Source: Pseudomonas sp. Tri1
GTDB taxonomy: Bacteria; Pseudomonadota; Gammaproteobacteria; Pseudomonadales; Pseudomonadaceae
Direction: 5' to 3'
DNA length: 64,000 bases
NCBI RefSeq assembly: GCF_017968885.1
Contig: NZ_CP072913.1
Coordinates: forward strand, 4,262,001-4,326,000
Every line of letters starts with the position of its first letter. The first letter of the stretch is position 1. The notes below the pieces were generated by a model that searched no databases, had not been told where the DNA came from, and was given only the letters and a program-made list of their open reading frames with translations. The translations under genes and the position numbers were made by a program. This document shows positions 1 to 64,000 of this stretch, piece by piece.

Positions 1-42
1 ATACCTCTTGCCTGCCGTTCGTAAGACAATCTTCTAACAAAA

Positions 43-699
43 TCAGCGTCGTAAAGACAGCTGATGCTGAGCCACCAGATCAGCCATGCTGTTGATGCAA
101 TAATCCGCCGCACAGGGCGTGGACGGGTTTTCGCTGCTGCGGCAGATCAGGCAAACCGCCCCGACCTCCCGTGGACGGGCGCCCGGACGGGTTATCTGTA
201 GAATAGCTTCGGCATCCAGATCGTTGCTCAGCAACCAATCGTGATCCTGCAACGGGTCGCTCGCCAGGGAAATGAAATCATCCGGCTCGATGCCCAGGCG
301 CTCGCACAAGGCGCCTCGGTCCTCGGCATCACGATCGCCCAGCACCAGCAGGCGATAGAATTTGCGCAGGTAGAGCATCGCCCCCGGCGCATCCTCGAAC
401 AGCGTCCAGCCGGCAGCCGAGCGAGCGAAACTCATGCCCTCCTCCCAACTGACCTTGAGCTTCCAGCGTTCGGCCAATTGGCGGTGGGCGAAACACAGCA
501 ATCCGCTGAAGCCCAGTTCGCCGAAGCGTGGGTACAGGGCCTGCAAAACCTCGTCGAACTCGGCCAGCACCTGCGCTTTGTCCGGTGGATTGCCATGGTT
601 TTCCAATAGCGGCTGCAAGGCCGCCCAGACGCCGGAGTCGCGATCCACCAGAACCTCATCGCAGTCGATCAACAACGCTCGATATTCAGTCAGCCTCAT
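43..699 (-). CDS. HAD-like hydrolase, divergent
   Basis: 218 aa. The N-terminus carries the HAD motif I pattern LLIDCDEVLVD (Asp12 and Asp14), and the length fits a small HAD phosphatase with an alpha-helical cap. The later HAD motifs are weak: where motif II normally has a Ser/Thr there is LLVLGDRD, and I see no clear GDxxxxD motif IV. It may therefore be a HAD-fold protein with altered chemistry. The start is supported by a GGAGG Shine-Dalgarno about 10 bases upstream. It lies 88 bp downstream of the gabT-like gene on the same strand, so co-transcription is likely. The substrate is unknown. Confidence 0.7.
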   Translation of the reverse strand: MRLTEYRALLIDCDEVLVDRDSGVWAALQPLLENHGNPPDKAQVLAEFDEVLQALYPRFGELGFSGLLCFAHRQLAERWKLKVSWEEGMSFARSAAGWTLFEDAPGAMLYLRKFYRLLVLGDRDAEDRGALCERLGIEPDDFISLASDPLQDHDWLLSNDLDAEAILQITRPGARPREVGAVCLICRSSENPSTPCAADYCINSMADLVAQHQLSLRR

Positions 700-787
700 G
701 GGTAAAGCCTCCGATGATGTCCATCAATTCACGCTCCATTAATGGCGTGGGCGCTTGCCTTGGCAAACGCCCCGAACGCCAGGCGTT

Positions 788-2080
788 TCAGCCCGTGACC
801 CGGGCCAGTGCAGCGTCGAGAATCTGCAACGCTTCGTCAATCTGCGCTTCGCTGGTCACCAGCGGCGCCAGGAAGCGCAGCACGTTGCGGTAGACCCCGC
901 ACTTGATCACCAACAAGCCACCGGCGCGGGCTTCGTCGATCAAGCGTTGGTTCAGGTCGGCATCCGGCGTGCGTGCGTCATCATGCTTGATCAGCTCAAT
1001 CGCGAGCATGAAACCGCTGCCACGCACGTCACCAATCTGCGGGTATCGGGCTTGCAGGCGCAACAGGCCCTGGCGCAGGCGCTCGCCCAGGGCTTCGCCG
1101 CGAGCCAGCAGTTGTTCTTGCTCGTAGGCCTCAATCACCGCCAGCGCCGCCGCACAGGACAGCGCGTTACCGCCGTAGGTACCGCCCAGGCCACCGGGCA
1201 ACGGTGCATCCATGATCTGGGCCTTGCCAACCACACCGGACAGCGGCAGGCCACCGGCGAGGCTTTTGGCGACGGTGACCAGGTCCGGTTGGATGCCAGC
1301 ATGCTGGAAACCGAACCATTTGCCGGTGCGACCGAAACCGGTCTGGATTTCATCGAGGATCAGCACGATGCCGTGCTTCTGGGTCAGGGTACGCAGGCCT
1401 TGAAGAAACTCGGCCGGTGCCGAAAGGAAACCGCCATCGCCCTGCACCGGCTCGATGATGATTGCCGCAACCCGTTCAGGCGCCACTTGGGTCGCCAATA
1501 GTTCGTCCAAGGCCTGGAGCGCCATTTCGCTGGTGACACCGCGATAGGCATTCGGATACGGGGTATGGAAGACCTCCGGCGCGAACGGGCCGAAATTCTG
1601 CTTGTAGGGTTGGCTCATCCCCGTGAGGGTGGTGCCGAGCAAAGTCCGACCGTGGAACCCGCCGCGAAAGGCGATCACCGCCGAGCGGTTGGTGTGGGCA
1701 CGGGCAATCTTCACGGCGTTTTCCACCGCTTCGGCGCCGGAGGTGAAAAAGGCTGCTTTGTAGTGCTCCTGGCCGCCGATCATTTCGCACAGCCGCTGGG
1801 CCAGGTCCAGATAGGGCTTGTAGGCCACGACCTGGAAGCAGGCATGGGAGACTTTCTGCAATTGAGCCTGCACCGCCGCAACCACCTTGGGATGATTGTG
1901 GCCGATGTTCAACACACCGATGCCGCCGACGAAATCCAGGTAGCGCTTGCCGTCCACATCCCACAGTTCCGAGCCTTGGGCCCTGTCGATGACCAGCGGG
2001 TGTGCGGTGACCAGACCACGTGGCACGAATTGATCACGCTGACGGAGCAGACTTGGAGTTTCTTCGACTTTACTGTTCAT
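788..2080 (-). CDS. gabT: class III aminotransferase, GabT (4-aminobutyrate--2-oxoglutarate) type
   Basis: 430 aa, the usual length of bacterial GabT. PLP-enzyme landmarks are present: the phosphate-binding segment SGAEAVENA near residue 120, DEIQTGFGRTG near 245, and the Schiff-base lysine in TVAKSLAGG near 272. The family transfers the amino group of GABA (or 5-aminovalerate and related omega-amines) to 2-oxoglutarate, giving a semialdehyde. An in-frame ATG lies four codons upstream (2092), but the start at 2080 has GGGAA at a better spacing. Its expected partner, a semialdehyde dehydrogenase, is not adjacent but sits at 7339-8796. It could instead act on the product of the large operon downstream. 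Specificity within class III is not resolved by sequence alone. Confidence 0.88.
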   Translation of the reverse strand: MNSKVEETPSLLRQRDQFVPRGLVTAHPLVIDRAQGSELWDVDGKRYLDFVGGIGVLNIGHNHPKVVAAVQAQLQKVSHACFQVVAYKPYLDLAQRLCEMIGGQEHYKAAFFTSGAEAVENAVKIARAHTNRSAVIAFRGGFHGRTLLGTTLTGMSQPYKQNFGPFAPEVFHTPYPNAYRGVTSEMALQALDELLATQVAPERVAAIIIEPVQGDGGFLSAPAEFLQGLRTLTQKHGIVLILDEIQTGFGRTGKWFGFQHAGIQPDLVTVAKSLAGGLPLSGVVGKAQIMDAPLPGGLGGTYGGNALSCAAALAVIEAYEQEQLLARGEALGERLRQGLLRLQARYPQIGDVRGSGFMLAIELIKHDDARTPDADLNQRLIDEARAGGLLVIKCGVYRNVLRFLAPLVTSEAQIDEALQILDAALARVTG

Positions 2081-2365
2081 GGCATTTCCCATCGTGAGCC
2101 TCGCACCCAGGAAGCGGCTGCGGTGTGTTCACAGGTTAAGGGTTCGACGCGATTGTCTAAGCCGAACTTGGCCGCTGAGAAATCCGGATCGACTGTTTAC
2201 ACCCCGGCAAACAGCAGAATCCTCCAGCGACCTCCCGGCCCGAGGAATCTGCTGGGAGGGGTACCTTACAACGCAGCGTGATGCTTCTATACGGGCGCTT
2301 TCGACAGATCCTGCTCTGGCGTTGAGGCATCCTAGGTATTCCTCAATTCAGGCGAGAAGTGCTCC

Positions 2366-3292
2366 ATGGCCCTGCTTTATAAAGCTGATCCGGTACGCGG
2401 CGAACACTGGCGGCGCCTGTTCGCCGAACACGCGCCGGATATCCAGTGGCGTGCCTGGCCGGACATCGGCGACCCGCGGGAGATTCGTTACCTGGCGGCC
2501 TGGCAGGCACCGGACGACATCGAAACGTTATTGCCAAACCTGGAGGTGCTGTTCGCCCTGTCAGCCGGTGTCGATCAGCTCGACCTCGCTCGCTTGCCAA
2601 CCACGCTGCCAGTGGTGCGCTTGCTTGACCCGGGCATCAGCCAAGGCATGTGCGAGTACGCCAGTTTCGCCGTGCTCAGCCTGCACCGGGACATGTTGCG
2701 CTATCGCCAGCAACAGGCCGAACGGTGCTGGCAAGCACACCGCTTGGTGCCCGCGCAGCAGCGTCGGGTCGGCGTCATGGGCCTGGGTTTGCAGGCGCGA
2801 CAGATACTCGCCACCTTGAAGACATTTGGCTTTGCCTTGTCGGGTTGGGCTCGCAGCGAGCATCACATTGACGGGGTGGAGTGCTTTGCCGGTGACGAGC
2901 AATTGCCGGCCTTTCTCGGCCAGTGCGACATAGTGCTGTGTGTCCTGCCGTTGACCGAGCACACCCGGGGGATTCTCGACCGCCAACTGTTCCAGCAACT
3001 GCCCAAGGGCGCGGCCTTGGTCAACATGGGCCGGGGTGGGCACCTGGTAGAGGCGGATCTGCTGGAAGCGCTTGCCGAGGGCCAACTCAGCGCGGCGGTG
3101 CTCGATGTACTGGAGCAGGAACCGGCGCCCGCGGACCACCCGTTCTGGCAACATCCGCAGATCCTGCTGACACCGCACATCGCGGCAATGACCCAACCCG
3201 AGAGCGCATTTGGCGTGTTGCTGGAGAACATCCGCCGGCATCAGCGGGGTGAGGCGATGCTGGGGTTGGTTGACCGTGAGCGCAGCTATTGA
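2366..3292 (+). CDS. ghrA: glyoxylate/hydroxypyruvate reductase A-like D-2-hydroxyacid dehydrogenase
   Basis: 308 aa, close to the GhrA length of about 310. It has the NAD(P)-binding GxGxxx motif (GVMGLGLQA, residues 136-144) and the catalytic triad of D-2-hydroxyacid dehydrogenases: Arg223 in MGRGGHLVE, Glu252 in LEQEP and His271 in TPHIAA. The family reduces glyoxylate to glycolate and hydroxypyruvate to glycerate in the cytoplasm. It diverges from gabT across a 285-bp gap, and a GAGAA lies upstream of the ATG. If the aldolase at 21871 releases glyoxylate, this enzyme could dispose of it; that link is inference. Confidence 0.87.
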   Translation: MALLYKADPVRGEHWRRLFAEHAPDIQWRAWPDIGDPREIRYLAAWQAPDDIETLLPNLEVLFALSAGVDQLDLARLPTTLPVVRLLDPGISQGMCEYASFAVLSLHRDMLRYRQQQAERCWQAHRLVPAQQRRVGVMGLGLQARQILATLKTFGFALSGWARSEHHIDGVECFAGDEQLPAFLGQCDIVLCVLPLTEHTRGILDRQLFQQLPKGAALVNMGRGGHLVEADLLEALAEGQLSAAVLDVLEQEPAPADHPFWQHPQILLTPHIAAMTQPESAFGVLLENIRRHQRGEAMLGLVDRERSY

Positions 3293-3517
3293 GCCCTCGG
3301 TGGCCGTTGGTTTCGATCTGAACGGCGAAAAACCGAGCCGGTATTTACTGCTGGCCAAACGTCTGATTTGAGCAAGAAATGTGGCCGGCAGAGCCGTTGC
3401 TTACGGAAGATACCGAATCGATTTTCCGCGCTTGCCAGGCCCGATTGCAGGTGAGATACAAAGACTTTCAACGCACAAAACCATCCGGTTTCGTCCCTTA
3501 TTTTATGGTGATCTGCC

Positions 3518-4375
3518 ATGTCCATTTCGCAACGCCCTACATACTTCTATCGCGCCATGACAGCCACCGACGTGCCAGCAGCCCATGCCTTGTCCGTGCA
3601 GTTGAAATGGCCTCATCGCCTGGAAGACTGGGCGATGTTGCAACGTGTCGCCCAGGGTTTTGTCGTGGAAGACCAGGGCCGTTTGATCGGAACGGCGTTC
3701 ACCTGCGCCCAAGGGGACTACGCCACCATCGGCCTGGTGATTGTCGACGATGAGTACCAGGGCCAGGGGATCGGTCGCAAACTGATGGAACTGGCGATCG
3801 AGGCATGCGGCGCGCGGACCGCCGTGCTCAATGCGACGCTGGCCGGTGCCCCGCTGTATGCCAGCCAGGGGTTCGTTGATTTTGGGCATATCCAGCAGCA
3901 CCAAGGGCAAGCGCGGGTGCCGGCTCCACAAGAACTGGCCGCCGGCGAACACTGCCGCGTGCTGGGCGAAGCCGATCACGCCGAGTTGATCAAACTGGCC
4001 AATGCCGGTAGCGGGCTGGAACGGACCGCCGTGCTCAATGACCTGTTCGGCGTCGTTGAACATTCAGTGGGGATCGAGCGAGACGGGCACCTGTGCGCCT
4101 TCGCCCTGCTGCGCCCCTTCGGCCGTGGCCGCTGCATCGGCCCGGTCATCGCCCAGAACCTGGAACAGGCCCGGCACTTGATCGCCGTGCTGCTGGCCGA
4201 AGTGCCGGACGCATTCGTTCGCATCGACATTCCCTCAAACAGTGGCCTGGCGCCTTGGTTGGAAGAGGTCGGGCTCAAACAGGTCGACACCGTCGCCCAG
4301 ATGGCCCGTGGCACCCCGCCAGCGGCCAGCGGTGCGGTGCGGCAATTCGCGCCGGTGACCCAGGCCATTGGCTGA
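3518..4375 (+). CDS. GNAT-family N-acetyltransferase with second C-terminal GNAT-like domain
   Basis: 285 aa. The N-terminal half is a GNAT fold with the acetyl-CoA loop pattern DDEYQGQGIGRKLM (about residues 77-90) followed by LYASQGFVDFG. The C-terminal half (about 130-270) matches the layout of the YitH-type second GNAT domain found in double-domain proteins. Such proteins acetylate small amines or amino acids, and the substrate here is unknown. The cupin gene follows 40 bp later on the same strand, suggesting co-transcription. A 225-bp gap separates it from the upstream reductase gene. Confidence 0.8.
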   Translation: MSISQRPTYFYRAMTATDVPAAHALSVQLKWPHRLEDWAMLQRVAQGFVVEDQGRLIGTAFTCAQGDYATIGLVIVDDEYQGQGIGRKLMELAIEACGARTAVLNATLAGAPLYASQGFVDFGHIQQHQGQARVPAPQELAAGEHCRVLGEADHAELIKLANAGSGLERTAVLNDLFGVVEHSVGIERDGHLCAFALLRPFGRGRCIGPVIAQNLEQARHLIAVLLAEVPDAFVRIDIPSNSGLAPWLEEVGLKQVDTVAQMARGTPPAASGAVRQFAPVTQAIG

Positions 4376-4415
4376 AAAACCGTCTTGATCAACGCTTCCC
4401 TGGAGAATCACCTTC

Positions 4416-5123
4416 ATGCTCGAACCCACAGCAGTGTTGCTGGCACACGCCGATGGCCGTCTCGCCTCGACCTCATTCACCCCCGGCTCGCTGGCGGCCA
4501 ACGATCCGTTCGACAGGCTCATCGCCTACACCGGGGCGGATGGCATCGCCGCCGGCGTGGTCCGGGGGAACGGGCAGTTCAGCGTCGATGAATACCCGTT
4601 CAGCGAAACGATCGTGGTGCATGCCGGCGCGGTGACGTTGCGCAGCCAGGCGCAAACGCTGCAGCTCAAGCCGGGTGAAAGCGCGGTGATCGGCCGGGGG
4701 ACGGCGCTTGAGGTCGAGGCGCAGGCGGAGTCTCTCTGGGCTTTCTGCGCCGACACCCAACTTGTCGAAGAACGTCATCCCGGGCTCGCGGCACTCCCCG
4801 CCCACACCCTGCTCTCGCCCTCTGCGCCACCGGACGACGAGATCCTGCTGAGCCCGTCGCCACAATGTCGTTCCCACAATCTGTTTGTCGAAGAGGCGAG
4901 CAACCTGCGCATCGGCATCTGGGACTCGACGCCCTACACCCGCCGGTCACGACCGCACAGACTGCACGAATTGATGCACCTGCTCGAAGGCAGCGTCACC
5001 CTGCAAGCCGCCGATGGCACCGGCCTGACGGTCAACACTGGCGATACGGTGTTCGTGCCCCTGAATGCGCCGTGTGCCTGGAAGAGCAGCGTTTATGTGC
5101 GCAAGGTCTACGTCGTCAAGTAA
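4416..5123 (+). CDS. bicupin domain protein (DUF861/EutQ-like cupin)
   Basis: 235 aa with two cupin-like halves. The first (about residues 55-110) contains a beta-rich SETIVVHAGAVTLRS segment and the second (about 175-230) contains HELMHLLEGSVTL followed by GDTVFVPLNAPCAW. The second half resembles the DUF861 cupin of ureidoglycolate- and ethanolamine-type proteins. Classical HxH...E...H metal ligands are incomplete in both halves, so a metal site is uncertain. It lies 40 bp after the acetyltransferase gene, with GGAG ahead of the start, and is the last gene before the REPIN array. No function can be assigned. Confidence 0.75.
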   Translation: MLEPTAVLLAHADGRLASTSFTPGSLAANDPFDRLIAYTGADGIAAGVVRGNGQFSVDEYPFSETIVVHAGAVTLRSQAQTLQLKPGESAVIGRGTALEVEAQAESLWAFCADTQLVEERHPGLAALPAHTLLSPSAPPDDEILLSPSPQCRSHNLFVEEASNLRIGIWDSTPYTRRSRPHRLHELMHLLEGSVTLQAADGTGLTVNTGDTVFVPLNAPCAWKSSVYVRKVYVVK

Positions 5124-5145
5124 TCCGGTGTACGACAGTCACACC

Positions 5146-6125
5146 GCTATCGCGAGCAGGCTCGCTCCCACAGTGGACCTGCGCCAGCCGCAAAACCGAA
5201 GGGCGCCCCAGATCAAATGTGGGAGCGAGCCTGCTCGCGATGGCGGCGGCACATCCAACATCATTGCAAGCTGATCCGCCGCTATCGCGAGCAAGCTCGC
5301 TCCCACAGGGGACCTGCGCCAGCCGCAAAACCGAAGGGCGCCCCAGATCAAATGTGGGAGCGAGCCTGCTCGCGAAGACGGCGGCACATCCAACATCATC
5401 GCAAGCTGATCCACCGCTATCGCGAGCAAGCTCGCTCCCACAGGGGACCTGCGCCAGCCGCAAAACCGAAGGGCGCCCCAGATCAAATGTGGGAGCGAGC
5501 CTGCTCGCGAAGACGGCGGCACATCCAACACCATCGCAAGCAGACCCAACGCTATCGCGAGCAAGCTCGCTCCCACAGGGGACCTGCGCCAGCCGCAAAA
5601 CCGAAGGGCGCCCCAGATCAAATGTGGGAGCGAGCTTGCTCGCGATGGCGGCGGCACATCCAACATCATTGCAAGCTGATCCGCCGCTATCGCGAGCAAG
5701 CTCGCTCCCACAGGGGACCTGCGCCAGCCGCAAAACCGAAGGGCGCCCCAGATCAAATGTGGGAGCGAGCCTGCTCGCGAAGACGGCGGCACATCCAACA
5801 CCATCGCAAACAGACCCAACGCTATCGCGAGCAAGCTCGCTCCCACAGGGGACCTGCGCCAGCCGCAAAACCGAAGGGCGCCCCAGATCAAATGTGGGAG
5901 CGAGCCTGCTCGCGATGGCGGCGGCACATCCAACATCATCGCAAGCAGACCCAACGCTATCGCGAGCAAGCTCGCTTCCACAGTGGACCTTCGCCAGCCG
6001 CAAAACCGAAGGGCGCCCCAGATCAAATGTGGGAGCGAGCTTGCTCGCGATGGCGGAGGCACATCCAACATCATTGCAAGCTGATCCGCCGCTATCGCGA
6101 GCAAGCTCGCTCCCACAGGGGAACC
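5146..6125. repeat. tandem array of seven 135-bp REPIN units plus a partial eighth
   Basis: Units begin at 5146, 5281, 5416, 5551, 5686, 5821, 5956 and (partial) 6091, an exact 135-bp period. Each unit holds a forward REP (GCGAGCAAGCTCGCTCCCAC), a loop of about 48 bp rich in CGCCAGCCGCAAAACCG, an inverted REP (GTGGGAGCGAGC-TGCTCGCG) and a spacer of about 30 bp. Units differ by a few substitutions, for example GATGGCGG versus GAAGACGG, and CTGATCCGCC versus CAGACCCAAC in the spacer. Because 135 is a multiple of three, several frames stay open through the array and produce long spurious ORFs. It lies between the cupin gene (+) and the large minus-strand operon. Confidence 0.96.
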
Positions 6126-6147
6126 ATGGTGGATATGATCTGGCGGC

Positions 6148-6174
6148 AAAAAAAAGCCCGCAGTGTGAGCGGGC
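6148..6174 (-). terminator. Rho-independent terminator of the large catabolic operon
   Basis: Read on the minus strand: a GCCCGC stem, a 7-base loop, a GCGGGC stem, then a run of eight T. It sits 45 bp after the stop of the tartrate dehydrogenase gene and marks the 3' end of the operon that starts near 20451. Confidence 0.9.
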
Positions 6175-6218
6175 AAAAAGTGTCACAGGTTTGTCCGGCG
6201 TCCCTGCCGGGTTAAGCC

Positions 6219-7301
6219 TCAAAGTGCTGCGGCGATCGCACGGCCAACATCCTGGGTCGAGCCCTGTCCACCCAGATCGGGGGTGATGGGGCCTTCGGCG
6301 ATTACTTGTTCGATGGCCTTGAGAATCCCATCATGGGCCGCGCGATAACGCTCATCGCCGTTCCCCAAAAAATCCAGCATCAAGGCACCGGACCAGATCA
6401 TCGCGATCGGGTTGGCGATGTTCTGCCCGTAGATATCCGGCGCTGAGCCATGCACCGGCTCGAACAACGACGGGAAGCGCCGCAGCGGATCGAGGTTGGC
6501 CGACGGGGCGATGCCGATAGTGCCGGCGCAGGCCGGGCCCAGGTCAGAGAGAATGTCGCCGAACAGGTTCGACGCCACCACCACATCGAAGCGATCCGGC
6601 TGCAACACGAAACGCGCGCAGAGGATGTCGATGTGTTGCTTGTCCCACTTCACCTCCGGGTACTGCTCGGCCATCAATGCCGTGCGCTCGTCCCAGTAAG
6701 GCATGCTGATGGAGATACCGTTGGATTTGGTCGCTGCGGTCAGACGTTTGCGCGGTCGGGTCTGGGCCAGGTCGAAGGCGAACTTGAGGATCCGGTCGAC
6801 CCCGCGCCGGGTGAACACCGACTCCTGGAGCACGAACTCATGCTCGGTGCCTTCGAACATCTTGCCGCCGACCGAGGAGTATTCGCCCTCGGTGTTCTCG
6901 CGGATCACCACGAAGTCGATGTCCCCTGCTTCGCGTCCAGCCAACGGGCACGGCACGCCTGGGAACAGGCGCACCGGACGAATATTCACGTACTGATCGA
7001 AGTCGCGGCGGAACTTGAGCAACGAGCCCCACAGGGAGATGTGATCGGGCACCTTGTCCGGCCAGCCCACGGCGCCGAAGTAGATCGCGTCGAAGCCCTT
7101 GAGCTGTTCGAACCAGTCCGCGGGCATCATCTGCCCGTGCTCCAGGTAGTAATCGCAGTGGGCCCAATCGAGCACTTCGATGTCCAGCGACAGCTGCCAC
7201 TTTTTCGCGGCCTGCTCCAGCACTCGCAGCCCTTCCGGCAGGACTTCCTTGCCGATACCATCGCCGGCAATGGCGGCGATTCGAAATGGTTTGCTCATCA
7301 A
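6219..7301 (-). CDS. ttuC: tartrate dehydrogenase / D-malate-type oxidative decarboxylase
   Basis: 360 aa, the usual length of the TtuC/DmlA branch of the isocitrate/isopropylmalate dehydrogenase family. Landmarks: AAIAGDGIGKEV at the N-terminus, RENTEGEYS near residue 135, and SNLFGDILSDLGPACAGTIG with FEPVHGSAPDI in the C-terminal half (Mg2+ and substrate site). The family uses NAD+ and Mn2+/Mg2+ to oxidise or decarboxylate tartrate, D-malate or meso-tartrate. It is the last gene of the 20451-6219 operon, 37 bp after the aldehyde dehydrogenase gene and followed by a terminator. Its presence in an amine-oxidation operon hints at a hydroxy-diacid intermediate. An in-frame ATG at 7298 is an equal start candidate. 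Confidence 0.87.
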   Translation of the reverse strand: MMSKPFRIAAIAGDGIGKEVLPEGLRVLEQAAKKWQLSLDIEVLDWAHCDYYLEHGQMMPADWFEQLKGFDAIYFGAVGWPDKVPDHISLWGSLLKFRRDFDQYVNIRPVRLFPGVPCPLAGREAGDIDFVVIRENTEGEYSSVGGKMFEGTEHEFVLQESVFTRRGVDRILKFAFDLAQTRPRKRLTAATKSNGISISMPYWDERTALMAEQYPEVKWDKQHIDILCARFVLQPDRFDVVVASNLFGDILSDLGPACAGTIGIAPSANLDPLRRFPSLFEPVHGSAPDIYGQNIANPIAMIWSGALMLDFLGNGDERYRAAHDGILKAIEQVIAEGPITPDLGGQGSTQDVGRAIAAAL

Positions 7302-7338
7302 GCGTACCTCCCTAATGTCTGTTCAAACGCTGGCCGCA

Positions 7339-8796
7339 TCACAGCCCACCGATGTGGAAGGCTTTGACTTCAAGGTATTCGTCCAGGCCGTATTTGCTGC
7401 CCTCGCGTCCCAGGCCCGACTGTTTGATGCCGCCGAACGGGGCGACTTCCATGGAGATCAGCCCGGTGTTGAGACCGACCATGCCGAACTCCAGCGCCTC
7501 TCCGAAGCGCCATGAACGGCGCAGGTCCTGGGTGAAGTAATAAGCGCCCAGGCCATACGGCGTGGCATTGGCCAGGGCCAGTGCCTGCTCCTCGGTAGTA
7601 AAGCGCATCAGCGGCGCAACCGGGCCGAAGGTTTCTTCGTTGGCCAGCAGCATTCCGGCGTGGGCCTCGCCCAGCACCGTTGGCTCGACAAATTGACTGT
7701 CGCCCTCGGGAACACCACCACAGAGCAGACGCGCGCCCTGACTCAACGCATCGTCGATATGCCGGGCGACTTTGTTCACTGCAGCCAGGTTGATCAGCGG
7801 ACCGATCGTCACCCCAGCCTCCAGGCCGTTGCCGACCTTGAGCTTGCCCACCTCCTCCACCAGGCGCTCGGCGAAGCGTTGGTAGATGCCGTCCTGCACC
7901 AGGATGCGGTTGGCGCAGACGCAGGTCTGGCCGGCGTTGCGAAACTTGCTGAGCATGATCCCGGCCACCGCCTGCTCCAGGTCCGCGTCGTCGAACACAA
8001 TGAACGGCGCATTGCCGCCCAGCTCCAGGCTCAAGCGCTTGATGTGTTCGGCGCTCTGACGCATTAGCAGCCGCCCGACAGCAGTGGAGCCGGTGAAGGA
8101 AATCTTGCGCACCGTCGGGTTGCCAGTCAGCTCTTCGCCGATGCCGGCCGGCAGGCCAGTGACAACGTTGAACACCCCGGCAGGAATCCCGACCCGCTCG
8201 GCCAGCACCGCCAGCGCCAGGGCCGACAAAGGCGTCAGGTCGGAGGGTTTGACGATGACCGGGCAGCCCGCCGCCAAGGCCGGCGCGCACTTGCGGGTGA
8301 TCATCGCATTGGGGAAATTCCACGGGGTGATCGCCGCACAAACACCAACCGGTTGCTTGAGCGTGAGCAGGCGACGGTCGCCGCTGGGCGCCGGGATGGT
8401 TTCGCCATAAACCCGCCGGGCTTCTTCGGCAAACCATTTGGCGAAGCCGGCTCCATAGCGGATTTCGCCTTTGGCTTCGTTCAGCGGCTTGCCTTGCTCC
8501 CGGGTCATGATCAGCGCCAGGTCGTCGAGGTTGTCGATCATGGCCTGGTACCAACGCTCCAGCAGCGCCGCACGCTCAGCCGCCGGCCGCGCTCGCCAGG
8601 CCGGCCAGGCACGCTCGGCCGCCTCGATGGCGCGGCGGGTTTCCACGCCTTGCAGGGCCGGCACCCGGGCCAATACTTCACCGGTCGCCGGGTCGATGAC
8701 ATCCAGGGTGGCCGCGCTATCGGCGCCGATCCACTGACCATCGATGTAAGCGAGTTCTGCCAACAGGCTGGGGTCTTTCAATTGATTCTTGAGCAT
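7339..8796 (-). CDS. gabD: NAD(P)+-dependent succinate-semialdehyde dehydrogenase type
   Basis: 485 aa, the standard GabD length. Catalytic residues are visible: Glu258 in LELGGNAP and Cys292 in GQTCVCAN, followed by a second Cys two residues later as in the redox-sensitive GabD group. The nucleotide-binding loop FTGSTAVG is near 234-241. The family oxidises succinate semialdehyde, and relatives accept glutarate or 2-oxoglutarate semialdehyde. It sits inside the catabolic operon between the M20 hydrolase and ttuC genes, after a REPIN-containing gap of about 260 bp. A GabT-like gene at 788-2080 could feed it. Confidence 0.88.
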   Translation of the reverse strand: MLKNQLKDPSLLAELAYIDGQWIGADSAATLDVIDPATGEVLARVPALQGVETRRAIEAAERAWPAWRARPAAERAALLERWYQAMIDNLDDLALIMTREQGKPLNEAKGEIRYGAGFAKWFAEEARRVYGETIPAPSGDRRLLTLKQPVGVCAAITPWNFPNAMITRKCAPALAAGCPVIVKPSDLTPLSALALAVLAERVGIPAGVFNVVTGLPAGIGEELTGNPTVRKISFTGSTAVGRLLMRQSAEHIKRLSLELGGNAPFIVFDDADLEQAVAGIMLSKFRNAGQTCVCANRILVQDGIYQRFAERLVEEVGKLKVGNGLEAGVTIGPLINLAAVNKVARHIDDALSQGARLLCGGVPEGDSQFVEPTVLGEAHAGMLLANEETFGPVAPLMRFTTEEQALALANATPYGLGAYYFTQDLRRSWRFGEALEFGMVGLNTGLISMEVAPFGGIKQSGLGREGSKYGLDEYLEVKAFHIGGL

Positions 8797-8940
8797 GGTC
8801 GCGTCCTGTTCCGAGGTGATTCCAGTCTAAGGAGATGCCACGGGGCAGGATGCTGAAAGCGGGGTTTGGGCAGTGTTGGATGCTGAAATTTGCGGGGAAG
8901 CAGCAGGCTCTACTGAGTGGCTCAGCTCGCTCCTGCCCCC

Positions 8941-9036
8941 CTGTGGGAGCGAGCTTGCTCGCGATAGCGGTGGGTCAGTTGATGCCAATGTTGACTGTGC
9001 CGTCGTCATCGCGAGCAAGCTCGCTCCCACAGGGGC
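8941..9036. repeat. REPIN (inverted REP pair)
   Basis: TGTGGGAGCGAGCTTGCTCG at the left and CGCGAGCAAGCTCGCTCCCA at the right form long inverted arms around about 50 bp. It lies inside the operon, between the argE-like and gabD-like genes, where it could form an mRNA hairpin and alter the relative abundance of the flanking message. Confidence 0.92.
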
Positions 9037-9056
9037 TGTGTATGGCTTGGGGCCGG

Positions 9057-10214
9057 TCAGATTTTCAAAGAGCCCAGCACCCCTTCCAAAAACCGCTCCC
9101 CCGCGTCCATCTGGCTGATTTCGATGAACTCGTCAGGCTTGTGCGCCTGTTCGATGGAGCCCGGGCCACAAACCACCACGGGTACATCCAGGCGCTGCTT
9201 GAACAGGCCGCCTTCGGTGCCGAAAGAGACCTTGGCAGTGCCGGTGTCGGGGGCGGCGAAGTTCTTCAGGAAGCGCACCGCCTCGACGCTCGGATGGGTA
9301 TCCAGGCCCGGGTAGACGTTCAGGGTTTCGATCTCGATGTCCGCCACGCTGGAGAGTTTTTTCGCCTCGCGCACGATCACTTCGGCCTGCTCGCGCAGCT
9401 GTTCCAGGAACGAGTCCAGATCATCGGCCGGCAAGTTGCGCACTTCAAAATCCAGGGTGCACAGGTTCGGTACGATGTTCAGCGCCTTGCCACCGACGAT
9501 CTGCCCGACGTGCACGGTGCTGTAGGGTACGTCGTAATCCAGGTCCTGGGCGCCCTGCTCCTGCAATTGCTGTTGGCTCTGGCGCAATGCCGCGATGAAA
9601 TCGCAGGCCACATGAATCGCATTGACCGAGCGCGGCGCCAACGACGAGTGGGCCTCCAAACCGCGACAGTAAGTACGGTAGGACCCCTTGCCCTTGTGGC
9701 CAAGCACGAACTGCATGTTGGTCGGCTCGCCGATCACGCACAGAAACGGCCGCACCGGCGCCAGGTGCAGCACATCGAGCAAACGCCGCACCCCCACGCA
9801 ACCGATCTCTTCATCATGGGAGAGTGCCAATTGCAGTGGCCGGTTCAAGGAATGGTCGGCGGCATCGAGCATGGCGTCGATGGCCAACGCAATGAACCCT
9901 TTCATGTCACAACTGCCACGCCCATAGACCCGCCCGTCTCGCACGGTCGCCTGGAACGCCGGGACCGTCCACGCCTGCCCCGCCGCCGGCACCACGTCGG
10001 TATGCCCGGACAACAGAATCCCCGGCAGCTCACGCGGACCGGTGCTGGCGAACAGGTTGGCCTTCTTGCCGCTTTCATCCTTGACGATCAGCGACTCGAT
10101 GCCCTTGCTCAGCAACAGCTCGCGCACGTATTCGATCAAGGCCAGGTTCGATTCTGATGAGACCGTTTCAAACGCCAGCAGGCGTTCGAAAATGGCTAGC
10201 ACGCGGGGTTTCAT
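9057..10214 (-). CDS. argE: M20 family metallo-deacylase, acetylornithine deacetylase (ArgE) type
   Basis: 385 aa, the ArgE length. Dizinc ligands are recognisable: SGHTDVVPA (His and Asp, near residue 70), RGSCDMKG (near 100) and the catalytic HDEEIGCVG (near 133-141). The family hydrolyses N-acyl bonds of amino acids such as N2-acetylornithine or N-formylmethionine. A second ArgE-like enzyme inside a transporter/oxidase operon is unlikely to serve arginine synthesis. More likely it cleaves an N-acyl or amide-linked intermediate, which is inference. Its start overlaps the stop of the preceding FAD oxidase gene by ATGA, so translation is coupled. Confidence 0.83.
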   Translation of the reverse strand: MKPRVLAIFERLLAFETVSSESNLALIEYVRELLLSKGIESLIVKDESGKKANLFASTGPRELPGILLSGHTDVVPAAGQAWTVPAFQATVRDGRVYGRGSCDMKGFIALAIDAMLDAADHSLNRPLQLALSHDEEIGCVGVRRLLDVLHLAPVRPFLCVIGEPTNMQFVLGHKGKGSYRTYCRGLEAHSSLAPRSVNAIHVACDFIAALRQSQQQLQEQGAQDLDYDVPYSTVHVGQIVGGKALNIVPNLCTLDFEVRNLPADDLDSFLEQLREQAEVIVREAKKLSSVADIEIETLNVYPGLDTHPSVEAVRFLKNFAAPDTGTAKVSFGTEGGLFKQRLDVPVVVCGPGSIEQAHKPDEFIEISQMDAGERFLEGVLGSLKI

Positions 10215-11365
10215 GAGGCTTTGCTCCGTTGCTCGGCAGAAGGGGCGAACCGGCGAATGGAGAACGGCTCAATCGACGTGCTGGTGCTGCCGGTGCTGAT
10301 CAGCTCAGCCATGACATCACCGACGCCCGGGCCGAGCTGAAAGCCATGCCCGCAGAAACCAAACGCATAGTACAAGCCGTCGACGTTGCCACTGGGCCCC
10401 ATCACCGGCAAGGAATCCGGCAGGTAGCCTTCGATGCCGCTCCACACGCGGATGATGTTCAGGTTACCGACCCCCGGCAGCAGCCGACGCATCTGGTCCA
10501 GTTGATTGAGGATGCTGCGCGGCTCGACATAGGCCCGGCGGTTGAGCATGTCCGGCTTGCTGCGATAGCCGCCGCCGATAACGATATTGCCCCGGGGAAT
10601 CTGGCGGAAATAGATCACCTCTTCAGGAATTTTGGTGTACACCCCGATCACCGTTGGCAAGGCATATGGCACCGGTTCAGTAACGGCCATCTGTGGACCG
10701 TTGGTGTCCAGCGGCACCGGTTCGCCAAACTGTGCCGAGAGCTTCTGGCCCCAAGCGCCTGCAGTAATCAGCAACTGAGCGGCGCCGAACTGGCGGCCAT
10801 CGGTGGTGCTGATGCTGAAGCCGTCACCGACCTTCTGCACCTCGGCCACTTCACAACGCTCCTCGATGCGTGCGCCGAGCCGTCGGGCCGCCCGGGCAAA
10901 CGCCGGGGCCGCCAGACGCGGGTTGGCGTGACCGTCGTGCGGCGCATAGGAGCCGCCCTTGACGTCCTTGCCAAGGAACGGAAAACGCGCGTGTAGTTCG
11001 CTGCCGCGATAGATCTGCAAGTCCAGCTGCGCCGCTTCCGGTGCCGCTGCGTAAGCCTCGAGCTCGGGTATTTCGTCTTCGCGATAGCACACGCGCATGT
11101 GCCCGCTGGCGATGAATTCCAGGTCGTCATCGATCAGCTCCGGCAGGCGTTTCCATAGCGCCCAGGAGCGGTTCGCCAACTCCAGTTGCCCGAGGAAACG
11201 CCCCTGGCGCCGGACGTTGCCAAAGTTCACGCCGCTGGCGTACTGACCGATCTGGTCACGCTCCAGCAGGATCACCGATTGCCCCCGCTGACGCAGGAAA
11301 AACGCCGCCGCCGAGCCCATCAGGCCGCCACCGACGATCACCACATCGGCTTTATTCACCGTCAT
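10211..11365 (-). CDS. FAD-dependent amine/amino acid oxidase subunit (HcnC/DadA-like, beta subunit)
   Basis: 384 aa. It has the N-terminal FAD-binding Rossmann motif VVIVGGGLMGSAAAF (residues 8-22) and the DAO-fold C-terminal GFCGHGFQLGPGVG segment. It resembles the HcnC and D-hydroxyproline or sarcosine oxidase beta subunits, which oxidise a C-N bond and pass electrons to FAD. Start and stop codons overlap its neighbours (GTGA/ATGA type), and it is followed by the M20 gene and preceded by the alpha subunit gene. It is strikingly similar along its whole length to the protein at 23392-24573, indicating a local duplication. Confidence 0.85.
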   Translation of the reverse strand: MTVNKADVVIVGGGLMGSAAAFFLRQRGQSVILLERDQIGQYASGVNFGNVRRQGRFLGQLELANRSWALWKRLPELIDDDLEFIASGHMRVCYREDEIPELEAYAAAPEAAQLDLQIYRGSELHARFPFLGKDVKGGSYAPHDGHANPRLAAPAFARAARRLGARIEERCEVAEVQKVGDGFSISTTDGRQFGAAQLLITAGAWGQKLSAQFGEPVPLDTNGPQMAVTEPVPYALPTVIGVYTKIPEEVIYFRQIPRGNIVIGGGYRSKPDMLNRRAYVEPRSILNQLDQMRRLLPGVGNLNIIRVWSGIEGYLPDSLPVMGPSGNVDGLYYAFGFCGHGFQLGPGVGDVMAELISTGSTSTSIEPFSIRRFAPSAEQRSKAS

Positions 11366-12738
11366 GGCGCCACCTCCCGGGTGAGCATCGAAAGCGGTTT
11401 GACCGGTGCCTGACCGCGCTGGCGTCCCACCTCTTGCACTTGGACACCCGCTGCGGCGGCAATCACTTCAGCCCCGGCCTGGGAGCAGTAACGCCCCTGG
11501 CAACGGCCCATGCCGACCCGACTGAAAGCCTTGGCCCGGTTGACTTCACAAGCGCCCTTTTCACTGACGGTGCGACGCAACTCACCGGCACTGATCATCT
11601 CGCAGCGGCAAACAATGGCCTCGTCCGGCAAGGCCTTGGCTTGCGCGGCGGGCCAGGGAAACGCCTGGGCCAGGCCGAGGCGAAACGCATCCATTACCCT
11701 GAGCGCCTGGCGCTGCTCGGCGACCTGCGCAGCGTCCACCGGTTGCTGCAAATCGCGCAACAAGGCCAGGGCGACCAGCCGCCCGGCGTGCTCGGCGGCA
11801 TCAGCGCCACGGATCTTCGAACCATCTCCGGCAGCGTAGACACCGCTGACCGAGGTCCGGCCCTCTTCGTCCACGTCCAGCCACCATTGCCCTGAAGCCT
11901 CGTCGAAACGCATGCGACAACCTGCCAGGTCAGCCAGTTGGGTTTCCGGACGCAAGTGATAACCCAGCGCCACCGCGTCGCACGCCACCGTCAAGGTTTC
12001 CCCGTTCGCGGTGCGTACTCGTACGCCACTGACACCGGTGACCGCCTCACCGAGCACTTGCAGGGGCGAAATGCCCAGGTGGACCGGGATCTTCGCCCGA
12101 TACAACTGGGCCAACAGCTTCATGCCGGTGAACAGCAATCCCGGACGCGACATGAGTTTGGGCAAGGCTCTGATACGCTGGCTCAACGGCGAAGTGTCCA
12201 GCACCGCTGCAACATTGGCCCCGGCTTTTACGTATTGGCTGGCAACGAGGTACAGCAACGGCCCGCTGCCCATGAACACCACGCGGTGGCCGATGGAAAC
12301 CGCCTGGGCCTTGAGCGCAATCTGGGCCCCGCCGAGGCTGTAGGTGCCGCCCAGTTGCCAACCTTCGATCGGCATCAGGCGGTCGGTGGCCCCCGTACAG
12401 AGGATCAGTGCGTCATAGTCCACCGTCGTGTGCCGTCCCTGGCTGACGCAGCACAGCTGCCCGGGCGTCAGGTTCCACACCAGCGTATCGGGGCGGTAGT
12501 CGATCTGTGGGCGCAGGCGATCGAAGCTTTCGTGCAGGTCCCGGGCCTTGTCTGCCTCAGTGCCGTACAGCGTCGTGTAGCTGCGGGTGAACCCTTCAGG
12601 TTGACGCCGGTAGATCTGCCCGCCATCGCGACGATTTTCGTCGATCAGGATCGGCTTGAAGCCCGCCGCCACCAAGGTCTGGGCACAACGGATGCCGGCC
12701 GGCCCGGCGCCTACGATGACTATCCGCGCAGTGGCCAT
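11362..12738 (-). CDS. FAD/NAD(P)-binding oxidoreductase, alpha subunit (HcnB-like)
   Basis: 458 aa. Two dinucleotide folds are seen: IVIVGAGPAGIRCAQTL at residues 5-21 and a second near 150-165 (VVFMGSGPLLYLVA). The C-terminus contains a BFD-like cysteine cluster (CRCEM ... GRCQGRYC), as in the alpha subunits of heterotrimeric opine, hydroxyproline and HCN-synthase-type dehydrogenases, where it holds an extra Fe-S cluster. It overlaps the 2Fe-2S gene by 19 bp and the beta subunit gene by 4 bp, so the three subunits are translationally coupled. Confidence 0.86.
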   Translation of the reverse strand: MATARIVIVGAGPAGIRCAQTLVAAGFKPILIDENRRDGGQIYRRQPEGFTRSYTTLYGTEADKARDLHESFDRLRPQIDYRPDTLVWNLTPGQLCCVSQGRHTTVDYDALILCTGATDRLMPIEGWQLGGTYSLGGAQIALKAQAVSIGHRVVFMGSGPLLYLVASQYVKAGANVAAVLDTSPLSQRIRALPKLMSRPGLLFTGMKLLAQLYRAKIPVHLGISPLQVLGEAVTGVSGVRVRTANGETLTVACDAVALGYHLRPETQLADLAGCRMRFDEASGQWWLDVDEEGRTSVSGVYAAGDGSKIRGADAAEHAGRLVALALLRDLQQPVDAAQVAEQRQALRVMDAFRLGLAQAFPWPAAQAKALPDEAIVCRCEMISAGELRRTVSEKGACEVNRAKAFSRVGMGRCQGRYCSQAGAEVIAAAAGVQVQEVGRQRGQAPVKPLSMLTREVAP

Positions 12739-13028
12739 ATTGCCTCCGGTTGCCGAGTGATGATGTCCAGCCCTTCGCGTACTTCATTGGAGCAGGCCCG
12801 CAGGCGTTCGCCGCTGCGGGTCCAGACCCAGCAATCCTGGCAGGCGCCCATCAGGCAGAAGCCGGCGCGGCTGCCCGGATCGAATTCCGATTGGCGCAAC
12901 GCCGGGCCATGGGTCAGCAACGCTACCATCAGCGTGTCGCCCTGCAGCGCCTCGATGGGCACGCCATCGACCTTCAATTTGACGATAGGCCGGCCCTGTT
13001 CGGCCAGCCTCACGAAACGCCCGTTCAT
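12720..13028 (-). CDS. (2Fe-2S)-binding subunit of the heterotrimeric dehydrogenase (HcnA-like)
   Basis: 102 aa. The cysteine arrangement GFCLMGACQDCWV followed by a later LRACS matches the 2Fe-2S fold of the small gamma subunits (HcnA, SoxD/OoxA-like N-terminal ferredoxin domain). It would carry electrons between the FAD subunits and the acceptor. It is encoded immediately after the ABC ATPase gene (4-bp overlap) and overlaps the alpha subunit gene, placing the dehydrogenase and the importer in one transcription unit. Confidence 0.85.
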   Translation of the reverse strand: MNGRFVRLAEQGRPIVKLKVDGVPIEALQGDTLMVALLTHGPALRQSEFDPGSRAGFCLMGACQDCWVWTRSGERLRACSNEVREGLDIITRQPEAIWPLRG

Positions 13029-14869
13029 GCGTAGGCTCCCACGATCATGCTGTTTGAATCCTGTTGGCTCTTGAGCAGCTCGGCGCTGTCGTGATGACAG
13101 AGCACTTCACTGCCACCGTCGAGGGTGCGCCGAGGCGGCGCAATGAGGTTACACACACCGTCGACCCGCACCGGACAGCGGCTGAGGAAGGTGCACAAGC
13201 CCGGCACGTCGGCCCTTGCACCCAACGCAGGCAGGCTGCCGCAAGTCGTGGCGCCACAGGTTTCCAGCCAGCCCTGGCGCAACTCCGGCACCGAGTGGAT
13301 CAACAGGTCGGTGTAGGGATGGAACGGCGCCTGGGCGAACGATTGTCGTGCCCCCGCCTGGACCTTGCGGCCGCTGTACATCACCACGATGTCGTCGCAC
13401 AGCGCCCGCACCGTGGAGATGTCGTGGCTGATGAACAGGTAGGACACCCCCAGTTGCTGGCGCAGGTCGCGCAGCAGTTCGAGAATTGCCGCGCCGACCA
13501 CGGTATCCAGGGCCGAAGTCACTTCATCGCACAAAATCAAATCCGGCTTGGCCGCCAGCGCCCGGGCCAGGTTGACCCGCTGCTTCTGCCCACCGGAGAG
13601 TTCGCTCGGGCGGCGCTCGGCCAGCTCCCGAGGCAAACGAACGAGGTCCAGCAGCTCGCCGATACGCTCGCGCAACGCCGCACCCTTGAGGCCGAAATAC
13701 ATCTTCAGTGGCCGGCTCAGGATGGTGCTGATGCTGTGCATCGGGTTCAGCGCGGTGTCGGCGTTCTGGAACACCATCTGGATGCGCCGGAACTGTTCGT
13801 CCGTACGTTCAGACAGGCTGCCACCCAGTGGCTGACCATCAAAGGTCAACCCACCGAGGGCCGGGGTCAACAGCCCCGCCACCACCCGCGCCAGGGTCGA
13901 CTTCCCCGAGCCCGATTCGCCAATCACGCCAATGGCCTGGCCCCGGCGTACGGTCAGGTCGATGTCTTCCAGCACCCGGATCGCCGGCATGCCATGCTGG
14001 TTCTTGTTGCCGTAGCCGGCGGTCAAACCCTGGATGGTCAGCAATGGCGTGTCTTCGGCTACGCCGCAAGGCGGGCGAATCGTCGTATCCGGCCGCGCCG
14101 CCGCCAGCAGGCTGCGGGTATAGGCGTGGGCCGGACCTTTGAGCAGCGATGCGGTGGCATTGTGTTCGAAGATCTGCCCGCCGTTGAGCACCACGATCTG
14201 GTCGGCCATCTGTGCAACCACGGCCAGGTCGTGGGACACGTAGACCGCCGTCGCGCCACGTTCGCGCACCACGCGCTTGAAGGCACGCAGCACGTCGATC
14301 TGGGTGGTCACATCGAGGGCCGTGGTCGGCTCATCGAGCACCACCAGCAGCGGATCGCTGATCAGCGCCATGGCCGCCATCACCCGCTGCAACTGTCCGC
14401 CGGAGACTTGATGGGGATAGCGCCGACCGATGCGCTCGGGATTTGGCAACGCCAGGTCGCGAAACAGTTCGATGGCCTTGGCCTCAAGCGTCGCCCGATT
14501 GCCCAGGCCGTGGATCAGCGCACCTTCCACCACTTGGTCGATGAGCCTTTTGGCCGGGTTGAATGCAGCAGCGGCGCTTTGGGCGATGTACGACACACGG
14601 TTGCCGCGCAGGCCTTGCAGCTCGCCTTCGCTCAACGCCAGCATGTCGTGCTCGCCGACCTGCACCACGCCACCGGCCAGGCGGCAACCGCGCCGGGCAT
14701 AACCGAGCAATGCCAGGGCGATGGTGGTCTTGCCGGAGCCAGACTCGCCGATCAGTGCCAGTACCTCACCCTTCTCCAGAGAGAAGCTCACGCCCTTGAC
14801 GATCTCCACCTCGCCACGCTCGCCGCCGGCGACCACGCGCAAATTCTCGACTCGGATCAATTCGCTCAT
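13025..14869 (-). CDS. fused dual ATP-binding protein of a peptide/opine-type ABC importer
   Basis: 614 aa holding two complete nucleotide-binding domains. The first has Walker A GESGSGKTT at 41-49 and signature SGGQLQRV. The second has GESGSGKST near 315 and signature SGGQKQRV, followed by the cysteine-containing oligopeptide-transport tail (FLSRCPVRVDGVC). It therefore combines DppD and DppF roles in one chain. It energises uptake through the two permeases encoded just upstream. Each junction with its neighbours is within a few bases, so it is part of one operon. Confidence 0.92.
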   Translation of the reverse strand: MSELIRVENLRVVAGGERGEVEIVKGVSFSLEKGEVLALIGESGSGKTTIALALLGYARRGCRLAGGVVQVGEHDMLALSEGELQGLRGNRVSYIAQSAAAAFNPAKRLIDQVVEGALIHGLGNRATLEAKAIELFRDLALPNPERIGRRYPHQVSGGQLQRVMAAMALISDPLLVVLDEPTTALDVTTQIDVLRAFKRVVRERGATAVYVSHDLAVVAQMADQIVVLNGGQIFEHNATASLLKGPAHAYTRSLLAAARPDTTIRPPCGVAEDTPLLTIQGLTAGYGNKNQHGMPAIRVLEDIDLTVRRGQAIGVIGESGSGKSTLARVVAGLLTPALGGLTFDGQPLGGSLSERTDEQFRRIQMVFQNADTALNPMHSISTILSRPLKMYFGLKGAALRERIGELLDLVRLPRELAERRPSELSGGQKQRVNLARALAAKPDLILCDEVTSALDTVVGAAILELLRDLRQQLGVSYLFISHDISTVRALCDDIVVMYSGRKVQAGARQSFAQAPFHPYTDLLIHSVPELRQGWLETCGATTCGSLPALGARADVPGLCTFLSRCPVRVDGVCNLIAPPRRTLDGGSEVLCHHDSAELLKSQQDSNSMIVGAYA

Positions 14870-14870
14870 C

Positions 14871-15746
14871 TCAATGACCTCCCGTACGTCGATTACGCCG
14901 CGAAGACAGGCGGTCGATAAACAGATTGACGCCGATGGTCAGGGTGCCAATGGCCAGGGCCGGAATCACAATGGCCGGTGCCCCCTGGTTGAGGCCGCCG
15001 ATGTTTTCGCGCACCAGCGAACCCAGATCGGCGTCCGGCGGTTGCACACCCAGGCCAAGGAAGCTCATGCCGCTGAGCAGCAGCACGATGAAACCGAAGC
15101 GCAGGCCCAAGTCAGCCAGCACCGGGTTGAGCATGTTCGGCAAAATTTCCACGCACGCGATGTACAACCGCCGTTCACCCCGGGTACGGGCCACTTGCAC
15201 GTATTCCAGAGCCTCGATGTTCACCGCCATGCTGCGCGCGATCCGGAACGCGCCCGGCGTGTAACTCAACACGGCCGTACACACCAGCAACGTCACCGAC
15301 GAACCAAACGCCGAGACCATGATCAGCGCCAGCATCTTGCTCGGGATCGAAATGAAGGCGTCCATCAGGCGACTGATCAACTCATCCAGCCATTTCGGTG
15401 AAACCACCGACAGCAGTGCGCAACTGGTCCCAAGCCCGCTGGACAAGACCGCGGCCACCAGCGCCAGGCCCACGGTGAACTGTGCGCCGACCAGAATCCG
15501 ACTGAGCATGTCGCGGCCCAGGTAATCGGTGCCCAACGGGTAAGCGGCGCTGAAGCTGTCGAAAACAGTGTCGGAAACCACTTCGCCCACCGGGTGTGGT
15601 GCCAGCCACGGGCCGAAGACCGCCACCAGCAACCAGACTGCACACAGCGCGGCGCCGACCAGTCCAAGCCAGGACGAGCCGTGAGCATCTTTGCCCAATG
15701 CCAGAGCGACCGCCGCGGTCGGGGGTTTCACAATGGGATTGTTCAT
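14871..15746 (-). CDS. ABC importer permease, DppC-type
   Basis: 291 aa from the ATG at 15746, which overlaps the stop of the other permease gene by ATGA; the longer open frame upstream is antisense-free but out of frame with that gene and not coding. It has an N-terminal membrane segment (GLVGAALCAVWLLVAVFGPWL is at 29-49) and a BPD_transp_1 domain with the ATPase-contact EAA-like loop YVQVARTRGERRLYIACVE. DppC/OppC-type permeases import peptides, nickel or opines. It partners the permease at 15743-16702. Confidence 0.9.
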   Translation of the reverse strand: MNNPIVKPPTAAVALALGKDAHGSSWLGLVGAALCAVWLLVAVFGPWLAPHPVGEVVSDTVFDSFSAAYPLGTDYLGRDMLSRILVGAQFTVGLALVAAVLSSGLGTSCALLSVVSPKWLDELISRLMDAFISIPSKMLALIMVSAFGSSVTLLVCTAVLSYTPGAFRIARSMAVNIEALEYVQVARTRGERRLYIACVEILPNMLNPVLADLGLRFGFIVLLLSGMSFLGLGVQPPDADLGSLVRENIGGLNQGAPAIVIPALAIGTLTIGVNLFIDRLSSRRNRRTGGH

Positions 15747-16702
15747 TGGTTTCTCAGCCTCGGGTTGGAAAGGATCGCGCACAGATCGGCAATCAGCACC
15801 AACGTCAGGTACGCCGTGCAAAACAGCATGGTGCAGGCCTGGACCAGTGCCATGTCGCGGTTCGTCACCGCATCGACCATCAGGCTGGCGATACCGGGAT
15901 AGTTGAAAATCGTCTCGACGATCACCACCCCGCCCAGCAGGTAGGAGAGGCTCAAGGCGATGGCGTTGGCGATCGGCCCGATGGCGTTGGGTAACGCATG
16001 GCGCAAGACCACCCGTACCGAACTCACGCCTTTGAGACGGGCCATTTCCACGTAAGGGCTGTCCAGTTGGTCGATCACCGCCGCCCGGGTCATGCGCGCC
16101 ATTTGCGCGACGATCACGCAGCACAGCGTCATGACCGGCAAAGCATAGGTGCGCATGAATTGCAGCGGCGAGGTGATCTCACTGGAATAGGACAGCGCGG
16201 AAAGCCAGCCCAGGTTCACCGCGAAGATCAGCACCGCCAGGGTGGCGACGAGAAATTCCGGCACGGCCACCATCATCAGGGTAAAGAAACTCATGAAGCC
16301 GTCGATGCGACCACCTCGCCCCATCGCCGAACCGATGCCCAGGATCAAGGCCACTGGCACCGATACCAGCGCCGTGGCGGCCGCCAGCATCAGCGTGTTG
16401 GGCACCCTGCCCGCCATCAGCTCGGTGACCGGTACGGCATTGGATACCGACACGCCCATATCGCCGCTGAGCAAGCTGGTCAACCAGTGCAGGTAACGCA
16501 ACACACCCGGCTGATCGAGGCCCATTTTCGCCCGCAGGGCCGCCACCTGTTCCGGCGTGGCGAACTGTCCCAGGGACTGTTGCGCCGCGTCTCCCGGCAA
16601 CACCGCCGTGATGGCGAACACCACCATCGAGACGATCAACAGCGTCATGATCGCGGCGCCTACGCGCCGGCCGATCAACCACAGTGTGCTGCTATTCATC
16701 AC
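15743..16702 (-). CDS. ABC importer permease, DppB-type
   Basis: 319 aa (318 if the second ATG at 16699 is used). The N-terminal RRVGAAIMTLLIVSMVVFAI helix and the QSLGQFATPEQVAALRAKMG periplasmic segment are typical of DppB/GsiC permeases, and the EAA loop VEMARLKGVSSVRVVLRHAL lies near residue 210. It forms the membrane channel with the DppC-type subunit. It is encoded 41 bp after the binding-protein gene. Confidence 0.91.
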   Translation of the reverse strand: MMNSSTLWLIGRRVGAAIMTLLIVSMVVFAITAVLPGDAAQQSLGQFATPEQVAALRAKMGLDQPGVLRYLHWLTSLLSGDMGVSVSNAVPVTELMAGRVPNTLMLAAATALVSVPVALILGIGSAMGRGGRIDGFMSFFTLMMVAVPEFLVATLAVLIFAVNLGWLSALSYSSEITSPLQFMRTYALPVMTLCCVIVAQMARMTRAAVIDQLDSPYVEMARLKGVSSVRVVLRHALPNAIGPIANAIALSLSYLLGGVVIVETIFNYPGIASLMVDAVTNRDMALVQACTMLFCTAYLTLVLIADLCAILSNPRLRNQ

Positions 16703-16742
16703 CCTACCCCTCGTGCCATGTCACGTCGCAAGAGCGCGCTCA

Positions 16743-18386
16743 TCACGCGTCAAGCCAGACTTGCTCAGCGAACATATAGCCCATGAAACCGCCCAGCGGG
16801 TTGGTGCCATAACCTTTGACGCGCTGGTCGACGCCGTCGATGTTGCTGATGAACACCGGGATGCCGATGCCGCTGTGCTCATGCACCAGGGTCTGCATGT
16901 CCGCGTACATCTTGCCGCGCTTGGCCTCGTCGGTTTCACCCCGGGCCTGTATCAGCAACTGGTCAAACTGTTCGTTTTTCCAGCCGGACTCGTTCCATGG
17001 CGCCGTGGACTGGAAGAACTGCGAGAACAGCATGTCGGCGTTGGGCCGGGGGTTGATGTTGCCGAAGCTCAGCGGGTGCTTGGCCCAGTGATTGGACCAG
17101 TAGCCATCGCTGGGCAGGCGGTTGACGTTGAGCTTGAGCCCGGCCTCCTTGGCCGATTGCTGCAGCAACACAGCAACGTCTACCGAGCCGGTGGCGGCCG
17201 GCGAGCACATCATTGGCATGCTGATGTTCTCCATGCCGGCTTTCTTCAGCAGGAAGCGCGCCTTTTCCGGATCGTAGGTCCGTTGCGGCAGGTCGGCATT
17301 GTAGAAACGTGCACCGGGGGCGATCGGGTGGTCGTTGCCGACCCTGGCGAAACCCCGGAAGATCGCCGACTTGACCTGTTCGCGGTCCAGCAGCAGCTTC
17401 ATGGCCTCGGTGAACTCCGGGCTCTGGCCAGGCATCTGGTCCTGGCGAATGATCAGGTCGGTGTAGTTGCCCGATGGCGAGTCCACCACGCGATGGGTGG
17501 TGCTGTCCTTGATGCGCGTGGTCGAGCGCGGGTTGACCTCGTTGATGATCTGCACATCGCCGGAAAGCAGCGCGTTGACCCGTGACGGCTCGTCGGCGAT
17601 ACCGATGAACTCGATCTCGTCCAGGTACGGCAAACCCGGCTTCCAGTAATTGGTGTTGCGCGCGCCAATCGAACGCACCCCCGGTTTGAACTCCTTGACC
17701 TTGAACGGGCCGGTGCCGATGCCCTGGTTGAAGTCGGTGGTGCCTTCAGGGACGATCAGCAAGTGGGAGACGGCCAGGATCGAGGGCAGCTCGGCATTCG
17801 GCCCGCTCAGGCGTATCTGCACTTCATGGGTGCCGTTGGCCTTGACCTCGGCAAACTGCTCGGCCAGCGGCAGGACTTTGGAGCCGGTGATCGGGTCCTT
17901 GTGGCGCAACAGGGAGAACACCACATCAGCGGCGGTCAGCCCCTTGCCGTTGTGGAAGGTCACCTCTTTGCGCAGAGTGATCACCCAGAGCGTGGCGTCG
18001 GTGGTGTCGATGCGCTCGGCCAGTTCCAGTTGCGGCACCATGTGGTTATCGAAACGCGTCAGGCCGTTGTAGAACATGTAATGACGCACGTAGTCCGTAG
18101 ACGATGAGCCTTTGGCCGGGTCCAGGGTATCGGCGGTGGAACTGGAGATGCCCGCCACCCGAATACGCCCGCCGGGCTTGCCTTTGCCAGGGCTCGCGGC
18201 GTCATCGGCCAGCAGCTTGCCAGCGGCGCCGAACAGGCTGCCGGCACCGGCTGCGGCCACGCCCGCCAGCCCGAGCATTTGCAAGGCATGCCGGCGTGAC
18301 ATGCCGCGATTGAGCCCTTCGAAAACACGCAGACTTTCTGTACCGGTGATCAACTGGTCTTTGATGCCGTTTTTATTGTCACTCAT
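16743..18386 (-). CDS. family 5 extracellular solute-binding protein with Tat-type signal
   Basis: 547 aa from the ATG at 18386. A twin arginine in SRRHALQMLGLAG (Arg31-Arg32) precedes a hydrophobic AAAGAGSLFGAAGKLLA stretch, indicating Tat-dependent export with an unusually long n-region of about 29 residues. The mature part is a DppA/OppA-type SBP_bac_5 domain (for example TLRKEVTFHNGKGLTAADV and NYWKPGLPYLDEIEF). It delivers the ligand to the permeases encoded downstream. Family 5 ligands include peptides, opines, glutathione and acylated polyamines; the ligand here is unknown. It follows the PuuB-like gene by 86 bp. Confidence 0.9.
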   Translation of the reverse strand: MSDNKNGIKDQLITGTESLRVFEGLNRGMSRRHALQMLGLAGVAAAGAGSLFGAAGKLLADDAASPGKGKPGGRIRVAGISSSTADTLDPAKGSSSTDYVRHYMFYNGLTRFDNHMVPQLELAERIDTTDATLWVITLRKEVTFHNGKGLTAADVVFSLLRHKDPITGSKVLPLAEQFAEVKANGTHEVQIRLSGPNAELPSILAVSHLLIVPEGTTDFNQGIGTGPFKVKEFKPGVRSIGARNTNYWKPGLPYLDEIEFIGIADEPSRVNALLSGDVQIINEVNPRSTTRIKDSTTHRVVDSPSGNYTDLIIRQDQMPGQSPEFTEAMKLLLDREQVKSAIFRGFARVGNDHPIAPGARFYNADLPQRTYDPEKARFLLKKAGMENISMPMMCSPAATGSVDVAVLLQQSAKEAGLKLNVNRLPSDGYWSNHWAKHPLSFGNINPRPNADMLFSQFFQSTAPWNESGWKNEQFDQLLIQARGETDEAKRGKMYADMQTLVHEHSGIGIPVFISNIDGVDQRVKGYGTNPLGGFMGYMFAEQVWLDA

Positions 18387-18472
18387 GTCAGTTCTACCTT
18401 TCGGAAAAATGATAGGGCTCGATTGCGCACGATTAACGCAACGTGTTGAAACGCCAAACAACACCATGAAAC

Positions 18473-19747
18473 TCAGTGCAGGTAGTCCTGCAAGCGGTAA
18501 TACGCGCCTACCAGCGGCAGGAACCAGGGCTTGCCGAAGTGTCCGGGAATGGCCGGCCAGTCAAGCTCGCGCCAAGGGTTGGCCTCGACCTTGCCGGCCA
18601 TGACCTGGGCCATGACTTGCCCCATGTGCACCGACATCTGCACACCATGGCCGCTGTAGCCCATGGAGTGATAAACCCCTCCATGCTGGCCGGCCCGCGG
18701 CAGGCGATCGGACGTCATGTCCACCAGGCCGCCCCAGCAATAGTCGATCCGAGTGTTCGCCAACTGCGGGAACATCTGCACCATCGCCGCTTGCAGCACC
18801 TTGCCGCTCTTGGCGTCGGACACGCTGTCGGACATGGCAAACCGCGCCCGACCGCCAAACAGCAGACGGTTGTCCGGGGTCAGGCGAAAGTAGTTACCGA
18901 TCATGCGGCTGGTGACATAAGAGCGCCGCGCCGGCAGCAAGCTGTCGATCAGCGCCTGGGGCAATACCTCGGTGGCAACCACGAAACTGCCCACCGGTAC
19001 GATCCGCCGCCGATACCAGCCCAGGCCGCCCTGCTGGCAGGCGCCGGTCGCCAACAGGATCTGCGAGGCCTGCAGCGTCCCCTTGCTGGTGTTGACTCGA
19101 TAACCGCCGGCACTGGCCTTCCAGTCCTGCACCGTCACCCCTTGGAAGATCAACGCACCGTGACGGGCAGCGGCTTCGGCCAGGCCGACACCGAAACGCC
19201 CGATGTGCATCTGCACGCCGTTGCGCTGCAACAGGCCACCGTGAAACTGCGCCGAATTGACTTCCGCCCGCGTCTCCTGGGCCGACAGCAACTCGACCTC
19301 GGCATCGACTTCCTTGCGGATCAATTCGCAGGTGCGCGCCAACCCTTCGTAGTGCATCGGCTTGGCGGCCAGCTTGAGCTTGCCGTTGCGCTTGAGGTCG
19401 CAGGCAATCCCCTCCTGCTCCACCAGCGAGACCACGCTCTGCACGGCACTTTCATAGGCTTGGTAATACGCCCGGGCCTTGTCGGCGCCGAGGCTGGCGG
19501 TGAGCGCCGCGTAATCCTGGGCCACGCCGGTACTGCAATGACCGCCGTTGCGTCCTGACGCCTCGCCAATCACCCTGCCCGCTTCCAGCACCGCCACGCT
19601 GGCCCCCTTCAAGGCCAAGGCCCGGGCCGCAGCCAGGCCGGTGAAACCACCACCGACGATGGCGACATCGACCTGCCCGGGCAACCCGCCGAGCTGGGCA
19701 CCGGTGAAAGCCGGTGCGGTATCGAGCCAATAGGACTCACTGCCCAT
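18473..19747 (-). CDS. FAD-dependent oxidase, PuuB / gamma-glutamylputrescine oxidase-like
   Basis: 424 aa, the PuuB length. The FAD Rossmann motif VDVAIVGGGFTGLAAA is at about 26-41, followed by the GRNGGHCSTG segment typical of PuuB/OrdL-type enzymes, and a C-terminal MGYSGHGVQMSVHMG near 365. The family oxidises an aminoalkyl group to an aldehyde plus ammonia, as on gamma-glutamylputrescine or related amides. It lies 36 bp downstream of the HAD type II gene and precedes the importer genes. No PuuA-type glutamylation enzyme is encoded nearby, so the substrate may enter already acylated (inference). Confidence 0.85.
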   Translation of the reverse strand: MGSESYWLDTAPAFTGAQLGGLPGQVDVAIVGGGFTGLAAARALALKGASVAVLEAGRVIGEASGRNGGHCSTGVAQDYAALTASLGADKARAYYQAYESAVQSVVSLVEQEGIACDLKRNGKLKLAAKPMHYEGLARTCELIRKEVDAEVELLSAQETRAEVNSAQFHGGLLQRNGVQMHIGRFGVGLAEAAARHGALIFQGVTVQDWKASAGGYRVNTSKGTLQASQILLATGACQQGGLGWYRRRIVPVGSFVVATEVLPQALIDSLLPARRSYVTSRMIGNYFRLTPDNRLLFGGRARFAMSDSVSDAKSGKVLQAAMVQMFPQLANTRIDYCWGGLVDMTSDRLPRAGQHGGVYHSMGYSGHGVQMSVHMGQVMAQVMAGKVEANPWRELDWPAIPGHFGKPWFLPLVGAYYRLQDYLH

Positions 19748-19782
19748 GTCTAACCCCTTACCTTGAAGAAGTGCGTCGAGAC

Positions 19783-20451
19783 TCAGAGCCCGACCAGGCC
19801 GGCCAACCCGCCGATGTCCGGGATCTGGTGATAGCCATAGATGGCATTGGCCGGTTGTTCGTGACCACGGGCGACGAAGGCCTTGTTCTTGATCTTCATG
19901 TCGTGGGCCGACATCAGGTCGTAGCGGAAGCTCGACGACACATGCAAGACATCCTCCGGACCGCAGCCGAGGTTATCGAGCATGAATTCGAAAGCCGCCA
20001 GGCGTGGTTTGTAGGCCTGGGCCTGCTGGGCCGTGAAGACTTTATGGAAGGGCGCACCGAGCTTGTCGACGTTGGACATGATCTGCTCGTCCATCGCATT
20101 GGAGAAAATCACCAGGGGGATCTTGTCGGCGATTTTCGACAGGCCCGCCGGTACATCGGCGTGGGGGCCCCAGGTTGGAACGGCGTCGTAATAGAGCTGG
20201 CCTTCGCCGCGATACTCGACGCCCCAACGCTTGCAGACCCGCATCAGGGAGGTCTTGATGATTTCATCATAGGGCCGCCATTCACCCATCACCTGGTCCA
20301 GGCGATAAGCGGAGAAATCCTTGACGAACTGGTCCATCTGCCCGGCATCGACACGGTCGGCGAACAGCTCGCGCGTCATGGTGCCCATCTGGAAATTGGT
20401 CAACGTGCCGTAGCAGTCGAAGGTGATGTACTTGGGTCGAAGAAAGCTCAT
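19783..20451 (-). CDS. haloacid dehalogenase type II family hydrolase
   Basis: 222 aa from the ATG at 20451. HAD motif I is YITFDCYGTL, with the nucleophile Asp in the L-2-haloacid dehalogenase context. Motif II is VIFSNAMDEQI, a Lys lies in AYKPRLAAFEF, and motif IV is HVSSSFRYDLMSAHDM, as in type II dehalogenases. Members hydrolyse 2-haloalkanoic acids, but many genomic relatives are phosphatases or unassigned. It is the first gene of the operon reading down to 6219. What a dehalogenase-like enzyme does next to amine oxidases is an open question. Confidence 0.84.
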   Translation of the reverse strand: MSFLRPKYITFDCYGTLTNFQMGTMTRELFADRVDAGQMDQFVKDFSAYRLDQVMGEWRPYDEIIKTSLMRVCKRWGVEYRGEGQLYYDAVPTWGPHADVPAGLSKIADKIPLVIFSNAMDEQIMSNVDKLGAPFHKVFTAQQAQAYKPRLAAFEFMLDNLGCGPEDVLHVSSSFRYDLMSAHDMKIKNKAFVARGHEQPANAIYGYHQIPDIGGLAGLVGL

Positions 20452-20890
20452 GAGTGCGGTCCTGGATTGTTGTTGAAGACATGCCGAGGCAAACATTGAT
20501 GCCGTTCGTGAAACGTCGGTGCAACGCTGCATCACGTTTTCATTACAACACCATGAGACCGTGGATAAATCGTTAAAAATACCGGCCGCTTGGTACAAAC
20601 CACCGTTTTGCAGGGTTCGCTCAGCAGACTTTGCGGGATGCTCCAGGCGTGGGCGCTGCGCCCGTGTTTCTGTGGGTTTGCGGGCAGTAATGGTGCGCCA
20701 GACAGGTCGCCAAAGGGTCGTTTGCGGCAGAATCTACGCCGGCCGCGAGCAGCTTCAGTATCTTTGTTGAATGGGATGCCGCCATCGCGAGCAAGCTCGC
20801 TCCCACAGGGATCTTGGGCGTTCGCATGATTGGTGTTCGCTACAAGCGAGCTTGCTCGCGATAGCGGTGGGTCTGTTGGAGATCTTTTGT
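20452..20890. other. gene-free stretch upstream of the 14-kb operon
   Basis: No convincing gene on either strand. It should hold the promoter of the HAD-led operon near its left end. The right part contains a REPIN (20779-20870). The middle has low-complexity GC-rich sequence with no clear coding bias. The LysR gene beyond it is transcribed in the same direction as the operon. Confidence 0.6.
20779..20870. repeat. REPIN with one decayed arm
   Basis: The left arm CGCGAGCAAGCTCGCTCCCA is intact. The right arm keeps GCGAGCTTGCTCGCGATAGC but its outer GTGGGA is replaced by CTACAA. It lies just downstream of the LysR gene stop. Confidence 0.88.
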
Positions 20891-21775
20891 TCAGGCTTTC
20901 AACTCAGCCTCAAGAAAGCTCACCAACGCCTGTACTCGCGCGCTGCGCAGTTTGCGCGAGGGCACCAGCAGGTTGATCGGGGCGCTGTCGAATTGCCAAT
21001 CGGCGAGCACCCGTACCAGGCGGCCATCGGCGATGGCTTTGCTGACGTCCCATTGCGAACGCAGCACCAAGCCCAGGCCTTGTTCTGCCCAGCGTCGAGC
21101 CACGCTGCCATCGTTGCTCAATAAAGCCGGTTTGATCCTTAGGGTTTTTCGCCCTTGTTCATTACGCAGATGCCATAGCGTGACATCCTCATCGTTTTCA
21201 CGAATACAAATGCAGCGATGCTCGGCGAGTTGCTCAGGTGATGACGGTGTACCGTACTGCTCCAGATACGCAGGACTGGCGCATAACCATCGGTCGTTCT
21301 GCGTTAGGGGCCGGGCGACCCAGAGGCTGTCGCTGAGGGTGCCGATGTGAATCACCGCGTCGCTGTCGTGACGATCGGGCCAAGGCGTTTCCCGCAGATC
21401 CAGATGCAGGCACAGCTGCGGATGCAACCTGGCGAAGCGGGCCAACAACGGCGCGATGTGTTGTCGGCCATAACCGAACGGTGCCGCCAGCCTGAGCGTG
21501 CCGACCAGGCGATCATCCTGCTGCTTGAACGACTCGGGCAGCGCCTCCAGTTGATCCAGCAACAACGCACTCTGCCGGGAAAAACGCTCACCATCGGCGG
21601 TCAGGCTCAAGCGCCGGGCGTCACGGTTGGCCAGGGTCAGGCCAAGCTGCGTCTCCAGTTTGCGCAGACGCATGGACAACGCGGGCGGCGAGACATTGAG
21701 CGCCCTGGCGGCGGCGCTTAGCGATTCAGAGCGCGCCAGGGTCACGGCCATACGCAGGTCTTCGAAGCTGATCAT
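20891..21775 (-). CDS. LysR-family transcriptional regulator
   Basis: 294 aa. The N-terminal winged helix-turn-helix reads FEDLRMAVTLARSESLSAAA then LNVSPPALSMRLRKLETQLG, and a LysR substrate-binding domain follows from about residue 90. It diverges from the aldolase operon at 21871 with a 95-bp shared region containing an inverted repeat, the usual LysR arrangement for controlling the divergent operon. It also lies upstream of the 20451-6219 operon and may respond to a metabolite common to both. Confidence 0.9.
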   Translation of the reverse strand: MISFEDLRMAVTLARSESLSAAARALNVSPPALSMRLRKLETQLGLTLANRDARRLSLTADGERFSRQSALLLDQLEALPESFKQQDDRLVGTLRLAAPFGYGRQHIAPLLARFARLHPQLCLHLDLRETPWPDRHDSDAVIHIGTLSDSLWVARPLTQNDRWLCASPAYLEQYGTPSSPEQLAEHRCICIRENDEDVTLWHLRNEQGRKTLRIKPALLSNDGSVARRWAEQGLGLVLRSQWDVSKAIADGRLVRVLADWQFDSAPINLLVPSRKLRSARVQALVSFLEAELKA

Positions 21776-21785
21776 TCAGTTCAAC

Positions 21786-21810
21786 TTAATGATTGATGAC
21801 GCGACATTAA
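21786..21810. promoter_or_regulatory. candidate LysR operator, TTAATG-N13-CATTAA
   Basis: Six-base perfect inverted arms separated by 13 bases lie in the 95-bp gap between the divergent LysR and aldolase genes. The AT-rich dyad fits the LysR-type recognition style. It is the only such dyad I see in the gap. Confidence 0.5.
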
Positions 21811-21870
21811 ACCACGACTTTACGATGACTGAGTAGAGTCGAGCCTGTCTTCAACCTCCGAGCCCTGTTC

Positions 21871-23007
21871 ATGCCAGCCTCAATTGCCTCCCTCGACACC
21901 CCGGTCGCGCTCATTGACGTCCCGCAAATGCAGCGCAATATCCAACGCATGCAGCAACGCATGGACAACCTGGGTGTGCGCCTGCGTCCCCATATCAAAA
22001 CCAGCAAATGCCTGCCGGTGGTCCAGGCGCAGATCAAGGCAGGTGCCAGCGGAGTCACGGTTTCCACGTTGAAGGAAGCGGCGCATTGTTTTGCTGAAGG
22101 CATCCAGGACATCTTCTACGCCGTCGCCATGGCCCCCGGCAAACTGCCTCAGGCCCTGACGCTCAAGCGCAAGGGATGCCAGTTGAGCATCTTGACCGAC
22201 AGCCTGATCGCTGCCCAAGCCATCGTCGACTTCGGCCAGCAGCACGACGAGCGTTTCGACGTCTGGATCGAGATCGATTGCGACGGCCATCGATCAGGCC
22301 TGCGGGTCGAGGACGACACCCTCATCGAGATCGCACGCAGGCTCAACGAAGGTGGCATGCAGCTGTGCGGCGTGATGACCCACGCCGGCTCCAGCTATGA
22401 ACTCGACACCCCCCTGGCGCTGCAAGCCCTGGCCGAACAGGAACGCCACCTCTGCGTCAGCGCCGCCCAACGCATCCGCGCAGCCGGGTTGGCCTGCCCG
22501 CAGGTCAGCATCGGCTCGACGCCCACGGCATTGTCGGCGCTGAACCTGGAAGGCGTGACCGAGGTTCGCGCGGGTGTCTATGTGTTCTTCGATCTGGTGA
22601 TGCACAACATCGGCGTTTGCCAGGCGGATGAATTGGCGCTGAGTGTGTTGACCACCGTCATCGGTCATCAGCAGGACAAAGGCTGGATCATCACCGATGC
22701 CGGCTGGATGGCCATGAGCCGGGACCGGGGTACGCAACGCCAGCAACGGGACTTCGGTTACGGACAGGTGTGCAGCGAAACCGGCGACTGGATCGAAGGC
22801 GCCCTGCTCTCCAGCGCCAACCAGGAACACGGCATCATCACCCTTTCAAGTACTAGGGACATCGATATCACCGAGCGTTTTCCCATTGGCAGCCGCCTGC
22901 GCATCCTGCCCAACCACGCCTGCGCCACCGGTGCGCAATTCCCTGATTACCGCGCCTGCGATGCCTCGGGCCAGGTGCACACCTGGAGTCGTCTGCATGG
23001 CTGGTGA
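21871..23007 (+). CDS. DSD1-family PLP enzyme (D-threonine/D-3-hydroxyaspartate aldolase or D-serine dehydratase type)
   Basis: 378 aa. It has the N-terminal alanine-racemase-like barrel with the PLP lysine in RPHIKTSK (Lys43), the phosphate-binding VSIGSTPT near residue 210, and the C-terminal metal site NHACAT (His349, Cys351) that marks the metal-dependent DSD1/D-threonine aldolase group. Known activities are retro-aldol cleavage of D-threonine or D-3-hydroxyaspartate (giving glycine plus acetaldehyde or glyoxylate) and D-serine dehydration. It is the first gene of an operon, and the downstream rid gene overlaps its 3' end by 11 bp. The RidA partner suggests that a reactive enamine is produced. 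Confidence 0.85.
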   Translation: MPASIASLDTPVALIDVPQMQRNIQRMQQRMDNLGVRLRPHIKTSKCLPVVQAQIKAGASGVTVSTLKEAAHCFAEGIQDIFYAVAMAPGKLPQALTLKRKGCQLSILTDSLIAAQAIVDFGQQHDERFDVWIEIDCDGHRSGLRVEDDTLIEIARRLNEGGMQLCGVMTHAGSSYELDTPLALQALAEQERHLCVSAAQRIRAAGLACPQVSIGSTPTALSALNLEGVTEVRAGVYVFFDLVMHNIGVCQADELALSVLTTVIGHQQDKGWIITDAGWMAMSRDRGTQRQQRDFGYGQVCSETGDWIEGALLSSANQEHGIITLSSTRDIDITERFPIGSRLRILPNHACATGAQFPDYRACDASGQVHTWSRLHGW

Positions 23008-23395
23008 GATCGAGTTTATTCACACAAACCAAGCCGCCGCTGCGGGTGGACATTACAGCCAGGCTGTGTCGCATCAGGGGGTCTTGTATGTGTCCGGACA
23101 ACTGCCAGTGCGCGCCGATGGCAGCCACAGCGTCGACCAGCCGTTCGAGGTCCAAGCCTGTATCGCCCTGGACAACCTGATGGCGATTCTCGGCGCAGCG
23201 GGGCGTGAACCCAGCGACCTTTTAAAGGTGACGGTCTACGTCGCCGGCGTCGAACACTGGCCTGCTTTCGACCGGATCTACGCCCGCTATCTGGGCGAAC
23301 ACCGGCCTGCGCGCGCAGTGGTGCCCGTCCCGGCCTTGCACCATGGGTATCTGATTGAAATCGAAGCGCTGGCGGGCAGTGAGAGCACATCATGA
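22997..23395 (+). CDS. RidA family reactive enamine/imine deaminase
   Basis: 132 aa, RidA length. The conserved Arg is present in HRPARAVVPV, and the C-terminal acidic residue in IEIEAL. RidA proteins hydrolyse 2-aminoacrylate and similar enamines or imines released by PLP enzymes and amino acid oxidases. Its start overlaps the aldolase gene by 11 bp and its stop overlaps the FAD oxidase start by ATGA, so the three are translationally coupled and probably act on consecutive intermediates. Confidence 0.88.
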   Translation: MAGEIEFIHTNQAAAAGGHYSQAVSHQGVLYVSGQLPVRADGSHSVDQPFEVQACIALDNLMAILGAAGREPSDLLKVTVYVAGVEHWPAFDRIYARYLGEHRPARAVVPVPALHHGYLIEIEALAGSESTS

Positions 23396-24573
23396 AACCG
23401 GAAAAAAGCGATGTACTGATTATCGGCGGCGGCATCATGGGATCGGCGTCGGCGTTTTTCCTGCGCCAGCGCGGGCACTCGGTGACGTTACTGGAACGCG
23501 ACCTGATCGGCCAATACGCCAGCGGCGTGAATTTCGGCAACGTGCGGCGCCAAGGGCGTTTCCTTGGCCAACTGGAGTTGTCCAATCGCTCATACGGGTT
23601 GTGGAAACGGCTGCCCGAGTTGATTGGCGATGACCTGGAGTTCATCCCCAGCGGCCATATGCGCGTCTGCTATCGCGAGGATGAAATCGCTGAACTGCAA
23701 GCCTACGCCGCCGCCCCCGAAGCCCGCGAACTGGACTTGCAGATCATCACCGGCAAGGCCTTGCACGAGCGTTTTCCGTTCCTCGGCCCGGAGGTCAAGG
23801 GCGGCTCTTACGCACCACACGACGGCCACGCCAACCCTCGTCTGGCGGCCCCGGCATTTGCCCGCGCGGCGACACGGGCCGGGGCCAGCGTCCGTGAGCG
23901 CACGGAAGTCGCCAACGTACAAAAGGTGAACGGCGAATTCCACGTGACCACCACCGACGGCCAGCTGTTCATTGCCGAACAACTGCTGATCACCGCCGGT
24001 GCCTGGGGAGCAAAATTGTCCGAACAATTCGGCGAAGCCGTGCCCCTGGAGGCCAATGGGCCGCAGATGTCGGTTACCGAACCGGTGCCCTATGCCTTGC
24101 CAACGGTGATCGGCGTGTTTACCAAGATAAAGGAAGAGGTGATTTATTTTCGGCAGATACCGCGAGGCAACCTCATCATCGGCGGTGGCAACCGCTGTAA
24201 GCCGGACATGCTCAACCGTCGCGCTTACTTCAAGCCCGAAAGCCTGCTCAATCAGATGCGGCAGATGGGGCGGCTATTACCCGGGGCGGCGAACCTCAAC
24301 ATCATCCGGGTCTGGAGCGGCATCGAGAGCTATACGCCGGACTCGCTGCCGATCATGGGCCCCAGCGGCAAGGTCGAGGGGTTGTTCTACGCCTTTGGTT
24401 TCTGTGGGCATGGCTTCCAGCTCGGCCCGGGCGTCGGCGACGTCATGGCCGAGTTGATCAGCACCGGCAGCACCGGCACCTTGATCAGCCCGTTTGATAT
24501 TCGCAGGTTCACCGAACCGACAGCTCTGGTTATGCCTCATGGGAGCATTCCCAGCACCGGCAGACTTGTTTGA
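23392..24573 (+). CDS. FAD-dependent amine/amino acid oxidase, paralogue of the 10211-11365 protein
   Basis: 393 aa. FAD motif VLIIGGGIMGSASAF at residues 8-22, and GFCGHGFQLGPGVG near 345. Aligned by eye it matches the beta subunit at 10211-11365 almost end to end, including long identical stretches such as IGQYASGVNFGNVRRQGRF. Unlike that copy, no HcnA- or HcnB-type subunit is encoded next to it. It may act alone, or use the alpha and gamma subunits of the other operon. Operon partners are the aldolase and RidA genes upstream and an aldehyde dehydrogenase gene 216 bp downstream. Confidence 0.86.
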   Translation: MKPEKSDVLIIGGGIMGSASAFFLRQRGHSVTLLERDLIGQYASGVNFGNVRRQGRFLGQLELSNRSYGLWKRLPELIGDDLEFIPSGHMRVCYREDEIAELQAYAAAPEARELDLQIITGKALHERFPFLGPEVKGGSYAPHDGHANPRLAAPAFARAATRAGASVRERTEVANVQKVNGEFHVTTTDGQLFIAEQLLITAGAWGAKLSEQFGEAVPLEANGPQMSVTEPVPYALPTVIGVFTKIKEEVIYFRQIPRGNLIIGGGNRCKPDMLNRRAYFKPESLLNQMRQMGRLLPGAANLNIIRVWSGIESYTPDSLPIMGPSGKVEGLFYAFGFCGHGFQLGPGVGDVMAELISTGSTGTLISPFDIRRFTEPTALVMPHGSIPSTGRLV

Positions 24574-24789
24574 CGCAAGCCATCGACCAGCGACTGGACG
24601 CACTTTCTCACCCTGAACGAAGGCCGTTGCTTTTTTTGCGAAGTCCGCCCGGCAGATACAGCAGATTCTTCTTTGCCAGGCTCGAGAACGGCATATCCCA
24701 TCAGGGCCGCTTTGTTAGTTTATCGAGAAGAAAACGGCATCACGATCTGCTGCCGGCAGTGCTATCACCGCTCTATGGGAGCCCGTTGG

Positions 24790-26238
24790 ATGACCACCCA
24801 ATCTTCAAACAACCCACCTGTATTCCAGCAGTTTTATATCAACGGTGAATGGCAATCTCCGGTGCATCCGGCAATGCTGCCCGTGGTCAACCCCGCCACC
24901 GAGCAAGTCATTGCCGAGGTCGCCCGCGGCTCAAGCGAGGACGTTGATCGGGCCGTCGCGGCAGCGCGCGCAGCGTTTCCCGGCTGGTCAGCGACGCCGG
25001 TGGACACTCGCGTGGCGATCCTTGGAAAGATCCATGAACTGATCCTTGAACGCAAAGAAGAACTGGCCCAGGCACTGTCGCTGGAAATGGGCGCGGCCAT
25101 CAGCTTCGCCCGAGCCATGCAAGTGCCGCTGGCAGCTGAACACGTACGGGTGGCCCGTGATGTGGTGTCCACTTATCGCTTCCAGAAAGTCGAGAATGGC
25201 ACGGCCATTCAACGCGAACCCATCGGCGTCTGCGGCCTCATCACGCCGTGGAACTGGCCGCTGTACCAAATCACCGCCAAGGTCGCCCCGGCGATTGCCG
25301 CCGGCTGCACAGTGGTGTTGAAACCCAGCGAACTGTCGCCCCTGAGCGCCCTGCTCTTCGCCCAACTGGTGCACGACGCAGGCCTTCCGGCGGGTGTCTT
25401 CAACCTGGTGAACGGCAGTGGTGCCGAAGTCGGCGCAGCCATGGCGGCGCATCCCGACATCGACATGATCTCCATCACCGGCTCGAACCGCGCCGGAGCA
25501 CTGGTGGCCCAAGCCGCCGCCCCTACGGTCAAGCGCGTTACACAAGAGTTGGGGGGCAAGTCGCCGAACGTGCTGTTGCCCGACGCCGACTTCGCCAAGG
25601 CCGTGCCGCCAGGGGTGATGTCGGCGTTTCGCAACGTCGGCCAATCGTGCAGCGCGCCAACCAGAATGATCGTGCCCAGGAACCGCTTGGCGGAAGTCGA
25701 GGCGTTGGCGGCCGCAACCGCCACCGCGATCGTCGTGGGCGATCCGCAGTCGGAAGAAACCGTGCTCGGTCCCATCGCCAATGAAGCCCAGTTCAATCGC
25801 GTGCAGGTCATGATCGAAGTCGGCTTGAACGAGGGCGCCAAGCTTGTCTGCGGTGGCCCAGGGCGCCCGGAGGGTCTTGAACAGGGCTTCTACACCCGGC
25901 CGACAGTGTTCTCCCAGGTAGACAGCGCCATGCGCATCGCCCAGGAAGAAATCTTCGGCCCGGTGCTGTGCATCATCCCCTATGACACGGTGGATGAAGC
26001 CGTCGCCATCGCCAACGACACCGTCTATGGGCTGGGCGCTCATGTCCAGGGCCAGGACCTTGGACAGGCGCGTAGCGTTGCGTCGCGTATTCGCTCCGGG
26101 CAAGTGCTGTTGAACTATCCGGCGTGGAATCCGATGGCACCGTTTGGCGGCTACAAGCGCTCAGGCAATGGCCGTGAGTATGGTGTGCATGGGTTCGAGG
26201 AATACCTGGAGATCAAGGCGATTGTCGGGTTTGAGTGA
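24790..26238 (+). CDS. NAD(P)+-dependent aldehyde dehydrogenase
   Basis: 482 aa from the ATG at 24790; an upstream extension to 24673 is open but lacks family similarity. Catalytic Glu253 in TQELGGKSP and Cys287 in VGQSCSAP are present, with the cofactor loop ITGSNRAG near 229-236. It belongs to the broad-specificity ALDH superfamily. Being last in the aldolase/FAD-oxidase operon, it likely oxidises the aldehyde that oxidase or aldolase releases. It converges with the GFA gene, with only 5 bp between their stops. Confidence 0.88.
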   Translation: MTTQSSNNPPVFQQFYINGEWQSPVHPAMLPVVNPATEQVIAEVARGSSEDVDRAVAAARAAFPGWSATPVDTRVAILGKIHELILERKEELAQALSLEMGAAISFARAMQVPLAAEHVRVARDVVSTYRFQKVENGTAIQREPIGVCGLITPWNWPLYQITAKVAPAIAAGCTVVLKPSELSPLSALLFAQLVHDAGLPAGVFNLVNGSGAEVGAAMAAHPDIDMISITGSNRAGALVAQAAAPTVKRVTQELGGKSPNVLLPDADFAKAVPPGVMSAFRNVGQSCSAPTRMIVPRNRLAEVEALAAATATAIVVGDPQSEETVLGPIANEAQFNRVQVMIEVGLNEGAKLVCGGPGRPEGLEQGFYTRPTVFSQVDSAMRIAQEEIFGPVLCIIPYDTVDEAVAIANDTVYGLGAHVQGQDLGQARSVASRIRSGQVLLNYPAWNPMAPFGGYKRSGNGREYGVHGFEEYLEIKAIVGFE

Positions 26239-26243
26239 TTGCG

Positions 26244-26636
26244 CTAGCCCTCGGAGCGCCCCGTGCCCTCGCGATCATGGGCGTAGTGTCGGGTGAACGG
26301 AAACGCCGGCAGCCACGACTCGCGGCGCACGGTCCAGCTTTCGTAGGTGGACATCAGTTGATCGGGGGCGTCCAGCGTGCCCAGGTTCACTTCGATTTCG
26401 TCACCGGTACGGGCGTACACCGACGAGCCACAGCGCGGGCAGAAAAAACGCCCGGCGTAGTCCCGTGTTTCCCCCTCGATCGTCACCGCGTCCTGGGGGA
26501 ACACCGCTGCGGCGTAGAAGAGTGCGCCGTGATGCTTGCGACAGTCGAGGCAGTGACAGAGGCCGACCCGGTATGGCCGGCCAGAAGCTTGGATGCGAAC
26601 GTTACCGCACAGGCAACCGCCGGTGAATCGGTCCAT
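26244..26636 (-). CDS. GFA family (glutathione-dependent formaldehyde-activating-like) zinc protein
   Basis: 130 aa. Zinc-binding cysteines are laid out as in the GFA fold: GCLCGNV at the N-terminus, CHCLDCRK near residue 27 and FFCPRCGSSV near 65. The founding member accelerates S-hydroxymethylglutathione formation, but most family members have no assigned function. The adjacent aldehyde dehydrogenase gene is convergent, and the LysR gene 32 bp upstream is on the same strand. Confidence 0.87.
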   Translation of the reverse strand: MDRFTGGCLCGNVRIQASGRPYRVGLCHCLDCRKHHGALFYAAAVFPQDAVTIEGETRDYAGRFFCPRCGSSVYARTGDEIEVNLGTLDAPDQLMSTYESWTVRRESWLPAFPFTRHYAHDREGTGRSEG

Positions 26637-26668
26637 GGTGTGTCTCCTCTACAATCCGGGGCCATGCT

Positions 26669-27595
26669 TCATAACTCATACCGGTCAATGGTAGGCGCAT
26701 GTTGCGCCATCAGTTCCACGACCCAATCGATGAACACTCGTAACTTGGCACTGACGTGGCGGTTCGGGGGATAGGCCAGATAAAGCGGCATCGGCTCGAG
26801 CTGCCAGTCTTCGAACAGCGGCACCAACTCACCTTGCGCCTGGTGACGTCGGGACATGTACTCGGGCAGCCAGAGCACACCCAGCCCCGCCAAACCGGCC
26901 GCGAGATAGGCGTTGCCGTCATCGATGGCCAACGCGTAGCGCCCTTTGACGTGAAGCAGCTCACCGTCACGGCGCATGGCGTAGGGCAAGGATTTCCCAG
27001 TGCGAGCCCACAGGAAACCCACGGTACGATGGTGCGAATCTTCCAGCTCTCGCGGATGCGCGGGCCGGCCAAAGCGTGCCAGGTAACTCGGGGCGGCGAA
27101 GACGCCGAGGGCGAGATCGCCGACGCGTCGGGCGACCAGCGACTGATCCCTCAATTCACCGCCGCGCACCACGCAATCGACGTTTTCATCGATCAAGTCG
27201 ACGATGCGATCACTCACGCCCATGTCGATCTGGATGTCCGGGTATCGCTCATAGAACGCCGGCAAGGCCGGTATCAGGATCAGAGCGGCCAGCGGGCTCG
27301 GCACATCCACCCGCAGCCGGCCCCTGGGCAGCGCTTGTGCACCGGACAGGCTGGTCTCGGCGTCGTCCATGTCGGCGAGCAGGCGGACCACCCGTTCATA
27401 GTAGGCAGCGCCGTCGGCGGTGACGTTGACCTTGCGCGTGGTGCGGTTGAGCAACTTGACCCGCAACCGGGCCTCGAGTTGCTGCACCAGTTGGGTCACC
27501 GTGGTCTTGCTCATGTGCAGGGTGTCAGCCGCCTTGGTGAAGCTGCCCGCCTCCACGACTCGAACGAACGCCTGCATCGCATCAAAACGGTCCAT
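26669..27595 (-). CDS. LysR-family transcriptional regulator
   Basis: 308 aa. N-terminal HTH FDAMQAFVRVVEAGSFTKAA and MSKTTVTQLVQQLEARL, followed by a LysR substrate-binding domain. It belongs to the large Pseudomonas group similar to DmlR/PecT-type LysR regulators (LLNRTTRKVNVT). It diverges from the rid gene at 27727 across a 131-bp gap that contains an inverted repeat. Confidence 0.9.
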   Translation of the reverse strand: MDRFDAMQAFVRVVEAGSFTKAADTLHMSKTTVTQLVQQLEARLRVKLLNRTTRKVNVTADGAAYYERVVRLLADMDDAETSLSGAQALPRGRLRVDVPSPLAALILIPALPAFYERYPDIQIDMGVSDRIVDLIDENVDCVVRGGELRDQSLVARRVGDLALGVFAAPSYLARFGRPAHPRELEDSHHRTVGFLWARTGKSLPYAMRRDGELLHVKGRYALAIDDGNAYLAAGLAGLGVLWLPEYMSRRHQAQGELVPLFEDWQLEPMPLYLAYPPNRHVSAKLRVFIDWVVELMAQHAPTIDRYEL

Positions 27596-27619
27596 TTCCG
27601 CCTCGGGTATCTATCAGAT

Positions 27620-27638
27620 TGTTTGGATTTTACAAACA
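27620..27638. promoter_or_regulatory. candidate LysR operator, TGTTTG-N7-CAAACA
   Basis: Perfect six-base inverted arms with a 7-bp AT-rich spacer in the gap between the divergent LysR and Rid-family genes, nearer the LysR start. Confidence 0.45.
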
Positions 27639-27726
27639 GTGAAGGCCAAGGTTGCTCGTTTATCCCCCAGGCACAAGCCCCTAGAGTGCTTTCATCGTTG
27701 GTTCCAACCTTTTGATGGAGGCAGTC

Positions 27727-28128
27727 ATGACACAGCGTGATGTGGTTTTTCCGGCCGGGCGCCAGGCACTTTATGAACGTAACCGCTACTCGCCGGCTAT
27801 TCGTTCCAATGGCTTTCTGTTCGTCTCGGGGCAAGTCGGCAGCACCGAAGACGGCTCGCCTGAGCCCGATCTGGAGGCTCAGGTCCGGCTGGCGTTCAAC
27901 AATCTGAAGGCGATTCTCGCCGCTGCTGGCTGCAGCTTTGACGATGTGATTGATGTCACCGTCTTCATCGTCGATCCCGAATCGACATTCGAGAGGATCT
28001 GGAAAGTGGTGCCGGAATTCTGGGGTGACGCGCCGCATCCGACGCTGACTGGGGTGGGGGTGACGTGGTTGTATGGTTTTCAGTTTGAAATCAAGGTGAT
28101 TGCCAAATTGCCTGAAACCACCCTGTAG
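27727..28128 (+). CDS. Rid family protein without the catalytic arginine
   Basis: 133 aa with the YjgF/RidA fold pattern (SNGFLFVSGQVG, LKAILAAAGCSFDDV). The position that in RidA carries the substrate-binding Arg (PxRxxV) reads HPTLTGVGV, so this is a non-RidA subgroup with an unknown, possibly non-deaminase, role. The start at 27727 has GGAGG seven bases upstream; the earlier ATG at 27712 lacks one. It is divergent from a LysR gene. Confidence 0.83.
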   Translation: MTQRDVVFPAGRQALYERNRYSPAIRSNGFLFVSGQVGSTEDGSPEPDLEAQVRLAFNNLKAILAAAGCSFDDVIDVTVFIVDPESTFERIWKVVPEFWGDAPHPTLTGVGVTWLYGFQFEIKVIAKLPETTL

Positions 28129-28161
28129 GTCCGCATGCATTAATGTTGGGCTGTGCCACCG

Positions 28162-28322
28162 TCATCGCGAGCAAGCTCGCTCCCATGGGGAATGGCGGTG
28201 AACTCGGATCTTCGGCCCATCCTGAAACCAATGTGGGAGCGAGCCTGCTCGCGATAGCGGGGGTCAGTCTGTATCAATGTTGGCTGTACTGCCATCATCG
28301 CGAGCAGGCTCGCTCCCACAGA
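28162..28322. repeat. three REP sequences in alternating orientation
   Basis: CGCGAGCAAGCTCGCTCCCA near 28166, the inverted TGTGGGAGCGAGCCTGCTCG near 28232 and CGCGAGCAGGCTCGCTCCCA near 28300. They fill the gap between the convergent Rid and VOC genes. Confidence 0.92.
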
Positions 28323-28343
28323 GGGTCTTCAGTGGGTCGCCGG

Positions 28344-28823
28344 CTAGCCTTTCACCGCTGCTTCAATCGCGGCAATGTCGATCTTGGTCATTGTCATCAT
28401 GGCCTCGAAAGCGCGTTTGGCGGCTGCTTTATCGGAGCTGGTGACCGCATCAACCAGGACCCGCGGGGATATCTGCCATGACAAGCCCCACTTGTCCTTG
28501 CACCAGCCGCAGGCGCTCGCCTGACCGCCGTTGTCGATGATCGCGTTCCATAAACGGTCCGTTTCGGCCTGGTCATCGGTGGCGATCTGAAATGAGAAGG
28601 CCTCACTGTGCTTGAATACCGGCCCGCCATTGAGTCCGATACAAGGAATGCCTATCACCGTGAAGTCCACGGTGATCACGTCACCCTCCTTGCCCGATGG
28701 ATAATCGCCAGGAGCATGATGGACGGCGTTAACCGCACTGTCGGGAAAGGTTCTTGCATAGAACTGTGCCGCTTCCAGAGCGGTGCCGTCGTACCAGAGA
28801 CATATCCTGTTCTTATTGTTCAT
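28344..28823 (-). CDS. VOC family protein, PhnB/3-demethylubiquinone-type glyoxalase fold
   Basis: 159 aa. The start NRICLWYDGTALEAAQFYA and the SGKEGDVITVDFTVIGIPCIGLNGG pattern (residues 43-67) match the PF06983-type branch of the vicinal-oxygen-chelate fold. Members are small metal-binding enzymes or antibiotic-binding proteins, and most are uncharacterised. It stands alone between a REP cluster and the small gene at 28899. Confidence 0.82.
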   Translation of the reverse strand: MNNKNRICLWYDGTALEAAQFYARTFPDSAVNAVHHAPGDYPSGKEGDVITVDFTVIGIPCIGLNGGPVFKHSEAFSFQIATDDQAETDRLWNAIIDNGGQASACGWCKDKWGLSWQISPRVLVDAVTSSDKAAAKRAFEAMMTMTKIDIAAIEAAVKG

Positions 28824-28898
28824 CCGGATTCTCCGAGAGAAGGACTGGACGATGAAGTCTAGCAGCGCTCTGGACAGGTGACAGGGAACGAACCGGGC

Positions 28899-29135
28899 TC
28901 AGGCACTCACCCGTTCCCCGTGATCGACCATCCAGCGAATCATCCGCGCCAAGGGCACCCGATGATGGCGGATGGCGCACCAGGAAATATCCTCGTGCCG
29001 GTACAGTTCGACATAACGGCTGAGCAGCACATGACGACCATCCTCGGCCAGTTGCAACGAAAATTCACGGCAATGCAGGGTATCCCGACTGAGGGTTTTG
29101 ACTCGCCGATTCAGGATCAACGCATCGTTACTCAT
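28899..29135 (-). CDS. small protein of unknown function translationally coupled to mlaA
   Basis: 78 aa from the ATG at 29135, which overlaps the mlaA stop as ATGAGTAA. I do not recognise the family. The protein is rich in Arg and His (HEDISWCAIRHHRVPLARM) with no signal peptide or membrane segment, so it is probably cytoplasmic. The tight overlap with an outer-membrane lipid-asymmetry lipoprotein gene suggests a related or co-regulated role. Confidence 0.65.
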   Translation of the reverse strand: MSNDALILNRRVKTLSRDTLHCREFSLQLAEDGRHVLLSRYVELYRHEDISWCAIRHHRVPLARMIRWMVDHGERVSA

Positions 29136-29913
29136 TTGCCGCTTCCCCACCCTGGCAGTGCGGCCCCTGAATGACCGCCCCCGACTTCCCCTGCGCAACA
29201 AAATCGGCACGCTGCTGCGCCGTTGCATCGCGAAGCGCTACGTAGTAATCCGGCTGGGTCTGCAACTGGTCGGTCACAGGCAATGCCTCGGCTCGGCCAT
29301 CGACAACGCCGCCGACGGTGTTGATCGTTCCCAAGGTGTCGACGGTGCTGCTGTTGTCGCCGAACGGGTCGACGGCGAAACCCAGCACTTTGCCCGTCGC
29401 ATCCCTCAGGTTGGCGCTGCCCAGCAGCGGCAGTTCCACGATAGGCCCGGGGGCGACGTTCCAGACGCCGAAGGTCTGGCCGAAATCGGCCTTGTGGCGC
29501 TCGATGCCCAGCTTGCCCGACACGTCGATCAGCCCGACGATACCCGCCGTGGTGTTGATGACGAAACGCCCCAATGTGTTGACCGAACGTTGTGCATTGC
29601 CTTGCAGCAAGTCGTTGATGAACACCTTGGGCTCGCCGAAGTTCGCCACGAAGTTGTGGACGCCGGCCTGGAACATCTCCGGCAGCTTGAGATAACCCCG
29701 GGCAACCGGGGCCAGCGCATAGTCATCCACGGTTCGGTTGAACGCGAAGATGCCGCGGTTGATGGGCTCTGCGGGATCATGGACGGTGAAAGTCGTACTG
29801 TCACAACTACCCGCAGTGGCAGCAGGCGTGGTGGAGCAACCGCTGGCGAGTGCCACCAGAGCAATGACTAGAGAGGTGCGAACACATAACGGCGCGGGTT
29901 TGAACGTCGGCAT
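29128..29913 (-). CDS. mlaA: MlaA/VacJ family outer-membrane lipoprotein
   Basis: 261 aa from the ATG at 29913. The lipobox VALASGC places the acylated Cys at residue 26. The mature part contains the MlaA signature DPAEPINRGIFAFNR and later GPIVELPLLGSANLRD. MlaA removes mislocalised phospholipids from the outer leaflet of the outer membrane and hands them to MlaC and the MlaFEDB transporter, whose genes are not in this window. The downstream 78-aa gene overlaps its stop. A longer frame to 29961 exists but would bury the signal peptide. Confidence 0.9.
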   Translation of the reverse strand: MPTFKPAPLCVRTSLVIALVALASGCSTTPAATAGSCDSTTFTVHDPAEPINRGIFAFNRTVDDYALAPVARGYLKLPEMFQAGVHNFVANFGEPKVFINDLLQGNAQRSVNTLGRFVINTTAGIVGLIDVSGKLGIERHKADFGQTFGVWNVAPGPIVELPLLGSANLRDATGKVLGFAVDPFGDNSSTVDTLGTINTVGGVVDGRAEALPVTDQLQTQPDYYVALRDATAQQRADFVAQGKSGAVIQGPHCQGGEAANE

Positions 29914-29978
29914 ACAAGGTGATCTCGGCAAGGAAAAAGTGGTGCTACCAACGCCAGTCAAAAGCCGAACCCGCCCCT

Positions 29979-30068
29979 ATGGCGAGGGAGCTTGCTCCCG
30001 CTGGGGCGCGAAGCGGTCCTGGTTTTGGGGCTGCTGCGCAGCCCAGCGGGAGCACGCGCCCTCGTCAC
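29979..30068. repeat. REP-like inverted pair, GGCGAGGGAGCTTGCTCCCGC class
   Basis: Left arm GGCGAGGGAGCTTGCTCCCG and an imperfect right arm CAGCGGGAGCACGCGCCCTC surround about 40 bp. This differs in sequence from the GTGGGAGCGAGC class elsewhere in the window. It lies in the 339-bp gap between mlaA and the response regulator gene; the rest of that gap shows only a possible TAGTAT -10 box near 30213. Confidence 0.75.
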
Positions 30069-30252
30069 AGGTTCGATGTTGGCTGGCTGTTCAACTGACG
30101 GGTATTGGGGGGCCATCCTGCCGCTGCTTTTTTGCCTGAAGATTTCCAGAACATTGCCCGCCAGCAACTTTATTTCCAGATTGAAATATATGACGCAGGC
30201 CATGGATTGCCCCTAGTATCCGCCCCTGTATTCCTTGCCCAGCGTGCCCACC

Positions 30253-30963
30253 GTGAGCCATTTATTACTGGTGGACGACGACCTCGAAGTCCTCGCCCTC
30301 TTGCGCAAATTCCTCGAAAAACATGGTTACAGCGTCGAAGTGGCCGCTGACGGCACTGCGTTGTGGCAAGCGGTGGAACGGCGGCTGCCGGACCTGATCA
30401 TCCTCGACGTCATGCTGCCGGGCGACAGCGGGTTGGTGCTATGCCAACGACTGCGAACCGAGCACACGGTCGGCATCATCATGCTCACCGCCATGGGCGA
30501 ACTGAGTGATCGCGTCGTCGGCCTGGAGCTGGGGGCGGACGATTACCTGACCAAACCCTTCGACGCCCGGGAGCTGTTGGCCCGGGTGCGTGCCGTGCTC
30601 CGGCGCACCGGGGAAGCCAGGGGTACGGCGAACGACTCATCCCGGCCAATCCTGGAGTTCGAAAACTGGCAGTTGGACGTCACCCGTCGCGAACTGCGCT
30701 CACCGGACAAGGTCATGATCCCGCTGTCCGCCGGGGAGTTCGAATTGCTGTTGGTCTTTGCTGAACACCCGCGACGGGTGCTGGCCCGTCAGCAGTTGCT
30801 GGACTTGGCTCGCGGCGAGACCTTCGACGCGTTTGACCGAAGCATCGATGTCCAGGTCAGTCGCCTGCGGCGCAAGTTGGAGACTGATGTCACCGGCGCG
30901 TCGATGATCCGCACCGTGCGCAACAGCGGCTACCTCTTCAGCCCCCACGTGGTGAAGCGATGA
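30253..30963 (+). CDS. OmpR-family response regulator
   Basis: 236 aa from the GTG at 30253. Receiver domain with the phosphoacceptor Asp52 in LIILDVMLPGDSG, LTAMGE and the conserved Lys in DYLTKPFDARE, then a C-terminal winged helix (RTVRNSGYLF). In-frame GTG (30244) and TTG (30235) codons upstream are alternative starts; none has a strong Shine-Dalgarno. The stop overlaps the kinase start by ATGA. Target genes are not evident; the neighbouring mlaA is divergent. Confidence 0.9.
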   Translation: MSHLLLVDDDLEVLALLRKFLEKHGYSVEVAADGTALWQAVERRLPDLIILDVMLPGDSGLVLCQRLRTEHTVGIIMLTAMGELSDRVVGLELGADDYLTKPFDARELLARVRAVLRRTGEARGTANDSSRPILEFENWQLDVTRRELRSPDKVMIPLSAGEFELLLVFAEHPRRVLARQQLLDLARGETFDAFDRSIDVQVSRLRRKLETDVTGASMIRTVRNSGYLFSPHVVKR

Positions 30964-32294
30964 AATACACTCGACGGCCATGGGATACGCTGGCGCGATG
31001 GATCGCCCTGACCACCCTGGTTGCCATGCTCACGTTGCTGGCCCTGAACGCGCTGTTCAGCCAATTGGCTGATGCCTGGGCCCGCCCGCCCCTGATGGAA
31101 ACCGGCCTGATTGAAAAGATCGCCGCCATCACCCGCATCATCGACTCGGCAGCGCCCGAACAGCGGCCCACCATTGCCAGGACGGCCAGTGACCCGATCT
31201 TCAACACGCAATGGCTCCAACGCCATGAAGATGCCAAGCTGCCAGTGATCGACGACCCCGAATACAGTGATGGCGCACTGCGGTTGCGCCAACAGTTGGG
31301 CCGGCCCGATGCGAGGATGGAAGGCTATGAGCCAAGCGATTGGCCCGCCGGCCAGCCCGGCGCACGCTACGCCGCGATGATCGAATTGACCGACCACTCG
31401 TGGGTCATGTTTTCCCTGCCAGCGCGCAGTTGGGGACTGGAGGAATGGGAGCGCAGCCTGATCATGCTGGCGCTGATCCTAGTGTCGACGATTATCGTCG
31501 CACTGATCGCCACGCGACACCTGGCAGCACCCTTGCAACGCTTTGCCGAAGGCGCCAGACGCTTCGGCGTGGATCACAAGGCACCGCCTATCCCCGTCGT
31601 CGGCCCCCATGAAATCCGCCAGGCGATCCTCGCCTTCAATGCCATGCAGGCCCAGCTAAAGCACTTCATCGAGGACCGCACCCAGATGCTCGCCGCCATC
31701 TCCCACGACCTGCGCACGCCCTTGACCCGCATGCGCCTGCGTGGCGAGTTCATCGAGGATGCCGAGCAGCAATCCCGGCTGTTCAGGGACGTCGATGAAA
31801 TGCAGGCGATGATCAACTCAGCCCTGGAGTTCTTCCGCGACGACGCCCGGCTTGAACATGCCACCGCGTTCGACCTGGCCGAACTGCTGCACACCATCGT
31901 CGATGACCTCAAGGACGCCGGCATCGAGGTTGGGTTCGAAGGCGCCCAGCGCCTGGTTTATGTCGGCCGGCCCATCGGCATCAAGCGCGCCTTGGTCAAC
32001 CTGATCGACAACGCGATCAAATATGGCGGCGAGCCGACGGTTCGCCTCGAAGCCGACGCCAATCGAGTGGATATTCGCATCCTGGACCAAGGGCCGGGCA
32101 TCGCCGCCCAATACCTTGAGCAGGTCTTCACGCCGTTCTTTCGCATCGAAGGCTCTCGCAACAAGCACACCGGCGGCGTCGGGCTGGGCTTGTCGGCGGC
32201 CCGGGCGACGGTGCTGGAGCATGGCGGGACTCTGACCTTGAGCAATCGTCGGGGTGGCGGGTTGGAGGCCCGGGTCTCGCTGCCGCTTGACTGA
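30960..32294 (+). CDS. EnvZ-type sensor histidine kinase
   Basis: 444 aa. Two membrane helices (about 14-34 and 167-186) enclose a periplasmic sensor region of about 130 residues. A HAMP-like segment (RHLAAPLQRFAEGARRFG) is followed by the H-box SHDLRTPLTRMRL (His249), an N-box LVNLIDNAIKYG and the G-boxes DQGPGIA and GGVGLGLS. It is translationally coupled to its cognate regulator gene. The signal sensed is unknown. Confidence 0.91.
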   Translation: MKYTRRPWDTLARWIALTTLVAMLTLLALNALFSQLADAWARPPLMETGLIEKIAAITRIIDSAAPEQRPTIARTASDPIFNTQWLQRHEDAKLPVIDDPEYSDGALRLRQQLGRPDARMEGYEPSDWPAGQPGARYAAMIELTDHSWVMFSLPARSWGLEEWERSLIMLALILVSTIIVALIATRHLAAPLQRFAEGARRFGVDHKAPPIPVVGPHEIRQAILAFNAMQAQLKHFIEDRTQMLAAISHDLRTPLTRMRLRGEFIEDAEQQSRLFRDVDEMQAMINSALEFFRDDARLEHATAFDLAELLHTIVDDLKDAGIEVGFEGAQRLVYVGRPIGIKRALVNLIDNAIKYGGEPTVRLEADANRVDIRILDQGPGIAAQYLEQVFTPFFRIEGSRNKHTGGVGLGLSAARATVLEHGGTLTLSNRRGGGLEARVSLPLD

Positions 32295-32368
32295 AAATGC
32301 CCCGATGTATCGATACGCTCTAAACAATCAGCGCCTTCCTCGGTAGGATGTCCGGCCTTTTCCGGACT

Positions 32369-32394
32369 CGCCCCTGCCCCGGGGGGGCGCTTTT
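32369..32394 (+). terminator. possible intrinsic terminator after the kinase gene
   Basis: CGCCCC and GGGGCG arms around a GC-rich loop are followed by CTTTTCT. A second small hairpin, TCCGGCCTTTTCCGGA, lies just upstream at 32351-32366. Confidence 0.5.
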
Positions 32395-32478
32395 CTATAT
32401 CGCTCGACTCAATGCCATCGCTCGCGTTCACGACAGACAAGGATCGACGGAGCCCACTGAACACTAAGGAGTTCACCG

Positions 32479-33000
32479 ATGATTCTTATCATTTATGCGC
32501 ACCCCTACCCCGACAAATCGCGGGTCAACCAGTTGATGCTCAAGCGGGTGTCGAACAACCCGGACGTGGCCATACGTTCGCTCTACGAGCTTTACCCCAA
32601 CTTCGACATCGACGTCGAGGCGGAACAGCGTGCAGTGGAGCAAGCGGATCTTGTGGTGCTCCAGCATCCGATGTACTGGTACAGCACCCCGCCCCTGCTG
32701 AAACTGTGGATCGATAAAGTCTTCACCCACGGCTGGGCCTACGGCAAAGGCACCGTCGCCCTCAAAGACAAGCGCCTGCTGTGGGCCGTCACCACCGGTG
32801 GCGATCAAGCGCATTTTGCGATCGGCGACTACCCAGGTTTTGCCGCGCTGGCCCAACCCCTCCACGCCACGGCCATTTACTGCGGCATGCGCTGGTTGGA
32901 GCCGGTGGTCGTGCATGGCGCCTATGCCGCCGACCCTGACGCCCAACACGCACAAATCGAACACTATGGCGCCCGCCTGGCCGCCTGGAAGGAAGATTGA
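32479..33000 (+). CDS. kefF: KefF/KefG-like NAD(P)H oxidoreductase, potassium-efflux ancillary protein
   Basis: 173 aa with the flavodoxin-like fold of the KefF/NQO group: [16 protein letters not shown] at the N-terminus, [21 protein letters not shown] near residue 58 and TTGGDQAHF near 105. KefF binds FMN, stimulates the KefC antiporter and can reduce quinones. It has an AAGGAG-type ribosome site, and the antiporter ATG begins one base after its stop. Confidence 0.86.
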
Positions 33001-33001
33001 A

Positions 33002-34828
33002 ATGGAGACTCACAGCCTGATTGAAATGCTCATATACCTGGGCTCGGCGGCGTTGATCGTGCCGATTGCCGTCCGGTTGGGGCTGGGCCCGGTATTGGGC
33101 TACCTGCTGGCCGGCTGCGTCATCGGCCCGTGGGGGCTGAAGCTGATTACCGATGTAAAGGCCATCCTGGAGTTCGCTGAAATCGGTGTGGTCCTGATGC
33201 TGTTCATCATCGGCCTTGAGCTCGACCCCAAACGGCTCTGGGCCCTGCGCCGGATGGTGTTCGGTGGCGGTGCCCTGCAAATGCTCGCCTGTGGCACCGC
33301 CATTGGCTTGTTCTGCGCGGCCCTTGGCCTGAACTGGACGGCGGCGCTGCTGGTCGGCCTGACCCTGAGCCTTTCCTCCACCGCCATCGCCATGCAGGCG
33401 ATGAGCGAACGCAACCTGACCGCCACCGCGGTCGGGCGCAGCAGCTTTGCCGTGCTGCTGTTCCAGGACATCGCGGCGATTCCGCTGGTGGCGATGATTC
33501 CGTTGTTGTCGGCCCACGGCGACACGCCTTCAGGCACAGCCCTGTTGCTATCGATTGGCAAAATCGTCGCCGCCATCGCCATCGTCGTGCTGTTGGGGCG
33601 CTACGTGACGCGGCCGCTGCTGCGCTTCGCGGCACGCTCAGGCTTGCGGGAGATTTTCAGTGCCGTTGCGCTTTTTCTGGTGTTCGGCTTCGGCTTTCTG
33701 TTGGAGGAAGCCGGTTTGTCGATGGCCATGGGCGCGTTCCTCGCCGGGGTGTTGCTGGCCAGTTCCGAATACCGCCATGCCCTGGAAAGCGACATCGAAC
33801 CATTCAAAGGCCTGCTGCTGGGGCTGTTCTTCATCGGTGTCGGCATGTCGATCGATTTCGGCACCCTGATCAACGCACCGTTGAAAGTCGTCACCCTGAC
33901 CCTGGGTTTCATCCTGATCAAACTGCTGGTGATCAAGGCCGCCGGCCGATTCCTCAACGTCCCCGCCGGGCAGCGCTCATGGCAGGCGGTGTTACTGGGC
34001 CAGGGCAGCGAATTCGCCTTCGTGGTGTTCGGCGCAGCGACAGTGGCCGGGATCTTGACCGACCCATGGGGCAAGAGCCTGACCCTGGCGGTGGCCCTGT
34101 CCATGTGCCTGACGCCGTTGTTGATCCTGTTGTTGGGTCGATTCGAGTCGCTCACCCAGAAAAACAAACGCGAATCCGACCTCGTCGACCAGCAGAATCC
34201 GCGAGTGATCATCGCCGGGTTCGGCCGTTTCGGGCAGATCGCCGGACGCCTCTTGATGTCCTGCGGTGTCGAGGTGGTGGTATTGGATCACGACCCTGAC
34301 AACATCGAGACACTGCGCAAATTCGGCGTGAAAGTCTTTTATGGCGATGCCACGCGCCTCGATCTGTTGCACGCCGCCGGCGCGGCCCAAGCGGTGGTGT
34401 TGATCAACGCGATCGACGATCAGGAAGACAACCTGACGCTGACCCGGCTGGCCCAGGAGCACTTTCCAGCGTTGCAGCTGATCGTGCGCGCGCGGGACAT
34501 GGGGCACCTCATCACCCTTCGGCGAATGGGCGTGGAGGCGGCCGAGCGGGAAACATTCGAGAGCGCACTGGCATTGGGTCGCAGTGCGCTGGAGCGCATG
34601 GGCGTCGGGCCTTATGAAGCGCGCGAGCGAGCGGATCAGTTCCGGCGACTGAACCTCAAGATGCTGGAGGAGATCGTTGCCCAGCCGGAAGATGACCTCA
34701 AGTTCCGACACGATGCCTACCGACGTGCCAATGCACTGCTCACGGACATGTTCAACGAAGACCGTGCCCATCCAGTCGACAACTGGACTGAACACCATCG
34801 CAACGAAACCGACAAGACGCCGGGTTGA
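33002..34828 (+). CDS. kefC: glutathione-regulated potassium-efflux antiporter, KefC type
   Basis: 608 aa from the ATG at 33002. About twelve membrane segments of the CPA2 antiporter fold (for example [19 protein letters not shown] and [19 protein letters not shown]) fill residues 1-380. A cytosolic RCK/KTN domain follows with the nucleotide motif [16 protein letters not shown] near 400. The family exports K+ in exchange for H+ to acidify the cytoplasm and protect against electrophiles, gated by glutathione adducts. It forms an operon with kefF. The GlxA-type regulator gene converges on it, with 6 bp between the stops. Confidence 0.9.
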
Positions 34829-34834
34829 CCCGCG

Positions 34835-35800
34835 TCACACACGTCCAAACTTGCGCCGGTATTGCACCGGCGTCAGCCCGGTCAGCGCCTTGAACATGCG
34901 CTGCAAGTTGGAGCTGCTGCTGAAACCCAGCTCGGCGCCGATGCTGGCAAGGGGCAGCGCCGTCAACGTCAGGCGTTCGCTGACCTGGTTCAACTTGATG
35001 CGCCGGGCGTAGGCCGCGACGGGCTGACCCGTTTCACGGCTGACCTTGCGCGCCAAGGTACGCTCGGACACCGCCAGCTCGCTTGCCAGTGCCTGAACGG
35101 TGATCCGCTCGGCCGGCATCCGCTCGATCAACCCATGCAACTGCCGTAACCATCCGCTGGATTGCTCGATCAGCGCGCTGCCCTGGAACGCCCCATGGGC
35201 AATGGCCGGTCGCGGCAGCACCATGAGCCGGGTAATGTCGCGCAGGACGTCGCTGCTGACGTTGCGCTCGATGAGCTTCTCGGCGATGGGCAGGTACCCG
35301 TTCACCCCGGACGCGGTCGCCGTGCGTTCGTTGAAAACACAGTTCTGCTCGCTTTGCCAAAGGACTTTTCGATACTGCTGCATCGCTTGCGCCAGCCACC
35401 AGGTCACCGTCGCGCCCTGCCCATCCAAGCGACCGCTGGCGGCCAGCAGGCAGACACCGGTGCAATAGGACCAGAGCTGCAGCGACCGGGGACGCTTCGA
35501 CAGTGCGCTCACGAGGGCCGCCTGGTCAGCCAGCAGTGCATTCACCTGCTCGGCCGATTCGGCCCAGAAACCAGGAACCAGGACGGCATCCAGCTTGGTG
35601 CTGCCCAAGGCCGCTTCCGCGTGCAAGGTCACGCCATGGGCACACACCACCGGCCCGGCTTGCAACGCGATGTAGCGTGCCTCGAACAACGTCAGCCCTC
35701 TTCTGCGGTTGGCGGCATGCAGCAGGTCAGCGAAGGCGAACAGGCCAGCGGGCATGCAGCCAGGAAACAGGAGCAGGCCGATTCGAAGTTTTTTGGTCAT
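34835..35800 (-). CDS. GlxA-type transcriptional regulator (DJ-1/PfpI-like plus AraC HTH)
   Basis: 321 aa from the ATG at 35800. The N-terminal half is a DJ-1/PfpI-like sensing domain with the nucleophile-elbow pattern WSYCTGVCLLAASG near residue 135. The C-terminal 100 residues are an AraC/XylS double HTH (LASELAVSERTLARKVSRE and AELGFSSSSNLQRMFKALTG). It diverges from the metallo-beta-lactamase-fold gene at 35892, which is the likely target. Confidence 0.88.
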   Translation of the reverse strand: MTKKLRIGLLLFPGCMPAGLFAFADLLHAANRRRGLTLFEARYIALQAGPVVCAHGVTLHAEAALGSTKLDAVLVPGFWAESAEQVNALLADQAALVSALSKRPRSLQLWSYCTGVCLLAASGRLDGQGATVTWWLAQAMQQYRKVLWQSEQNCVFNERTATASGVNGYLPIAEKLIERNVSSDVLRDITRLMVLPRPAIAHGAFQGSALIEQSSGWLRQLHGLIERMPAERITVQALASELAVSERTLARKVSRETGQPVAAYARRIKLNQVSERLTLTALPLASIGAELGFSSSSNLQRMFKALTGLTPVQYRRKFGRV

Positions 35801-35891
35801 GGCTTGAAACGAATCAAAGATGTCAGATCCGGCCATTATGCACACGGGACCGGATCGGCACCATGAAGCGCTCACTCAACAGGAACGCCTC

Positions 35892-36674
35892 ATGAACATC
35901 CAGCAGATCCGTAACGCCACGATCATTCTTGAATTCGGCCCGTATCGCGTGCTCGTCGACCCGATGCTGGCTGCCAAGGGCACGCTGCCGCCGCTGCGAC
36001 TGTTCGGTGCCACGCAGCGCAACCCGTTGGTGGAGCTTCCGACCTCCACAGCGAAGGACCTTGAGACCGTCACCCATTGCCTGATCACTCATTGCCAGAA
36101 AGGCCATTTCGACCATCTGGACCGAGCGGCCAAGCGCTGGCTGAGGGAAAAGCAGATCCCGGTCATCTGCACACCCCACGACGCACCTTACCTCGCCAAG
36201 CGTGGCTTGAATGTCCAGCCGCTTGCCAAGGCGCATGACCAAGCCAACCCATTCCTGGGCGGCACCATCCGCTCCGTCCGCTGCACCCATGGGCTGGGCC
36301 TGGTGGGCAAGTTGATGGAGCACGGCGTCGGCTACCTGATCGAGCTGCCTGGGGAGCCAAGCGTCTACCTCACCGGCGACACCGTGCTCACCCCCACCGT
36401 GTGCGAATTCGTCTTGCGCCATCAGCCACAGGTCAGCGTGGTCCCGGCAGGCGGGGCACGGTTCGATGTGGGCGGCGACATCATCATGGGCATCGACGAG
36501 GCGCTGGAATTCACCCGTTTGTCCCACGGGACCGTGGTGGCCAATCACTTGGAAGCGATCAGCCACTGCCCGACGACCCGCAAGGCCCTTGCCGAAGCCG
36601 CCGCGTTGGCTGGTGTTGGAGGCCGATTGTTGATACCGGAAGATGGCCAGACGTTGGTTTTCCAGGCGGCCTAG
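35892..36674 (+). CDS. metallo-beta-lactamase-fold hydrolase
   Basis: 260 aa from the ATG at 35892. The metal-binding motif reads THCQKGHFDHLD, a variant of THxHxDH found in UlaG-like and uncharacterised MBL proteins. Further ligands are likely in YLTGDTV (Asp near residue 160) and VANHLEA (His near 218). Substrate unknown. It diverges from the GlxA-type regulator gene, and its 3' end overlaps the convergent aldo/keto reductase gene: the four bases CTAG at 36671-36674 serve both stop codons. Confidence 0.83.
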   Translation: MNIQQIRNATIILEFGPYRVLVDPMLAAKGTLPPLRLFGATQRNPLVELPTSTAKDLETVTHCLITHCQKGHFDHLDRAAKRWLREKQIPVICTPHDAPYLAKRGLNVQPLAKAHDQANPFLGGTIRSVRCTHGLGLVGKLMEHGVGYLIELPGEPSVYLTGDTVLTPTVCEFVLRHQPQVSVVPAGGARFDVGGDIIMGIDEALEFTRLSHGTVVANHLEAISHCPTTRKALAEAAALAGVGGRLLIPEDGQTLVFQAA

Positions 36675-37534
36675 ACCAGTGCATCCAGCTCGGCGAGCAG
36701 CGGCGCAGGAATCGTCAGCTCACTCGCCGCGAGGTTTTCCCTCAGGTGCGCCAGGGACGATGTGCCGGGAATCAGCAGGATATTCGGCGCACGCTGCAGC
36801 AACCACGCCAGCGCCACGCACAGCGGTGACGCCTGCAGGCGCGCCGCCACGCTGGAAAGGGTTTCCGATTGCAGCGGTGTAAAGCCGCCCAGCGGGAAGA
36901 ACGGCACGTAGGCGATGCCCTGCCGGCCCAGGTCAGCGATGAGTTGTTCGTCGTCGCGATGGGTCAGGTTGTAGTGATTCTGTACGCAGACCACCTTGGC
37001 GATACCCTGGGCCTGCCTGACTTGCGAGGCCGTGACGTTGCTCAACCCCAGATGGCGGATGAGGCCCTGGCGCTGCAGCTCGGCCAGTGTCGTGAACGAC
37101 TCTTCGATGGAAGCCTCCGTGGGCGAATGCAGGTCTCCCCACACTCGCAAATTGACCACGTCCAGAACCTCCACGCCCAGGTTGCGCAGGTTGTCGTGGA
37201 CCGCCCGGGTCAGCTCGGCGGGGCTGTGGGCCGGGTTCCAGGACGCATCGGCACCGCGGACGGCACCGACCTTGGTGACGATGATCAGGTCCTTGGCATA
37301 AGGGTGCAGCGCTTCGCGGATCAGTCGGTTGGTCACGTGAGGGCCGTAGAAGTCGGCCGTATCGATGTGGTTGACCCCCGACGCCAGGGCTTCGCGCAGC
37401 ACCGCGATGGCTGCGGCCGGGTCTTTCGGTGGCCCGAACACATTGGCCCCCGCCAACTGCATCGCGCCATAGCCCATGCGGTTGACCTGCTGATCGCCGA
37501 GTAAAAAGGTGCCTGCCTTGCCTGCAATGCTCAT
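36671..37534 (-). CDS. aldo/keto reductase family oxidoreductase
   Basis: 287 aa from the ATG at 37534. It has the AKR barrel with catalytic Asp/Tyr in HIDTADFYGPH (near residue 60), Lys in IIVTKVG (near 85) and the NADPH-binding LIPGTSSLAHLREN near the C-terminus. The family reduces aldehydes and ketones; this branch is annotated broadly as aldo/keto reductase or pyridoxal reductase-like. It is divergent from the LysR gene at 37634, a common regulator-target pairing. Confidence 0.87.
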   Translation of the reverse strand: MSIAGKAGTFLLGDQQVNRMGYGAMQLAGANVFGPPKDPAAAIAVLREALASGVNHIDTADFYGPHVTNRLIREALHPYAKDLIIVTKVGAVRGADASWNPAHSPAELTRAVHDNLRNLGVEVLDVVNLRVWGDLHSPTEASIEESFTTLAELQRQGLIRHLGLSNVTASQVRQAQGIAKVVCVQNHYNLTHRDDEQLIADLGRQGIAYVPFFPLGGFTPLQSETLSSVAARLQASPLCVALAWLLQRAPNILLIPGTSSLAHLRENLAASELTIPAPLLAELDALV

Positions 37535-37586
37535 GTCGTGCCCTCGGATCAATGTGTGTGGGCCGACTATAGGCGTTGACCACTCC

Positions 37587-37605
37587 ATTGATAATCAGGT
37601 GCAAT
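37587..37605. promoter_or_regulatory. candidate LysR operator, ATTG-N11-CAAT
   Basis: Short inverted arms with an 11-base spacer lie in the 99-bp region between the divergent aldo/keto reductase and LysR genes, matching the T-N11-A style of LysR sites. Confidence 0.4.
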
Positions 37606-37633
37606 CGGCACGGGCTGTACGACGGAGAGAACA

Positions 37634-38560
37634 ATGGCAACGGATATTCAAGACTTGCTGTCCTTCGTGGCCGTGGTCAATGCAGGGGGCTTTCGTGAAG
37701 GCGCACGGCTGAGTGGCAAGTCCGCCTCCAGCCTCAGCGATGCGGTGCGCCGGATGGAAAGCCGGCTGGGCGTGCGCCTGCTCAACCGTACCACCCGCAG
37801 CGTGGTGCCGACTGAAGCCGGTGCACGGTTGATGGAGCGCATCGTACCAGCCCTGGGCGAAGTCGAATCGGCGATGGATGTGGTCAACGATTTTCGCGAT
37901 AGGCCTTCCGGTACCCTCAGGCTCAACGTGCCGGTCAGCGCGGCCAGGCTGGTGTTGCCGGCGATCATCACGCCGTTTTTGAAAAGCTATCCCGACATCC
38001 GCCTGGAGGTGATCGCTGAAGAGAGCTTCGTCGACATGCTCGCCGCCGGGTGTGATGCGGGTATTCGCTACGACGAGCGCCTGGAACAGGACATGATCGC
38101 CCTCCCCATCGGCCCACGGTTCCAGCGCTTTGCAACCGCCGCGTCCCCGGCGTATCTGGACGCCAGGGGGCGCCCCAAGCACCCTCGGGATCTGCTCCAG
38201 CACGCTTGCCTGCGGGGCAAATTCCCCAGTGGCGCGATGCCGCTCTGGGAATATGAACGTGACGGCGAAACCGTCAGCGTCGACCCGAGCGGCCCATTGA
38301 TCGTCCGGATCGGCGGCGCGGTGGACCTGTCGGTACAAGCTGCGGTGGATGGATTGGGCATCGTCTACCTGTTCGAGGACTGGCTACGGCCCTACCTGGA
38401 CAGCGGCGCCCTCGAGCCCGTACTTGAACCCTGGTGGCAGCGCTTTACCGGGCCGTTCCTCTACTACCCCGGCCGCCGCTACCTGCCCTCGCCGCTGCGG
38501 GCTTTTGTGGACTTTATCAATGCGAATCGGGATTCGAGTCTTCCCCATGCCCCTGTTTAG
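37634..38560 (+). CDS. LysR-family transcriptional regulator
   Basis: 308 aa. HTH segment LLSFVAVVNAGGFREGARLS with KSASSLSDAVRRMESRLG, then the LysR effector domain. It probably controls the divergent aldo/keto reductase gene and itself. It is preceded by GGAGAG a few bases before the ATG. Confidence 0.9.
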   Translation: MATDIQDLLSFVAVVNAGGFREGARLSGKSASSLSDAVRRMESRLGVRLLNRTTRSVVPTEAGARLMERIVPALGEVESAMDVVNDFRDRPSGTLRLNVPVSAARLVLPAIITPFLKSYPDIRLEVIAEESFVDMLAAGCDAGIRYDERLEQDMIALPIGPRFQRFATAASPAYLDARGRPKHPRDLLQHACLRGKFPSGAMPLWEYERDGETVSVDPSGPLIVRIGGAVDLSVQAAVDGLGIVYLFEDWLRPYLDSGALEPVLEPWWQRFTGPFLYYPGRRYLPSPLRAFVDFINANRDSSLPHAPV

Positions 38561-38714
38561 CCGATCTCCCGCTCGTCTGCTCGTTCCCAGGATTTTCGAA
38601 CCAAGCCCACCGCCACGGCTCGGAGGTACATAACACCGCTCAAAGCCGTCGATGTCACGGCTTGAACAACGGGTACCAGAGGTTCTTGCGCTTGACCGCC
38701 GGGAGTTCTTCGTT

Positions 38715-39395
38715 ATGTGTGAATGTCTGGTTCAGCACGTTTCTTCAAAAGACGCCCTGGCCTGTTTCGACCAGCGAGAACCCCACGGCAGCCATTTCGA
38801 CGCAGGCCCGACAGGTGCAGGTTTGTGTGTCGTGACAAATCCCAAACCCCACGAGCGACAAAGCCTGATCAAGCCAAACATGCAGGTCAGTGCCATACGT
38901 CGTCGCGGCGGGCATCTGGAATGCATCAAGGTTCGCTGGGGCTGGTCGCCGATCTGGTCAGTGGGGACCATGCCGCCCATGACTCATCTGCCCCTGCACC
39001 TGGTGATGCGCTCCAAGGTCTTTGCCCAAATCAAACGGGAGGGACGCGTATTGGTGGCAGTAGACGGCTGGTACCTGGCGGCCGAGACCGCGACATCCCA
39101 ACCCCAGAGCCTCACCTACACGACTTCCCGACAATCGTCCCCAATCTTCCTTGCCGCCTTGGCCCAGGCCAGTGAGACACCCAACGGCTGCGATGGACTG
39201 ACCCTGGTGACCTATGGCGACATCGCCAGCAAGCAGCAACGCCTTTTGGCCTTCACCGGCGAGGACGCACTCCAATGGTTGAGCCCCGATCTGGATTGGG
39301 AGCAGGCCCAGCAGATCGCTGCGGGCGCGGCGGCGGCCGAACCGCAGCTCGAGCACGCGACGACAGCCCAACGCAGAGTCCAGGGCGGGCACTGA
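38715..39395 (+). CDS. divergent SRAP (HMCES/YedK-like) domain protein
   Basis: 226 aa from the ATG at 38715, chosen because SRAP proteins expose Cys2 after Met removal and this start gives MCECLVQ with GGGAG about 8 bases upstream; the frame is open to 38652. Fold landmarks include VRWGWSPIWS (near residue 74) and VLVAVDGWYLA (near 113). YedK uses Cys2, Asn, Glu and His to crosslink abasic DNA. Here Cys2 is kept, but the NAR(x)ET motif, the Glu of DGWFEW (now DGWYLA) and the His before RRPL are missing. Confidence 0.75.
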   Translation: MCECLVQHVSSKDALACFDQREPHGSHFDAGPTGAGLCVVTNPKPHERQSLIKPNMQVSAIRRRGGHLECIKVRWGWSPIWSVGTMPPMTHLPLHLVMRSKVFAQIKREGRVLVAVDGWYLAAETATSQPQSLTYTTSRQSSPIFLAALAQASETPNGCDGLTLVTYGDIASKQQRLLAFTGEDALQWLSPDLDWEQAQQIAAGAAAAEPQLEHATTAQRRVQGGH

Positions 39396-39515
39396 GATTC
39401 TGTCTTGCCGAGGGATCAAGCAAATCACGAAAGGTTCGACGATGGGCGGTAAACTGGCAAGCCGGTCGCTGTTGGCACGACCGCCCCCACAACCCTTTTC
39501 GAGCAAGAGACCTCC

Positions 39516-39896
39516 ATGGCTAACCAAGACATCACGTTCACGCCTGATCCGGATGCGGACTCCATTTCTTCCGACGTCGCCGGTTTCGGCGGCCTGCTGG
39601 TTTCCACGCAAATTCCAACGCACGCCGACGGCAGCCTGGAACTGGGCGACATCACGCGGCAAAGCGAGTGCACGCTGCAGGCGCTCAAGGTAGCGTTGGA
39701 ACGCGCCGGCAGTTCCATGGACCGTGTGTTGCACCTGACCATCTACCTCACCGACATGGCTGATCGCGCCGCCTTCAACGAGGTCTACAAACGCTTCTTC
39801 GCCAAGCCTTGGCCGGTGCGAGCCGCCGTGGGCGTGGCGGCGCTGGCGGTCGAGGGGATGCGCGTGGAAGTGACGGCGATGGCAGCCAAGGGCTGA
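39516..39896 (+). CDS. RidA family protein
   Basis: 126 aa. It keeps the Rid arginine in KPWPVRAAVGVAAL and the C-terminal VEVTAMA strand. Members hydrolyse reactive enamine/imine intermediates. A GAGA ribosome site precedes the ATG. It is the third Rid-fold gene in the window and has no obvious amino acid catabolic partner nearby. Confidence 0.85.
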   Translation: MANQDITFTPDPDADSISSDVAGFGGLLVSTQIPTHADGSLELGDITRQSECTLQALKVALERAGSSMDRVLHLTIYLTDMADRAAFNEVYKRFFAKPWPVRAAVGVAALAVEGMRVEVTAMAAKG

Positions 39897-39911
39897 AGCC
39901 GGCGAGGTTTC

Positions 39912-39944
39912 CCTGTGGCGAGTGAGGTTGCCCCTCGCCACAGG
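39912..39944. repeat. perfect 11-bp-arm hairpin, CCTGTGGCGAG class
   Basis: CCTGTGGCGAG and CTCGCCACAGG arms with an 11-base loop, 15 bases after the rid stop. It could act as a transcript-end hairpin. A related element lies at 48740-48784. Confidence 0.75.
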
Positions 39945-40073
39945 TGCTCGTAAGCCATCCAGTGCAAGACATGTCCCAAATGCACGAATTGCGGCAAAAC
40001 AGTCATTTGCGCACCTAGCCCGCGTCTCGCCGCCTGTTTACAGTGCGCCGCTTTCCATTCTGGTGGCGTGTCC

Positions 40074-40631
40074 ATGAATCTCTGGTTCCGACTGTTATTG
40101 ATGCTGTTCCGTCGTCCCTGGCGCAAGCCAACGGCGCCCTTGGATACGACTGTGGTACGCATGCGTGTGTGGCCGCTGGACCTGGACTTCAACCGTCACG
40201 TCACCAACGGTCGCTATTTCACCTTGGCTGACATTGGCCGCATGGATTACGTGCTGCGCAGCGGTGCCTACAAAGTGGCGCTGCGCAACCGAGCGATGCC
40301 GATCGTCGGAGATGTCTGGGGCAAGTTTCGGCGCGAGCTGAGGCTGTTCGAGGCATTCGAGGTGCATACCCGGATGCTCGGCTGGGATGACAAATGGATT
40401 CTCATGGAACACCGTTTCATGAGCCGGGGCCGCGTGGTAGGCGTGGTGGTCATGCGTGGCCTGTTCCGCTCGGCCGGGGGGCCCCTTTCTCCAAGTGAAT
40501 TCATTCGCGAGCTGGGGCTGGCTGAACAGTCTCCGGCCATGGCGCCATGGCTCAGCGCTTGGTCGCAAAGCTGCGATGGCTTGAGCCTCGAACTTCGACA
40601 GGAAGAAGCTGAGCGCCTCGATACCCACTAG
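40074..40631 (+). CDS. hotdog-fold acyl-CoA thioesterase, 4HBT family
   Basis: 185 aa from the ATG at 40074 (a GTG two codons upstream is possible). The segment VWPLDLDFNRHVTNGRYFTLADIGRM is in the style of 4-hydroxybenzoyl-CoA-thioesterase-like hotdog enzymes, with the catalytic Asp/Asn region at DLDFNRHVTNGRY. The rest gives HTRMLGWDDKWILMEHRF. It resembles eukaryotic THEM6/fatty-acyl thioesterase-like proteins. The N-terminal 15 residues are hydrophobic and may attach it to the membrane. Confidence 0.8.
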   Translation: MNLWFRLLLMLFRRPWRKPTAPLDTTVVRMRVWPLDLDFNRHVTNGRYFTLADIGRMDYVLRSGAYKVALRNRAMPIVGDVWGKFRRELRLFEAFEVHTRMLGWDDKWILMEHRFMSRGRVVGVVVMRGLFRSAGGPLSPSEFIRELGLAEQSPAMAPWLSAWSQSCDGLSLELRQEEAERLDTH

Positions 40632-40746
40632 CCAGCATCCCCCGGCCCAAGCAGGGCGTAGCAACCCCTCCCCAATCCACGCCTATACTTCTCTGCCAAT
40701 CCCCCCTGGGGCCTGCACTTCCAACAATAAAAAGCAGAGGTGGAAC

Positions 40747-42510
40747 ATGGTCTGGCAACAAGTCTACGATCCCTTCGGTAATGCGGTGCTGTCCACGCTT
40801 CTGGCGGCGGTCCCGGTGGTGGTAATGCTGGCGTCCCTGGCGTTCTTTCATATCAAGGCACACCTGGCGGCGTTGCTGGCCCTGGCCTCGGCCTTGCTGA
40901 TCGCGATTTTCGCCTTCGGCATGCCCGCCGGCATGGCCGGATCGGCGGCGTTGTATGGGGCGGCCAACGGCTTGCTGCCCATAGGCTGGATTGTGCTCAA
41001 CATCATTTTCCTGCACCGCCTGACCACCGAGAACGGCTCGTTCAAGGTGCTGCAGGACTCCCTGGCGCGCATTACCGACGACCGGCGCCTGCAATTGCTG
41101 CTGATCGCCTTCTGCTTTGGTGCGTTCTTCGAGGGCGCGGCCGGCTTCGGGACGCCGGTGGCGGTGACCGGGGCGATCCTGATCGGGCTGGGCTTTTCGC
41201 CCCTGGCCGCCTCAGGCCTGGCGCTGATCGCCAACACCGCGCCCGTGGCCTTCGGCGCCCTCGGCACGCCGATCATTACCCTGGCCAAGGTGACCGGGCT
41301 GGATGAAATGGAGTTGTCGATGATGGTCGGTCGGCAATTGCCGTTTTTTTCGGTGATCGTGCCGTTCTGGCTGATCTGGGCGTTTGCCGGGTGGCGCAAG
41401 ATGCTGGAAATCTGGCCGGCGATCCTGGTGGCCGGCGTCAGCTTCGCCATCCCGCAGTTCCTGGTGTCCAACTACCACGGGCCGATGCTGGTGGATGTGA
41501 TTGCCGCGCTGATCTCCATGGCCTGCCTCACCGGTTTTCTCAAGGTCTGGAAACCGGCCACGGTGCATACGTCCGCGGCGTTGTCGGGACGGGTGGATCA
41601 TTCGAAAATCGACGCCAGCGAAGATGAAAAACCGCAGGCCAGCGGCACCTTTTCCAGCGATGCGCGACCGGCGGTGCTACGGGCCTGGATGCCGTGGATC
41701 ATCCTCACCGTGTTCGTGTTCGCCTGGGGTACCCAGGGCTTCAAGAACCTGTTCGATACACGCCCAGCGCTGGACCCACAAACGCAATCGGCCAAGCTCG
41801 ACCCACAGGGCAAGCCGATGCGCGAGGCCAACCCGATTTTCTCGCCCCTGCTGACCTTCGGCACCATCCACCAGCAGATCGAAAAAGTCCCACCCGTGGT
41901 GCCCCAACCCAAAACCGAGGAAGCGATCTACAAGTTCAACTGGTTCACCGCCACCGGCAGCGGGATCTTCCTGGCGGCCATTCTCGGTGGCTTGCTGATG
42001 GGCTATTCGATCCCGCAACTGGCGCGCCACTACCTGCGAACACTATGGGTGGTGCGTTACTCGCTGATCACCATCGTGGCGATGTTGGCCCTGGGCTTTC
42101 TCACGCGCTATTCCGGGCTGGACGCGACCATGGGCCTGGCCTTTGCCGCGACGGGCATTTTCTACCCCATGTTCGGCACCTTGCTGGGCTGGCTCGGCGT
42201 GGCACTGACCGGCTCGGACACGGCGTCCAACGTGCTGTTCGGTGGGTTGCAACGGGTGACGGCGGAGCAGTTGGGGATCAGCCCGGTGCTGATGGCCGCG
42301 GCGAACAGCTCCGGCGGGGTCATGGGCAAGATGGTCGATGCCCAGTCGATCGTGGTGGCCTCTACCGCGACGCGCTGGTACGGCCATGAAGGAGAAATCC
42401 TGCGCTACGTGTTTTTCCACTCGGTGGTGCTGGCGATTCTGGTAGGCGGGCTGGTGACGTTGCAGGCGTATGTGGCGCCGTTCAGTCACATGGTGGTGGG
42501 AGGACATTAA
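40747..42510 (+). CDS. lldP: L-lactate permease
   Basis: 587 aa with about 12-14 membrane segments of the LctP family: GAFFEGAAGFGTPVAVTGAI near residue 125 and the second signature ALTGSDTASNVLFGGLQ near 490. It imports L-lactate, D-lactate and glycolate with protons. An extended cytosolic loop (about 275-380) separates the two halves. No lactate dehydrogenase or LldR gene accompanies it here. If glycolate is made by the GhrA-like enzyme, this carrier could also handle it, but that is speculative. Confidence 0.93.
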   Translation: MVWQQVYDPFGNAVLSTLLAAVPVVVMLASLAFFHIKAHLAALLALASALLIAIFAFGMPAGMAGSAALYGAANGLLPIGWIVLNIIFLHRLTTENGSFKVLQDSLARITDDRRLQLLLIAFCFGAFFEGAAGFGTPVAVTGAILIGLGFSPLAASGLALIANTAPVAFGALGTPIITLAKVTGLDEMELSMMVGRQLPFFSVIVPFWLIWAFAGWRKMLEIWPAILVAGVSFAIPQFLVSNYHGPMLVDVIAALISMACLTGFLKVWKPATVHTSAALSGRVDHSKIDASEDEKPQASGTFSSDARPAVLRAWMPWIILTVFVFAWGTQGFKNLFDTRPALDPQTQSAKLDPQGKPMREANPIFSPLLTFGTIHQQIEKVPPVVPQPKTEEAIYKFNWFTATGSGIFLAAILGGLLMGYSIPQLARHYLRTLWVVRYSLITIVAMLALGFLTRYSGLDATMGLAFAATGIFYPMFGTLLGWLGVALTGSDTASNVLFGGLQRVTAEQLGISPVLMAAANSSGGVMGKMVDAQSIVVASTATRWYGHEGEILRYVFFHSVVLAILVGGLVTLQAYVAPFSHMVVGGH

Positions 42511-42531
42511 CCGGGGATATCGATCGTTCCC

Positions 42532-42592
42532 ATGCTCCGCGTTCCGCTGAACGTCAGTGGATGCATCCCCACGCGGGAGCGTGGGAACGATC
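42532..42592. repeat. inverted repeat, GATCGTTCCCA class
   Basis: GATCGTTCCCA and TGGGAACGATC are perfect 11-bp arms around about 39 bases that hold a further CGCGGGAGCG half. It sits between the convergent lldP and lipoprotein genes and belongs to a second Pseudomonas repeat class. Confidence 0.8.
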
Positions 42593-42605
42593 AAGAACAG
42601 TAGTG

Positions 42606-42941
42606 TTACTGAACGTTTTTCAGCTTGACCACATCACCGGACACCGAGGTGGTGTAACCGGTCAGGACCCAGGCCCAGAACCAGTTTTCCTGCACCTGGG
42701 TATTGATCATGGCATCGCCGCCCTTGGCCTTGATCGCCGCGTCCTGGGCACGCACGAAACGGTTGTTCTGGCGAATCGGGATCACGCCGAACAGCAGCAG
42801 GCCAGTGGCCTTCGCTTCACTGTGGCCGACAACGGTGTATTGGCTGCTGTCGTATTGCTGGGTCTTCATCGGGGTGCCGGTGCAACCCGCCAGGGCCAGG
42901 CCAAACAGTGCGCAGGCGACAACTTTGCTGATGTGATTCAT
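42606..42941 (-). CDS. conserved lipoprotein of unknown function
   Basis: 111 aa from the ATG at 42941. The signal peptide ends in the lipobox LALAGC (Cys20). The mature part includes GLLLFGVIPIRQNNRFVRAQ and GGDAMINTQVQENWFWAWVLTG, resembling TRL-like/YfgH-type small lipoproteins, but I cannot name the family firmly. The Thr at +2 after Cys favours outer-membrane sorting. Confidence 0.75.
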   Translation of the reverse strand: MNHISKVVACALFGLALAGCTGTPMKTQQYDSSQYTVVGHSEAKATGLLLFGVIPIRQNNRFVRAQDAAIKAKGGDAMINTQVQENWFWAWVLTGYTTSVSGDVVKLKNVQ

Positions 42942-43189
42942 TGAATACTCCATGAGAAAACGCCCGGGATCCGTCTCTCGGGCGGCGCGTACTCTAACCG
43001 ATCAGCGTCAAATTGACATTATCCCTGCGCAGTCAGCGAAACCGGCTGTGAAGCTCAAGACAGAGCCATCCGTCAGATGCGCCTCCAGCAGAACCCTTCC
43101 CTGTCGATAAGCTGAAAACAGCGCCATGGAAGGCCCTCGCATACCCCGGCCGAACGCCTACGAGCATCAGCCTGCCAGAGCTAACACCC

Positions 43190-43846
43190 ATGATCGACCT
43201 GACTGTCTGGAACATCACACTTCCCATACAAACCCCTGCCCTGACCGTTGCGACCAAGGCCGTTCCAACGCTGCGCAACCTGTACTTCACCAACACGGGC
43301 GACAAAATCGTGTTCTGGGCGCCGGTAACGGGTTCTCACACGGGCAAAAGCGAATACCCCCGCTCCGAGCTACGGGAAACTTCGAAGGACGGCAAACTGC
43401 GCAACTGGCGTTACAACAGCGGTGTCAACACCCTCAAAGGAACGCTGGCCGTGAACCAGGTCCCCTCTGCCGGTCGCGTGGTAGTCGCTCAGATCCACGC
43501 CAAGGACGCGCCCGCCCCGTTGCTCAAACTGGTGTACCGCTTCGCCAAGGGCAGCGGTAACCTGGATGTCGAATACCGGGTCAAGCCCAAGGACCCGAAG
43601 AGCCCGGTGATCTTTACCGTGCCGAACGTTGCCTTGAATAAAGTCTTCACCTACTCCTTGCAGATGGACAAACAGGGCCAGGTCACGGTGCTGATCAACA
43701 ACCTTGGCAAGCAAGTGAAGCTCGACCCGTCCTGGTACAGCTACGACTTCTATTTCAAGGCGGGCGTCTACACCCTGGACAACGTTGGGTATGCCACCGA
43801 AGGCGGGAAAGTGACCTACACCAAGCTGGACGTCAGCCATAAATGA
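43190..43846 (+). CDS. alginate lyase, polysaccharide lyase family 7
   Basis: 218 aa. All three PL7 signatures are present: RSELRE (near residue 58), QIH (near 100) and YFKAGVY near 195. QIH rather than QVH is usually associated with polyguluronate or mixed-block alginate. PL7 lyases cleave alginate by beta-elimination. No signal peptide is visible at the N-terminus (MIDLTVWNITLPIQ), so either the enzyme is intracellular or released by another route. It converges on the MFS gene; no alginate cluster is nearby. Confidence 0.88.
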   Translation: MIDLTVWNITLPIQTPALTVATKAVPTLRNLYFTNTGDKIVFWAPVTGSHTGKSEYPRSELRETSKDGKLRNWRYNSGVNTLKGTLAVNQVPSAGRVVVAQIHAKDAPAPLLKLVYRFAKGSGNLDVEYRVKPKDPKSPVIFTVPNVALNKVFTYSLQMDKQGQVTVLINNLGKQVKLDPSWYSYDFYFKAGVYTLDNVGYATEGGKVTYTKLDVSHK

Positions 43847-43869
43847 CCGATGCCCAACCCTGCCCTGCT

Positions 43870-45101
43870 TCAAGCCTTTGAAAGCGCGTTAACCGCCTGC
43901 CGACCGCTGAAGGTAAACAGAAAGCACACCAATACCACCAACGCAAAGCCGCCCGGGAACAGCCAGATATTTTTCCAGTCATGGCCGCCGGCTACGGCAA
44001 AGTGATCGGTCACCTGCCCCGCCACCCAGAAGCCGATCAGCATCCCGACGCCATAGGTCGCCAAGGTGATCAGCCCCTGGGCCGAACTGCGAAAATGCTC
44101 TGGCGCCTTGGCATCGGTGTAGATCTGCCCCGAGACAAAAAAGAAGTCGTAGCAGATGCCGTGCAGGGCAATACCGGTGAACAGCATGAACGCCAGGTCG
44201 CCGTTATTGCCGTAGGCGAACAACAGGTAGCGCAACGCCCACGCCAACATGCCCACCAACAGCGCCAGCTTGATACCCAAGCGCTGGATGAACAGTGGCA
44301 ACAGCAGCATGAACAACACTTCGGACACCTGCCCGATGGCCATCTTCGCCGTGGGGTTGGTCATGCCGGTTTCAGCCAGGAATGGGTTGGCATTCTGGTA
44401 ATAGAATGCCAAGGGAATGCAGATCAGAATCGAGGCAATGAAGAACACCAGGTAGCTGCGGTCCTTCAACAAGCCCAATGCGTCCAACCCCAATAGCTGC
44501 TTGATGCCGCCACCGCTCGCCTGCTCTTGGAGCGGTGCCGTGGCCGGCAGCGTGAAGCTGTAGAGCCCCAGGACCAGGGAAGCCACGGCCGCCATCAGGA
44601 ACGTATTGCGCAAGCCGCCTGCCGAGATTGCCTCGCGCGAATCCCAGGCGAACACAAAGCTGATCACCACGCCCGCGACGATCCAGCCGAGGGTGCCCCA
44701 CACCCGGATGCGCGAGAATTCCAGCGCCGGATCGCGCATCTGCCGGAAGGCCACGGAATTGACCAGTGCCAGCGTCGGCATGTAGACCACCATGTACGCC
44801 AGCACATATGGGTAGAACACGCTGAAATCCGCCGCCGAATACAGCTGGTACAACAACACCGCGCCCACCAGGTGCAGCACAGCCAGGATGCGCTCGGCAT
44901 TGAAATAGCGGTCGGCGATCAGGCCGATCACGAACGGCGCAATGATCGCCCCCCACGACTGAGTGGAAAACGCCATGCCGACCTGCCCCCGCTGGCGCCC
45001 AGCGTGCTGGACAGAAAGGTGCCGAGGGTGACGAACCAGCCACCCCAGATAAAGAACTGCAGGAACATCATCACGCTCAAGCGTGCGTTCATTGTGGTCA
45101 T
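43870..45101 (-). pseudogene. MFS permease, nucleoside:H+ symporter type, interrupted by a frameshift
   Basis: The N-terminus (MNARLSVMMFLQFFIWGGWF, from the ATG at 45092 or 45101) is in one frame, and the rest, beginning near QVGMAFSTQSWGAII, is in another. The break lies at a run of five C (plus strand) at 44986-44990; one more base would restore a protein of about 410 aa, the normal NupG/XapB length with 12 membrane helices. Both halves look otherwise intact. Downstream position after the Gfo/Idh and isomerase genes suggests that it imports the sugar or nucleoside metabolised by them. A sequencing error is a real alternative to inactivation. Confidence 0.8.
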
Positions 45102-45178
45102 GACCGTCACCGTTTTATTGTTGTTCTTGTGAAAAATGAAAAAGCGCACCGCTTTTGTTGCAAAGGGATTTACTCCCC

Positions 45179-45272
45179 ATTGTGGGAGCAAGGCTTGCCC
45201 GCGATGGCCGCGCCGCCGTCTCACAGTTGAACCGCGTATTCGTTCATCGCGGGCAAGCCTTGCTCCCACAAT
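45179..45272. repeat. REPIN, GTGGGAGCAAGGCTTGCCCGCG class
   Basis: ATTGTGGGAGCAAGGCTTGC and its inverse GCAAGCCTTGCTCCCACAAT bound about 50 bp. The core GCAAGGCTTGCCCGCG differs from the GCGAGCTTGCTCGCG class elsewhere in the window. It lies between the isomerase and MFS genes of the sugar operon. Confidence 0.9.
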
Positions 45273-45306
45273 GAGTTTCCTCGCTACAGGGTTTGGGTTG
45301 GCCCGG

Positions 45307-46386
45307 TTACCTCAACAAACCCAACAGCCGCCGGTTGGAGTCCTCATCCGCCGTAACGCTGGCAAAATCATCGAACGCCTTGCCGGTCTTGCTGATCATG
45401 TGTCGCTGGATGAACGCCGCCCCTTCTGCCGCGCCTTGTCGCGAATCCTTCAGGCAACACTCCCATTCCAGCACCGCCCAACCGCTGAAATCGTATTGGG
45501 TCAGTTTGCTGAAGATCGATTTGAAATCGATCTGGCCATCGCCCAGCGAACGGAACCGCCCTGGGCGATCCACCCAGCCCTGATAACCGCCATACACCCC
45601 GGAACGGGCGTCGGGGCGAAACTCGGCGTCCTTGACGTGGAACATGCGGATGCGCGCGTGATAGCGGTCGATGAAACCCAGGTAGTCCATCTGTTGCAGC
45701 AGCAGATGGCTGGGATCGTAGAGGATCGCCGCCCGAGGGTGGTGATCGACGGCGTCCAGGAAGCGCTCGAACGAGGCCCCGTCATGCAGGTCTTCGCCGG
45801 GGTGGATCTCGTAGCACAGGTCCACCCCAGCCGCCTCGAAGCAGTCGAGGATCGGCAACCAGCGCCGGGCCAGCTCAGCGAAACCTTGCTCCACCAGCCC
45901 GGCCGGACGTTGTGGCCACGGGTAGAGATACGGCCACAGCAGCGCTCCGGAAAACGTTGCGTGGGCTTTGAGACCCAGCCGCTGGCTGGCGCGAGCGGCG
46001 AGCTTGAGTTGCTCGATCGCCCACTCGGTCCGCGCCTGGGGCTGGCCCCGCAGCTGCACCGGGGCGAAGTCGTCGAACAGCGTGTCGAACGCCGGATGCA
46101 CCGCCACCAACTGGCCTTGCAGATGTGTCGACAACTCGCTGATTTCGACACCGGCCCGGGCGCATGTGGCCTTGAGCTGATCGCAATATTCCTGGCTCTC
46201 GGCGGCCCGGGCCAGGTCGATGTATTGCGTGCCCGACGTCGGCAGTTGAATGGCCTTGTAGCCTTGCGACGCCGCCCATTGGGCGATGTTGGCGAGGGTG
46301 TCGAACGGCGCTTCGGCGGACATGAACTGCGCCAGGAAAATACCTGGGCCGCGCAGGCCGCTCGGGGTTTTGTCGAGGGTATTCAC
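45307..46386 (-). CDS. sugar phosphate isomerase/epimerase (AP-endonuclease-2-fold TIM barrel)
   Basis: 359 aa. I place the start at the GTG at 46386, whose GTGA overlaps the stop of the Gfo/Idh gene; an upstream ATG at 46419 lies inside that gene. The TIM-barrel metal ligands are visible in CYEIHPGED, ILYDPSHLLL, MFHVKDAEF and AVLEWECCL, typical of the IolE/xylose-isomerase-like superfamily. Such enzymes epimerise, isomerise or dehydrate sugars or keto-inositols, often on the product of a Gfo/Idh dehydrogenase. It is co-translated with its dehydrogenase partner. Confidence 0.87.
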   Translation of the reverse strand: MNTLDKTPSGLRGPGIFLAQFMSAEAPFDTLANIAQWAASQGYKAIQLPTSGTQYIDLARAAESQEYCDQLKATCARAGVEISELSTHLQGQLVAVHPAFDTLFDDFAPVQLRGQPQARTEWAIEQLKLAARASQRLGLKAHATFSGALLWPYLYPWPQRPAGLVEQGFAELARRWLPILDCFEAAGVDLCYEIHPGEDLHDGASFERFLDAVDHHPRAAILYDPSHLLLQQMDYLGFIDRYHARIRMFHVKDAEFRPDARSGVYGGYQGWVDRPGRFRSLGDGQIDFKSIFSKLTQYDFSGWAVLEWECCLKDSRQGAAEGAAFIQRHMISKTGKAFDDFASVTADEDSNRRLLGLLR

Positions 46387-47558
46387 AACAGGGAAGCTCC
46401 GGTTTGTACGCTGGTCCACTTCGCGTCGCCACGGTGGTTGAGGATGGCGGCCTCGATGAACGCCATGCCACGCAGGCCGGTCTCGATGCCCGGCACACCG
46501 GGGATGTCAGGGCCTTCGACATGGTTGCGAATGGCTTGGGCGATATCGCCGTAGAGGTTGGCCATAGCCTCCAGATAGCCCTCAGGATGTCCAGCCGGCA
46601 GGCGCATGCGACGCTTGGCCGCCTCGCACAGCCACGGCTGGCCGACACCGCCACGCAGGATGCGCAGGGGTTGGTCAAAGGCGCGATGGATCAGGCTCGC
46701 CGGTTCTTCCTGGCGCCATTCCAAAGCGCCCTTATCCCCGTAGAGGCGAATCTTCAGCGGGTTCTCTTCGCCGGTGCAGACCTGGCTTGCGAGCAATACG
46801 CCGCTGGCGCCGCCCGCCATCTTGAACAGCATCGCCACGTCATCATCCAACTGGCGGCCCGGTATATGCGTGCCCAACGCTGCGCATAGCTGTTGGATAG
46901 GCTGGTCCGCGACGAACTCGGCCAGGGAAAACGCATGGGTGCCAATGTCACCGATGCAACCGCCCAAACCGGACTGCAAGGGGTCGTCGCGCCACTCGGC
47001 CTGTTTGTTGCCCTGGGCGGCGACATCCTGGCTGAGCCAGCCTTGGGGATACTCGACCAGCACTTTGCGCATTTGGCCAATCACGCCCGAACGCACCATC
47101 TCCCGCGCCTGCCAAACCATGGGATAGCCCAGGTAGGTGTGGGCCAGGCCGTAGAGGCAACGGCTGCCTTGCAGCACCTCCCTGAGGGCCAGCAACTCTT
47201 TGAGGTCCAGGGCGGCGGGCTTCTCGCTGAACACATGGAAACCCGCTTCCAATGCCTGGCTGGCAATGGGTGCGTGGAGATGATTAGGTGTGACGATCAC
47301 CAGCAGTTCCATGCGCTGGTCCAGAGGCAGTAGCGCTTCGGTGTCGAGCATATGCTGCCAGTCGTGGTAACAACGGGACGCGGCCAGGCCCAGGGCCGCA
47401 CCGGTCTGCCGAGTGTTGTCGGGGTCGCGGCTGAACGCGCCGCACACCAGTTCACAACCGCCGTCCAGCCCCGCCGCCTGACGGTGGGCTTGGCCGATGA
47501 AAGCGCCCTCGCCACCGCCGACGAAGCCCATTCTTATTTTTCGTGCCACAGGATTCAT
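46383..47558 (-). CDS. Gfo/Idh/MocA family NAD(P)-dependent sugar dehydrogenase
   Basis: 391 aa. The Rossmann motif is GFVGGGEGAFIGQAH at about 11-25, with EKPAALDLKE near 120 and the catalytic GCIGDIGTHAF near 190. The family oxidises a ring hydroxyl of sugars, glycosides or inositols to a keto sugar. It is the first gene of the operon with the isomerase and MFS genes, and diverges from a LacI regulator. A perfect palindrome lies 26 bp upstream of its ATG and very likely represses it. Confidence 0.88.
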   Translation of the reverse strand: MNPVARKIRMGFVGGGEGAFIGQAHRQAAGLDGGCELVCGAFSRDPDNTRQTGAALGLAASRCYHDWQHMLDTEALLPLDQRMELLVIVTPNHLHAPIASQALEAGFHVFSEKPAALDLKELLALREVLQGSRCLYGLAHTYLGYPMVWQAREMVRSGVIGQMRKVLVEYPQGWLSQDVAAQGNKQAEWRDDPLQSGLGGCIGDIGTHAFSLAEFVADQPIQQLCAALGTHIPGRQLDDDVAMLFKMAGGASGVLLASQVCTGEENPLKIRLYGDKGALEWRQEEPASLIHRAFDQPLRILRGGVGQPWLCEAAKRRMRLPAGHPEGYLEAMANLYGDIAQAIRNHVEGPDIPGVPGIETGLRGMAFIEAAILNHRGDAKWTSVQTGASLL

Positions 47559-47584
47559 CGCGATTCTCTTCTTGTCAGGATGAC

Positions 47585-47602
47585 GATGTAACCGGTTACA
47601 TC
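47585..47602. promoter_or_regulatory. LacI-family operator, 18-bp perfect palindrome
   Basis: GATGTAACCGGTTACATC is its own reverse complement, with the central CG typical of LacI/GalR operators. It lies between the divergent Gfo/Idh and LacI genes, close to the Gfo/Idh start, where binding would block that promoter. Confidence 0.85.
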
Positions 47603-47724
47603 ATGACGGAAATCTAGGCTCAGTTTCCTGGCGTGTCAAACCCGATGCGTCATGCCTGAGCATTTGTGAGGCGCTCAACTTGCGGTAAGCTCCCCAACCG
47701 TAGCCCCTACCCCTTGAGGTGATT

Positions 47725-48732
47725 TTGTCCAACATTCGTGAAGTGGCCCGGCTGGCCGGTGTGTCGGTGGCCACGGTGTCCAGAACGCTGAAATCCCCCG
47801 AGCGGGTGCTTCCCGAAACGCGGGACAAGGTCAACGCGGCGGTGGAACAGGCCGGCTATCGGCCTAACCTGATGGCCGTGCAGTTCCGCTCCCGCCGCAC
47901 CGGCAACCTGGTGATCCTGGTGCCGACCATCGCCAACACGTTTTTCGCCCGGGTCATCAGCGGCGCACAGCAGGCAGCGCAGGCGGCGGGCTATCGGTTG
48001 CTGCTGTGCGACACTCAGGGCCGGGAAGCCATCGAGCGGGAGTTCGCTGCGCTGGTCTATGCCCACCAGGCCGACGGGGTGATTCAGTTGCGCGCCAGCA
48101 ACCCGTTTGAATCGCTACCTCCTGGCGCTGAGTCCCTGCCGTTGGTCAACGCCTGCGAAGTGGTCAAAGGCGCCCCCTACCCGACCATCAGCCTCGACAA
48201 TCGAGCCGCCGCCCAGGCCATGACCGAGCATTTGATCGGCCTCGGCCATCGGCGCATCGGCATCATCAAGGGCCCGCGCAGCAGCCCACTGACCCTGGAC
48301 CGCGTCGCCGGTTATCAGGATGCCCTGCACCAGGCCGGCATCGCCGTCGACCCCAGCCTGATCTGCCATGGCGACTTCACCTTGAAAGCCGGGTACGAGG
48401 GGGCTGGCGCGATGATGGCGCTGGCCGGCCGGCCCAGCGCGCTGTTTTGTGAGAACGACGAGATGGCCATCGGCGCACTCAAGTGCATCAAGCAAATGGG
48501 CCTGCGGGTGCCCGAGGATATTTCCCTGGTGGGTTTTGACGACATCCCGTTCGCGGCCTACAGCGACCCACCCCTGACCACTATTTCGCAGCCAGCCGAA
48601 GCGTTTGGGCAGAAGGCGGTAGAGATGTTGATTGCCTTGATCGAGAAAAAGCCGATTGCCGAACGGCATGTGTTGCTGCCGTTTGAGTTGACGGTGCGGG
48701 GAAGTACGGCAGCGCGGATGGCTGGCGAATAA
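47725..48732 (+). CDS. LacI-family transcriptional regulator
   Basis: 335 aa from a TTG at 47725 with AGGTG at good spacing; a GTG at 47719 is an alternative. N-terminal HTH (SNIREVARLAGVSVATVSRT) and hinge, then a periplasmic-binding-protein-like effector domain (GNLVILVPTIANTFFARVIS, SLVGFDDIPFAAYSDPPLTT). It presumably represses the divergent Gfo/Idh-isomerase-MFS operon through the palindrome at 47585-47602 and is relieved by the sugar or its metabolite. Confidence 0.9.
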   Translation: MSNIREVARLAGVSVATVSRTLKSPERVLPETRDKVNAAVEQAGYRPNLMAVQFRSRRTGNLVILVPTIANTFFARVISGAQQAAQAAGYRLLLCDTQGREAIEREFAALVYAHQADGVIQLRASNPFESLPPGAESLPLVNACEVVKGAPYPTISLDNRAAAQAMTEHLIGLGHRRIGIIKGPRSSPLTLDRVAGYQDALHQAGIAVDPSLICHGDFTLKAGYEGAGAMMALAGRPSALFCENDEMAIGALKCIKQMGLRVPEDISLVGFDDIPFAAYSDPPLTTISQPAEAFGQKAVEMLIALIEKKPIAERHVLLPFELTVRGSTAARMAGE

Positions 48733-48739
48733 CGGAACC

Positions 48740-48784
48740 TGTGGCGAGGGGCGGTGCGACGTTTCGCTAAATCCCCTCGCCACA
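48740..48784. repeat. 12-bp-arm inverted repeat between convergent genes
   Basis: TGTGGCGAGGGG and CCCCTCGCCACA arms with a 21-base loop, between lacI-type (+) and SMP-30 (-) genes. Same class as 39912-39944. It could act as a bidirectional transcript-end hairpin. Confidence 0.78.
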
Positions 48785-48789
48785 CTCAC

Positions 48790-49881
48790 TCAGGCAAACG
48801 TCGCCCCCCGGGTATTCACGAACAGCGAATACAGCGAATGGCTGCCGGCCATGAACAACCGATTGCCTTCCCGCCCGCCAAAGCAGATGTTGGGGCAGCG
48901 CTCCGGCAGGGAAATATGCCCGATGGCCTTACCTTCGGGGTTGAACACTCGCACACCGTCGAGCTTTTCCAGGTCGGCCTTGGGATCGCCGTTGCCGCCC
49001 CAACCGCACCAGAGATTGCCGCTCTCATCGCACTTGATCCCATCGATAGCCGCGTAATCCAGGCCTTCGATGTGTTTGCGTCGATCCCCCAGCGTGCCAT
49101 CGTCCTTGACGGTGATCGCCCAGATCAAGCGATTGGGCTTGGCCCGGCCCTCAACGACGTAGAGGATTTTCTCGTCCGGGGAAAAGCACAGCCCGTTCGG
49201 CCCCGCCAGGTCGTCAATGACCCGAGTGAGCTTGCCGGTTTCACCGTCGATGCGGTACACCGCGTGGGGCTGGGACGGCGTGACTTTGTGTCCCTCGTAG
49301 TTGTTGCCGGTCTGGAACGGTGGGTCGGTGAACCAGACCGAGCCGTCCCGCTTGCACACGATGTCATTGGGCGAGTTGAGCGGCTTGCCCTCGAAACTGT
49401 CCGCCAGCACGGTAATAGTGCCGTTATGCTCGGTACGGGTGATGCGCCGACCTTCGGTGGAGGTGGTGGAGCCCTCGCACACCAACAGGCGCCCCTGGCG
49501 ATCGCGGCACATGCCGTTGGAGAAATTGGAGTTCTCGCGGTACACCGACAGGCCTGCGGTGACTTCATCCCAGCGCACGATGCGGTTGTTGGGAATGTCG
49601 CTGACCAGCAGGTAACGACCGTCGCCCACCCACACCGGCCCTTCTGCCCAGCGCAGGCCGGTGGCGAGCTTTTCCACACTGGCGTTGAAGATGCGCAAGT
49701 CCATGAAGCTGGGGTCGAGGATATTGATCAGTGGGTCTGGGTAACGCTGGCTCAGAGGTTCGGCCTGAGCCAGCCCTGGCAGATTACCGAGGGTCGCGGC
49801 GGCCGCCGAGACCACCAGGGATTTTTTCAGGAATACCCGGCGGCCCTGATCGGTTGCGGTTGCAGATTGCGAAACATCCAT
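48790..49881 (-). CDS. SMP-30/gluconolactonase family protein with Tat signal
   Basis: 363 aa. The N-terminus has a classical twin-arginine motif (GRRVFLKKS, Arg14-Arg15), a hydrophobic SLVVSAAAATLGNLPGLA segment and a likely AQA cleavage site. The mature protein is a six-bladed SMP-30 propeller (LRWAEGPVWVGDG, FSNGMCRDRQGRLLVCEG, NSPNDIVCKRDGSVWFTDPP, GPNGLCFSPDEKILYV), whose Glu, Asn and Asp bind a divalent cation for lactone hydrolysis. It converges with the LacI gene. A periplasmic lactonase fits oxidative sugar metabolism at this locus. Confidence 0.9.
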   Translation of the reverse strand: MDVSQSATATDQGRRVFLKKSLVVSAAAATLGNLPGLAQAEPLSQRYPDPLINILDPSFMDLRIFNASVEKLATGLRWAEGPVWVGDGRYLLVSDIPNNRIVRWDEVTAGLSVYRENSNFSNGMCRDRQGRLLVCEGSTTSTEGRRITRTEHNGTITVLADSFEGKPLNSPNDIVCKRDGSVWFTDPPFQTGNNYEGHKVTPSQPHAVYRIDGETGKLTRVIDDLAGPNGLCFSPDEKILYVVEGRAKPNRLIWAITVKDDGTLGDRRKHIEGLDYAAIDGIKCDESGNLWCGWGGNGDPKADLEKLDGVRVFNPEGKAIGHISLPERCPNICFGGREGNRLFMAGSHSLYSLFVNTRGATFA

Positions 49882-49977
49882 CGTGCGTCTCCGTTAATTA
49901 TTATTGGACGGGACGACAGTTTTACTACGTGATAAGACATCGTACAAGTATACAAGCCCGTTCGTCCGGACAAGCGA

Positions 49978-51108
49978 TCAGTCCGGGTGCAGCGGTATAC
50001 GAACGGTAAAGGTCGTACCGACTCGCGCCTTCGAGTGAACCTCGATGGTGCCCTTATGGGCCGATACGATCGCCGAGGCGATGTGCAGGCCCAGTCCTAG
50101 CCCGGCCGCGGAGCCGTACTGCATCTCACCGCTACGCAGATGCCGGATCATCGGGTTGAAGATGCTGGCAATGGCATCTTTCTCGATAGGCGTGCCCTGA
50201 TTGTTGATCGCAATCACGGCCATATCCTCTTCAGCGCTCAACGAAACGGTTATCGGCGTGCCCTCGGCGCCATGCTGGACAGCATTGCCGATCAGGTTGG
50301 AGAACACCTGCTCCATGCGTGCCTGGTCAAACAGCCCTTCCAGGGGACCGCTGGTTTCAAAGAGGACTCTGTTTTCCGGGTGATAGGCTCGCGCCTCCTC
50401 CACCATGCCTTCGCAGGCCGCCACCAGATCGCCGTTGAAGCGCTGTACCGGAATGCCCGAGCCGAGTTGGGTCCGGGTGAAATCCAGCAGATCGCCAACG
50501 ATTTTGTTGGCTCGCTTGACGCTGGTGTAGATGCGCGACGTGATCTTGGTGGCTTTGGCGGGCAAATCCCCCGCCCGCAGCAGCACTTCGGAACTCAGCA
50601 GGATCGCGCCCAAGGGGCTACGCAAGTCATGCCCAAGAATGCCGAGAAAGATGTTGCGCGACGCGTCCACCGCCCCCGAGTAACTGACGACGGACTCGGC
50701 CAAGGCCTGATCCACGGCCTCGTTGAAGCGAATCAGATCATCCATGACCTGCTTGTGATCCAGCTGGGTGTGCGGCATCCAGAGCATGAGCACGCTGGTG
50801 CGCAGGGCCCGGTATTCGGAAACCATTTGCTCCACGGTGAAACCCGAGGACTGGCGGATGATCGCATGGGTTTCGGCAGGGGTTTCGGCCTCTGCCGACG
50901 GCGCTTCGCCATGGGACTTGGCCACCTGCTCCTTGAGCGTCTGCGAGGTGCGCAGGTCTGCAGCGATGGTGCGCAGCATCTGCTCGGCATGGTCGCGCAG
51001 GGCCACCGAACCCATGCCAATGGACGCGGGAGTAATGGTTTCGGCGAAATCTTCCCACTCCTGAAGAATCGGCTCGATATTGTCGAGGATGAAATCAGCC
51101 AGGCGCAT
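49978..51108 (-). CDS. soluble sensor histidine kinase with RsbRD-like N-terminus
   Basis: 376 aa from the ATG at 51108. No membrane helix is visible. The first 140 residues form an all-helical region (DFILDNIEPILQEWEDFA) like the RsbRD/RsbT-co-antagonist N-terminal domain. The HisKA H-box is ILGHDLRSPLGAILLS (His160), followed by an HATPase domain (FSNLIGNAVQHG, GLGLGLHIASAIV). No response regulator gene is adjacent, so the partner is elsewhere. Confidence 0.85.
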   Translation of the reverse strand: MRLADFILDNIEPILQEWEDFAETITPASIGMGSVALRDHAEQMLRTIAADLRTSQTLKEQVAKSHGEAPSAEAETPAETHAIIRQSSGFTVEQMVSEYRALRTSVLMLWMPHTQLDHKQVMDDLIRFNEAVDQALAESVVSYSGAVDASRNIFLGILGHDLRSPLGAILLSSEVLLRAGDLPAKATKITSRIYTSVKRANKIVGDLLDFTRTQLGSGIPVQRFNGDLVAACEGMVEEARAYHPENRVLFETSGPLEGLFDQARMEQVFSNLIGNAVQHGAEGTPITVSLSAEEDMAVIAINNQGTPIEKDAIASIFNPMIRHLRSGEMQYGSAAGLGLGLHIASAIVSAHKGTIEVHSKARVGTTFTVRIPLHPD

Positions 51109-51245
51109 GGGCGGCTCCGCAAAGGGACGATGCTGTAAACGACACAACGGTCAGGCTGTTGTACAGCAAAGCGCAGGGCAATGTACGCAATGGTGTTCAC
51201 TTATAGACAGTGGATGACCCGTGGCGAGGGAGCTTGTCTCTTGCA

Positions 51246-51286
51246 ACCCTATAGGGTAAAAACACCCAGCAATGTTGTACGACAAC
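51246..51286. promoter_or_regulatory. two palindromes upstream of the DMT exporter gene
   Basis: ACCCTATAGGGT (51246-51257) is a perfect 12-bp palindrome. GTTGTACGACAAC (51274-51286) is an inverted repeat matching the TNGTNNNACNA pattern of FCD-type GntR operators. Both lie 65-105 bp ahead of the ATG at 51351, in the divergent region with the kinase gene. No GntR gene is present in the window. Confidence 0.4.
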
Positions 51287-51350
51287 CTATAACTAAAATA
51301 GTCGATCCGAAGCGCTTTGCCTCGGCGGCCTGCCTTTGAGACACCCTGCC

Positions 51351-52313
51351 ATGACTCGCCTCACCGCTGCACATGACGCGCCCACGCCATTGCCCCGCCA
51401 CCTCGCGGTGCTCGTTCTGCTGTGCATGGGCTGTGCCTTTGCCGGCAACCATGTCGCCGCCAGAGCGGCGTTCGATGATGGCGCAGGGGTGTTGCTGGCG
51501 ATTCTGCTGCGTTCGGGCGGGACGCTGCTGGTGTTGGCCGCGATGGTGCTGTGGCAGCGTCAGAGTCTGCGTTTGCCACCGGGTGCATGGCGTTGGCAGG
51601 TGATGCTGGGATTGCTCATCGCTGCGCAGAGCCTGTGTCTGTACTCGGCCGTGGCTCGAGTGCCAGTGGCGTTGGCGCTGTTGGTGGGCAACGTCTTTCC
51701 AATCCTGCTGGCTTTGCTGACCTGGGCGTTGGGCGGGCCACGGCCGACGGCGCGCACTGCCACGTTGATGGGGATGATCCTGGTGGGCCTGGTGTTCGTG
51801 CTGGAAGTGCCGGCGCGGTTATCCTCCGCACAGAGCGTTGGTCCGCAATGGCTGCTAGGAGTGGGCCTGGCCTTCTGTGCCGCTTGCGTGTTCGCTTGCG
51901 CACTGTGGATCACCGACCACAAGCTGTCCCAGGTGCGAGGCTCGGTGCGTAGCCTGCTGACCATTTTCATCGTCTTCAGCAGCGTCAACCTCGCAGGCCT
52001 GACCGGCGCCCTTCCCGGCGGCTTCGACCTGCCGGCCAGCAGCAGCGGCTGGTTGGCCCTGGCGACGTTGGTGGTGCTCTACGGCACCGGGTTTATCGTG
52101 CTGTTCATTTGCGTGCCCCGCCTGGACATGCCGCGCAATGCCCCGGTGATGAACATCGAACCGCTGGCGACCCTGTTGATTGGCTGGCTGGTGTTGGACC
52201 AGATGCTCAACCCGGGCCAGGTGCTCGGTGGGGTGATCGTGGTCAGTGGCATCGTGTTGCTGACTTATCGCAAGGTTGAACGGGTCAAGGCACCTGTGGC
52301 TGAACACAACTGA
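51351..52313 (+). CDS. EamA/DMT family transporter
   Basis: 320 aa from the ATG at 51351; an upstream TTG (51336) is less likely. Ten membrane segments in two EamA repeats (LAVLVLLCMGCAFAGNHVAA at residues 22-41 and later LALATLVVLYGTGFIVLFIC). The family exports amino acids, metabolites or drugs; the substrate is unknown. It is followed by an intrinsic terminator at 52405. Confidence 0.87.
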   Translation: MTRLTAAHDAPTPLPRHLAVLVLLCMGCAFAGNHVAARAAFDDGAGVLLAILLRSGGTLLVLAAMVLWQRQSLRLPPGAWRWQVMLGLLIAAQSLCLYSAVARVPVALALLVGNVFPILLALLTWALGGPRPTARTATLMGMILVGLVFVLEVPARLSSAQSVGPQWLLGVGLAFCAACVFACALWITDHKLSQVRGSVRSLLTIFIVFSSVNLAGLTGALPGGFDLPASSSGWLALATLVVLYGTGFIVLFICVPRLDMPRNAPVMNIEPLATLLIGWLVLDQMLNPGQVLGGVIVVSGIVLLTYRKVERVKAPVAEHN

Positions 52314-52404
52314 GCTGACTGCACGCAGTTGTGGCGAAGGTCCCATCGATAAGTCAGCCGCTCCTGAAACTTGTTTTCAAACCCACAGTCCTACCCCAGC
52401 CGTG

Positions 52405-52434
52405 AAAAACCCGTCGCCCCACGCGACGGGTTTT
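52405..52434 (+). terminator. Rho-independent terminator after the DMT transporter gene
   Basis: CCCGTCGC and GCGACGGG stems with a short CCCA-type loop, preceded by an A-run and followed by TTTT. It also gives an A-flanked hairpin usable from either direction. Confidence 0.85.
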
Positions 52435-52493
52435 GCGGCTGATCGGCGCCAAGCCTGGCGCTAACGCAACTCCCCTCCCGAGCCGTTCGTCCC

Positions 52494-53354
52494 ATGCGCC
52501 ACACTGTTCGCTCTTGCCGTTTCGCTTCGCTTTGCCTCGTCGCCTTGCTTCCTTTTTTTACCAGCCTCGCCCATGCCCGAGGCGAAGGGCAATTGGTGGG
52601 AGCGATCAATGACTACCGCAGCCAGTCCCACCGCTGTGAATGGCGCACAGTCCGAGCCGCGCCGCCGTTGGTGCTGCGCTCGAGCCTGGCCTTGCCGATC
52701 GGCTTTCGTGGCGGGTTGCGGGAAACCTTGAAGGGCTCCGGCTATCAAGCCCAGGCAGTGCGCAGCATTCGCCTGACTGACGCGCGGGACGCCGAAGAGG
52801 CCTTCGAGATGTTGGCGGAGGAACATTGTTCGGCGCTGTTGGATAACCAGTACGCCGACATTGGCGTCAATCGGGTCGGGAATGAATGGCGCGTAGTACT
52901 GGCACAACCTGTGGGCGGTGGCCGGGTGAACGATACGGCCTCCGCTGACAAGACCTTGCTGGCCCAGGTCAATGCCGCCCGCGCCCGCTCCAGGATGTGT
53001 GGGCGCCAACGCTTCGCCGCTGCCCGACCGCTGAGTTGGAGCGCCGCCCTCGGGACCGCCGCCCAGGGACACAGCCGGGCGATGGCCCGCGGCAACTATT
53101 TCGCCCACCAGGACCCTGACGGCCGCTCCGTGGCCGACCGGGCGAAAAGCGCGGGTTTCCGTGGGCGCAAGATCGGCGAGAACATCGCCGCCGGACAAGG
53201 CTCGCCGAACAAGGCCATGCAGGACTGGCTGGCCAGCCCCGGGCATTGCGCCAACCTGATGAACCCGATGTTCACCCAGGTGGGCGCGGCGTACGCCACC
53301 GACTCGCGCAGCGATGCGGGGGTTTATTGGACCATGGTGTTTGGGGCGCCTTAA
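52494..53354 (+). CDS. secreted CAP/SCP domain protein with a degenerate N-terminal CAP copy
   Basis: 286 aa with a signal peptide (LCLVALLPFFTSLAHA, cleavage near residue 29). The C-terminal half (about 155-286) is a CAP domain: LLAQVNAARARSRMCG, HSRAMARGNYFAHQDPDG, GENIAAG and SPGHCANLMNPMFTQVG, with the two His and two Glu/acidic positions of the CAP cavity. The N-terminal half aligns by eye as a shortened copy (INDYRSQSHRCE, EEHCSALLDNQYADIGV) that lacks the GNYFAH and GENIA segments. Function of bacterial CAP proteins is largely unknown. Confidence 0.83.
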   Translation: MRHTVRSCRFASLCLVALLPFFTSLAHARGEGQLVGAINDYRSQSHRCEWRTVRAAPPLVLRSSLALPIGFRGGLRETLKGSGYQAQAVRSIRLTDARDAEEAFEMLAEEHCSALLDNQYADIGVNRVGNEWRVVLAQPVGGGRVNDTASADKTLLAQVNAARARSRMCGRQRFAAARPLSWSAALGTAAQGHSRAMARGNYFAHQDPDGRSVADRAKSAGFRGRKIGENIAAGQGSPNKAMQDWLASPGHCANLMNPMFTQVGAAYATDSRSDAGVYWTMVFGAP

Positions 53355-53381
53355 GGGTGATGCTGCCCAGGTGAGTTCAGG

Positions 53382-53915
53382 TCAGAGGCGAATCTCCCCC
53401 GCCGGCACCACATCGATCCGTGACACCGCGCTGCTCAAACGCCCCAGCCGGTTGTTGTGATTGGCGATGATCTGCTCCGCCGCCATGCTGCCGTTGGCCA
53501 CCGTGGAGTGGGCGTCCGCGGCCAGGACTACGTCATACCCCAAGGCATGGGCCTGGCGCACGGTGGCGTTGATGCAATAGTCAGTTTGCAGCCCGCAGAT
53601 CACCAAGCGGTCGATGCCGCGCGCTTGCAGCAGCGATAGCAGATCGGTCTGGTAGAAGGCATCCGGCGTGGTCTTGCGCACCCGCAGGTCATCGGCAGCG
53701 GTCACCAGGTCATCGGCCAATTGCCAGGCGGCAGAGCCGTAGGTCAGCGAGCCTTCCAGTTCTTCGTGCTGGATCAGGATCACCGTCAAACCCAAAGCCC
53801 TGGTTTTGGCCGCCAGGTCGTTGATAGTCCGGATGATGCGCTGGCTGTCGAAGCATTCCTCTTCGCCACGGCACAGTGCGTTCTGGATATCGATGATCAA
53901 CAATGCGGTGTTCAT
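53382..53915 (-). CDS. cysteine hydrolase, isochorismatase/nicotinamidase-like
   Basis: 177 aa from the ATG at 53915. The catalytic triad is visible: Asp in LLIIDIQNAL (near residue 9), Lys in LRVRKTTPDAF and Cys in LQTDYCINAT (near 117). The family cleaves C-N or C-O bonds in amides such as nicotinamide, N-carbamoylsarcosine or isochorismate. It lies just downstream of ggt on the same strand (40-bp gap), so co-expression with gamma-glutamyl metabolism is possible. Confidence 0.86.
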   Translation of the reverse strand: MNTALLIIDIQNALCRGEEECFDSQRIIRTINDLAAKTRALGLTVILIQHEELEGSLTYGSAAWQLADDLVTAADDLRVRKTTPDAFYQTDLLSLLQARGIDRLVICGLQTDYCINATVRQAHALGYDVVLAADAHSTVANGSMAAEQIIANHNNRLGRLSSAVSRIDVVPAGEIRL

Positions 53916-53955
53916 GGTTTTCCCCTTTCGAAACGCTGCTCGATCCCAACCGCTA

Positions 53956-55683
53956 TCAATAACCCAGCGATAAACCGGTGTTGCGACGGGGGTCATTGGC
54001 ACCATAGAAACGGTTCTTGCCCACCGGTTTGCCGCCCAGTGATGGCGCGCCCACCAGGATCGCGGCAATGTGGTTGGGGTCCTGCGGGCCGGCGAATTTG
54101 TGGCCCCAGCTCTCCAGCAGCTTCTGGGTATCCGGGCTGGCAGCGAAGGTTTCCAGGTTGGTTTGCTCCGGCATCCACTGCTGGTGGAAACGCGGCGCGT
54201 CCACGGCTTCCTGCAGGTTCATGCCGTAGTCGATCACGTTGAGGATGGTCAGCAAGGTCGCGGTGATGATCCGACTACCGCCCGGCGTCCCCACCACCAT
54301 CACCGTCTTGCCATCCTTGGTGACGATGGTCGGGCTCATGGACGACAACGGCGCCTTGCCCGGTGCGATGGCGTTGGCTTCCCCCTGCACCAGGCCATAC
54401 ATGTTCGGCACGCCGACCTTGGCGGTGAAGTCGTCCATTTCGTCGTTAAGGATCACCCCGGTCTTGCTTGCCATCACGCCAGCGCCAAACCAGTCGTTGA
54501 GGGTGTAGGTAACGGAAACGGCATTGCCCCATTGGTCGACGATGGAGTAATGGGTGGTGTTGCTGCCTTCGTGGGGCGCCACCCCAGGTTTTATTTTCTG
54601 CGAGTCACCGGCCTTTTGCGGATCGATCGCGGCCCGCAACTTGGCGGCGTAGTTCTTGTCCAGCAGATGGTCGATGGGGTTCTGCACAAAGTCCGGATCA
54701 CCCAGGTAGCTGTTGCGGTCCACGTAGGCGTGACGCATGGCTTCGATCTGATAATGCATGCCCTGGGCCGAATGGAAGCCCAGGTCCTTCATTGGATAAC
54801 CGTCGAGGATGTTCATGATCTGGCACAGCACCACCCCACCGGAGCTGGGTGGCGGCGCCGAAATGATGTGGTAGCCGCGGTAGTCGCATTCCACCGGGGC
54901 CAGTTCGCGGGTCTTGTACTTGTCCAGGTCGGCTTGGGTGATGAGGCCTTTGTTGGCCTGGCTGGACGTGACCAGGGCATCGGCCACCCAGCCTTTGTAG
55001 AAGCCATCGGCGCCCTTGGCGGAGATGGCCCGCAGGGTCTTGGCGAGGTCTTTTTGCACCAGCTTCTGGCCGACCTGCATCGGCTCGCCGTTGTGCAGGA
55101 AGATCGCGCCGGAATCGCGCAGGTCCTTCTTGAACACGTCGGTGGCGGTGTCCAGCAGATCGACATCGCCCTGCTCCAGGGTGAAGCCTTGCTCGGCAAA
55201 CTTGATGGCTGGGGCGATCAATTCCGCCCGGGGTTTGCTGCCGTACTTCTTCAGTGCCAGCTCCATGCCGGAAACGGTACCGGGCACGCCTACCGCCAGG
55301 TGCCCACGGGTGCTCAGCTCAGGAACGACGTTGCCGTCCTTGTCCAGATACATGTCGGCCGTGGCGGCCAGCGGGGCTTTTTCGCGGAAATCCAGGAAGG
55401 TCTTGCGGCCGTCGGCCAATTGGAGCGTCATGAACCCACCGCCGCCGAGGTTACCCGCCGCCGGATACACCACCGCCAGGGCGTACCCCACCGCCACCGC
55501 CGCATCCACGGCATTGCCACCGCTCTTGAGCACATCGACACCCACCTGGGTGGCCAGGTGCTGCGCAGTGACCACCATACCGTGCTCGGCGGCAACCGGT
55601 GCCTGGGAGGCGGCCTGGGCAAACAAACAGCTGAGGGTCAGGGAGGTGGCAACAAGCGTCCGGGTAAAGTTTTCGAACTTCAT
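53956..55683 (-). CDS. ggt: gamma-glutamyltranspeptidase, periplasmic
   Basis: 575 aa from the ATG at 55683, with a signal peptide (LVATSLTLSCLFAQAASQ). The self-cleavage and catalytic Thr is in GSNTTHYSIVD (Thr376), which becomes the N-terminus of the small subunit. The PGGSRI and PLSSMSPTIV motifs of the active site are in the C-terminal half. GGT transfers or hydrolyses gamma-glutamyl groups of glutathione and gamma-glutamyl amides. It could also process gamma-glutamyl amines linked to the PuuB-type enzyme, but the two loci are far apart. Confidence 0.93.
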   Translation of the reverse strand: MKFENFTRTLVATSLTLSCLFAQAASQAPVAAEHGMVVTAQHLATQVGVDVLKSGGNAVDAAVAVGYALAVVYPAAGNLGGGGFMTLQLADGRKTFLDFREKAPLAATADMYLDKDGNVVPELSTRGHLAVGVPGTVSGMELALKKYGSKPRAELIAPAIKFAEQGFTLEQGDVDLLDTATDVFKKDLRDSGAIFLHNGEPMQVGQKLVQKDLAKTLRAISAKGADGFYKGWVADALVTSSQANKGLITQADLDKYKTRELAPVECDYRGYHIISAPPPSSGGVVLCQIMNILDGYPMKDLGFHSAQGMHYQIEAMRHAYVDRNSYLGDPDFVQNPIDHLLDKNYAAKLRAAIDPQKAGDSQKIKPGVAPHEGSNTTHYSIVDQWGNAVSVTYTLNDWFGAGVMASKTGVILNDEMDDFTAKVGVPNMYGLVQGEANAIAPGKAPLSSMSPTIVTKDGKTVMVVGTPGGSRIITATLLTILNVIDYGMNLQEAVDAPRFHQQWMPEQTNLETFAASPDTQKLLESWGHKFAGPQDPNHIAAILVGAPSLGGKPVGKNRFYGANDPRRNTGLSLGY

Positions 55684-55847
55684 GAGTCGGTCTCTTCTTG
55701 TTCTAAAGATCGGGGATCGCTTCAAGAGCATTAGGCAGTATGGCCCGGTTTGTGGAATGCGCCTGTCAACCGTCGGCCGGGTTACGGCAACGCCTGCTTT
55801 GAGATAGGCTCGTGCGGTTGTTTTTTTACTGAATAAGGACATCACCG

Positions 55848-56282
55848 ATGACGCTGCGAATCGACCGCACGGACGCCCCTACCGATGAAGAGCGCCAGGC
55901 CATCCTCGCCCCGCTACGCGCCTATAACACGGCCAAGACCGGCGGGACGGTGCCCGAACTGGTGGCCTGGCTGGTGCGCGACGAACACAGCAACGAAATA
56001 GTCGGAGGGCTCTACGGGCGAGTATTTTTCCGCTGGTTTTATATCGAGCTACTGGTCGTGCCGGAACAGGCCCGAGGCCAAGGCACGGGGTCGGCGTTGA
56101 TGCGGATGGCCGAAGAACTGGCCAGGGAGAAAAACTGCGTGGGCATCTGGCTGGACACCTTCGACTTCCAGGCGCCGGCGTTCTACAGAAAGCACGGCTT
56201 CACGGAAATCGGCCAGATCGACGACTACCCACCGGGCCACCAGCACTTCTTCTTCCAGAAACGCCTGGCTCCCGCGGACTAA
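55848..56282 (+). CDS. GNAT-family N-acetyltransferase
   Basis: 144 aa. The acetyl-CoA loop is VVPEQARGQGTGSALM near residue 66, followed by the family strand LDTFDFQAPAFYRKHGFTEIG. Substrate unknown. A TAAGGA ribosome site precedes the ATG, and it is divergent from ggt. Confidence 0.88.
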   Translation: MTLRIDRTDAPTDEERQAILAPLRAYNTAKTGGTVPELVAWLVRDEHSNEIVGGLYGRVFFRWFYIELLVVPEQARGQGTGSALMRMAEELAREKNCVGIWLDTFDFQAPAFYRKHGFTEIGQIDDYPPGHQHFFFQKRLAPAD

Positions 56283-56292
56283 AACCCAACCC

Positions 56293-56383
56293 CTGTGGGA
56301 ACGAGCTTGCTCGCGAAGGCGGTGGGTCAGGCGACATTAATGTCGAATGGTAAGCCGTATTCGCGAGCAAGCCCGCTCCCACA
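56293..56383. repeat. REPIN
   Basis: CTGTGGGAACGAGCTTGCTC and inverse GCGAGCAAGCCCGCTCCCAC arms around about 45 bp, between the convergent GNAT and lipoprotein genes. Confidence 0.9.
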
Positions 56384-56407
56384 TATCCGGGATTCAGTGC
56401 GAGTTAT

Positions 56408-56767
56408 TTACAGACAAGTCGCCAACGCCGCCAACCGGCGCTTGGCCACGAAGTCATCATGCTTGGCGTAGTAATTCAACGCAGTACCCGTCTCACTGGC
56501 CTGCAAATCGACAAACGATTCGGCAGAGCGCGTGTAGACCGTCGAGCCCCCCTTCTTGCCCGGCTGCAGGTAAGCACCGGCATCGACGCCGAATACCGCT
56601 TCGTCCTGCCAGGAAAACTGTATGCACTGGGCCACGACCTGCTCGGGTTTGTCCGAAGCCAGGGTCTTATAAGGGGTTTGAGTCCGGGCCTGGTTCATCG
56701 CCGAACCCGCGCAGCCGGCCAGCAAGGTTGCGGCCAGGGCCACCGTCAACATTCGCATTGCGTTCAC
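56408..56767 (-). CDS. small lipoprotein of unknown function
   Basis: 119 aa. The lipobox ATLLAGC gives Cys19 (Cys16 if the ATG at 56758 is used). The mature part ends in a charged AKHDDFVAKRRLAAL helix and contains VVAQCIQFSWQDEAVFG. I do not recognise the family. It stands alone. Confidence 0.75.
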   Translation of the reverse strand: MNAMRMLTVALAATLLAGCAGSAMNQARTQTPYKTLASDKPEQVVAQCIQFSWQDEAVFGVDAGAYLQPGKKGGSTVYTRSAESFVDLQASETGTALNYYAKHDDFVAKRRLAALATCL

Positions 56768-56900
56768 TCATCGAGAAAAAAACGGACTGTAGCACTGCGC
56801 CCCCCACCTTCGTGCTGCTTTACTGAAATTTACACGCGACATCGGCCAACGATTCGCGCAACCTGTCGCGCCATTGCCACCAGCCATCGCGGAACACTCC

Positions 56901-57161
56901 ATGACCCCCAACGCCGAATTCTATAAACCCACCGCCGAATACGCCGACAAACTGATCAGCCAGATCGGCCAGACACCTTCTTGGATCGCCAAGCGAATCG
57001 GCGTCACCGACAAGCGGATTCGCTACATTCTCGACGGCGAACGCACCGTCAAGGGCGAAACTACGCCGATCCAGATGACCTACACCGAACAGTTCGCCCT
57101 CGAATGCCTTGCGGCTGCGGCCAAGGCCGCCAAGAAACAGTCTGCATCCCCCAAGGAGTGA
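56901..57161 (+). CDS. small helix-turn-helix-like protein
   Basis: 86 aa from the ATG at 56901; an in-frame ATG nine codons upstream is less likely. The segment TPSWIAKRIGVTDKRIRYIL (residues 25-44) has the spacing of a Cro/C1-type HTH. The C-terminus is Ala/Lys-rich. Two bases separate its stop from the next gene, whose GGAG site lies inside its last codons. Confidence 0.7.
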   Translation: MTPNAEFYKPTAEYADKLISQIGQTPSWIAKRIGVTDKRIRYILDGERTVKGETTPIQMTYTEQFALECLAAAAKAAKKQSASPKE

Positions 57162-57163
57162 TC

Positions 57164-57499
57164 ATGGCGGCAACCGAACAGCAGCACGAACGGGCCCTGG
57201 AAAAATTTCTCGACGAACGCCCCGAACTGCGCGTCGAACTGGACCACCTCAACCCGCTGCTGGCCCAGGCCAAGGGCGAGACTGCCGCGCAGTACCGCGC
57301 AGAGCGGCTGCATGAAGCGTTCGAAGCCGAGGCCGAGCGCCTGGGCCTGTTCGCCTGGGAACTGACCCTGCAACTGACCGCCGCCTCGCCCGAGGAGTAC
57401 CAGGCCCAGCGCCTGGAAGTGCACAGGGAAGTGGCGGAGATGGCGGGGATGGAGTGGGCCGATTACTGCGAGTTGAATGGCCTCGAAAACCAACGCTGA
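57164..57499 (+). CDS. DUF6388-like protein
   Basis: 111 aa, strongly acidic and helical (DERPELRVELDHLNPLLAQA, EEYQAQRLEVHREVAEMAG). No signal peptide or cofactor motif. I associate it with the DUF6388 family of Pseudomonas, from memory only. The start is tight against the HTH-like gene, so the two form a small operon. Confidence 0.65.
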   Translation: MAATEQQHERALEKFLDERPELRVELDHLNPLLAQAKGETAAQYRAERLHEAFEAEAERLGLFAWELTLQLTAASPEEYQAQRLEVHREVAEMAGMEWADYCELNGLENQR

Positions 57500-57608
57500 A
57501 CACATCCCCTCGCCACAAAGTGTTCACCCCATTTGTCGAACGTCCTGACAATCGCCCCTGCGCCCATAAAGCTTTATCATGGCCGCAGTTTTGCTGATCG
57601 GGTCTGTC

Positions 57609-58001
57609 ATGAAATTCGCCATCGCGCTGTTTTCCGCCGCCCATGCGCCCTCCTCGCGCCGTGCCCTGCTGTTTGCCCAGGCTGCGCTGACGGGTGGGCA
57701 TGAAATCGTGCGGTTGTTTTTCTACCAGGACGGCGTCTACAACGCCGCCAGCAGTGTCGTCACCCCCCAGGACGAACAAGACCTGCCCCAACAGTGGCGC
57801 GCTTTCGTCAGCGATAACCAGCTCGATGGCGTGGTCTGCATCGCGGCGGCGTTGCGCCGTGGTGTGTTGAACGACGAGGAAGCCCAGCGCTATCAGCGTT
57901 CGGCAGTCAGTGTCGAAGCGCCCTGGACCTTGTCCGGCCTGGGTCAGTTGCACGATGCGATCCAGGACGCCGACCGTCTGATCTGTTTTGGAGGCGCGTG
58001 A
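57609..58001 (+). CDS. tusD: sulfurtransferase TusD
   Basis: 130 aa from the ATG at 57609. The sulfur-carrying Cys77 lies in DGVVCIAAALRRG, matching TusD/DsrE. TusBCD forms a heterohexamer that accepts persulfide from TusA and passes it to TusE for 2-thiouridine synthesis at the tRNA wobble base by MnmA. It is first of a run of overlapping genes. Confidence 0.92.
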   Translation: MKFAIALFSAAHAPSSRRALLFAQAALTGGHEIVRLFFYQDGVYNAASSVVTPQDEQDLPQQWRAFVSDNQLDGVVCIAAALRRGVLNDEEAQRYQRSAVSVEAPWTLSGLGQLHDAIQDADRLICFGGA

Positions 58002-58364
58002 ATGGCCAAGTCGTTATTGCTCATCAGCCGCCAGGCTCCGTGGTCGGGGCCCGGGGCCCGGGAAGCGCTGGACATCGTGCTGGCCGGGGGCGCGTTCGAC
58101 CTGCCCATCGGCCTGCTGTTTCTCGATGACGGGGTGTTCCAGCTCATCGCCGGCCAGAACGCCAAGGCCGTCCAGCAAAAGGACCTGAGCGCAAACCTGC
58201 AGGCGCTGCCGATGTTCGGCGTCGAGGCGCTGTTCCTCTGCGCCGACAGCGCCGCCGAACGCGGCGTCGCCACGGATGCCCTGGCGCTGGGCGAGGTAAA
58301 AGTATTGACTGCGCCGGACATCGCCGCGCTCATAGACCGTTACGACCAGGTGATCACCCTCTGA
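58002..58364 (+). CDS. tusC: sulfur relay protein TusC
   Basis: 120 aa DsrF-like fold (SLLLISRQAPWSGPGAREAL, DLPIGLLFLDDGVFQL). Structural partner of TusD and TusB; it lacks a catalytic Cys, as expected. It starts directly at the tusD stop, and its stop overlaps tusB as TGATG. Confidence 0.91.
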   Translation: MAKSLLLISRQAPWSGPGAREALDIVLAGGAFDLPIGLLFLDDGVFQLIAGQNAKAVQQKDLSANLQALPMFGVEALFLCADSAAERGVATDALALGEVKVLTAPDIAALIDRYDQVITL

Positions 58365-58657
58365 TGTCGACTTTGCATGTGTTGTCTCACTCCCCTTTTG
58401 GCGATAACCGCCTCGCCAGTTGCCTGCGGCTACTGGGCAATCAGGATGCGTTGTTGCTATGTGGCGACGCGACGTATGCGTTGCAGCCGGGCAGCCCACC
58501 GTTTGAAGCACTGCAGGCCGCTGGCGTGAACCTGTTCGTGCTCGCCGAAGACCTCCAGGCCCGCGCCCTGGACACGCCAGACTGGGCCGAAGCCATCAAC
58601 TACTCAGGTTTCGTCGAGTTATCGATCGAACACGACAAGGTCAATAACTGGCTATGA
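58364..58657 (+). CDS. tusB: sulfur relay protein TusB
   Basis: 97 aa, DsrH-like (LHVLSHSPFGDNRLASCLRL, GDATYAL). Third subunit of TusBCD. Its stop overlaps tusE by ATGA. Confidence 0.9.
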   Translation: MSTLHVLSHSPFGDNRLASCLRLLGNQDALLLCGDATYALQPGSPPFEALQAAGVNLFVLAEDLQARALDTPDWAEAINYSGFVELSIEHDKVNNWL

Positions 58658-58989
58658 AGGTGCTGAATGTGGGCGAGCGCGCCATCGCACTGGACAAGGA
58701 CGGCTACCTGGCCGACCTTGACGACTGGTCGAGCGAAGTGGCCATTGCCCTGGCGGCCGCCGAAGACATCGAACTCGGCCCCGAACACTGGGAAATCCTC
58801 GAGCTGCTGCGCGGCTTCTACAACGAATTCCAACTCTCGCCCGCGACTCGGCCACTGATCAAGTACACCGCGCTGAAACTGGGCGCGGACAAAGGCAACA
58901 GCCTGCACCTGAACCGATTGTTCAAAGGCACTCCCGCCAAACTCGCCGCCAAGCTGGCGGGCCTGCCCAAACCGACGAACTGCTTATGA
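58654..58989 (+). CDS. tusE: TusE/DsrC sulfur carrier
   Basis: 111 aa. The penultimate Cys in the C-terminal KPTNCL is the sulfur-accepting residue of TusE. The DGYLADLDDWSSEVA start and the HWEILELLRGFYNEF helix are typical. It passes sulfur to MnmA. It overlaps the following gene by ATGA. Confidence 0.93.
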   Translation: MKVLNVGERAIALDKDGYLADLDDWSSEVAIALAAAEDIELGPEHWEILELLRGFYNEFQLSPATRPLIKYTALKLGADKGNSLHLNRLFKGTPAKLAAKLAGLPKPTNCL

Positions 58990-59987
58990 CCGACTTCCCA
59001 TCGCTGACCCTTGAGACCCCGGCCGAACACCCGTTCGCCCAGTTCGTGCGCATCCTTGGCAAAGGCAAGCGCGGCGCCCGCAACCTGACCCGCGAAGAAG
59101 CCCGTGAGGCCATGGGTCTGGTGCTCGACGAAAAGGTCGAAGACACCCAGCTCGGCGCCTTCCTGATGCTGTTGCGGCACAAGGAAGAAAGCGCCGAGGA
59201 AATGGCCGGCTTCACCGAAGCCCTGCGTGAACGCCTGGTGGTCCCGGCCTTGGCGGTGGACCTCGACTGGCCGACCTACGCCGGCAAGAAGCGTCATTTA
59301 CCGTGGTACTTGCTGGCGGCCAAGTGCCTTGGGCAGAACGGCGTGCGGATTTTCATGCACGGCGGCGGTGCTCACACAGCAGGCCGGCTCTACAGCGAAC
59401 AACTGCTCGGCTTGCTGCAAATCCCACTGTGCCGCGACTGGCAGCAGGTCGCCAGCGCACTGGACAACGGCGGCCTGGCCTTCATGCCCCTGGTGGACTG
59501 GGCGCCGCAAATGCAGCGGATGATCGACCTGCGCAACACCTTGGGCCTACGCTCGCCGATCCACTCCCTGGCACGGATTCTCAACCCGCTGGCCGCCCGT
59601 TGCGGATTGCAAAGTATCTTCCATCCGGGCTATCAGGCGGTGCATCGCGATGCCAGCGGCTTGCTGGGCGACACCGCTATTGTGATCAAGGGCGACGGCG
59701 GCGAGATCGAGATCAACCCGGACGCGGACAGTCACCTGTATGGCACCCGCGGTGGCATCAGTTGGGACGAAGAATGGCCGCGACTGGCCGAACAGCGCCA
59801 CGTCAAGCCGGAAAACCTCGACCCCGAGCACCTGAAGGCCATCTGGCGCGGCGACGTGGAGGACAGCTACCCGCAACTGGCCTTGATCGCCACCATGGCC
59901 CTGGCCTTGCGCGGCCTGGGCCTGGCGCGCGAAGAGGCTTTCGAACGCGCCCGGCAGTATTGGGATGCTCGGGATCGATCGATTTAG
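58986..59987 (+). CDS. ybiB: YbiB-type TrpD2 DNA-binding protein (glycosyltransferase-like fold)
   Basis: 333 aa with the anthranilate phosphoribosyltransferase fold: N-terminal helical part (LTREEAREAMGLVLDEKVED) and FMHGGGAHTAGRLYSEQ replacing the usual PRPP loop. TrpD2/YbiB proteins bind DNA and lack PRT activity. In Pseudomonas it follows tusE in the same operon, as here. Confidence 0.86.
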   Translation: MTDFPSLTLETPAEHPFAQFVRILGKGKRGARNLTREEAREAMGLVLDEKVEDTQLGAFLMLLRHKEESAEEMAGFTEALRERLVVPALAVDLDWPTYAGKKRHLPWYLLAAKCLGQNGVRIFMHGGGAHTAGRLYSEQLLGLLQIPLCRDWQQVASALDNGGLAFMPLVDWAPQMQRMIDLRNTLGLRSPIHSLARILNPLAARCGLQSIFHPGYQAVHRDASGLLGDTAIVIKGDGGEIEINPDADSHLYGTRGGISWDEEWPRLAEQRHVKPENLDPEHLKAIWRGDVEDSYPQLALIATMALALRGLGLAREEAFERARQYWDARDRSI

Positions 59988-60075
59988 TCGATCATCAACG
60001 CCCAACCTTTACGCTTTTAGTTCGAACCCATCGGCATAGACTGCCCTCCAACGTTTATTGGCCGAGGAGATCGAG

Positions 60076-61080
60076 ATGGGTTTGTTAGTCGAGGGCCGCT
60101 GGCAGGATCAGTGGTATGAAAGCAAGGACGGCACGTTCCAACGCGAACAGGCGCAACGCCGTCACTGGCTCACCGCCGACGGCAGCGCCGGCCCCAGCGG
60201 CGAGAGCGGGTTTGCCGCCGAGGCCGGGCGTTACCATTTATACGTGTCCCTGGCCTGCCCCTGGGCCCACCGCACACTGATCTTTCGCAAGCTCAAAGGC
60301 CTGGAAGACCTGATCGATGTCTCGGTGGTCAGCTACTTGATGCTGGAAAACGGCTGGACCTTCGACAAGGCCCACGGCTCCACCGGCGACAAACTGGACG
60401 ATCTGAGCTTCCTGCACCAGCGCTACACCGCTGACACCACCGACTACACCGGCCGCGTCACCGTGCCGGTGCTGTGGGATAAACGGCAACAGCGCATCGT
60501 CAATAATGAATCAGCGGAAATCATCCGCATGTTCAACAGCGCCTTCGATGGGCTGACCGCCAACAACTTGGACCTTTACCCAGAACCACTACGCCGTGAC
60601 ATCGATGCGCTGAACGAACGCATCTACCCGGCGGTGAACAACGGCGTGTATCGCGCCGGGTTCGCGACTACCCAAGCGGCCTACGAAGAGGCGTTCGACG
60701 GTTTATTCGCCGAACTGGACCGGTTGGAAGCCTTGCTGGGAACCCAGCGCTACCTGGCCGGCGAATACCTGACAGAGGCCGATATCCGCCTGTTCACCAC
60801 GATAATCCGCTTCGATGCCGTGTATTTCGGTCACTTCAAGTGCAACCTGCGGCGCATTGCCGATTATCCGAACCTGTCCAATTGGCTGCGGGAGTTGTAC
60901 CAGTGGCCGGGTATTGCCGAGACCGTGGATTTCACGCATATCCAGGGCCATTACTATGGCAGCCACAAGACCATCAACCCCAATGGGATCGTGCCCAAGG
61001 GGCCCAAGCAGGACTTCATGGTTGGCCATGATCGGGAAAGGTTGAGTGGGAAAGGGATTTGGCGTGGGGCTGGGGACTGA
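60076..61080 (+). CDS. yqjG: glutathionyl-hydroquinone reductase (Xi-class GST, YqjG)
   Basis: 334 aa from the ATG at 60076. Catalytic Cys61 in SLACPWAHRTLI, with the Xi-class GST layout (NNESAEIIRMFNSAFD, YPAVNNGVYRAGFATTQ). It removes glutathione from glutathionyl-hydroquinones. The frame is open to 60058, but GAGATCGAG sits in front of the later ATG. A REPIN follows. Confidence 0.91.
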   Translation: MGLLVEGRWQDQWYESKDGTFQREQAQRRHWLTADGSAGPSGESGFAAEAGRYHLYVSLACPWAHRTLIFRKLKGLEDLIDVSVVSYLMLENGWTFDKAHGSTGDKLDDLSFLHQRYTADTTDYTGRVTVPVLWDKRQQRIVNNESAEIIRMFNSAFDGLTANNLDLYPEPLRRDIDALNERIYPAVNNGVYRAGFATTQAAYEEAFDGLFAELDRLEALLGTQRYLAGEYLTEADIRLFTTIIRFDAVYFGHFKCNLRRIADYPNLSNWLRELYQWPGIAETVDFTHIQGHYYGSHKTINPNGIVPKGPKQDFMVGHDRERLSGKGIWRGAGD

Positions 61081-61109
61081 TCCGGGATTTTCGCTGTATT
61101 TGAGGGCCT

Positions 61110-61203
61110 CATCGCGAGCAAGCTCGCTCCCACAGTGGACTGTGTGCAACCGCAGATTCATGGTTGAACACGATCAATTGTGGGAGCGAGCTTGCTCGCG
61201 ATT
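61110..61203. repeat. REPIN
   Basis: CGCGAGCAAGCTCGCTCCCA and TGTGGGAGCGAGCTTGCTCG arms around about 48 bp, between the convergent yqjG and cysG genes. Confidence 0.92.
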
Positions 61204-61220
61204 GGAGCGACGCGGTCTTC

Positions 61221-62615
61221 CTAGACCTGCCCCTGAGCCCCTTCAAACCACGCCAGTTTCTCGCGCAGTTGCACCACTTCCCCGACAATCACCAACGTCG
61301 GCGCATGGACTTCATGCTCGGCCACCAGCCGTGGCAAGTCCGCCAGGGTGCCGGTGAAGACCCGCTGATTGGACGTCGTGCCTTGCTGGATCAACGCCGC
61401 AGGCGTATCCGCCGCGCGACCGTGCTTGATCAGCTCGTCGCAGATCATCGGCAGCCCCACCAACCCCATGTAGAACACCAGGGTCTGGGCTGGCGATACC
61501 AGGTCCGCCCACGGCAAGTCACTGGTGCCGTCCTTGAGATGGCCGGTGATGAACCGCACCGACTGGGCGTAGTCACGATGGGTCAGCGGAATCCCGGCAT
61601 AGGCCGCGCAACCACTGGCTGCGGTGATGCCCGGGACGACCTGGAACGGGATGCCGTGGGCTGCCAGTTCTTCGATCTCTTCACCGCCGCGCCCGAAGAT
61701 GAACGGGTCACCGCCCTTCAACCGCACCACACGCTTGCCTTGTCGGGCCAGGTTCACCAATTGCTGGTTGATCTGTTCCTGGGGCACGGCGTGTTCGGAG
61801 CGGCGCTTGCCAACGTAGATGCGCTCGGCGTCGCGCCGGCACAGCTCCAGGATCGCCGGAGCTACCAAACGGTCGTACAGCACCACGTCCGCCTGCTGCA
61901 TCAGGCGCAGCGCGCGGAACGTCAACAAGTCCGGATCGCCCGGCCCTGCGCCCACCAGATAAACTTCGCCCGGCGCGTTCGGCGCTTGGCCGGCAATCTT
62001 ATCCCGCAGCAGGCGCTCGGCCTCGGCGCCCTGCCCGGCCAATTGACGGTCGGCGATAGGGCCTTGGAACACGTCTTCCCAGAACGCCCGGCGTTGCTGC
62101 ACATCCGGGAACAAACCTTTGACCTGGCTGCGAAAACGCGCCGCCAGCCCGGCCAGTTGCCCATAGGTCGAAGGAATCCAGGTTTCCAGCTTGGCCCGGA
62201 TCAGCCGAGCCAGCACCGGCGCGTCGCCGCCGCTGGACACCGCGATCACCAGCGGTGAGCGGTCGACGATCGCCGGGAAGATCACACTGCACAGGGCTGG
62301 CGCGTCCACCACGTTGACCGGTACGCAACGCTTGTGGGCATCGGCCGAGACCTGGGCGTTGAGCGATTCGTCGTCGGTGGCAGCGATGACCAGACCGCAG
62401 CCGTCCAGGTCCGCTTCAAGGTAACCGCGCAGGACGCATTCGCCACCGCTGCCACTGACCAGCTCCCGCAACTGTGACTCGATTTCGGGTGCGACCACCC
62501 GCAGCAGCGCGCCGGCATCGGCCAGCAGGCGGGACTTGCGCAAGGCAATCTCGCCGCCGCCGACCACCAGCACACGGCTGCCGCGCAGGTTGTGGAACAG
62601 TGGCAAATAGTCCAT
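61221..62615 (-). CDS. cysG: siroheme synthase CysG
   Basis: 464 aa. N-terminal dehydrogenase/ferrochelatase part with [17 protein letters not shown] (residues 15-31). C-terminal uroporphyrinogen-III methyltransferase with [19 protein letters not shown] and [17 protein letters not shown]. It makes siroheme for sulfite and nitrite reductases. It lies directly downstream of serS, with no bases between the serS stop and the cysG ATG. Confidence 0.95.
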
Positions 62616-63908
<1,293 letters not shown>

Positions 63909-63911
63909 TTA

Positions 63912-64000
63912 TCAAAGTTTGGTCAAGGACAGGCCGGCCCAGGTGGCGAGCAGCCCGCCGAATACGCTGATGGCCGCATAGCCCAGGGCCAGCGGCACTT
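63912..64000 (-). CDS. crcB: fluoride ion exporter CrcB, 3' end only
   Basis: The window stops inside this gene; 28 C-terminal residues are seen (PLALGYAAISVFGGLLATW and GLSLTKL). The final membrane helix and its place before serS match CrcB/Fluc fluoride channels of Pseudomonas. Only 89 bases are available, so the identification rests mostly on synteny. Confidence 0.7.
   Translation of the reverse strand, partial: VPLALGYAAISVFGGLLATWAGLSLTKL

Follow-up and report, generated by a model that had tools for sequence, protein, structure and literature searches.

The solved proteins closest in sequence to the first gene product of the locus described here are L-azetidine-2-carboxylate hydrolase (3smv, 8ywo, 8yvw) and a second set, 8hp5-8hp7. 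The latter were deposited as haloacid dehalogenases, 8hp5 under the name (S)-2-haloacid dehalogenase; 8hp5 shares 56% identity with 3smv, and 8hp7 is a K152A mutant trapped with (2R)-4-amino-2-hydroxybutanoic acid. In the literature on plant chelators and azetidine (PMC8016842, PMC8079746, PMC7786132, PMC12364333, PMC7946895, PMC7676072, PMC10393863), grasses are described as secreting mugineic acids for iron, and the degradation of these compounds by soil microbes led to a fertiliser analogue in which proline is substituted for azetidine, with microbial degradation described as slower. Pseudomonas fluorescens SBW25 depletes both mugineic acids, the taxa and genes being called unknown by the authors in 2021, and a review states that the exact uptake mechanism is still to be elucidated. 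Our own literature search, with most subscription papers outside its scope, found neither catabolic genes for nicotianamine or phytosiderophores nor a description of the gene set reported below.

Here we analysed a window of 64,000 nucleotides from Pseudomonas sp. Tri1. At slightly better than even confidence, we propose that an operon within it imports and catabolises azetidine-ring plant metal chelators, namely nicotianamine, deoxymugineic acid and mugineic acid.

A conserved twelve-gene operon

Twelve genes with checked start codons occupy positions 6219 to 20451 of the minus strand, and profile searches confirmed the protein families that a first-pass annotation had assigned to them (Table 1). 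That annotation also described tight packing with overlaps, which holds at five of the 11 junctions; the others are spaced by 1 to 260 bp. The single terminator it placed at the operon end was recovered as a stem with eight T, read 6174-6156, a class of site that is not enriched in the region as a whole (12 found versus 14.4 expected). A promoter search of the region found none and counts neither way.

Table 1. Features of the operon and its surroundings (window coordinates; genes 1 to 12 in order of the operon).
Feature	Position	Strand	Evidence or remark
Gene 1, type II HAD hydrolase, proposed azetidine-ring opener	19783..20451	-	TIGR01428
Gene 2, DAO-family FAD amine oxidase, PuuB/AmaA-like	18473..19747	-	PF01266, 218 bits
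Gene 3, family-5 solute-binding protein, twin-arginine signal	16743..18386	-	PF00496, 237 bits
Gene 4, ABC permease, DppB/NikB type	15743..16699	-	profile match; start codon checked
Gene 5, ABC permease, DppC/NikC type	14871..15746	-	profile match; start codon checked
Gene 6, fused two-domain ABC ATPase, 614 aa	13025..14869	-	two stretches matched by most ATPase families
Gene 7, 2Fe-2S subunit, HcnABC / dye-linked proline-dehydrogenase type	12720..13028	-	PF13510, 79.6 bits
Gene 8, FAD/NAD subunit with BFD-like 2Fe-2S domain	11362..12738	-	PF07992, PF04324
Gene 9, DAO catalytic subunit	10211..11365	-	PF01266, 241 bits; nearest solved 1y56_B
Gene 10, M20 deacylase, acetylornithine deacetylase subfamily	9057..10214	-	NF005710, 505 bits (cutoff 412)
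Intra-operon gap, 260 bp, between genes 10 and 11	8797..9056	.	REP-type repeats
Gene 11, SSADH-family aldehyde dehydrogenase	7339..8796	-	TIGR01780, 681.5 (above cutoff 646.35)
Gene 12, TTC tartrate/D-malate-type dehydrogenase, last gene	6219..7298	-	TIGR02089, 544.7 (above cutoff 470.4)
Terminator-like stem with eight T, 3' of gene 12	6156..6174	-	
EutQ-like cupin, conserved neighbour	4416..5123	+	PF05899
Tandem GNAT acetyltransferase, conserved neighbour	3518..4375	+	PF18014, PF13508
D-isomer-specific 2-hydroxyacid dehydrogenase, GhrA-like	2366..3292	+	PF02826, 157 bits
GabT-type class III aminotransferase	788..2092	-	TIGR00700, 532 (cutoff 506.65)
LysR-type regulator, TtdR-like, candidate regulator	20891..21775	-	TtdR is the nearest NCBIfam model; 187.7 bits (cutoff 398)
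Adjacent module: BhcC-like PLP aldolase (21871-23007), RidA (23009-23395), DAO oxidase (23392-24573)	21871..24573	+	
Aldehyde dehydrogenase of adjacent module	24673..26238	+	PF00171; no cutoff reached among 25 NCBIfam matches listed

The operon is a conserved unit, and its co-occurrence across genomes is not due to chance. Searches of 298 Pseudomonas genomes found the binding protein in 63 (E <= 1e-150) and the HAD hydrolase (HAD) in 66 (E <= 1e-40), and all 63 binding-protein genomes also carry HAD (Fisher p about 1e-61, shared ancestry ignored). The conserved co-occurrence that the first-pass annotation had proposed to look for was found, and HAD, which it had treated as an add-on, accompanies the binding protein throughout. 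HAD occurs without the binding protein in three of its 66 genomes (G026, G149, G181). The binding-protein search is the independent test here, since loci were collected through a HAD match and contain HAD by construction. Neighbourhoods were read around 60 of the HAD matches, plus extensions, and a scan of named strains covered the best 80 of 235 relatives; the named carriers include many species that live with plants. Two locus series (L031-L090 and L091-L169) partly overlap, with some contigs reached twice, so that their counts are not independent.

The gene set also holds beyond Pseudomonas. Within the stretches read from 24 genomes outside the genus, picked for HAD, we found the binding protein in 19 (and none in the other five), the DAO-family oxidase in 21, a related GNAT in 22 and TTC or a GhrA-like enzyme in 19. 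Within Pseudomonas, the DAO-family oxidase is present in 49/49 main loci. TTC is absent from 18 of these 49, some of which are cut by the end of the stretch, and from 14 of the 24 genomes outside the genus. The operon can do without the HcnABC-like enzyme. In the named set, 8 of 75 main loci lack it, and all eight have a single-subunit DAO (DAO21) instead; in the other set 8 of 48 lack it, three with such a DAO inside the stretch. The remaining five (L044, L057, L063, L064, L078) lacked DAO21 in the stretch as well; for the first four of these, wider stretches (L158, L169, L182, L177) contain it.

Four genes recur next to the operon: those for GNAT, the cupin, the D-2-hydroxyacid dehydrogenase and GabT. 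The cupin lies inside the fetched stretch at 37/48 main loci of one set and 46/75 of the other, and GNAT at 40/48 and 48/75. The GhrA-like gene was seen at 25/48 and, in the other set with its shorter stretches, at 3/75; its product scores 222.8 against the GhrA equivalog, below the cutoff of 403. LysR was inside the stretch at 11/48 and 20/75 main loci, and the BhcC-like/RidA/DAO module adjoins the HAD operon in some relatives too. The functional unit probably reaches as far as position 788 or so; at the opposite end it probably also takes in the LysR gene in some species.

The importer, the oxidative enzymes and HAD

Tat export of the binding protein, predicted by the first-pass annotation, is supported by a twin-arginine motif whose R31 and R32 are invariant among 27 aligned sequences including that of the window. 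The protein scores 74.1 against NikA TIGR02294 (cutoff 393), and its structural neighbours bind glutathione, Ni-His, dipeptides or opines. They indicate no single ligand, and a ligand call from the fold was dropped because these neighbours are too diverse.

The oxidase of gene 2, earlier called 'PuuB-like', does belong to the DAO family of FAD oxidases, but the label is loose. Of the NCBIfam models, those for the L-pipecolate oxidase AmaA (NF050086, 164.6 versus 600) and for an aminophosphonate oxidoreductase come closest, and neither score is anywhere near its cutoff; no PuuB model is among the 25 best NCBIfam matches listed. The FAD/NAD subunit has 1y56_A as its nearest solved relative, a weak match of 43.8 bits. 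M20 exceeds the cutoff of the acetylornithine deacetylase family (TIGR01892, 356.9 versus 297.7), and its nearest solved relative, 7rsf, is an acetylornithine deacetylase. The SSADH-type enzyme falls below the equivalog for NADP-dependent SSADH (NF008415, 707.4 versus 828).

HAD was assigned to the type II, haloacid dehalogenase type family (TIGR01428, 159.7 bits, cutoff 125.4). Its nearest solved sequences are 8hp5 (73 bits) and the L-azetidine-2-carboxylate hydrolase 3smv (70 bits), compared with 47 bits for epoxide hydrolases and <=36 bits for the remaining haloacid dehalogenases; entries labelled dehalogenase yet named cis-epoxysuccinate hydrolase were counted as epoxide hydrolases. D12 and K148 are invariant in 97 sequences, and their counterparts, D12 and K152, are the residues mutated in 8hp6 and 8hp7. 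A phosphatase function was rejected because motif I is DxY (D12-C13-Y14; frequency 1.0 for D12 and 0.99 for Y14 in the 97 sequences), so that the second Asp of DxD is missing. An AF2 model of HAD (pLDDT 95.1) has 8hp7, 8hp6 and 7asz as its top structural matches by VIA, and 8hp5, 8hp7 and 8yvw by Foldseek. In this model the fold by itself cannot set HAD apart from dehalogenases, as the dehalogenase 7asz scored 26.0 versus 26.2, a tie within 1 Z unit. The closest solved sequences point to azetidine ring opening as the predicted activity. R50, H97 and R176 are invariant in the aligned HAD sequences and different in 3smv and 8hp5, a pattern that a polycarboxylate substrate would allow.

Candidate substrates and a proposed pathway

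From the gene content, its conservation and co-occurrence, the protein families and the catalytic residues of HAD, we infer a substrate, an order of steps and the stereochemistry of the HAD reaction. The chelator would be taken up by the Tat-exported binding protein and the ABC importer. The Asp nucleophile of HAD would then attack C2 of the L-azetidine-2-carboxylate ring with inversion, yielding an N-substituted (R)-2-hydroxy-4-aminobutanoate. Cleavage of the secondary amine by the DAO-family oxidase would give malic semialdehyde, which the SSADH-type enzyme could convert to D-malate, and TTC or the GhrA-like D-2-hydroxyacid dehydrogenase could take D-malate to pyruvate or oxaloacetate. The D-configured product in 8hp7 would suit both of these last enzymes. 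The remaining aminobutyrate units may be handled by the HcnABC-type enzyme (in some species a single-subunit DAO), GabT, GNAT and M20, perhaps through N-acetylated diaminobutyrate or aspartate. To our knowledge, nicotianamine and the mugineic acids contain no amide, and M20 and GNAT therefore require the added assumption of an acetylation.

Import and oxidation of an N-substituted amine compound, a semialdehyde step and a nearby GabT had all been suggested before and are supported here, with a GabT copy at least 75% identical in 21 of the 60 stretches read. The candidates then named, acetylputrescine, gamma-glutamyl amines and hydroxyproline isomers, found no support, and the relatives of HAD indicate azetidine ring opening instead. 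Against the chelator reading count four genes of SBW25 induced by lack of iron, which are annotated as other families or hypothetical, although iron supply rather than the chelator was the variable in that experiment. Also on that side are the low identity of HAD to the azetidine hydrolase (29%), its tie in fold with dehalogenases, the diverse structural neighbours of the binding protein, the loci that lack TTC and the three genomes with HAD alone. The main text of a root-exudate transcriptome study (PMC8079746) lacks the words dehalogenase, dipeptide and azetidine, which neither supports nor refutes it.

HAD might open the azetidine ring of another substrate, either free azetidine-2-carboxylate from lily-type plants or an N-substituted or peptide-bound azetidine product, which we regard as unlikely but the best placed of the alternatives. 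The azetidine-2-carboxylate hydrolase is among HAD's closest solved sequences, and the literature describes use of this amino acid through such an enzyme by a Pseudomonas from the Convallaria rhizosphere and by Aspergillus nidulans, where it runs via GABA metabolism. An amide-bearing compound of this kind would also account for M20. For the free amino acid, a family-5 importer and at least two secondary-amine oxidases exceed what is needed, the broad distribution is more in keeping with a chelator found in many plants than with an uncommon toxin, and the additional invariant Arg and His residues of HAD argue in the same direction.

It appears rather improbable that the substrate lacks the azetidine ring altogether, being an aminopolycarboxylate of opine-like or rhizobactin type, and that HAD acts on some other 2-substituted L-acid. 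HcnABC-type enzymes include opine oxidases, relatives of the binding protein include binders of opines, agropine and metallophores, and a malate amide would account for M20 plus TTC. The operon is also present in Pseudomonas sp. FEN, a rhizobactin B producer. Such a substrate leaves unexplained why a DxY-type HAD accompanies the binding protein in every one of its 63 genomes and HcnABC is dispensable.

The scheme of the first-pass annotation, in which an N-acyl amine is taken up, oxidised to an aldehyde and then to an acyl amino acid, deacylated and passed to GabT/GabD, is very unlikely in our estimate. It draws on the DAO oxidase, SSADH, the neighbouring GabT and M20, which is retained in 47/49 Pseudomonas main loci, and on a DoeB2-related amidohydrolase (below the DoeB2 cutoff) in one relative's cluster. 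An N-acyl amine finds no support as the defining substrate: an M20 relative was seen in only 8/24 genomes outside the genus (stretches read), and HAD, TTC, the GhrA-like enzyme and the second oxidase are left over. Most improbable of all are epoxysuccinyl or halogenated natural products, with HAD as an epoxide hydrolase or dehalogenase supplying tartrate or a D-hydroxyacid to TTC: plain dehalogenase or epoxysuccinate hydrolase activity was set aside on sequence scores (<=47 versus 67-73 bits) and kept as a rival for the tie between folds, and amine oxidases and kinase/phospho-lyase variants stay unaccounted for.

For the chelator reading, further evidence comes from accessory HAD operons in seven Pseudomonas genomes, all seven of which carry the main operon. 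They contain two further genes, for an APH-type kinase and a class III O-phosphoamine phospho-lyase with 346 bits to ethanolamine-phosphate phospho-lyase, and their clusters also hold EutB/BhcB-like, OCD/EutC-like, Lrp and ALDH genes. Breakdown of hydroxylated mugineic acid would call for such a kinase and phospho-lyase; the accessory operons, with their second HAD and sometimes hydroxyaspartate-type enzymes, would add these compounds to the range. The many plant-associated species among the named carriers, the depletion of mugineic acids by SBW25 and the slower microbial degradation of the proline analogue also favour the chelator reading. No close phospho-lyase was found in the genome of the window itself (best 35%). 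The fuller proposal, that the operon is the genetic basis of bacterial nicotianamine and mugineic-acid use, with HAD as the azetidine opener acting first, on an N-substituted ring, and a modular add-on (second HAD, amino-alcohol-type kinase, phospho-lyase, hydroxyaspartate-type enzymes) for hydroxylated mugineic acids, we rate at just under an even chance. If it is true, the genes present in a bacterium would indicate which chelators it takes, and from which plants. A defined operon would make chelator use directly testable and could provide a genomic marker for chelator-degrading bacteria of the rhizosphere and phyllosphere.

Comparison with known systems

Ectoine/hydroxyectoine and beta-hydroxyaspartate pathways resemble the EutB/BhcB-like, OCD/EutC-like, Lrp and ALDH genes of the accessory clusters and the BhcC-like neighbour in the window, but all are below the EutB, EutC, BhcB, BhcC, BhcD and DoeB2 cutoffs (BhcC: 101.9 bits, far below 690). 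Ectoine catabolism was rejected on these scores, the likeness being partial. Ethanolamine and hydroxylysine systems use the same pair of kinase and phospho-lyase as the accessory operons, where, unlike in those systems, the pair is joined by HAD and an amine oxidase. HcnABC, dye-linked L-proline dehydrogenase and opine oxidase share the layout of 2Fe-2S, FAD/NAD-BFD and DAO subunits with the trio found here, which reaches no cutoff among the NCBIfam matches listed. TTC matches the tartrate dehydrogenase/decarboxylase 3flk over nearly its full length (657 bits), but unlike in the 3flk system it is encoded within an amine catabolic operon.

HAD resembles the azetidine hydrolase and 8hp5-8hp7, with which it has in common the type II fold, the FDCYGTL motif, the nucleophile D12, the catalytic Lys, the Asn of motif II and the final Asp. 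In contrast to the azetidine hydrolase, to which it is 29% identical over 193 aligned residues, position 20 changes from W to F, W58 and S172-S173 join R50, H97 and R176 as invariant residues in place of those of the hydrolase, and HAD is part of an operon for an importer and oxidases.

Layout of the operon and its neighbourhood

The genome carrying the window is a single Pseudomonas contig of 6.71 Mb. Genes of the operon overlap at 5 of its 11 junctions, and the remaining junctions are spaced by 1 to 260 bp. Directly past the operon lies an array with a 135-bp period (about seven copies, ~7.3; 5142-6122), whose unit consists of REP-type repeats that correspond to a Pseudomonas REP element. 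The longest operon gap (260 bp, 8797-9056) contains similar REP-type repeats, as does the gap at 20452-20890.

Features of the operon and of the upstream module (window coordinates)
Feature	Position	Strand	Basis
12-gene operon, HAD to TTC	20451-6219	minus	gene calls and family matches, starts checked
Type II HAD hydrolase (HAD), first gene	20451-19783	minus	
Tartrate-type dehydrogenase (TTC), last gene	7298-6219	minus	
Stem and T run, 3′ of the operon	6174-6156		
BhcC-like PLP aldolase, RidA, DAO oxidase, aldehyde dehydrogenase and GFA protein module	21871-26636		

The conserved unit is bigger than the 12 genes reported by the first-pass annotation. In Pseudomonas relatives, a cupin gene and a tandem GNAT gene frequently adjoin HAD in divergent orientation, while genes for a GhrA-like dehydrogenase and GabT frequently lie downstream of the operon. 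In the window, these cupin, GNAT, GhrA-like and GabT neighbours are found at 788-5123, beyond TTC, and a LysR gene and the BhcC-like aldolase/RidA/DAO/ALDH module lie upstream of the operon. The DAO of this module is similar to the operon DAO subunit (one cluster at 50% identity), and the LysR-aldolase arrangement recurs in some named species, e.g. P. corrugata, P. marginalis, P. viridiflava and P. graminis. At one fetched locus, L100, aldolase and DAO are separated by an HcnA/HcnB pair. The 218-aa protein beside GabT in the window (43-699) gave no Pfam match; its homologues adjoin GabT in relatives too.

Conservation within and outside Pseudomonas

We fetched 60 Pseudomonas neighbourhoods around HAD homologues, in stretches of limited length, so that gene counts are lower bounds. 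HAD, the binding protein and the first permease occurred together in 49 of them (main loci). The DAO oxidase was present in all 49, the ATPase in at least 48, M20 in at least 47, the semialdehyde dehydrogenase (SSADH) in at least 43, the HcnB-like subunit in at least 41 and TTC in at least 31; a GabT copy ≥ 75% identical was found in 21 of the 60 neighbourhoods. Genome-wide, HAD matched at E ≤ 1e-40 in 66 of 298 Pseudomonas genomes and the binding protein at E ≤ 1e-150 in 63, every one among the 66. Three loci (L173, L174 and L175, in G149, G181 and G026) carry HAD homologues 72-84% identical, with no other operon gene in the stretch read and no genome-wide binding-protein match at E ≤ 1e-150. 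On one contig (L038/L104), a second HAD copy lies inside the operon, between ATPase and HcnA, and extra binding-protein copies (83, 84 and 62% identical) occur off HAD loci at G010:C1:2536683 and G056:C26:286372 and 295538.

In a phylum-wide draw, HAD was detected at E ≤ 1e-25 in 28 of 398 genomes, 24 of them non-Pseudomonas; a class-wide draw at E ≤ 1e-30 gave 2 of 369, the window's genome being one. Within the stretches read from the 24 non-Pseudomonas genomes, the same binding protein was found in 19, the DAO oxidase in 21, a related GNAT in 22 (identity ∼34-64%) and TTC or a GhrA-like enzyme in 19 (TTC 10; GhrA-like 18, ∼34-64% identical), together with an M20 relative in 8 and the HcnB-like subunit in 1. 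Because these genes are kept together across such distances despite changed order and strand, the set is most simply explained as a pathway.

Possible exchange of the HcnABC-like dehydrogenase for a single-chain oxidase

Among 75 main loci of named species (from the best 80 of 235 relatives), the HcnABC-like dehydrogenase was missing from 8, and all 8 encoded a single-chain DAO (DAO21), as against only 4 of the 67 loci that retain HcnABC (Fisher p 3e-8, shared ancestry ignored). In an overlapping set of 48 main loci, HcnABC was missing from 8; DAO21 lay in the stretch for 3 and farther out for 4 more, the remaining locus being viewed in its original stretch only. This pairing of HcnABC absence with DAO21 presence suggests that the two are interchangeable catalysts of one amine oxidation.

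Azetidine-ring chelators as candidate substrates

Ring opening of azetidine-2-carboxylate is described as yielding 2-hydroxy-4-aminobutyrate. In 8hp7, the K152A mutant of a HAD relative, this compound has the R configuration. Amine oxidation of the ring-opened product, followed by aldehyde oxidation, would give D-malate. D-malate is a substrate oxidised by TTC-type enzymes; a D-isomer-specific 2-hydroxyacid dehydrogenase may be an alternative consumer.

On balance, we lean slightly towards an azetidine-ring chelator as the operon's substrate; some other azetidine compound is rather unlikely. Nicotianamine and mugineic acids contain several C-N bonds, which two or more DAO-type enzymes would fit. 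Nicotianamine, however, offers no obvious bond for M20 or GNAT unless an amine is acetylated on the way. In the cluster of one relative, an amidohydrolase related to DoeB2 (332 bits, below the cutoff of 550) hints at a putative N-acetyl-diaminobutyrate-like intermediate. The operon at L129/L088 belongs to Pseudomonas sp. FEN, a strain reported as a producer of the aminopolycarboxylate siderophore rhizobactin B. Another carrier is the non-pathogenic soil Pseudomonas FW300-N2E3 (L153).

In 7 Pseudomonas genomes, all of which have the main operon, an additional operon encodes GntR, an APH kinase, a phospho-lyase and a HAD, and is followed mostly by an oxidase or GNAT gene. Among the best 80 of 235 relatives, its named carriers are P. 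poae, P. triticifolii, P. asturiensis and P. tremae. The phospho-lyase belongs to the ethanolamine-phosphate type. The kinase shows matches to the kinase portion of proteins that fuse kinase and lyase; a search for its solved-structure relatives found none. Substrates of such kinase and phospho-lyase pairs carry a 1-amino-2-hydroxy group, and the 2′-hydroxyl region of mugineic acid would supply one. A phospho-lyase search of the window's genome gave no close match (35% at best), from which we infer that its strain would handle unhydroxylated chelators. In another variant (G010, G082, G185, G208 and G224), a more distant HAD (∼52%) accompanies kinase, phospho-lyase and an Lrp regulator. EutB/BhcB-like and OCD-like genes occur in 4 of these 5 genomes and also in G113, where the kinase was not in the stretch read; 3-hydroxyaspartate would fit as an intermediate there.

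As regards known chelator breakdown, P. fluorescens SBW25 is reported to have reduced mugineic and deoxymugineic acid around Brachypodium roots, in a study whose authors call the specific taxa and genes of phytosiderophore degradation unknown. The authors also cite P. putida strains without phytosiderophore degradation and one earlier case in which decomposing bacteria had been isolated from barley roots. The four iron-responsive SBW25 genes they describe are of other families or hypothetical, which counts against the chelator reading. Elsewhere, soil microorganisms are said to break down mugineic acids readily, and exchange of azetidine for proline to lower microbial degradation, in passages containing no direct side-by-side biodegradation assay of the two. 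Lower degradation of the proline analogue is what would be expected if ring opening were the entry step.
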